Source of the DNA: a virus
Virus record (IMG/VR): IMGVR_UViG_3300034023_000165
Location: 1-25,661 of that record
Direction: 5' to 3' (one strand)
DNA: 25,661 nucleotides
Of this stretch, positions 1 to 25,661 are shown one piece after another. The position numbers and the translations under genes are program-made. Every line of letters begins with the position of its first letter. The stretch's first letter is position 1. The notes beneath the pieces were generated by a model. It saw nothing but the letters and a program-made list of their open reading frames with translations, ran no database searches and was not told the DNA's origin.

Positions 1-2
1 CC

Positions 3-866
3 GACACTCCGACCAGCGGGTCGGAGGAGCAGGTTGTGCAGGACACCGCGCCCGTCAACGAGTCCACCAAGGACCAACCGATTGACGATGATGACGAGGT
101 TCTGGCAAGGCTGCTCGACGAGTTGGATTCCACCGATGAACCTGCCCCGGAAGATTCGTCTTCCGCCGCAACGCCATCGGAAGCACCGACTACCGCCTTT
201 GACCGTGAAGCGGTCGCCAAGATCCTGAAGAGGGACGGCGTACCCGATGAAGTCATTTCCTCGGCCAGCCCTGAAACGCTCACCAAGTGGGCGGAGTCTG
301 CGGCGAAGCGACAGAAGGACGTTGACTCGTACGGCGGTCGAATGAAGGAAATGGAGGCGAAACTGGCAAGCGGGAAGCCAGCCGAACCAGTGGCAGCGCA
401 GGACAACACTCCTGCCGCACCTGTCGCGGTGAACGATCCGTTCGCGCAGATGGCGCAGATGTACGGCGAAGACCTTGTCTCGCCCGTGCGCCAAGCCTTT
501 ATGACCCAGCAGCAGCAGATGCAGGAACAAATGCTGCTTGCGCAGGCCCGTGCTTCCGATGTCGCACTCCGTTTCCAGTACGGCGCAAAGTCGCCGTCCT
601 ACGACACGGTCCTTGCGAAGATGTCGGAACTCGGTTCTGCAATGCCGGGTGGGTTTGCAAGCGTCGATGCACTCGCCGCTGCTGCCTACGAGGCACTCGT
701 TGGATCGAAGCCATCCGCACCCGCGAACATCAGGTCTAGCCAGCCGACCCCCCCGAAGGGTTCGACTCCTCCGGTGAAGCCCGTGCCTCGTGATTCGGAT
801 GACGAGATCCTTGATCAGATCCTTTCGGGCAAAGGCAGCAGCCTGCGCCCAGCAACCCGTAGATAA
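3..866 (+). CDS. Scaffold-like capsid assembly protein (5' partial)
   Basis: Probably the internal scaffold that guides capsid assembly; this rests on position directly before the capsid gene and on composition, not on a recognised domain. The protein is very acidic near the left end (a D/E-rich stretch with DDDDEVLARLLDELD), Pro/Ala-rich in the middle, has a Gln-rich helix (QQQQMQEQM) and ends in a basic tail (SSLRPATRR), as scaffolds often do. The frame is open to the window edge, and the upstream codons (DTPTSGSEEQ) have the same acidic character, so the gene most likely starts outside the window. A GTG at 36 with GGAGG upstream at 23-27 is an alternative start giving 276 residues. The motif DDE-(V/I)-L-x-x-(L/I)-L occurs near both ends (DDDEVLARLL and DSDDEILDQIL). 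It could instead be a portal-associated protein. Confidence 0.6.
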   Translation, partial: DTPTSGSEEQVVQDTAPVNESTKDQPIDDDDEVLARLLDELDSTDEPAPEDSSSAATPSEAPTTAFDREAVAKILKRDGVPDEVISSASPETLTKWAESAAKRQKDVDSYGGRMKEMEAKLASGKPAEPVAAQDNTPAAPVAVNDPFAQMAQMYGEDLVSPVRQAFMTQQQQMQEQMLLAQARASDVALRFQYGAKSPSYDTVLAKMSELGSAMPGGFASVDALAAAAYEALVGSKPSAPANIRSSQPTPPKGSTPPVKPVPRDSDDEILDQILSGKGSSLRPATRR

Positions 867-877
867 GGAGGGCAATC

Positions 878-2137
878 ATGCCTTCGATTACCCAGTTCAA
901 TGACTTCATGCAGACCACTGGTCCTGCATACCTGAAGTCCGCCGATGCAGTCATCAACGAAGCCGTCAAGAACAACTACGTCCTTTCCCGTCTCCTCAAG
1001 GAGAAGGCCAGCGAGACGCTGATTCAGGCTGGTAGCAGCATCAAGGACACCATCGTGTTCGACGATGCCTCGACCTACCAGAAGTATCAGCCGAACGACA
1101 CCTTCACTTGGACGAATCCGCAGGTCACCGACACGCTGTCCGCCTCGTGGCGTTTCAGCATGGACTACATGACTTGGACCGATCAGGAAATCGAACTCAA
1201 CGAGGGCGATGCCAAGGTCATGTACAAGCGTCTCAAGCGCATCAAGGAGATGCGCATGTGGACTTCCATGCTCAACGGCATGGAAAACGACCTGTGGGCT
1301 ACCTCTGCTGGCAACTCCGGCAACATGGAAAACGCAGGCGGCAAGGAGCCGTACTCGCTTCCCGCGTTCATCACGGAGAAGTTGAACACCGTTACGACCT
1401 TTGGTGACCGTGGTGGTGCGCCGATTGGTTTCACCACCGTCCTTGGCATTGATCCCACGATTGATGCTCGTTGGTCGAATCAGGTTTCGTTCTATTCGTC
1501 GAACGGTGGACGCAACGACGTTCCCACGTCTTACGCGTTCACTGGTCACAATGCAGGCACTCGTCAAGTTGGTGGTCTGTTCCCGGCGTTCGATGACATG
1601 TACCTGAAGGTGCAGTTCAAGGCTCCGCTGACGCAGAAGCAGTACTTCGATGAGACTAACTTCCAGCGTCAGATGATCCTGTGCAGCCGTCTTGGTATCA
1701 ACAACTACAAGCGGGCTCTTCGCGACTCCAACCAGTTGCTCGTGAGTGCTGAAGATTCGGCCTATATGACTCCGACCTTCAGCGGTATTCCGCTGGAATA
1801 CTGCGCCAACCTTGATGACGCTGCCATCTTCCCGTCTGTTGCTTCTGGTGGTACGGTGAATCCGAACAAGGCTGGTCGCGATGGTGCGACTCTGTCCTCC
1901 ACGTTCACGAACACCGAAACCGCTACCAGCACCATCGACAAGGGTGCGCGTTACTGGTTCGTCAATGGTCAGTACCTCACGCCCATCTTCCATAGCACCC
2001 GCTACATGAAGAAGCATGATGTCATGCGCCATCCGAATCAGCCGTTCACTTGGGTTCAGCCCGTGGATTGCTGGTGGAACCTGTTCTGCAACAGCCGTCA
2101 GCGTCACGGCATTGTGGCCCCGGTTGCGACTGCCTAA
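878..2137 (+). CDS. Major capsid protein
   Basis: The 419-residue product is the likely shell subunit. It follows a scaffold-like gene and precedes a small cement-like protein and the adaptor, the usual order in podovirus-like phages. Length, the Asn/Thr/Gln-rich composition, the N-terminal helix region (MPSITQFNDFMQTTGPAYLK) and the middle with WRFSMDYMTWTDQEIELNEG resemble capsid proteins of environmental podoviruses; the HK97 fold is assumed from this, not shown. No cleavable N-terminal delta domain stands out, consistent with a separate scaffold gene. Translation should be strong: AAGGAGG lies just before the ATG. Codon use is C-rich at third positions and clearly more biased than in the genes from about 4 kb on, as expected for an abundant product. 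Confidence 0.85.
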   Translation: MPSITQFNDFMQTTGPAYLKSADAVINEAVKNNYVLSRLLKEKASETLIQAGSSIKDTIVFDDASTYQKYQPNDTFTWTNPQVTDTLSASWRFSMDYMTWTDQEIELNEGDAKVMYKRLKRIKEMRMWTSMLNGMENDLWATSAGNSGNMENAGGKEPYSLPAFITEKLNTVTTFGDRGGAPIGFTTVLGIDPTIDARWSNQVSFYSSNGGRNDVPTSYAFTGHNAGTRQVGGLFPAFDDMYLKVQFKAPLTQKQYFDETNFQRQMILCSRLGINNYKRALRDSNQLLVSAEDSAYMTPTFSGIPLEYCANLDDAAIFPSVASGGTVNPNKAGRDGATLSSTFTNTETATSTIDKGARYWFVNGQYLTPIFHSTRYMKKHDVMRHPNQPFTWVQPVDCWWNLFCNSRQRHGIVAPVATA

Positions 2138-2164
2138 TACAAACAACCAACAAAAGGACACAAC

Positions 2165-2659
2165 ATGTCAGTTCTTCTTGAAGCATCTAATCACGGAACG
2201 CTCGGCATTCAGCCGAATCCTCTCATTCTGTCGTGCCGTAACAAGGATTCGTCTGCTATTGCCCAGTGGGCGCTCGTTCGTCTTGACTTTGCACAGACGA
2301 GCGAACAGCCCGGTTCGGGCGATGCTGCACTCGGTGCGGCATCGACCTCCAAGTGGGCAAACGTCACTCTCGCCCCCACTACGACTGCCGCTTCTAGCGG
2401 AGGTCTGTACGGGGTCGCGCAGGAAGCGATTCCTGCTGGTGGCGTTGGAAAGGTGATGTTTGCCGGAATCACGCAGGCCACCAGTGCCTCTCTCACCTAT
2501 GCGGTTGGTGAAGCAGTTGGTCTGACTGGCAGTGCGATTACTGGCGGAAACATCAGCAATGCAACGGTCACCACGAAGATTGGCATCTTCGTTGGGACTG
2601 CCGGAGCAACTACTGCTCCGCGCATTCTGCTGCAAGGCTCACTTGCCTTCGGAACCTGA
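2165..2659 (+). CDS. Capsid cement/decoration-like protein, paralogue 1
   Basis: A 164-residue protein rich in Gly, Ala, Thr and Ser that probably decorates the capsid surface. It starts with a motif shared with two later genes (S-N-H-G-T-L-G-I-Q-P) and contains the pattern LVRxDxTQ...LYGVAQEAIPAGGVGKVMFAGI...YAVGEAVG, which resembles the beta-rich DUF2190-type decoration proteins that follow capsid genes in many phages. That assignment is by pattern only. Its place directly after the capsid gene and the AAAGGA ribosome binding site suggest high expression. Homologous copies are at 4482-4967 and at the N-terminus of the gene at 4991. The shared domain is the whole of this protein, so it probably represents the basic, unfused form. 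Confidence 0.6.
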   Translation: MSVLLEASNHGTLGIQPNPLILSCRNKDSSAIAQWALVRLDFAQTSEQPGSGDAALGAASTSKWANVTLAPTTTAASSGGLYGVAQEAIPAGGVGKVMFAGITQATSASLTYAVGEAVGLTGSAITGGNISNATVTTKIGIFVGTAGATTAPRILLQGSLAFGT

Positions 2660-2676
2660 TCCGATTCACTAACTCA

Positions 2677-2704
2677 CCACTGGGCGGGGAAACCCGCCCA
2701 GTGG
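2677..2704 (+). terminator. 12-bp perfect hairpin with GAAA loop between cement-like and adaptor genes
   Basis: CCACTGGGCGGG (2677-2688) pairs perfectly with CCCGCCCAGTGG (2693-2704) around a GAAA tetraloop. Only ATTTC follows, so a classical U-tract is missing. The 3' arm ends 6 nt before the ATG of the adaptor gene and includes the only plausible ribosome binding bases (AGTGG). It could be a weak terminator, a 3' stabiliser of the abundant capsid and cement mRNA, or a structure that lowers adaptor translation. Confidence 0.55.
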
Positions 2705-2710
2705 ATTTCA

Positions 2711-3442
2711 ATGCTTACCTACGGCGATCTCAAGAACCACATTCTCCTTGCTCTCGGTGGCCGTCCCTCGACGGCTTCCGGGCAGACTGTCGCTGAACGG
2801 CAGGCGGAGATCGTGAACATTGCTGGCGAACACCTGTTCACCCACCCGTGGAAGTTTCGGGAGGCGACCGCTAACATCAGCACGGTTGCAGCGCAGCAGT
2901 ATCTGGCCCTTCCTGCTGACTTCGCGGAACTGACCTCTGTCTGGAAGTCCAACCAGCCGATCTGGATCAGCACTCCGGACGAGGTGGAGACTGCCCGCAT
3001 CACCTCGTTTCCCGATCTGACCTACCGCGTGTACGTCAAGACGGTGGTTCCCAGTGGTGACACGGCTGGGAGTTCTGTTGCGCAGTCCTATCAACTCCAG
3101 ATTTACCCCACGCCGACTGGCGTTGATACGCTGAAGATCCTGTATCGAACGGGATGGTCATCGGTTACGAGCAACACCACGGTTACGACGATCATCCCGG
3201 TCCCGAAGCATGTGGAATCGACCATGATCGCCTACACGCGGGCGGTCGCGGAGGCGTACGAGGACGATGGTCTTCCGCAGCGTCTCGCAGAAATCGAGGC
3301 TGGCCCGATCTTCGGAGCAGCCAAGCAGAAGGACGGAATGGTCCAGAGCCATTTCGGCCAGTTGCAGCCAAATCGCTGGCGTAGCCCGTCCAACTGGGGA
3401 CCGGGATTCGTCATTCTAAACCCCGTACAAAGCCCGACTTGA
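2711..3442 (+). CDS. Head-to-tail adaptor (tail tubular protein A / gp4-like)
   Basis: A 243-residue protein that probably forms the ring joining portal and tail. The N-terminus (MLTYGDLKNHILLALGG) followed by a helical segment with QAEIVNIAGEHLFTHPWKFREA, then LPADFAELTSVW and a late QLQIYPTP...LKILYRTGW, follows the pattern of short-tail adaptor proteins related to T7 gp11 and P22 gp4: helices around a beta-sandwich, with a helical pair (ESTMIAYTRAVAEAYEDD) near the C-terminus. The protein is longer than T7 gp11 (about 196 residues), with a Trp/Pro-rich tail (RWRSPSNWGPGF) that could reach into the tail. Position after the capsid genes supports the call. No strong Shine-Dalgarno precedes it and the upstream hairpin may limit its translation, which fits a low-copy ring protein. 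Confidence 0.6.
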   Translation: MLTYGDLKNHILLALGGRPSTASGQTVAERQAEIVNIAGEHLFTHPWKFREATANISTVAAQQYLALPADFAELTSVWKSNQPIWISTPDEVETARITSFPDLTYRVYVKTVVPSGDTAGSSVAQSYQLQIYPTPTGVDTLKILYRTGWSSVTSNTTVTTIIPVPKHVESTMIAYTRAVAEAYEDDGLPQRLAEIEAGPIFGAAKQKDGMVQSHFGQLQPNRWRSPSNWGPGFVILNPVQSPT

Positions 3443-3452
3443 GGAATTCACC

Positions 3453-3989
3453 ATGAGCCTGCTTGGACTTTCGCCCACCCTGACTGCTACCCGGACGCTT
3501 CCTGCTGCGTTGGAAGTCGGATTTCAGACGAACATCACGCTTCCCTCGACGCTGACGGTCAAGAACGCAACGACTACTACTCCGACTCCCCTTGCTGATG
3601 TGGTTGGAAATAGTTATGCGGGCAGCAGAATCGTCGTTGGTACGTCGATGAACTATGCCAAGATTCAGCCTTTCACCAGCGCAAGCGGCGGAAGCCTGAC
3701 CATGCATGTCATTGGATGGAACAGGGGTCAGGATGGTTACTGGAGGCCGCAACTGTTCAACACTTGCACTGTGACCGCTGGGACTACGACCACGGTGATC
3801 AATGGATCAAACCTGTACGCCGGACTGACCTACAGCAAGACGCATGGTGACTGCAAGATTTACAGCGGGAATGCTGCCGCCGCGTACGGAGGTTTCATCT
3901 TGGTTGACCTCTGCGGTGCCGAACTTCTTGAAATCGCCATGTCTGCCTCCAGCACTCCGACCGCCAATGTCCTCATCGGGTTCATCTGA
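3453..3989 (+). CDS. Putative virion structural protein, unknown function
   Basis: A 178-residue, Thr/Ser/Gly-rich protein of mainly beta character with no family I recognise. Visible features are a Thr-rich linker (NATTTTPTP), an aromatic segment WNRGQDGYWRPQLFNTCTV, the pattern TVTAGTTTTVINGSNLYAGLTY, three cysteines (residues near 109, 132 and 154) and a hydrophobic C-terminal end (NVLIGFI). Composition is like phage surface or decoration proteins, and it lies among them. GAGG precedes the ATG by a suitable distance. The stop overlaps the next start as TGATG, so the two products are probably made together and may act together. It could be an additional head protein or a tail accessory protein. 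Confidence 0.65.
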   Translation: MSLLGLSPTLTATRTLPAALEVGFQTNITLPSTLTVKNATTTTPTPLADVVGNSYAGSRIVVGTSMNYAKIQPFTSASGGSLTMHVIGWNRGQDGYWRPQLFNTCTVTAGTTTTVINGSNLYAGLTYSKTHGDCKIYSGNAAAAYGGFILVDLCGAELLEIAMSASSTPTANVLIGFI

Positions 3990-4456
3990 TGCATCGTCGG
4001 AACCGAACATGGCCGCTCGACAACAGTCCGAATGACCGTTGCAGGCAACGGGTATTGGAAGTGTCGGGAAATCCAATTGATGGGACGGTTGTCAATTTCG
4101 GATACACGGCATGGGTGAACGAATATGTTGGACCGTGGTGGGCAAATCTCACGGGTGGTTCTGATGTCAAAAGTGAGGCAGCACAAGTTTCGATGAATGT
4201 GTTGCCATATTCGGCAACTATTTCGTTGCTGATTGTCTCCAGTTTCGACGGTGACTACGACGAACCTGTACTTTCATACGCCAAGAATCTTGGTGTAACA
4301 ACGACTTATACCGCTCCGTTTAGTGTGGCAAAGACTGATTCGCTTTCCATTGGATTCACGCCACCAGATCAACTCGGTAATGGTCTTGGATCCATCGTTG
4401 TCTATGCGGATGGAAACATTATCAGTACGATCCCATACGAATGGACTGCCCCGTAA
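3989..4456 (+). CDS. Putative beta-sandwich virion protein, unknown function
   Basis: A 155-residue protein that I do not recognise. The first 20 residues are basic (MHRRNRTWPLDN...RCRQR); the rest looks like one or two beta-sandwich units: VSGNPIDGTVVNFGYTAWVN, then MNVLPYSATISLLIVSSFDGDYD and a C-terminal GSIVVYADGNIISTIPYEW. The start overlaps the previous stop as TGATG, with no strong ribosome binding site, so translation is probably by re-initiation. Third positions carry visibly more A and T than in the capsid gene, hinting at later acquisition or low expression. Immunoglobulin-like capsid or tail accessory proteins would look similar, but this is inference. Confidence 0.6.
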   Translation: MHRRNRTWPLDNSPNDRCRQRVLEVSGNPIDGTVVNFGYTAWVNEYVGPWWANLTGGSDVKSEAAQVSMNVLPYSATISLLIVSSFDGDYDEPVLSYAKNLGVTTTYTAPFSVAKTDSLSIGFTPPDQLGNGLGSIVVYADGNIISTIPYEWTAP

Positions 4457-4481
4457 TAACTGATTCTAGGACCACACGATC

Positions 4482-4967
4482 ATGTCTATGATTGTTTCAA
4501 CATTCTCGCAGGGAACGCTTGGTCTTCAGCCGCGCTCTGTGATTGTAAAGGCGCAAAACGCCGAAATGTCCACGACGATTGCCACTGGCGATCTGGTTCG
4601 ATTCGACCTGACGCAGCCATCCAGTTCTCCGGGCAATGGAAGTGCGCTTCCGACCGCTGCGTCAAATTCCAAATTCGCAAACGTCAAGGTTGGTCCGTTT
4701 ACTGGAACGGATGCTGGCGGAATTTACGGTGTTGCCCAAGAAGACATCCGCGCTGGCCGAACTGGGTACATCATGGTCGTTGGAGTTACCAACGTCAAAT
4801 GCTCTTCGCTGACCTATGTTGCTGGGGAAATTGTCGGAACGAGTTCCAATGCAGCAACGGTTACAAATTCAAATCCGGTTGCCAAGGTTGGAACGGTGTT
4901 GTCCAGCAGCGGTAGCGCGGTCACATCCATCCAAATCATGCTTGACGGCAGTTTGACGCTTGCCTGA
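4482..4967 (+). CDS. Capsid cement/decoration-like protein, paralogue 2
   Basis: A 161-residue paralogue of the product at 2165, with the same landmarks in the same order: F-S-Q-G-T-L-G-L-Q-P near the N-terminus, GDLVRFDLTQ, a Gly/Asn/Ser segment ending in NSKFANVKV, then GGIYGVAQEDIRAGRTGYIMVVG, LTYVAGEIVG, and a C-terminal IQIMLDGSLTLA. It is closer to the N-terminal domain of the next gene (both have SNSKFANV, VKC and LDG/FDG near the end) than to paralogue 1, suggesting the 4482/4991 pair arose by the later duplication. It probably binds the same type of capsid or tail site. AGGA precedes the ATG. Function is inferred only from the paralogy and gene position. Confidence 0.6.
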   Translation: MSMIVSTFSQGTLGLQPRSVIVKAQNAEMSTTIATGDLVRFDLTQPSSSPGNGSALPTAASNSKFANVKVGPFTGTDAGGIYGVAQEDIRAGRTGYIMVVGVTNVKCSSLTYVAGEIVGTSSNAATVTNSNPVAKVGTVLSSSGSAVTSIQIMLDGSLTLA

Positions 4968-4990
4968 ACCAATCAAACGAAAGAACCAGA

Positions 4991-7696
4991 ATGTCATACA
5001 TCGTTTCTGCATCTAATCAGGGAACTCTCGGAGTCCAGCCAGCAACCGTTGATGTCCCCGTGCGAAATGCCGGAGCCGTCGATGCCATCGAAATTGGTGA
5101 TCTCGTCCGCTTTGATATGACGCAGGCATCGTCGATTCCCGGACAGGGGTCGGCAGCAAATGGATCCGCGTCGAATTCCAAGTTCGCCAATGTCGTGCGT
5201 GAGGCAGCGGCATCTATTGCCACTGCATTCGGCATCTACGGGGTCGCCCTTGATCGCATCAGTGTTGGCAAGATTGGAAAGGTTCGTGTGGTTGGCATTG
5301 CCACCGTCAAGTGTGCGCAATCCACCTACACCGCCGGAGAAACAGTTGGCATCCCCGCAGTTCCGATTGCGGCAACGGTAGCGAATTCCGGCGTACAGAT
5401 TGGTCTTGGAACCGTGTTGACTTCCGGATCCAATCTTACTAGCGTCGAAGTGATCTTCGATGGTTCGTTCGGAATGCTCACCAAGAGTGGTGTGTCCGGA
5501 AATGGTCCGCTCGTCTATGGATCGACGAAGGCTGCATCGTTCCTTCGCGATGCGCAGGCCGGAACTGATTCAATCGATGTGATTGTGATTGGAGACAGCA
5601 ACAGCGGATCTGCTTTGCTCGGTGCTTGGGGATACTACGCTGGAATTTCTCAAGGTTTGTCTACGCTTGGAATTCCCTGCTATGGAACGAATCTGGCTCC
5701 ATTTGTTGATCGCAGTCGAACTGGTCAGGCTCGTTTCTATGGGACATGGAATTCAACGTCAACGACGATTGCCAAGAGTTCCAACTATGTGTCTGGCCTG
5801 ACTGCTTCGGTGTTTACTCCAGATGCACTTGCAACGCCATATAGCGTCTGGAATTTCAACACTCCGAAGGTCAGTTACGGTTCTAGCACCGATTATCAAA
5901 CTGTCAGTGGAACCATTTCCATTACTGGTACTGCTGGTGAATTCAGCACTACAGTGGCTGCTCAATTTCAGGTTGGTCAGGTAGTTACTATTTCCGGAAC
6001 CTTGAGTGGAGCCACCATCACTGGATACACGAATCCCGGTGCTGGAACTCCGCAATTCTATTACGTCATTGCGACTAACGGAACGACCACGTTCCAGTTG
6101 TCTAACACTCGTGGTGGAGTTCCAGTCGTAACTACTGCTGGAACGACGAGCGGCCTGACTTTGAAGACGGGAGCGGATTATGACGATTGGCTGTTCATTC
6201 CTGCTTCCGCAACTTCCTTGTATCAGAACAATGGAATTTCAGTTGATATGAACCATCCTCTGGCTGCAAATGGAGTGGAACAGAAACTGCGAGTGAGGTA
6301 TGGAAAGGTCAATGCAGCCAATGGCCGCTTCATCCCTAATGTCAATTCCGCTGGTTCAGTAAATTCACTTACGAGATTGGTGAATGGCGGCACAGGAACG
6401 ACCAATGCTGTATCAATGCAACTTGGAGCGGGAGAAACTGCTCCTACCTCGTTTGTGAGTGAAACTACATTCACCGCAAACGGCAAGGGGCATAGTGCAT
6501 CGGCAATTGGATATAACACCAATGGTACTGAATTTTCTCAAGGACCGGGTGTGCTGCTATGCCAGTCGCTGTATCGAGTGCAAAAGGGATTTGCAGTTCA
6601 CACTCATGCCTATCAGTCTGGTGAAACCAGCACTGACATTTCTAACGTGCTTACCCAAGCACCGAACTCTTCGTTGCGTGTTTGGCTGCAAGAAATTCGT
6701 GAGCGTCAGATCGCTGCTGGTGGAACTGGCAGGGTCATGCTGTTCATGCATTCGGGAATCAACGGCGCAGACACTACGTCAACGTGGACTGCCGCTCATA
6801 CTTCGACATGGTCAAAGTACAAGGCTGTCTGGCAAGAACTCGGTTACAGCCTGAATGATTTGGCGATTGTGTCGATGGTTGGTGTACAGCGAAACAGCGC
6901 AGACACGAGCGGAAATGGTGCTGATCTGGTGGCTGTCCGTGCAGCAGCCAACCAGATGGTTGTTTCCAATCCTGATATGTGCGTAGTTGACATCAAGAAG
7001 GCGATTCCCTTTGCCGCGATGTTGTACGGAACTGGAGCGGCTTCTTACTATCAGAATTACCTCAATAACCCTAATGTCGCATCCGATATCACGGTTCACC
7101 TGTCTGGCGGATACGCAAATCAGCCATCTGCGCAGGTGGCTACCGTGACTTCGTCCACTGGTATCACGCTGACTGGAACAACCGCAGTTACAGCAGATGG
7201 ATATTGGACGGGAAGCCGAATTGCTATTAGTACAGTTGGCATTGCAGTGACCGCCATAGCAGATACGAGCGGCAATTTCACTTGCACTACGCAGGCTGGA
7301 AATCTTGTTGTTGGTCAGGCAATTGTGATCAGTGGAACTGCCAGTTCTGGGGGAATCACTGGGTACACCGCTCCCGGCCCGACCACCTATTACATCAGGG
7401 CGACCAACGGAACGACCACGTTCCAGTTGTCTGCAACATTCAATGGCAGCGCGATTACAACTACTGCTGGAACTGGCGCAGGATTGACGTTTGCATACAC
7501 TGGTCCATCTGCATATCAGGACACTTGGATCACTGCTTATGCAGGTGGTACAAAGATCGCAACTGTCGCACAGTGGCCCGGAAATCAGCCAGCCACTGGT
7601 TCAAACGTCACCTACACGCTGACGAAGAGATGTCCATCGGATGGCTACACGGCTGTCAGCCATGTGCTTCTTACGTCCATTCTGTCTGAACTGTGA
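4991..7696 (+). CDS. Cement-domain / SGNH-hydrolase fusion virion protein
   Basis: A 901-residue protein with two parts. Residues 1-165 are a third copy of the cement-like domain (SNQGTLGVQP, GDLVRFDMTQ, SNSKFANV, FGIYGVALDRI, VEVIFDGSFGM). After a short linker comes an SGNH/GDSL-type hydrolase: block I is IGDSNSG with Ser203 as candidate nucleophile, a GIN motif (HSGINGAD, about residue 590) fits block III, and D699-I-T-V-H703 could be the Asp/His pair, with one residue more than the usual DxxH. Two copies of a roughly 90-residue module interrupt it (residues 301-394 and 750-838); the second separates the His box from the C-terminal helix (DGYTAVSHVLLTSILSEL). The likely role is a virion-bound esterase or deacylase acting on host surface polysaccharide. 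The substrate is unknown, and catalytic residues rest on motif reading only. Confidence 0.65.
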   Translation: MSYIVSASNQGTLGVQPATVDVPVRNAGAVDAIEIGDLVRFDMTQASSIPGQGSAANGSASNSKFANVVREAAASIATAFGIYGVALDRISVGKIGKVRVVGIATVKCAQSTYTAGETVGIPAVPIAATVANSGVQIGLGTVLTSGSNLTSVEVIFDGSFGMLTKSGVSGNGPLVYGSTKAASFLRDAQAGTDSIDVIVIGDSNSGSALLGAWGYYAGISQGLSTLGIPCYGTNLAPFVDRSRTGQARFYGTWNSTSTTIAKSSNYVSGLTASVFTPDALATPYSVWNFNTPKVSYGSSTDYQTVSGTISITGTAGEFSTTVAAQFQVGQVVTISGTLSGATITGYTNPGAGTPQFYYVIATNGTTTFQLSNTRGGVPVVTTAGTTSGLTLKTGADYDDWLFIPASATSLYQNNGISVDMNHPLAANGVEQKLRVRYGKVNAANGRFIPNVNSAGSVNSLTRLVNGGTGTTNAVSMQLGAGETAPTSFVSETTFTANGKGHSASAIGYNTNGTEFSQGPGVLLCQSLYRVQKGFAVHTHAYQSGETSTDISNVLTQAPNSSLRVWLQEIRERQIAAGGTGRVMLFMHSGINGADTTSTWTAAHTSTWSKYKAVWQELGYSLNDLAIVSMVGVQRNSADTSGNGADLVAVRAAANQMVVSNPDMCVVDIKKAIPFAAMLYGTGAASYYQNYLNNPNVASDITVHLSGGYANQPSAQVATVTSSTGITLTGTTAVTADGYWTGSRIAISTVGIAVTAIADTSGNFTCTTQAGNLVVGQAIVISGTASSGGITGYTAPGPTTYYIRATNGTTTFQLSATFNGSAITTTAGTGAGLTFAYTGPSAYQDTWITAYAGGTKIATVAQWPGNQPATGSNVTYTLTKRCPSDGYTAVSHVLLTSILSEL
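5891..6172 (+). repeat. Inserted beta module, copy 1 (in SGNH protein)
   Basis: Residues 301-394 of the SGNH fusion protein. The pattern is VGQ-x-V-x-ISG, then ITGYT, an aromatic pair YYVIATNGTTTFQLS, and a Thr/Gly-rich end TTAGTTSGLTL. It matches copy 2 in the same protein and a more divergent copy in the nozzle-like protein. Similar VGDxVxxTG...YYVxxATxTTFxLS segments occur in many phage structural proteins. Confidence 0.7.
6077..6103 (+). repeat. 27-nt exact direct repeat, copy 1
   Basis: Identical over 27 nt to 7406-7432, while the flanking module sequence differs. The repeat includes the inverted repeat GGAACG-ACCA-CGTTCC (6080-6095). Exact identity inside diverged copies suggests recent recombination or gene conversion. 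Confidence 0.85.
7238..7504 (+). repeat. Inserted beta module, copy 2 (in SGNH protein)
   Basis: Residues 750-838. It shares VGQAIVISG, GITGYTAPG, YYIRATNGTTTFQLS and TTAGTGAGLTF with copy 1 and is preceded by GNFTCTTQ. It sits between the putative catalytic His box and the C-terminal helix of the SGNH domain, so it looks like an insertion into that fold. Confidence 0.7.
7406..7432 (+). repeat. 27-nt exact direct repeat, copy 2
   Basis: Second copy of the 27-nt sequence at 6077-6103, encoding NGTTTFQLS; the inverted repeat GGAACG-ACCA-CGTTCC lies at 7409-7424. Confidence 0.85.
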
Positions 7697-7704
7697 GTGA
7701 TCCG

Positions 7705-7911
7705 ATGACAATTGAAAACACGAATATCAAGGTCAGCCTGTCCACTGCCAACTGGATCGCCATCGTGGCGATTGCGCTGACCTTGCTTGGGATGTTGATC
7801 CCTGCGTACATCAACCACGACCGCCTGCTGATGCAGGTCGTGACCAATCAGGACAGCATCAGCAAGCGTCTCGACAAGATTGAGGCGCAACTTGAAAGGA
7901 AAGAACGATGA
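7705..7911 (+). CDS. Small single-pass membrane protein with coiled-coil tail (i-spanin- or holin-like)
   Basis: A 68-residue protein (MTIENTNIKVSL...). One transmembrane segment, about WIAIVAIALTLLGMLIPAYI, is followed by a charged helix with heptad-like spacing (MQVVTNQDSISKRLDKIEAQLERKER). N-terminal membrane anchor plus coiled coil matches inner-membrane spanins, although it is shorter than usual; a holin accessory or antiholin is an alternative. I prefer the ATG at 7705 over an upstream GTG at 7693 because GAGTGA lies before the ATG and nothing like a ribosome binding site precedes the GTG. It overlaps the next gene as ATGA, within a three-gene cassette of membrane-targeted products. Confidence 0.65.
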   Translation: MTIENTNIKVSLSTANWIAIVAIALTLLGMLIPAYINHDRLLMQVVTNQDSISKRLDKIEAQLERKER

Positions 7912-8105
7912 GCGATCTGCTGAAGAATTCGTCTTGGAAGACCACTGGTGCTGGCATTGCTGCCATTCTCGTGGCCGTTGGCGCATGCCTGACCGCCCTG
8001 ACTGACAACAACCCTGTGACCGTCCCTGACTGGGGTTCGCTTGCTGCCGCCGTGCTGGCTGGCGTGGGCCTGATCTTTGCCAAGGACAACAAGAAGGCGG
8101 AGTGA
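7908..8105 (+). CDS. Holin-like small membrane protein
   Basis: A 65-residue protein with two hydrophobic segments, TTGAGIAAILVAVGACLTAL and WGSLAAAVLAGVGLIFA, separated by a short polar loop (TDNNPVTVPD) and ending in a charged tail (KDNKKAE). Two-helix layout, size and the closing GLIFAKDNKKAE match small holins of tailed phages, which form lesions in the inner membrane to time lysis. The ATG overlaps the preceding stop (ATGA) and is preceded by GGAAAG. No endolysin gene is present in the window, so its partner must be elsewhere or the role is different. Confidence 0.65.
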   Translation: MSDLLKNSSWKTTGAGIAAILVAVGACLTALTDNNPVTVPDWGSLAAAVLAGVGLIFAKDNKKAE

Positions 8106-8108
8106 TGT

Positions 8109-8414
8109 ATGACCTTGTCAGAGCAGTCATCATGTCCCTGTTGCAGTGGCTGCAAGGGGTCGCTACGGGACGAGGTCAAGGTACAGATGCTCCTGCTGAT
8201 CGCGGTCTTCTTGGCCGTGCTGGCTCTCGCATTCACGACTGGCTGCACAAGGACGGTGCTGGTAAGCGAGTCCAGCCCGATCAGGACCGGACCTGATGTG
8301 CATGGGAAGGTGTATGTGAAACAGGACGATGGGTGGAAACTGGGTGACAACGAGGTTCGGATTCCCGAAGGTTGGTACTGCGTACCACCTTCGTTCGTAG
8401 AGGAGCAGCGGTAA
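8109..8414 (+). CDS. Small lipoprotein (possible o-spanin)
   Basis: A 101-residue protein with a lipoprotein signal: the hydrophobic stretch MLLLIAVFLAVLALAF is followed by TTGC with the lipobox Cys at residue 46. The mature part (VLVSESSPIRTG...VYVKQDDGWKLGDNEVRIPEGWYCVP) is a pattern seen in small phage lipoproteins with EGWY near the end. The start is uncertain: ATG 8109 has GGAG at 8098-8101 with ideal spacing and adds a cysteine cluster (CPCCSGC) before the membrane segment; ATG 8187 has AAGG just upstream and gives a conventional signal peptide. An outer-membrane spanin partner for the gene at 7705 is the favoured role, without proof. Confidence 0.6.
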   Translation: MTLSEQSSCPCCSGCKGSLRDEVKVQMLLLIAVFLAVLALAFTTGCTRTVLVSESSPIRTGPDVHGKVYVKQDDGWKLGDNEVRIPEGWYCVPPSFVEEQR

Positions 8415-9706
8415 TGGCTATCAAGTTGCAGGTTCGTCGCGATACGTTGACTAACTGGACCGCGAACCAGACCGTTGTCTTGCTTGAAGGCGAGATCGGA
8501 TATGTCACCGATACGCGCAACATGAAGATTGGCGATGGTACGACCCAGTGGCAGTTTCTCAAGTATCAGGCTCCGTTCTATACCGGAACAAACAGCAGCC
8601 TCGCCACTACCACGCTTTCGGTAGACCAGTCCAACAACCGCGTTGGCATTGGAACTATTGCTCCAGCAGAAGCATTGGGTGTTGTTGGCAAGGTCTATGT
8701 GGGCAATCAGGCCAGCACTGGAACGAGTGGAACACTTGGTCTGATTTCCACTGGAGGTCTGAATTACATCCAAAGCGGAGAGAACACCAGCGGAACTTCC
8801 GCCGCTCCATTGATCATTGGTGCTATCGGAGGTGGAACAAACTGGCTGCGCGTGACCAGTGGTGGCGTTGGCATTGGTGTCACCGCAAGCCCGTCAAATA
8901 CGCTCAACATCGAATCTGCCACTCCTACGATTCGTCTCAAGGACACGACCAACGCCAACACGGCACATTGCCTCATCGACGCAAACGGAGATGACGGATC
9001 AATCATTATTGCTGCTGACCCGACTGCACAGGGCGCGGCAGCGTCTACGGTGTCCCTGTCTGTCGATAACACTACGAGGCTTCAGGCGACCACTACTGGT
9101 GTTGCTATCACGGGAACCACTACGTCGAGCGGGTTGATTACCGCCAGTGCTGGACTCACTGTCCCAACTGGTCAGGCTCTGACGGTTGCCGGGACCGGAA
9201 CCGTGTCGGTCCCAGCCGGAAGCATTACTGGCGCAGCAATTACCACCAATACGCTTGCTCCATCAAAGATCAGCAACATGGCTGCTGCTGGAGTTCTTGG
9301 CGCGACCGCTGCTGGAGCAGTTACTGAACTTACAACTGGATCTGGTGGAACCGCGAAAACTGCGCTTGGACTTGGAAGTGCTGCATATACAAATGGAACT
9401 GACTTCATATGTGCATTGAATCAGGTCGGCCAAATTGCGTTTGTCTCTTTCCTAGATAGTGGATCTGGAACCGATGCAGGTGTATATACAGGAGTTACAT
9501 CATCGTCTACAACCGGGCCGAGTGGTGGTAGCAATACGAGTGCGCCAACGTATGTAAGTTTTGGTGGAACTACAACGTGGTCAAAGCCGGGAAGTGGAGT
9601 GAGATACGTTCGGCCAAGTCAAGGAACATGGACTTGTATTCAAACCAATAATTCGACTGCAAGTTCCAATACCGTGTTGAGCATGATCTGTATTAGGACT
9701 TCCTGA
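8414..9706 (+). CDS. Tail fibre / receptor-binding protein
   Basis: A 430-residue fibre. The N-terminus (MAIKLQVRRDTLTNW, then LLEGEIGYVTDTRNMKIGDG) is the attachment region common to many phage fibres and to the Bordetella phage tropism determinant. The shaft contains NNRVGIGT-type repeats (VGIGTIAPAEALGVVGKVYVG and VGIGVTASPSNTLNIES), typical of trimeric beta-structured fibres, then a Thr/Gly/Ala-rich middle. The C-terminal 100 residues (from about 9400) have a Ser/Thr/Gly/Trp-rich tip with A/T-richer codons and probably contact the receptor. I see no intramolecular chaperone or enzymatic motif. The start at 8414 overlaps the previous stop (TAATG) with GAGGAGC upstream; an in-frame GTG at 8372 is less likely because it would extend into the lipoprotein gene. 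Confidence 0.8.
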   Translation: MAIKLQVRRDTLTNWTANQTVVLLEGEIGYVTDTRNMKIGDGTTQWQFLKYQAPFYTGTNSSLATTTLSVDQSNNRVGIGTIAPAEALGVVGKVYVGNQASTGTSGTLGLISTGGLNYIQSGENTSGTSAAPLIIGAIGGGTNWLRVTSGGVGIGVTASPSNTLNIESATPTIRLKDTTNANTAHCLIDANGDDGSIIIAADPTAQGAAASTVSLSVDNTTRLQATTTGVAITGTTTSSGLITASAGLTVPTGQALTVAGTGTVSVPAGSITGAAITTNTLAPSKISNMAAAGVLGATAAGAVTELTTGSGGTAKTALGLGSAAYTNGTDFICALNQVGQIAFVSFLDSGSGTDAGVYTGVTSSSTTGPSGGSNTSAPTYVSFGGTTTWSKPGSGVRYVRPSQGTWTCIQTNNSTASSNTVLSMICIRTS

Positions 9707-12165
9707 TGCCCTACGTTCCAGTCGCTCTTCCTTACGGCGGAATCAACATCGACAGCGGTTATTCCTCGCTGCCTGCTGGTTTCACATCGGACTGCATCAA
9801 CATCATGCCGTTCGACCCGTACAAGGGAAAGTTGCGGCTTGGTCAGCGGCGGGCATTGTGCGGCGCGTTTGAGTTCAACGATACGACCCCATCTGTCATC
9901 ACTCGCAAAGTCCAGACAATCGTTCGCGCTGATGCGTATGTCAGTGGCGTTCTGCTTCAGCGGTGCATTGTCGTTGCCGGGGGCGAGGTGTTTATCATCG
10001 ACCCCGGAACCTTGACTCCTTACAAGGCTTCCTATGCGGCATCGACATCAAAGTTGAAGTCCACTGGCAACGTGTCCGTAGCAGTTGTCGGTGAATATGC
10101 GTACTTTGCTGATGGCGAAAAGTATCGCCGGATGAAGATCACGCTGGCGACTCCCACCGTTGAATTCTGGGGTACAACGCTATCGAACGTCACTGTCAAC
10201 AACACGACCGGGCATTTCAGATGCACTGCCACCAACTTGGCTGTTGGTGATGCCATTGCAGTGACTGGAGCATTTCCTGCTGGCGGTGGAAATATCACTG
10301 GATATGTAAATCAGGAAATGTTCTACGTCAAAGCAATCACTACGACTCCATACGAATTTGTGTTGACAAGAGATCCGGATACTGCTTCCGGAGCGCATAT
10401 ATCAACGACTCTGACTAGTGGTAATGGAAGTACCACTGGAGTCAGTTTCATTATCAGCGGTCCAGAGATGACCGTCAAGCCATCTACCATTAGTGTTGGT
10501 TCGGTTGGTGCGGAATCAGGCGCACGGGCTGGGCTGCTGGTTCGATTCGGTGGACGCTTGGCATTGAGCGGACTGGAATCGTCATCGAACAACTGGTTCT
10601 TGAGTGAGTTGAACGATCCGAATAATTGGCTTCCCGGAGCGACATCGAATACCGCTGTCGCAGGATCATTGTCAACGAAGTACGGCGTTCCGGGTGAACC
10701 GATTACTGCGTTGATTCCGATAGGTGAAAGTGGATTGTTGATGGCTGGTAGTCATACGATGACTTACCTCAACGCAGATCCAGTTGTTACTGACGCGAGG
10801 ATGATCGAGTTGTCTCGATCTGTTGGAATCGTCAGTGCGCGGGCATGGTGTGCAAGCGATTCGCAGACCATCTATGTGATGGCGCAGGATGGCTTGTATC
10901 GCGTTCAGCCAAACGACTATCAGATCACCAAGAGCAATCGAATCACTACTGCTCGACTTGACACTTACTTTCAGCAGCAGAAGTTCGACCAGTTGAATTG
11001 TGTCCTTGGCTACGATGCCGAAGGACAGAACGTCTATTGCATGATGTCGCGCATTGACTTGCCGAACAGCAGCGTTCATATTGTCTACAATCAGGCGACA
11101 AATTCATTCTGGCCCATCAAGACTGCGTGGCCCTCGTTCCAAGCACCTACCTGCTGTGGCGACTTCCCATTTGGAGATGCCCGCGCACCCATCCTTGCGT
11201 TTGGAAGCACCAACGGTTTCATTGGGTGGTTTGATCGCGACCTGACATCTGGTATCGATGGTCAGGCTGCTACTGGGTACAAGACCGCAACGGTGTTTGA
11301 TCCGACTGCGGAGGATGCCGCCAATCAGCGTGTGGTCAGCAAACTGTTGTTTGGCCCGGTGCTGTCGCAGGAAGTAGCACAGGTGATGGTCAAGGATGTC
11401 AGGATTGAACTGACGATGGACCAGCCTGCGGAGAAACTGATTTACCAACCAGTTGTATCTGGTCCATTTCTGTACGCACTTGCAGGACAGACGGCAGAAG
11501 AAGCGGTTGGCGAGAACATCATTTCGGTGTCAGTTCAGTTCGACCCTGATTATCCGATGTTGACGCTCGACGCTGGATTTGCTGCGCCGTTCACTCCAGA
11601 TAGCACACAGATTTGTGGAGATGCGGCTGGAACTTCTCCTGCTGGTGCATATGCGATTGACCTGTTTGGCGCAGCACAACTTGCTCCGCAAACGTACACC
11701 ACTGCTGATGCGCTGATTACTGACCCACTTGCTCGTACTTACGACTATTCGTCTCTTGAGGTTTACAACGAAGGTACAGCCACTCCTAACTGGGTGATTC
11801 GCGATACGGTTGGTACTTACAAGACGTTGATGAGGCGTGACCCTACGCTTCCAGATACATCTGCTGATACTCCCGGTGGAACGTATCGGTATGAACCGCA
11901 AGCATTCAGGGATTACCCCGGAACTACTTTGCCAACGCCATTGGTTTCGCCTCGTACAGTTGTAAGCAGCGCGTCTTATGACAATACGAATCAGACGCTG
12001 CTCGGTACGTTGACATACGGCCGAAACGACTCCCAGCGGTGCAGGATCAACGATCAGGCGGTGTACATGCGCATCGAAAGTCTCGGTGTCCCGTGGGCGA
12101 TTGAGCGCATGTCCGTGTTGGTCGAAGCAACGAAGTTCAACAGGAACGTGAAAGGAACTTACTAA
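9706..12165 (+). CDS. Nozzle-like tail protein (P22 gp10 / T7 gp12-type)
   Basis: An 819-residue protein that probably closes the short tail below the adaptor. The N-terminus (VALPYGGINIDSGYSSLPAGFTSDCINIMP) is typical of short-tail hub proteins that begin by counting off a genome-binding strand, and the middle (GGRLALSGLESSSNNWFLSELNDPNNW, ALIPIGESGLLMAGSHTMTYL, YVMAQDGLYRVQPNDYQI) reads like successive beta-propeller blades, as in nozzle or DNA-stabilising proteins. Residues 161-252 are an inserted copy of the beta module found twice in the SGNH protein. The C-terminal part (RNDSQRCRINDQAVYMRIES...WAIERMSVLVEATKFNRNVKGTY) resembles the ending of such proteins. Start and stop overlap both neighbours (TGATG, TAATG). 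The family call is by pattern, so gp10 versus gp12 relation is open. Confidence 0.65.
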   Translation: MPYVPVALPYGGINIDSGYSSLPAGFTSDCINIMPFDPYKGKLRLGQRRALCGAFEFNDTTPSVITRKVQTIVRADAYVSGVLLQRCIVVAGGEVFIIDPGTLTPYKASYAASTSKLKSTGNVSVAVVGEYAYFADGEKYRRMKITLATPTVEFWGTTLSNVTVNNTTGHFRCTATNLAVGDAIAVTGAFPAGGGNITGYVNQEMFYVKAITTTPYEFVLTRDPDTASGAHISTTLTSGNGSTTGVSFIISGPEMTVKPSTISVGSVGAESGARAGLLVRFGGRLALSGLESSSNNWFLSELNDPNNWLPGATSNTAVAGSLSTKYGVPGEPITALIPIGESGLLMAGSHTMTYLNADPVVTDARMIELSRSVGIVSARAWCASDSQTIYVMAQDGLYRVQPNDYQITKSNRITTARLDTYFQQQKFDQLNCVLGYDAEGQNVYCMMSRIDLPNSSVHIVYNQATNSFWPIKTAWPSFQAPTCCGDFPFGDARAPILAFGSTNGFIGWFDRDLTSGIDGQAATGYKTATVFDPTAEDAANQRVVSKLLFGPVLSQEVAQVMVKDVRIELTMDQPAEKLIYQPVVSGPFLYALAGQTAEEAVGENIISVSVQFDPDYPMLTLDAGFAAPFTPDSTQICGDAAGTSPAGAYAIDLFGAAQLAPQTYTTADALITDPLARTYDYSSLEVYNEGTATPNWVIRDTVGTYKTLMRRDPTLPDTSADTPGGTYRYEPQAFRDYPGTTLPTPLVSPRTVVSSASYDNTNQTLLGTLTYGRNDSQRCRINDQAVYMRIESLGVPWAIERMSVLVEATKFNRNVKGTY
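10186..10461 (+). repeat. Inserted beta module, copy 3 (in nozzle-like protein)
   Basis: Residues 161-252 of the nozzle-like protein: GHFRCTATNLAVGDAIAVTG, NITGYVN, FYVKAITTTPYEFVLT, TSGNGSTTGVSFIISG. The order of landmarks matches the two modules in the SGNH protein, but the nucleotide sequence has diverged. Confidence 0.65.
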
Positions 12166-12974
12166 TGGGCCTTTTCGATGGTTTGTTTGGTGGTGGTGGC
12201 GGCGGACTCAAGAAGCCTCTCCGGAAGATGGAGGCTGATTATGCGGTGTTGCGTGGTGAACAGGAAAGCGCATTTGCCAAGTTTGCAAACCAGTTCACTA
12301 TGGAACGCGCCAACAACGCTGACGTTTATTCCAAGTCGTACAACGAGGCCATCGGCAAATACAGCGACTTGATGGCCCAGAGCCGTCAGGCGTTTCAGGC
12401 TGCTGGAGCCAAGGCGTACGAGACGCTTGCGTCCGGTCGCGATGCCACGCTCCAGTTGCTCCAGCAGGAGACTAATAAGGCTGTCGGTCGCCAGACGCTG
12501 TCTGGCATGCTGACTGGCCTGTCGAACACCACGTTCGGTCAGAACGCTATCAACGCCGTCTCCACGCAGGGTGCGCTTCAGGCCGCTGCCGTCAAGGAGC
12601 AGTACGCCCAGACGCTTGCCAACGCCCAGATGGCACAGGCAACCGCCCTTGCTGGCATGGAGCAGAACACTGCCCAGAGCCTGTTTGGTGCTGGACTCAA
12701 CGCTGCCACGGCACAGGCAAACATCTACAACCAGTACACGATGGGCAACCTTCAGGCGCAGCAGGCTGGAATCAATGTCAGCCGTGCGCTTGGCGAAGCA
12801 CCGATTACTTCGCGATTCAATGCCAAGGTTGGTCAGGCGGCAGCGCAACAGCAGTCGCAGAGCGCAATCGGTGGCGCACTTATTGGTGCGGCTGGTGGTG
12901 TCATCGGTGGAATCATGGGTGGACCAGTTGGAGCGATGGCTGGCGCAAGTCTTGGTTCCGCAATCGCAAAGTAA
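12165..12974 (+). CDS. Internal virion (ejection-type) protein
   Basis: A 269-residue protein beginning MGLFDGLFGGGGGGLKKP. Residues 20-215 are almost continuous Ala/Gln-rich helix (for example GALQAAAVKEQYAQTLANAQMAQATAL). The C-terminus is a Gly/Ala membrane-active hairpin, IGGALIGAAGGVIGGIMGG then PVGAMAGASLGSAIA, with small residues every fourth position. This layout is common in the first of the podovirus internal proteins that leave the capsid with the DNA and help form the trans-envelope channel. It starts within the stop codon of the nozzle gene (TAATG), so the products are coupled. Homology to T7 gp14-like proteins is inferred from order and composition only. Confidence 0.65.
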   Translation: MGLFDGLFGGGGGGLKKPLRKMEADYAVLRGEQESAFAKFANQFTMERANNADVYSKSYNEAIGKYSDLMAQSRQAFQAAGAKAYETLASGRDATLQLLQQETNKAVGRQTLSGMLTGLSNTTFGQNAINAVSTQGALQAAAVKEQYAQTLANAQMAQATALAGMEQNTAQSLFGAGLNAATAQANIYNQYTMGNLQAQQAGINVSRALGEAPITSRFNAKVGQAAAQQQSQSAIGGALIGAAGGVIGGIMGGPVGAMAGASLGSAIAK

Positions 12975-12983
12975 GGAACAATT

Positions 12984-13505
12984 ATGAGCATCTTTGGAAA
13001 TGCATCGATGATGGCTGCGCAGGCAAACATGCCTGTGCTTGCCAATGCCGCTATGGGAACCACCCCGCAGTTGAAGCCGACCGGATGGGATGGCTTCCTG
13101 TCTGGTGCGCTTCGGGCGGCAGGCAATTTTGGCGTTGGATTTGCCTCTGGTGTTGCGGCCTATGACCCACGGAATCCGGCATCTTCTATTGCTGGCGGAT
13201 TCCTTGGCGCAAGCCGCGATCTTCAGACTGCCCTTGCCATTCCGCGCATGGAGCAGGAAGCCGCGCTGAAGCGTCAGCAGAAGTCGCTGGACATGGAAGC
13301 CGAACAGGCGACCAAGGAGAAGTTGGCTACCTCGGCGGCAAGCCGTGCTTCCGTCATGCCTGACATCACTGGAATTTCCGCAGGCGTGTCCAAGCCCAAG
13401 GCGGTGGTTGAACCCTTTGAATTCAAGATTGGCGGATTCCCATCTGCCATGTCTTCCCAGCCCACGGCGGCAGAGCGCATAATGCTGCTCGGAAAGACCC
13501 GATGA
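12984..13505 (+). CDS. Small internal virion protein, unknown
   Basis: A 173-residue protein with a Gly/Ala-rich N-terminal third (GFLSGALRAAGNFGVGFASGVAAY, then SSIAGGFLGASRDLQTAL) and a charged helical segment (RMEQEAALKRQQKSLDMEAEQATKEKL) before a Pro/Ser-rich tail. It resembles the glycine-zipper regions of its upstream neighbour and probably belongs to the same set of ejected proteins. TAAGGA precedes the ATG. It overlaps the next gene as ATGA. I do not recognise a family. Confidence 0.6.
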   Translation: MSIFGNASMMAAQANMPVLANAAMGTTPQLKPTGWDGFLSGALRAAGNFGVGFASGVAAYDPRNPASSIAGGFLGASRDLQTALAIPRMEQEAALKRQQKSLDMEAEQATKEKLATSAASRASVMPDITGISAGVSKPKAVVEPFEFKIGGFPSAMSSQPTAAERIMLLGKTR

Positions 13506-15040
13506 GCCAACTCCCGATCACCAATGAGCCTACCGACTTCAGCCAGCAGAAGCCTCTGACGCTTCAGCCCAACGAAGGATTCATGCAGCAGCCGCAGCCC
13601 GAAGAGGTTCCGGATCCGCTGCGTGATGACGAGGAACTTCGCAGGTCTGCGATGGACCACCGTGGTTCGCGCCAGATCGCTCCGTACGGAACGTACGAGG
13701 CTGTCGGTCAGGCACTTGAGAACGGTTACTACACCGGGCTTGAGGCTCTGGACTTCGGCACGTTGCCGGATGGTACGCCTGCTGCGCTGTTCACCGACAA
13801 GAGTGGGCAGCGGCAGGCAATTCGGATGACGAACGAGCAGTGGTTTGCTGCCTTGCAGCAGCGGGCCAAGGGCCGTATCGACATGGCGCAGGGGATGCGC
13901 AAGCAGCAGGATGCCGAACGCCTGAAGGCTCCGGTCGCCGCGCTTGGTCGTGAACTGGATGCGGAAGTTCCGGGCATCAGCCAGTACTTGCAGGTCGAAC
14001 TGGAGAAGAACCCGACCGCCGCATATGCCCTTGCTGCCGACATGTACGGCAAGGTGAAGGCGAAGGACGAGGCGATCCGTATGGACATGCAGCAGCGTGT
14101 CAATGGTTCGCTTCTGGAAACTGCGCGGGCGCAGGCGCAGAACTTTGTCAACTACAAGACGGATGAGTACACGGCCCGGATGGAAGGAATTATCCAGAAC
14201 GATAACCTTCCGCCGCTCATGCGGGCGCAGATGGAACAGAACGCTCGTCTCCAGATGCTGACGTTCCAGACGTTCGGAACGCTTGCTCCCCCGGCTGGCG
14301 ATGTGATCCCGTCAGTCGCGTTCCCGTCCTACTACACCAACAGTTACAACACTACCGCGATGACCACGATGGCGGACTATGTCATCAATGACATCGGCAA
14401 GGAAGCGTTGATGGCGATGCCGGAACCGCTGCGCCTGCCGATGCTTGTGCAGCGGGCAGAGGCATCCACCCAGCAGATCGGCTGGTCGTTCCCGTGGTCG
14501 CAGGCCGACAAGTCGATGGCTGCACAGTTCATTGCCAATCGTCTTACCAACTCTCCGGAGATGAACAGGCAGTACATGACTGCCGGACAGGTCGGCGCGA
14601 TGTCTCCCGAACAGAAGGCTCTGTACACCGGGCGCATGTCGCAGCAGTCCGCACAGCAGCAGGGACAGCAGTATCAGTCTGACATGGAGCAGGCCAAGTT
14701 GGACGCGCAGCGGGCGCAGGCCATCCGTGGCGAGGCATCTGCTCTCCAGTCACAGGCCGCAGCGGTTCAGTCGCAGGCTTCTGCTGAATCCCAGCAGGCT
14801 CGTGCAGAACAGACCCGGGCTGTTACTGGCATCATCCGTGGTGATACCACTCCCCAGTTGGTTCCTGCGATCCGTCAGTTGGAACAGGCAGGATTCAAAA
14901 TTCAGTCCACCGGGAATTCCCTTGAAGACATCATGGCACTTGGAATCCAGTTGTCCCGTGACATGACTCCGCAAGGACGAGAGCGTTATCGCAAGTATCG
15001 AGAAATTCTTGGCACTATCACTGCTGGCGCAAGGAAGTAA
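13502..15040 (+). CDS. Large helical internal virion protein
   Basis: A 512-residue, Gln- and Ala-rich protein, probably part of the ejection complex by position between the Gly-zipper proteins and the giant protein. The N-terminal 60 residues are Pro/Gln-rich and probably disordered. A small globular region follows (YGTYEAVGQALENGYYTGLEAL, DGTPAALFTDKSGQRQAIRM). The remainder is helical, with a clear coiled-coil repeat near residues 385-445 (QQQGQQYQSDMEQAKLDAQR, ALQSQAAAVQSQASAESQQA). No transglycosylase or protease signature was seen. It starts in ATGA overlap with the preceding gene. Confidence 0.65.
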   Translation: MSQLPITNEPTDFSQQKPLTLQPNEGFMQQPQPEEVPDPLRDDEELRRSAMDHRGSRQIAPYGTYEAVGQALENGYYTGLEALDFGTLPDGTPAALFTDKSGQRQAIRMTNEQWFAALQQRAKGRIDMAQGMRKQQDAERLKAPVAALGRELDAEVPGISQYLQVELEKNPTAAYALAADMYGKVKAKDEAIRMDMQQRVNGSLLETARAQAQNFVNYKTDEYTARMEGIIQNDNLPPLMRAQMEQNARLQMLTFQTFGTLAPPAGDVIPSVAFPSYYTNSYNTTAMTTMADYVINDIGKEALMAMPEPLRLPMLVQRAEASTQQIGWSFPWSQADKSMAAQFIANRLTNSPEMNRQYMTAGQVGAMSPEQKALYTGRMSQQSAQQQGQQYQSDMEQAKLDAQRAQAIRGEASALQSQAAAVQSQASAESQQARAEQTRAVTGIIRGDTTPQLVPAIRQLEQAGFKIQSTGNSLEDIMALGIQLSRDMTPQGRERYRKYREILGTITAGARK

Positions 15041-15043
15041 TAC

Positions 15044-18000
15044 ATGTCCTCACTTGATCGCCTGTCGGACTTTCTCGTTCAACTCGATAAGAACGAAGAA
15101 CAGGCTGCTGCTGCACAAGCACCTACTGCTGAAGCACCTGCTGCTGAAGCACCTGCGTCTCCGCTTGACGCACTTGCTGACTTTGTGGCACGGCTGGATG
15201 TCGAGACTGCGCCCGGTGCTGCTCCCGGCTCTGCACCCGGTGAGCAGGATCTGACTGCGGCAGCGGCCAAGATGTACGAGAATGAGGTGGTCCTGCCGGA
15301 ATGGATGGGCTGGATCCCCCGCGAGATCGAGCGTGGTGCGCGTGGTCAGGTGTCGCAGGCTGCGGAAGCGATTGCGACTCCGGGCATGCGGTCGCAACTG
15401 CTTCAGTCGATCTACAACGGTGCGTGGATGCTTGCCGAACTTGGTTCGGCTGGCATGGGTCCGGCGATGCGCGAGATCCGTACCCAGTCGCCCGAACTGA
15501 AGGAAACGATCACTGGAGCAGCGGCACAGGAAACGTCTATGGCTATCGAACGCGCTGCGTTTGATACCCAGATGGATCCCACGCGCATCCGTGAGGAACT
15601 GATCGCTGCACAGGGTGCTGCACAAGGAACTGCGAAGAACCAGCGTGAGGGAATCGGTGGCGACATTGCCCGTGCCACTGGTCAGAGCCTGACCCAGTTT
15701 GCTGCGATGGCTCCGGCGGTTGCTCTTGGTGCGCCTGTGGCGGGTGCGGCGTTGGCATCCCAGTTGTACCTGCCGGGATCCAGTTACACGGCTGGCGCAC
15801 TGGAATACATCGACCAGATGAATCGCGACCGGGCAGAGGCGGCGATGGAGGGCCGGGATCTGCCGGAGTTCACGCTGTCTGGGATGCGTGACTACGCCGC
15901 GACTTCTGCGCTCATCAACACGGGCGTTGAAATGGGTGGCGCAGCCATCGGTGGCAAGATCATCGGCAAGATCGCCAAGGGTGCTACGGCTAGCAAGATT
16001 GGTCAGGCTGCACTCAAGCCGCTCATCGACCGTGGTATGCCCATCGTCGATCGGGCAATGGTGTCCAAGGTCGGCAGCAAGGGTCTTCAGACCTTTGCAC
16101 GGCTATCTGAAAACACGCTGGAGTTCCGTAACGGCTTCTTCGGCAAGGCGTTGGCGATGGGTGCGACTTCCGGTCTTGAGGAAGGTGGCGAAGAACTGGT
16201 GACGGCTGCGCTCATGGCTCCGTTCACCTCTGCTCCACTGTCCGAAGACATTGCCAACGGCCTTTACAGTTCGATGATTGGCGTGGCCGCAGGTGGTGTG
16301 GGCGGCACTGCGCCTATTGGTGCGTTCGCCGTGCGTCAGGGCATCGTCAACCGGGTTGATGCGATGCGGGCGGAGACGGATCGGGAGCGTGTGCTTCGCC
16401 AGATCCATTCCGAAGCGTTGCAGCGCAAGACCAACTGGACCAAGGACTTGACGGAGGAGCAGAACGCCCGTCTCTCCACCGCGCTGGACAGCGTCAACGG
16501 TATGGATCAGGAGCAGCGTGGCACGTTCCTCCGTGAACTTGCCGACCGCCGTGTCGATGTCCGCAGCAATGTGGACAACCTGTTGACGCAGCGTCAGCAG
16601 TTGGACATCGGCCTGACGGGTGCGCGTGATCTCGCGGAGAACGGCACGGACGAGGAGAAGGCTGCTGCCAAGGATCAGGAAGCGCAGATCCTTGGGCAGA
16701 TTGAGACGCTGGATGAGCAACTCCGGCTGGCATCTAGCGATGCAATGATGGCCGATGCCCAGTATGCGGCGGTAGCAGAGAAGATCGGGGAGATGCCTGC
16801 CACCATCGATCAGGCGCAGCCGGAGCAGGTGCTGACGGATGTCAGTACCCGGGCTGGTGTCGAACTCAAGCCTGTTGCCATGCCCAAGAATGGGCGGCGG
16901 GCGCAGGCACAGGTGGAGGCTCTTGGCCGGAAGGTGGTTTGGTTCCGTCCCTCTGCCGGGACGTTCAGCCCCGCATTCCACAGCATGCGGTCGCGTGGCG
17001 TGGTGTACATGAACGCTGATGCGCCGCCCACCAACGTCCTTGCGAACGCGCTGGAAGAGGTGTTCCACGACATCCAGATGTTCCAACCAGAGTTGGCACA
17101 GGTGTTTATGGATAAGGCTGGCCTCATGCCTGTGTATCAGGCGGGCGTGGCCTATGCCGCCCAAGGGACCAAGGAGTCAGCGGGCAAGGCGCAGTTGGAT
17201 AAGGCTGCGATTGCGCAGGCTGAATCTGCCGTGTCGGAACTGGCCGGGGAAGGGGCCACGGTATCTCCGGAGGTGGCCCGCGCCGGAGCCGCCAGAATCG
17301 AGCAGGAAGGCACTGCCAATGCGTTTGCCGCCGCAGCCCGGGCAACGGGGTCCGGATCGATCCTCGCGCCTCTCCAGCAGTTTGCGGCCCGCCGTGGGTT
17401 CCTTGGCCGCGATGTGATGGCGGCGATGGCGGTGCTTGACGCTGCCTCCCGCGCTGCTGCTGTTGAAGCCGTGGAAGGTACAAAGCCTGTCGCCATTCTG
17501 TCTCCACTGGCGCGGACGCTCCTGTGGGCCAACGACATGAACCTTGACTTCAAGGGTGAGTTGGACGCTGCGGAGTCATTCGCTCGACGCACCGAAGTCA
17601 CACAGCCCAAGCAGACTAATCGCGCCGAATCCATTTCGCAAACGACACCTGCAACCGTACCATCAGAGGCGCGTCCGCAAGGAGTTTCAAATGATCAACC
17701 AACCCAACCAACAGAACCTGCCGCCCGAGACCGAGGAGGGGTCGGAGAGGTACGAAGCCTTGCGCCGCTTGAAGGTGCGCCGCGTGTATCCGGTGCGACT
17801 GGACCAGACCCAAACCTCGTCGCCGTTGCCGAACGATATGCCCGCGACAACGGCATCCCCCTTCGTCGCCAAGCAGCGTACGCAAAGGTAGACGAGGACC
17901 GCGCAAGCCGTATCGCAGCGGCCTACGACGAGATGAAGCATGCCCCGAACGACCCGGTCGTTCGCGAGGCATACGAGAACCTCATCCAACAGACGCTTGC

Positions 18001-21000
18001 GCAGTACCGTGCGCTGGAGCAGGATGGCTACCAGTTCTACTTTTACGATGAAACCACGGACCCGTACGAGGGCAAGCCGTGGAACGCGATGCGCGACCTG
18101 CGTGCGAACAAGCGCATGGCTGTGTTTACGTCCTTGGCAGGGTTTGGCACGGAGCCGACTGACGTAAGCGACAATCCGCTACTCGCGGAGACCGGGCTGT
18201 TCTGGTCGTATGGCACGCCGGACGGCCCCCGCAAGCGCGTGCTGGCGAACGACCTGTTCCGTGCGGTGCATGACGCATTCGGTCACGGGCTTGAGGGCGC
18301 AGGGTTCCGTGCGGACGGCGAGGAAAACGCATGGCAGGCGCATGTCCGGTTGTTCACCGGAAGTGCGGTTGCCGCACTTACGTCCGAGACCCGTGGGCAG
18401 AACAGTTGGCTCAACTTCGGCCCATACGGAGAGAAGAACCGCACGGCTGCGGTAGAGGACACCACGTTTGCCACGCAGAAGTCCGGGCTGATGCCTGAAT
18501 GGACATGGACTGAAGGTCGCGTTGCCGATGCTTCAGACATCTCCTACGCCCGCCCCTCCGACACGGATTACCTAGCAGCGGTCGAGCGCGGCGACATGGC
18601 GACGGCGCAGCGCATGGTGGACGAGGCTGCTAAAGCGGCGGGATACCAATACGTTGGATATCACGCTTCCATGCAAGACTTCACCGAGTTTCTGTCTCTG
18701 ATTGAGCAGGCAGAGGCTAGAGGAGAAGAGTTTGATTACGAGGGATACGAGGGTGGCAATCTTGGTCGAGGCTTCTATTTCACTCCAGACCTGACATATG
18801 CCAAGCGATTCGGAAAGCCTCGCAAGTTCTATTTGAAAATCGAGAACATCGTTGATAGTCGTAATGAATCTGTAAAAGATCGTCTTCGTCAGATTTATGC
18901 TGACATTGTTGACGATCAGGGTGGAGCGCAACAGGGCGAGGCATATGACGCGCTGATGGATGAAACCAACGCGGATGGAGTTATCGCGGAGGATGCTGGT
19001 GGGTTCGCGTATGGCGCGACTGAACTTCTCGTCAAGCGTTCTAATCAGGCCAAACTTGCCGACCCCGTCACCTACGACGAGCAGGGCAACATCGTCCCGT
19101 TGTCCCAGCGTTTCGACGCTAGCCGCGATGACATCTCCTATGCCCGTCCCGCTGAAGACCCCGAAGTAACCGCGCTCCGTCAGCAGATCGAAGACCTCAC
19201 GCGCCAAATGCGCGATGTTCAGAACACCACTGCGGCGCAGCGCGTGAATGCGCTCCGCGAGGTGCGCGTCCTTGAGCGCAAGTTGTCCGCTGCCCAGTTG
19301 CTTGCGGAGCAGAAAGTTGGTCAGGCTGCGCGAAGTGCTGCGCGACTGGAGATCCAGAAGCAGGTCAACCGCGATGCCAAGCAGGCTGCGGAAGAGGCTG
19401 CTGCCACGATGTCCAAGGATCTGGAATCCGCCCGCGCTACCGTTGCGTCTCTGCGTCAGCAACTCCGCGAGGCGAAGTCCAACGCTGACACCGAAGACCT
19501 GCTCCGCGAGGCGGAGAAGAAACTGGATCGCGTGGCGAACTGGTCATACGCCATTGGCCGCAACGAAGGGCTGGTGGCTGGTCAGGTGGCTGGCATGCAG
19601 CAGGAACGCCGGGAGCAGTTGCGGGTCATCAAGCCGCTGAAAGAACGCCTGCCGCTAGTGGAAGCGCGTCTCGCCAAGGCGACCGAAGACCTACGGACGG
19701 CGCGGAAGCAGATTGCGCAGGATGAGCGTTCTGCGCAGAAGGCTGTTGACTTCGCGTACCAACTTGGCTTGCGTTCTGGTCAGGTGCAGGGCATGATGCG
19801 TGGCCGTCAGGTGTTGCTGCGCAAGATGGCGCAGCGCGAGGACACCTTGCAGCGGCAGTTGACTGGGCTTCGCGACCTGATGGCGACCAAGGTGACGAAC
19901 CTTGAATCCCTCCGTGCCGCTATCAGCCAGATTGCCACCGATGCAGCCCGGACGCTGCCCGTGCGTCTCCGTGGTCCGCTTGCAGTGCGCATTGCCAACG
20001 CCAAGACGCTTGGACAGGCCAATCGGATTGCCGTTGAAGCGACCAAGTTGGCTATCAACGAGGAAGTTTCGTCCACGCTGAAGACGATTGCTCGTCTCAA
20101 GAAGCAGATGAACAAGCGTGGCATGAAGTACGACACCCGTGTCCAGATCGAGACGCTGCTTCGCGATGCCGATGCTGCACTCCGTCAGGCAAACAGGCGG
20201 CGGATCTATGCCAGTGTCGGCGTGATGAAGAACGCTGCTGGCAAGTCGATGGGAGCCGCCATTCTGAACGCGGTGAATGTCTACAGTCAGGTTGCCGATG
20301 CCGCTGCCAAGGTGGATGCGGCACTGGTGCTGTACACCAACAATGCGGCGGCATTCAAGGCAGTGACGCAGGCCCGCGTGGCGAAGTATCAGGCCGATAC
20401 TGCCGCACTGGTCGCCAACATGCAGGGCAGGCCAACACTTCCGGAGCGTGATCGCACGGATCAGCCCGTGCGCACCTCTCTTGCGCGTCGAATCCGCGTG
20501 GCGAACTCCGACATTTACACCCTTCAGTTGGAACTGGAAGGGAAGTCAGATGGGATTATCAATAAACTGTTGACTGCTGCGCAGCAGGGCAAGGGAGCGT
20601 CCGCGCTTGAGCATGCGGCCATCATCCGTCAGTTGGAGCCGCTGCTTCAGGCGGCGGGCTACACGGGGCTGGATGACTACGCGCTCAAGAACGGGATGCT
20701 TGGTCAGACCATTGTCAACCCAATCACCGTGACGCTTGGTGGCCGCAACGTGACGATCCCGGTTGGAACGATGCTGTCAGTCGCTGCAATGGATGACGAA
20801 ACGCTCAACCTATTCCCAGAGGCTGGAAAACCGCTGACGCAGGGCATTCGTTTCCCCGGTTCTCGTACCACTACCACGATCTACCCCACTCGCGATGAGA
20901 TCATTGCGCTCAAGGCAAACCTCACGCCGGGTCAACAGGCGTTCATCGATGGCATGAAGTCGATTCTGGAAACGCAGATCCGCGACCGGACGATGGATGC

Positions 21001-22690
21001 CATCTGGAAGATCGAAGGCGATCAGCCGCCCATCGTGCAGAACTATTGGCCGCGCATTCGTGACATGATGGGTTTTGAAGGAGAATCAGCGAATGTGTTG
21101 AGTGCTGCTGGCGCATTGGTGCGTGGCGCATTGACCTCCGTGGGCTTCGCCAATGCCCGTACTGGTGGCAATCGCCCCCTTTTGTACAGCGATGCGTTCC
21201 AGACTTGGGATCGCCACGTTCAGGTGGCACTCGACATGATCCACATGGCGCAGCCGTATCGCGATGCTGCGACAGTGCTGTCCGATCAGAACGTGGTCGA
21301 ACTGATCGACAGGCAGATGGGTCCGGGTACGGCGAACGCAGTGCTGTCGATCTTCTCCAACGGTGTGGGCGCAACTGCCCGCACGAACGCCACGATCATC
21401 GACAAGTTGACGAACAACGTCACTGGCGCAGTGCTGTCCCTGTCCCCGCGAACGTGGGCGAAGGTGCAGGCTGGCGGCATCATCCGCCTCGCCAGCGAAG
21501 TCGGCCCGGTGTACCTCGCGGAAGGAACTGCGAAGACCACGGCGATGCTGCGTTCTCCGCAGATGTGGCGGGCGCGTGTCGAGCAGGTGCATTCGCAGAG
21601 CGGCTACTTCACGCACCGCCACCAGATGAACATGCGTTCGATCATGTCGGGCAGCATGTCGGAGCAAGATCGCATCAAGGTGATGACTGCTGCGAAGGCA
21701 CTGTACAAGTCGATTGCAGCATCGACTGATGCGGCTCGTGCTGCCAACTTTACCGACACCATGAACTCACTGGGCAACGCAACGGACAACGCGAACATCG
21801 TGCTGTCCAGTCTTGTCGATGTCCTCCGTGCCATCGACGAGAACATCATGCTGACCGCTGTCGAAGCGCGTCTTGCCGAAGCCAAGGATCAGGGGTACGT
21901 TGGTGCTGCTGCGTTCACGGTGGCCGTCGAACGTGCGGAGCAGGACTTCCGCAGGTCGCAGAACTCCAGTGACGAGTTCGATGAGACTGCGTTCGCTGCG
22001 GAAACCCGCACCTCCAACAAGTCGCCAGCATGGCGGATGCTGTTCCCGTTCTCAAGCGACACGCTCAAGGCCCGCAACCAGATCCGCCGTGCATGGTTGA
22101 GCGGTGAACGCCGCGCTGGCACTGCGCTTGCCATCGGCGGCAACCTCACCACCAACGCCGTGATCAATGCGGCAAGCGTGATGACGCTGCTGTACATGGC
22201 GAAGACGATTTCGTCTGCGCTTGGTGGTGCTGATGAGCCGACCGACGAGGAAGACAAGGCGTTCGACAAGGCTGTCAAGGAACTGCCTGTGAATGTTGCT
22301 AGCGAACTAACTGGTCAGGTGGGTGGCTACGTTGGCATTGCGTTGCAGGGCGTGATCACTGCTGCGATGTATCGCCGTGCGCCGATGCAGGCTCTTGTCA
22401 CGCGCCCGCTTGAACAGGCAACCCGCGAGGTTGGCAAGATCAGCGGCGAGGATGGCAGTTGGGCCTACCTTGCGCCTGCGATCCTTGCTGTCGCCCAGTT
22501 GCGTGGCGTTCCTGCGTACCAGTTGTATGCGTTCGTTGCGAAGCAGATTCCCGAAGCGGAGAAGACACCGAAGGAGAAGTTGCAGAAGCGGCTTGAATCG
22601 ATTCAGGAGCGTTTCAGTCCTGAAGAAATTCGCAAGCGTGTTTTGCAGCGAGCGAAGAACGCTGGTCGCGTTTCAATTCCTCTTCCCTAG
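15044..22690 (+). CDS. Giant polyvalent virion protein with ART-like domain
   Basis: A 2548-residue protein, likely packaged and injected. Order of parts: twin 13-residue motifs (residues 3-15, 40-52) around an AEAPA linker; a helical, Gly/Ala-rich, possibly membrane-active region (about 75-460); a zone resembling a worn metalloprotease (E671-E-V-F-H675, E727); a conserved domain of unknown function (about 905-1160) with H1076-D-A-F-G-H1081, E1093-E-N-A-W and H1100; an ART-PolyVal-like domain (about 1172-1360) with H1207, Y1245 and E1327; coiled coils (about 1372-1720) with two glycine tetrads; then a long C-terminal region with hydrophobic segments, similar in style to large polyvalent-protein domains. 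AAGGAAG precedes the ATG. It is the last late gene. Alternative: some domains may act only in virion maturation. I see no N4-type RNA polymerase motifs. Confidence 0.75.
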   Translation: MSSLDRLSDFLVQLDKNEEQAAAAQAPTAEAPAAEAPASPLDALADFVARLDVETAPGAAPGSAPGEQDLTAAAAKMYENEVVLPEWMGWIPREIERGARGQVSQAAEAIATPGMRSQLLQSIYNGAWMLAELGSAGMGPAMREIRTQSPELKETITGAAAQETSMAIERAAFDTQMDPTRIREELIAAQGAAQGTAKNQREGIGGDIARATGQSLTQFAAMAPAVALGAPVAGAALASQLYLPGSSYTAGALEYIDQMNRDRAEAAMEGRDLPEFTLSGMRDYAATSALINTGVEMGGAAIGGKIIGKIAKGATASKIGQAALKPLIDRGMPIVDRAMVSKVGSKGLQTFARLSENTLEFRNGFFGKALAMGATSGLEEGGEELVTAALMAPFTSAPLSEDIANGLYSSMIGVAAGGVGGTAPIGAFAVRQGIVNRVDAMRAETDRERVLRQIHSEALQRKTNWTKDLTEEQNARLSTALDSVNGMDQEQRGTFLRELADRRVDVRSNVDNLLTQRQQLDIGLTGARDLAENGTDEEKAAAKDQEAQILGQIETLDEQLRLASSDAMMADAQYAAVAEKIGEMPATIDQAQPEQVLTDVSTRAGVELKPVAMPKNGRRAQAQVEALGRKVVWFRPSAGTFSPAFHSMRSRGVVYMNADAPPTNVLANALEEVFHDIQMFQPELAQVFMDKAGLMPVYQAGVAYAAQGTKESAGKAQLDKAAIAQAESAVSELAGEGATVSPEVARAGAARIEQEGTANAFAAAARATGSGSILAPLQQFAARRGFLGRDVMAAMAVLDAASRAAAVEAVEGTKPVAILSPLARTLLWANDMNLDFKGELDAAESFARRTEVTQPKQTNRAESISQTTPATVPSEARPQGVSNDQPTQPTEPAARDRGGVGEVRSLAPLEGAPRVSGATGPDPNLVAVAERYARDNGIPLRRQAAYAKVDEDRASRIAAAYDEMKHAPNDPVVREAYENLIQQTLAQYRALEQDGYQFYFYDETTDPYEGKPWNAMRDLRANKRMAVFTSLAGFGTEPTDVSDNPLLAETGLFWSYGTPDGPRKRVLANDLFRAVHDAFGHGLEGAGFRADGEENAWQAHVRLFTGSAVAALTSETRGQNSWLNFGPYGEKNRTAAVEDTTFATQKSGLMPEWTWTEGRVADASDISYARPSDTDYLAAVERGDMATAQRMVDEAAKAAGYQYVGYHASMQDFTEFLSLIEQAEARGEEFDYEGYEGGNLGRGFYFTPDLTYAKRFGKPRKFYLKIENIVDSRNESVKDRLRQIYADIVDDQGGAQQGEAYDALMDETNADGVIAEDAGGFAYGATELLVKRSNQAKLADPVTYDEQGNIVPLSQRFDASRDDISYARPAEDPEVTALRQQIEDLTRQMRDVQNTTAAQRVNALREVRVLERKLSAAQLLAEQKVGQAARSAARLEIQKQVNRDAKQAAEEAAATMSKDLESARATVASLRQQLREAKSNADTEDLLREAEKKLDRVANWSYAIGRNEGLVAGQVAGMQQERREQLRVIKPLKERLPLVEARLAKATEDLRTARKQIAQDERSAQKAVDFAYQLGLRSGQVQGMMRGRQVLLRKMAQREDTLQRQLTGLRDLMATKVTNLESLRAAISQIATDAARTLPVRLRGPLAVRIANAKTLGQANRIAVEATKLAINEEVSSTLKTIARLKKQMNKRGMKYDTRVQIETLLRDADAALRQANRRRIYASVGVMKNAAGKSMGAAILNAVNVYSQVADAAAKVDAALVLYTNNAAAFKAVTQARVAKYQADTAALVANMQGRPTLPERDRTDQPVRTSLARRIRVANSDIYTLQLELEGKSDGIINKLLTAAQQGKGASALEHAAIIRQLEPLLQAAGYTGLDDYALKNGMLGQTIVNPITVTLGGRNVTIPVGTMLSVAAMDDETLNLFPEAGKPLTQGIRFPGSRTTTTIYPTRDEIIALKANLTPGQQAFIDGMKSILETQIRDRTMDAIWKIEGDQPPIVQNYWPRIRDMMGFEGESANVLSAAGALVRGALTSVGFANARTGGNRPLLYSDAFQTWDRHVQVALDMIHMAQPYRDAATVLSDQNVVELIDRQMGPGTANAVLSIFSNGVGATARTNATIIDKLTNNVTGAVLSLSPRTWAKVQAGGIIRLASEVGPVYLAEGTAKTTAMLRSPQMWRARVEQVHSQSGYFTHRHQMNMRSIMSGSMSEQDRIKVMTAAKALYKSIAASTDAARAANFTDTMNSLGNATDNANIVLSSLVDVLRAIDENIMLTAVEARLAEAKDQGYVGAAAFTVAVERAEQDFRRSQNSSDEFDETAFAAETRTSNKSPAWRMLFPFSSDTLKARNQIRRAWLSGERRAGTALAIGGNLTTNAVINAASVMTLLYMAKTISSALGGADEPTDEEDKAFDKAVKELPVNVASELTGQVGGYVGIALQGVITAAMYRRAPMQALVTRPLEQATREVGKISGEDGSWAYLAPAILAVAQLRGVPAYQLYAFVAKQIPEAEKTPKEKLQKRLESIQERFSPEEIRKRVLQRAKNAGRVSIPLP
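17679..17684 (+). promoter_or_regulatory. Internal Shine-Dalgarno inside the giant gene
   Basis: AAGGAG followed by six bases and ATG (17691) in a frame different from the surrounding gene. Strength and spacing equal those of the real starts in the window. Confidence 0.55.
17691..17891 (+). CDS. Possible overlapping ORF nested in the giant gene
   Basis: A 66-residue ORF one base out of phase with the giant gene, behind a perfect AAGGAG site. The start (MINQPNQQNLPPETEEGSER then YEALRRLKVRRVYPVRL) is hydrophilic and looks like a natural N-terminus, while the host frame here is a Pro/Thr/Gln-rich linker (residues about 860-905) just before a conserved domain. Either it is a genuine small overlapping gene, or the ribosome binding site and start of a formerly separate gene that was fused into the giant protein by a frame-changing indel. 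I recognise no homologue. The host frame clearly resumes conserved coding from about 17750. Confidence 0.3.
   Translation: MINQPNQQNLPPETEEGSERYEALRRLKVRRVYPVRLDQTQTSSPLPNDMPATTASPFVAKQRTQR
17760..18535 (+). other. Conserved His/Glu-rich domain within the giant protein
   Basis: Residues about 906-1164. This block is among the best-conserved sections of related phage polyproteins as I remember them, but I know no assigned function. Landmarks: LRRQAAYAKVDEDRA, a helical part ending in LIQQTLAQYRALEQDGYQFYF, NPLL-type segment DNPLLAETGLFW, then NDLFRAVHDAFGHGLEGAGF and GEENAWQAHVRLFTG, GQNSWLNFGPYGEKNRTA, and a close MPEWTWTEGRV. The spacing of H1076, H1081, E1093/E1094 and H1100 could form a metal site. 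Confidence 0.5.
18536..18556 (+). repeat. DISYARP repeat 1 (left edge of ART cassette)
   Basis: Encodes D1165-I-S-Y-A-R-P1171. It differs from the copy at 19130-19150 at only two of 21 bases, both synonymous. Confidence 0.8.
18557..19126 (+). other. ADP-ribosyltransferase-like (ART-PolyVal type) domain
   Basis: Residues about 1172-1361. The entry DYLAAVERGDMATAQRMVDE then AAGYQYVGYHASMQDF, the middle GRGFYFTPDLTYAKRFGKPR and the end ATELLVKRSNQAKLADPVTY, DEQGNIVPLSQRFD follow the pattern of ADP-ribosyltransferase domains in polyvalent phage proteins. The H-Y-E triad would be H1207, Y1245 and E1327. The DNA here is visibly more A/T-rich than its flanks. Confidence 0.7.
19130..19150 (+). repeat. 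DISYARP repeat 2 (right edge of ART cassette)
   Basis: Encodes D1363-I-S-Y-A-R-P1369, 198 residues after the first copy. Confidence 0.8.
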
Positions 22691-22693
22691 TTC

Positions 22694-22748
22694 GTATCGC
22701 GGCTGCGCCGCGCTACTCGCTACGGGACGCTGCGTGTTTTTGTTTTTG
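22694..22748 (+). terminator. Hairpin plus T-rich tract after the late operon
   Basis: CGCGGC-TGC-GCCGCG (22698-22712) is a perfect 6-bp stem, extended by GTA/TAC after one mismatch (22694-22716). A T-rich tract (GTTTTTGTTTTTG) follows about 20 nt later at 22736-22748. The separation is larger than in a classical rho-independent terminator, but the place, four bases after the stop of the last late gene, supports transcription termination. Confidence 0.45.
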
Positions 22749-22759
22749 TAAGAGGTAAC

Positions 22760-22788
22760 GCAGGGGGCTGCGCCCCCCGCACCCCTGC
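22760..22788 (+). repeat. Second hairpin with the same GGCTGCGCC core
   Basis: GGGGGC-TGC-GCCCCC (22763-22777) is a perfect 6-bp stem whose 9-nt centre, GGCTGCGCC, is identical to that of the hairpin at 22698-22712. The G-run can instead pair further down: GCAGGGG (22760-22766) with CCCCTGC (22782-22788), so two exclusive folds are possible. Confidence 0.55.
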
Positions 22789-22800
22789 ACAGCCGCGCTA

Positions 22801-22888
22801 GGCGGTCTGGGCTGGTGCAGTTCGACTGGTGAGTGCAGGAACACCATGACCCTCCGAAGAGGGCAAAGGAATCAGCCCGACCGGAGCC
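22801..22888. ncRNA. Candidate structured RNA (three-way junction)
   Basis: An outer stem pairs GGC/GCC and GGTC(T)GGGCT/AGCCCGACC (22801-22813 with 22874-22888), enclosing an imperfect hairpin at 22814-22845 (GGT...GTTC/GAAC...ACC) and CCCTC-CGAA-GAGGG at 22850-22863. No promoter was seen for it, and GC-rich DNA forms such folds by chance, so support is weak. The surrounding 22789-22967 holds no convincing gene. Confidence 0.2.
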
Positions 22889-22967
22889 GTGCGAGGTTTC
22901 CCATGTTGTAAGTTTCACCATTTCCGTGGGTGGTAGCCACGCGCTGTCCTTACAAAGAAGCGCAACA

Positions 22968-22983
22968 GTCCGTGGTCACGGAC
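22968..22983. promoter_or_regulatory. Inverted repeat upstream of the early promoter
   Basis: GTCCGTG-GT-CACGGAC, 7-bp arms with a 2-nt centre, about 80 bases upstream of the -35 box. Size and symmetry fit a dimeric regulator site, but none is identified. Confidence 0.4.
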
Positions 22984-22989
22984 AGTTGG

Positions 22990-23013
22990 CTGTGGATAGG
23001 GTCACTTCCACAG
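22990..23013. promoter_or_regulatory. Second inverted repeat upstream of the early promoter
   Basis: CTGTGGA (22990-22996) and TCCACAG (23007-23013) are perfect 7-bp arms around a 10-nt centre. The left arm includes TGTGGATA, like half of a DnaA-box core. It may be an operator or a replication element. Confidence 0.35.
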
Positions 23014-23061
23014 TCTTGAACCACTTTCCCCCTACCGCGCCGGGGAAATCTTGCGACAGTA

Positions 23062-23090
23062 TTGACCCGCAGGCCGCATTGCGCTATACT
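23062..23090 (+). promoter_or_regulatory. Sigma70-type promoter for the recombination operon
   Basis: TTGACC (23062-23067) and TATACT (23085-23090) are separated by exactly 17 nt, each one base from consensus. A start near 23097 would give a leader of about 295 nt before the exonuclease gene. It is the best promoter I found in the window and implies use of host RNA polymerase. Confidence 0.75.
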
Positions 23091-23158
23091 GTGAGCGCGT
23101 GAGTTGGTTCTCCAGACCCGCATGGTAGCGGTTGGTCCCGCGAAATGCAACGCGAAAA

Positions 23159-23202
23159 GTCGAAGGTTGGGGTGAGTCCCGCAGGCTCACCCCAACCCCG
23201 AC
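23159..23202 (+). promoter_or_regulatory. Long hairpin in the early leader
   Basis: GGTTGGGGTGAG (23165-23176) pairs perfectly with CTCACCCCAACC (23186-23197) around a 9-nt loop; GTCG/CGAC (23159-23162, 23199-23202) extends it after a small internal loop. No T-run follows, so it is more likely a leader RNA structure or protein site than a terminator. Confidence 0.5.
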
Positions 23203-23237
23203 CATCCAGAGTCCATCCACTCCGCCCCCGGAAGCCT

Positions 23238-23263
23238 CCCCGGTAGATCGCAAGATCCCGGGG
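23238..23263 (+). terminator. GNRA hairpin with short T-rich tail in the early leader
   Basis: CCCCGG, a TA bulge, GATC, a GCAA loop, GATC and CCGGGG form a strong hairpin, followed by CGGTTTATTC. It could be a weak terminator or attenuator lying between the promoter and the first gene. Confidence 0.4.
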
Positions 23264-23272
23264 CGGTTTATT

Positions 23273-23288
23273 CATGCATACATGCATA
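23273..23288 (+). repeat. Tandem 8-bp repeat CATGCATA x2
   Basis: Two adjacent copies of CATGCATA, followed by an A-run (AAAAAA). Each contains the palindrome ATGCAT. Confidence 0.7.
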
Positions 23289-23327
23289 AAAAATTCTGCC
23301 CGGATTCTCATGCACCCCCTTGCAACC

Positions 23328-23343
23328 TATCGATATATCGATA
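23328..23343. promoter_or_regulatory. 16-bp palindrome TATCGATATATCGATA
   Basis: Two adjacent copies of the palindrome TATCGATA form a perfect 16-bp palindrome in a local A/T-rich patch. A weak -35-like TTGCAA lies at 23320-23325. It may be an operator, about 50 bp before the exonuclease start. Confidence 0.4.
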
Positions 23344-23357
23344 TCGTATGTAGACCA

Positions 23358-23372
23358 GATCCCGCCGGGATC
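23358..23372 (+). promoter_or_regulatory. Small hairpin before the exonuclease ribosome binding site
   Basis: GATCCC-GCC-GGGATC, a perfect 6-bp stem with a 3-nt loop, ends 8 nt before the AGGAG site at 23381-23385. It may affect translation of the first early gene. Confidence 0.4.
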
Positions 23373-23391
23373 GAAATTCTAGGAGAACCGA

Positions 23392-24210
23392 ATGGAACTG
23401 ATCAGAAATGTACCGGAAGCCGAATACCACGGCTGGAAGTTGATGAGCGCGTCTGCGCTCAAGACACTCGACAAGTCCACCCCGCTCCACCTGTTGGCGG
23501 AACAGGAGAATCGCACGGACACCTCCGCATTCCGCGTGGGCCGTGCGCTGCACTCCCTGCTCCTGACCCCCACGGTTTACGACCGTGACTTCCTGTGCGC
23601 ACCGGACATCGACCGCCGCACCAAGGCTGGCAAGGAAGAGTGGGAGAAGTTCCAAGGGCTTGCGGAAGGACGCACCGTCCTCACCCGTGACGAGTCGAAC
23701 TTGGTGGAGGAGATGCGTGGTGGCGTGATGACGCACCCCGCCTCCCGCATGCTGATCAATGCATGCGGCGAGGATGTCGAACTCACCGTGAGGGGATCCA
23801 TCTACGGCATGGATGCCAAGGCCCGTCTCGATGGGTGGATCGAATCCACTGGAACGATCATCGACATCAAGACCCACAGTGGTCTCGCTTCCCCACAGGA
23901 ATTCGCCCGTTCAGCGTGGAACTTCGGATACTGGACGCAGTTCGCGTTCTATCGCGAGATGCTCCGTGCTGCCGGGAAGGAAGTCAGCAACGTGATTCTG
24001 ATTGTGGTGGAGAAGAACGCTCCGCATGCATGCATGTGCGCTGCGCTCCACCCGGATGGGCTTGACCTCGCAGCCTCGCGCCTGCCCGACCTTGCCAAGT
24101 TGTACGCGGAGTTCCTCACGGATCCGTGCAAGGGGTGGAGCGATGACATCCTTGAGATCCGTATTCCGAACTGGGCAACCACCGACCTACTCGCACCTAC
24201 TGGAGAATGA
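23392..24210 (+). CDS. RecE-like PD-(D/E)XK exonuclease
   Basis: A 272-residue nuclease of the exodeoxyribonuclease VIII type, expected to digest 5' ends of double-stranded DNA and load the annealing protein encoded next. Visible motifs: the N-terminal VPEAEYHG with MSASALKTLDKSTPLHLL, the helix FRVGRALHSLLLTP (about residues 47-60), the metal-binding set D147 and D158-I-K160 (RLDGW...IIDIKT), and the QxxxY motif Q183-F-A-F-Y187 typical of the RecB/lambda-exonuclease group. Length fits the phage family. AGGAG at 23381-23385 sets the start. It is the first gene behind the promoter at 23062 and is followed at once by the ERF gene, the usual two-component recombination pair. Confidence 0.88.
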   Translation: MELIRNVPEAEYHGWKLMSASALKTLDKSTPLHLLAEQENRTDTSAFRVGRALHSLLLTPTVYDRDFLCAPDIDRRTKAGKEEWEKFQGLAEGRTVLTRDESNLVEEMRGGVMTHPASRMLINACGEDVELTVRGSIYGMDAKARLDGWIESTGTIIDIKTHSGLASPQEFARSAWNFGYWTQFAFYREMLRAAGKEVSNVILIVVEKNAPHACMCAALHPDGLDLAASRLPDLAKLYAEFLTDPCKGWSDDILEIRIPNWATTDLLAPTGE

Positions 24211-24211
24211 C

Positions 24212-24973
24212 ATGGAAACTAGCACTACGACCGGAGCAATCGCTGAAGCACTCGCGAAAGCGCACCTTGAGATCGACAACCCCGAACTGGATGGAGTGAA
24301 CCCGCACTTCAAGTCGCGGTTCAGCACCCTTGCGGCAGTCCTGAACGCCGTGCGCAAGCCTCTCGCAAAGCAGGGTATCGCGCTGATGCAGAGCGTGTCC
24401 TTCCTTGAAGGCCGCATTGGAGTCACCACCAGTCTGCACCACGCATCGGGTGAATGGATGCGCGAGACGATGGCGTTCCCCATCCCCGGGAACAGCAACG
24501 TGCAGCAGGCCGGAAGCACCGTGACCTACCTCCGTAGGTACAGTCTGATCAGCCTGTGCGCAATCGTCGGTGATCCTGACGCGGATGACGATGGAGATGG
24601 CGACCGCAAGGAACGTGCGCAACAGCGGCCCGCTGCCCGACAGGAGTATCAGGCTCCGAAGGCGGCAGTCAAGACCGCGCCCAAGCCCGAACCCAAGATG
24701 GAACAGGCGGACGGGGAGTGGGTGCGCATCGTCTGCAAGTGGGTGGACGAGGGCGTGGCAGGCAAGAACTCCACCCCGTATGTCAAGATCAAGGATCCGG
24801 ACGGCAACACCTACTTCGCGTGGGATCTCGCGCTGCACCCGACCCTGCTCAACATGAAGGGCGAAACGATTTGGGCGATCACCGAAGCGTCCAAGAAGGA
24901 AGGCGCACCGCCCCGCATCGTGGAGATCCGCACCGCCGCGCCCGTTGATTCGGGAGACATGTATGAGCAATGA
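24212..24973 (+). CDS. erf: ERF-family single-strand annealing recombinase
   Basis: A 253-residue protein of the ERF family, which binds single-stranded DNA and anneals complementary strands during phage recombination and circularisation. The signature is clear: NPHFKSRFSTLAAVLNAVRK, PLAKQGIALMQ, TTSLHHASGEWMRE, QAGSTVTYLRRYSLISLCAI and VGDPDADDDGDGD, spanning about residues 25-128. An Arg/Ala/Lys/Pro-rich linker leads to a C-terminal segment (EWVRIVCKWVDEG..., YVKIKDPDGNTYFAWDLAL) of beta character that may add nucleic-acid or partner binding. The start at 24212 is chosen because GGAG lies at 24202-24205 and homology begins soon after; the frame is open upstream inside the exonuclease gene. 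It overlaps the next gene slightly. Confidence 0.9.
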   Translation: METSTTTGAIAEALAKAHLEIDNPELDGVNPHFKSRFSTLAAVLNAVRKPLAKQGIALMQSVSFLEGRIGVTTSLHHASGEWMRETMAFPIPGNSNVQQAGSTVTYLRRYSLISLCAIVGDPDADDDGDGDRKERAQQRPAARQEYQAPKAAVKTAPKPEPKMEQADGEWVRIVCKWVDEGVAGKNSTPYVKIKDPDGNTYFAWDLALHPTLLNMKGETIWAITEASKKEGAPPRIVEIRTAAPVDSGDMYEQ

Positions 24974-25316
24974 GAACCTTGCTGCCGATGGCCTGCCTCC
25001 ACGCAAGACGCGGGGGCAGGCCACGCGGTGGGACACGCAGGACGAAGCGTGGTCATCCGTTCAGCCACGGATCGGGACGATCAATGCGAAGGTTCTCGCA
25101 GCACTGGAAGAACTGCCAAGCACCTGCGACGAACTGGAACAGCGACTTGGATTGTCGCATCAGACCTGCTCTGCATCGGTCAACAACCTGATGAATGTCG
25201 GCCTGATAGTTGCGCACGGATATCGCAAGACACGGTCGGGCCGTTCCGCCCGTGTGTGGGAAGTCGCGAAGTCGGAGTTTCTCTTTCCGATAGGAGCATC
25301 ACATGGAACACACTGA
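24963..25316 (+). CDS. Winged-helix DNA-binding protein
   Basis: A 117-residue protein. After about 40 polar residues comes a winged helix-turn-helix: INAKVLAALEELPSTCDELE, QRLGLSHQTCSASVNNLMNV, then the wing GLIVAHGYRKTRSGRSARVW. The pattern of TCDELEQRLGLSHQTCSASVNNL matches phage MarR/IclR-like small regulators that sit in early replication and recombination clusters. It may control the early operon (palindromes lie in the leader at 23328 and upstream of the promoter) or help at replication. GGGAG at 24952-24956 fixes the start, which lies inside the end of the ERF gene. Confidence 0.75.
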   Translation: MSNENLAADGLPPRKTRGQATRWDTQDEAWSSVQPRIGTINAKVLAALEELPSTCDELEQRLGLSHQTCSASVNNLMNVGLIVAHGYRKTRSGRSARVWEVAKSEFLFPIGASHGTH

Positions 25317-25551
25317 CATCGTCACGCGGTTGCGGCAGCAGCAGGAAGGCATGCTGCGCAAGGGGGAGTTCGCATTCGTCAACCGTACTGACATCATCGA
25401 ACTGGTTGCAATCGTGGACACGCTCCGCGAAGAGCGCGATGAGGCGAGGCGTATGTATTGCGGGCGGGTATCCCGCGATGTGCCGCTTGATGCGTTTGAT
25501 ATTGCGAAGAACCACGGTTGGAACTGCTTCCCGCAGGAGGACGGCAAGTGA
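25303..25551 (+). CDS. Hypothetical early protein, helical
   Basis: An 82-residue protein I do not recognise. It is mostly helical (IVTRLRQQQEGMLRKGEF, then DIIELVAIVDTLREERDEAR) with a C-terminal DVPLDAFDIAKNHGWNCFPQ. The middle segment has heptad-like spacing and may dimerise. AGGAG before the ATG and overlaps with both neighbours place it firmly in the early operon. Small proteins of this kind in such operons are often host-takeover or accessory factors, but nothing here shows a function. Confidence 0.65.
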   Translation: MEHTDIVTRLRQQQEGMLRKGEFAFVNRTDIIELVAIVDTLREERDEARRMYCGRVSRDVPLDAFDIAKNHGWNCFPQEDGK

Positions 25552-25661
25552 GCAAGAAGAAACCAAAGACGATTGATGCTTCCTGCCCCGTTACGTTGAT
25601 GGGGTGCGAAGGAGAAGTGATCGTAGAGATGACTCCGACCGAGGCAGTTTCGATGCTCGAA
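25548..25661 (+). CDS. Hypothetical early protein (3' partial)
   Basis: The first 38 codons of a gene cut by the right edge. It begins with GTG, overlapping the preceding stop as GTGA, behind AGGAGG at 25535-25540. The visible product is a Lys-rich N-terminus (MSKKKPKTIDASC) followed by PVTLMGCEGEVIVEMTPTEA, containing two cysteines (residues 12 and 19). Too little is present for a functional call. Confidence 0.55.
   Translation, partial: MSKKKPKTIDASCPVTLMGCEGEVIVEMTPTEAVSMLE

Follow-up and report, generated by a model that had tools for sequence, protein, structure and literature searches.

The gene at positions 4991–7696 of the viral DNA analyzed here (the window; 25,661 nucleotides of IMG/VR virus record IMGVR_UViG_3300034023_000165) fuses a capsid cement-type domain to an SGNH-type hydrolase. 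We consider it likely that the product is a carbohydrate O-acyl (probably O-acetyl) esterase, displayed on the capsid by a duplicated cement protein, that strips a host surface glycan. Residues 1–165 would be the duplicated cement, probably part of a trimer at a mature-head site of the same kind as that of the free cements. Residues 166–901 would form an Ape1-type SGNH esterase with a β-sandwich between Blocks I and II and two extra β domains. Armed subunits would probably be mixed with unarmed ones from the cement gene just upstream. Before the tail engages, the particle would bind the host surface glycan and remove its acyl groups, which may help head-first reversible adsorption or the crossing of a glycan layer. 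The sequence observations behind the original prediction, of an SGNH hydrolase attached to the virion through a capsid-cement domain, were confirmed, and the arrangement is broader than it described, with several fusions, enzyme swapping, and an extra free cement copy.

The open reading frame is intact, with an ATG at 4991 and a stop codon at 7694–7696, and encodes 901 amino acids (Table 1). It is kept at full length in metagenomic contigs L001 and L002, where the DNA is approximately 100% identical, and in L003, where the protein is 91% identical. Comparison of the window with L003 shows strong purifying selection on the anchor (dN/dS 0.09) and weaker purifying selection on the enzyme part (0.31). 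Consequently, the fusion is real and maintained. The first locus match contained 506 extra bases, which looked like an insertion but reflected only the tandem cement gene. Residues 1–165 had been called a paralogue of the small free proteins encoded at 2165 and 4482, and this holds: they share 51% identity with the 4482 product (E 3e-44) and 38% with the 2165 product (E 6e-30), and the two free proteins are 42% identical to each other. As aligned, the anchor and the free proteins are similar far above chance. It is conceivable that the two parts come apart, by proteolysis or an internal start at Met162, and that the enzyme acts free, for example, in lysis. Met162 lies just past the anchor and is retained in all five type-A fusions examined, and holin-type genes follow the fusion gene. 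However, there is no good Shine–Dalgarno sequence ahead of Met162, type-B and Mu-like fusions have no methionine at that position, and both the repeated in-frame fusion and the selection on the anchor speak for a joined protein. We regard separation as very improbable and treat the fusion as a single protein.

Table 1. Coordinates of the fusion gene, its parts, and its neighbors in the window.
Feature	Position	Strand	Basis
Major capsid protein (context)	878–2137	+	PHROG 9953 "major head protein", E 4.6e-10
Free cement protein 1, 164 aa, adjoins capsid gene	2165–2659	+	42% identity to 4482 product; weak PHROG/Pfam matches
Head-tail adaptor (context)	2711–3442	+	Pfam PF24175 SU10_adaptor, 44.9 bits (cut-off 27)
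Small virion-type protein, same cassette (context)	3453–3989	+	Homologues directly before short-leader effector genes in several lineages
Short-leader protein, same cassette, variable (context)	3989–4456	+	Size and type comparison with relatives
Free cement protein 2, 161 aa	4482–4967	+	Phage_cement_2; decoration-protein structural matches
Cement domain of fusion (residues 1–165), proposed capsid anchor	4991–5485	+	51%/38% identity to free cements; dN/dS 0.09 vs L003
SGNH hydrolase part (residues 166–901)	5486–7693	+	Model match to Ape1
Block I GDSN (residues 201–204), nucleophile Ser203	5591–5602	+	Invariant in 38 homologues
Insert domain 1 (~residues 303–397), dispensable β domain	5897–6181	+	Absent from compact homologues, e.g., L018; profile 302–398
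β-sandwich between Block I and Block II (~residues 398–545)	6182–6625	+	Position of Ape1 carbohydrate-binding-like domain
Gly544, candidate Block II oxyanion glycine	6620–6622	+	At least 90% conserved in 38 homologues; assigned by sequence order only
Block III GIN (residues 589–591), oxyanion Asn591	6755–6763	+	Gly589 and Asn591 invariant in 38 homologues ("SGIN")
Block V DITVH	7085–7099	+	His703 invariant in 38 homologues; Asp699 not conserved
Insert region 2 (~residues 706–880), between Block V and last helix	7106–7630	+	Absent from compact homologues; dN/dS 0.49

Display on the head had been predicted on the assumption that the small proteins decorate the capsid, which is now well supported by the Phage_cement_2 score, the decoration-type model, and the gene order. 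The 4482 product matches Pfam Phage_cement_2 (PF09956) with 34.4 bits (cut-off 24). The 2165 product gives weak matches to that family (E 0.014) and to PHROG 122 head decoration (E 0.008). When 34 cements were aligned, Phage_cement_2 matched 19 of them at E up to 0.01. There was no Pfam match to the N-terminal domain of the fusion within the 901-aa protein; the paralogue that does match is the closer of the two free proteins. In the full-length fusion model, confidence was poor at residues 1–171 because few aligned sequences cover this region, and the anchor was therefore judged on an AlphaFold model of the 4482 product (34 homologues; mean pLDDT 85). The leading PDB matches in structure comparison were all capsid decoration proteins: a chain of the HFTV1 capsid (CSP; 8qsy) was best with Z 13.1, and FCWL1 (11.6), Pam3 (10.8), TW1 (9.9), and phi29 gp8.5 (8.5) were also matched, as were Sf11, T1, and XM1, with lambda gpD lower in the list. 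The base of phi29 gp8.5 (PDB 6qyy) matches the cement model at E 5e-4. Profile searches of PDB sequences gave chance matches only with a six-sequence cement alignment and, with the 34-sequence alignment, a single weak match to the phiCD508 gp48 minor capsid protein (E 0.2). As to gene order, the cement gene lies directly 3′ of the capsid gene in all 80 of the 80 related loci.

The remainder of the protein had been described as an SGNH-type hydrolase, with Ser203 in a GDSN motif and a GIN motif, and both the fold and the motifs were borne out. The suggested search against SGNH families did not recover this, as the enzyme part was unmatched in Pfam, PHROGs, NCBIfam, and PDB sequence searches; its three-layer α/β SGNH fold is visible by structure comparison only. 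The core of the model, mostly at pLDDT 80–97, matches a peptidoglycan O-acetylesterase, Ape1 of Neisseria (4k3u), with Z 21.8 over 324 residues, in an alignment that covers fusion residues 173–901 and Ape1 residues 44–390, and Ape1 of Campylobacter (8gkd) with Z 21.5. Other SGNH enzymes reach Z 14.7 at most, many of them at 12–15. The catalytic domain of Ape1 is split by a β-sandwich at residues 104–221 (PMC6174289), and the fusion keeps the same order of elements: Block I, β-sandwich (to about residue 543), Gly544 (candidate Block II), Asn591 (Block III), His703 (Block V), and a last helix, here residues 885–899. The fold is the sole link to Ape1, as a profile search of PDB sequences found no sequence similarity. 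Ape1 also differs in being cellular and without a cement domain, whereas the window protein has a displaced Block V acid and two more β domains. A second copy of the first insert domain was found by profile match at residues 748–841, inside insert region 2, and both extra β domains are missing in compact homologues such as L018.

The active site fits less neatly in one respect. No variation at Ser203, Asn591, or His703 was seen among 38 aligned homologues, which include the copy in a T4-like phage. Of the predicted D699/H703 pair, the histidine thus stands, but the aspartate is not generally conserved. The Block V acid of SGNH hydrolases is usually three residues before the histidine. In the homologues its position shifts: the window has it at −4, whereas L086, L061, L079, and L105 have D or E at −3, and L018 and L058 have it at −6. 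Some SGNH enzymes use a Ser-His dyad without the Block V acid (PMC9487903), and activity is therefore still likely for the modeled enzyme despite the shifting acid. This bears on whether the head-displayed module might be mainly glycan-binding, with hydrolysis weak or lost. Such a module would be in keeping with the displaced acid in the window, with the faster evolution of the segment around the active site (dN/dS 0.50, against 0.09 for the anchor), and with the LamG-like lectin domains that relatives carry in the same slot or on the same anchors. However, the invariance of all three catalytic residues is unexpected for a pure binder, and the dyad enzymes provide a precedent for catalysis without the usual acid. 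A mainly binding role seems to us quite unlikely, and we retain an active esterase as the preferred reading.

To place the fusion in context, scans of viral contigs and one genome scan yielded approximately 300 loci. A cement domain is joined to the SGNH enzyme in the window, L003, L018, L019, L021, L058, L061, L079, L084, L086, L095, and others. Other cement domains carry a different GDSN-type protein (L090), a LamG-like domain (L020, L023, and L025), or a stalk-like repeat (L103). On a tree built from 103 cement domains, four changes of the fusion label are required, and supported branches force three or more of these; by this phylogeny, cement domains were fused to effectors independently at least three times. 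Beyond the window's group, enzymes of this family are carried by a third, decoration-like anchor of approximately 120 residues (L120, L124, L125, L146, L157, L227, L229–L231, and L233), which was scanned for with a smaller profile, the first being too divergent. Homology of this third family to the other cements (hhalign probability 61%, E 8e-5) is suggestive only.

Anchors and enzymes also have separate histories. Nearly identical anchors carry divergent enzymes in L018 and L019 (94% vs 38% identity), L084 and L086 (92% vs 36%), and L120 and L124 (96% vs 37%), and the reverse is seen in L124 and L125, where the enzymes are 97% identical and the anchors 50%. The enzyme of L018 is 87–88% identical to that of L146, which is on the third anchor, and to that of L143, which is behind a short leader. 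These identity patterns indicate recombination between anchors and enzymes at the point where the two domains meet. A similar pattern of recombination is known for host-range modules on tail fibers.

Whether the fusion sits on the head or the tail has to be judged by comparison. In L120, from the Mu-like lineage, the terminase, Mu-type portal, MuF, capsid protein, and Mu Gp36 adaptor were identified with Pfam and PHROGs, and the genes run in the order portal, MuF, free copy, fusion, free copy, capsid protein, and Gp36 adaptor. The fusion is thus between MuF and the capsid gene: a free copy of its anchor directly precedes it, a second free copy adjoins the capsid gene, and the connector and later genes come downstream of the capsid gene. 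We take this placement within the head module as the strongest indirect evidence for the head. Because cement genes adjoin the capsid gene and a fusion of a second lineage lies inside the head module, comparison of the loci favors the head. Two outcomes that would have refuted the original prediction, no structural match of the anchor to the small proteins and no SGNH fold, did not arise, and display on the head is strongly supported as an inference.

The fusion could instead be a tail or neck component, in which a duplicated cement-like domain was recruited as a tail anchor for a tailspike-type deacetylase like those of Moo19, B2, and G7C. Some phage tailspikes are esterases of the SGNH type (PMC11654681), and Moo19 gp82, B2 gp48, and the Pan3 tailspike match the enzyme model at Z 12–14. 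The fusion gene of the window lies between the adaptor gene and an Mtd_N-type fiber gene, and a short-leader SGNH protein is encoded after the tail genes in L134. However, the close identity of the anchor to a free cement and its decoration fold point to the capsid, as does the Mu-like fusion, whose gene is not near those of the tail. The tail reading would also require relocation of at least three independent cement fusions and of another decoration-like family, and it would leave the extra free cement copies unexplained. A tail position is therefore unlikely in our judgment, and we continue to favor the head. The enzyme domain also occurs without cement, behind a leader of 10–20 residues, and because of such cement-free copies, including that of L134, there is no fixed link between the enzyme as such and the head.

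The number of free cement genes tracks the presence of a fusion. Within the window's group, counted by distinct capsid proteins, two free cements were found in 8/11 with a fusion and a single one in 18/18 without (one-sided Fisher approximately 4e-5, relatedness ignored). For the Mu-like lineage, two free copies were present in 8 of the 10 loci with a fusion and one in all 71 without, again as locus counts that take no account of relatedness. In the window, as in the Mu-like SGNH loci where that stretch was covered, the extra copy immediately precedes the fusion. In the window, the 4482 gene ends 23 bases upstream of the fusion gene, and its product is a possible unarmed partner of the fusion. 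We infer a mixture of armed and unarmed subunits, within trimers or between sites. If true, such mixing would limit crowding by the bulky 736-residue enzyme, and the pair of free and armed cements suggests a natural design for enzyme display on capsids at controlled density.

Known systems provide partial parallels. The head turrets of HFTV1 have galactose-binding-like and deacetylase-like domains with a proposed role in reversible adsorption (PMC12494034). The turret (gp30 base, gp31 head protein) resembles the arrangement proposed for the fusion in placing a glycan-directed deacetylase-like domain on the head, and it is the HFTV1 capsid–portal entry that the cement domain matches best in structure. 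HFTV1 differs in having an archaeal host and in using, instead of a cement fusion, a separate hexameric base on the MCP hexamers; its enzyme is likened to a polysaccharide deacetylase (3RXZ), whereas that of the window is SGNH. No gp31 homologues are reported in other haloarchaeal viruses (PMC12494034). In phi29 gp8.5, an N-terminal decoration-type base at quasi-threefold sites bears a C-terminal part that projects from the head; the projecting part is a supercoiled helical fiber, not an enzyme (PMC6542822). The RcGTA head spikes Rcc01079/Rcc01080 bind the host capsule before the tail does, and the fiber docks on its base via a short N-terminal peptide, which resembles the short-leader proteins of the cassette (PMC7296036). 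These spikes have no enzyme and no cement fusion and are attached to pentamers. The SGNH tailspikes of Schitoviridae (Moo19 gp82, B2 gp48/gp49; G7C) are virion esterases of SGNH fold that attack host polysaccharide, as proposed for the fusion, but they are tail-borne. Through its 4482 paralogue, the anchor is assigned to the family and fold of Phage_cement_2 (PF09956; gpD/TW1/Pam3-type), the known members of which are free cements. Text searches of a decoration-protein review (PMC7602432) turned up none with an enzyme domain, and no natural enzyme fusion to a decoration protein was found in the open-access literature. Head-displayed glycan-active proteins are known, but we found no description of an SGNH esterase naturally fused to a cement, with several origins and exchangeable enzymes.

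Phage receptor-processing enzymes are normally sought on tails. If these enzymes are on the head, annotation pipelines would misplace or miss them; the enzyme part in the window went unmatched by Pfam, PHROG, and NCBIfam models. Head-first adsorption, so far known for HFTV1 (an archaeal virus) and RcGTA (a gene transfer agent), would extend to bacterial phages if the proposal is true, and this can be tested. Having evolved repeatedly, the fusion looks like a general means by which the head, instead of the tail, is equipped to handle the host surface. A wider reading, for which we see roughly even chances, is that the cements of environmental phages serve as a general display platform. They would have been duplicated repeatedly, with one copy kept as a free spacer and the other loaded with exchangeable effectors (two SGNH kinds, lectin-like, and stalk-like), and the head would become a multivalent glycan-processing surface of first host contact.

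Among isolated phages, there was no match to the fusion, two capsid proteins, three other SGNH homologues, or a type-B cement, while a terminase query used as a control returned 1612 records. The genome scan for hosts gave three distant matches only, too few to name a host. The cassette around the fusion is itself variable. In the window's group, the genes run in the order capsid protein, cement, adaptor, 3453-like protein, variable slot, holin-like genes, Mtd_N-type fiber, and tail protein. The 3453 protein had no PDB sequence match, and its candidacy as a homologue of the HFTV1 turret base was without sequence support. The variable slot or its neighbor holds either cement fusions or long short-leader proteins with LamG-like C-terminal parts, a label that is our own reading of the sequences, with no Pfam match. 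In most relatives, the proteins in the same slot as the fusion are LamG-like and have no cement anchor. At the position of the 3989 gene, the protein has 155 aa in the window, is Gly-rich with 301 aa in L003, and is LamG-like with 423–1076 aa in other relatives.

The capsid-decoration-type cement domain that precedes the SGNH hydrolase part of the 901-residue fusion is joined to other partners in related loci from contig and genome scans (L-numbers in the table). In two of these, a LamG-like domain takes the place of the hydrolase, and these LamG-like parts had no match in Pfam; in two others the partner is a repetitive, stalk-like region, and the L103 gene of this kind lies 5' of the scaffold and capsid protein genes. 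The partner in L090 is a second, different protein; it seems to represent a further SGNH subfamily, one in which the DxxH is canonical.

The enzyme, in turn, has further homologues. The one in L105 lacks a cement domain but has the same Ser, Asn and His as the window enzyme; it is on a phage contig whose replication genes are T4-like by inspection of the ORFs. The secreted-looking L223 homologue adjoins cellular-looking genes and is possibly a cellular relative; as a pointer to hosts, its contig is a weak hint.

A pair of adjacent genes is similar in arrangement to a base-plus-fibre head spike such as that of the gene transfer agent RcGTA, and may constitute a second, two-component display system. 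Pairs of this type are common to several lineages and consist of a small protein followed by an effector behind a leader of 10–20 residues, the effectors being LamG-like, Gly-rich or SGNH. The short-leader protein has 155 residues in the window, whereas that of L003 has 301 (Gly-rich) and those of other relatives have 423–1076, so the slot changes faster than its neighbours.

The SGNH part of the fusion contains two copies of a beta domain some 90 residues long. The tail protein at 9706-12165 has one copy, and many relatives have the domain as well (58 ORFs). No Pfam family was reported for the window proteins that bear it, which were searched whole. Possibly it is a mobile domain that inserts into virion proteins.

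Features of the window and of related loci
Feature	Locus	Positions	Remark
Cement + LamG-like domain	L020	6224-8536	LamG-like by sequence inspection
Cement + LamG-like domain	L025	12923-15250	LamG-like by sequence inspection
Cement + stalk-like region	L103	1135-3051	
Cement + stalk-like region	L232	1688-3721	
Cement + GDSN/VND/DQVH protein	L090	10321-12531	
Cement-free enzyme homologue	L105	2215-3774	
Secreted-looking enzyme homologue	L223	8592-10127	Contig assigned to Planctomycetaceae MAG
Small protein	window	starts 3453	About 175 aa; first of pair within 3453-4456
Short leader + variable part	window	3989-4456	Second of pair
Beta domain, copy 1, SGNH part	window	5897-6181	
Beta domain, copy 2, SGNH part	window	about 7232-7513	
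Beta domain, tail protein	window	about 10171-10470	Residues about 156-255
Fibre-like protein	window	8408-9706	N-terminal Major tropism determinant domain (Mtd_N), E 1.8e-11
2548-aa protein, ejection or polyvalent type	window	15044-22690	Match below threshold to ART-PolyVal (polyvalent-protein ADP-ribosyltransferase), E 1.4e-5
PDDEXK-type nuclease	window	23392-24210	DUF3799, 73.7 bits
ERF single-strand annealing protein	window	24158-24973	67.3 bits

Among the other genes of the window, the fibre-like gene probably starts at the ATG at 8408 and not at the listed TTG at 8372. The nuclease gene and the ERF gene that follows it are a recombination pair.
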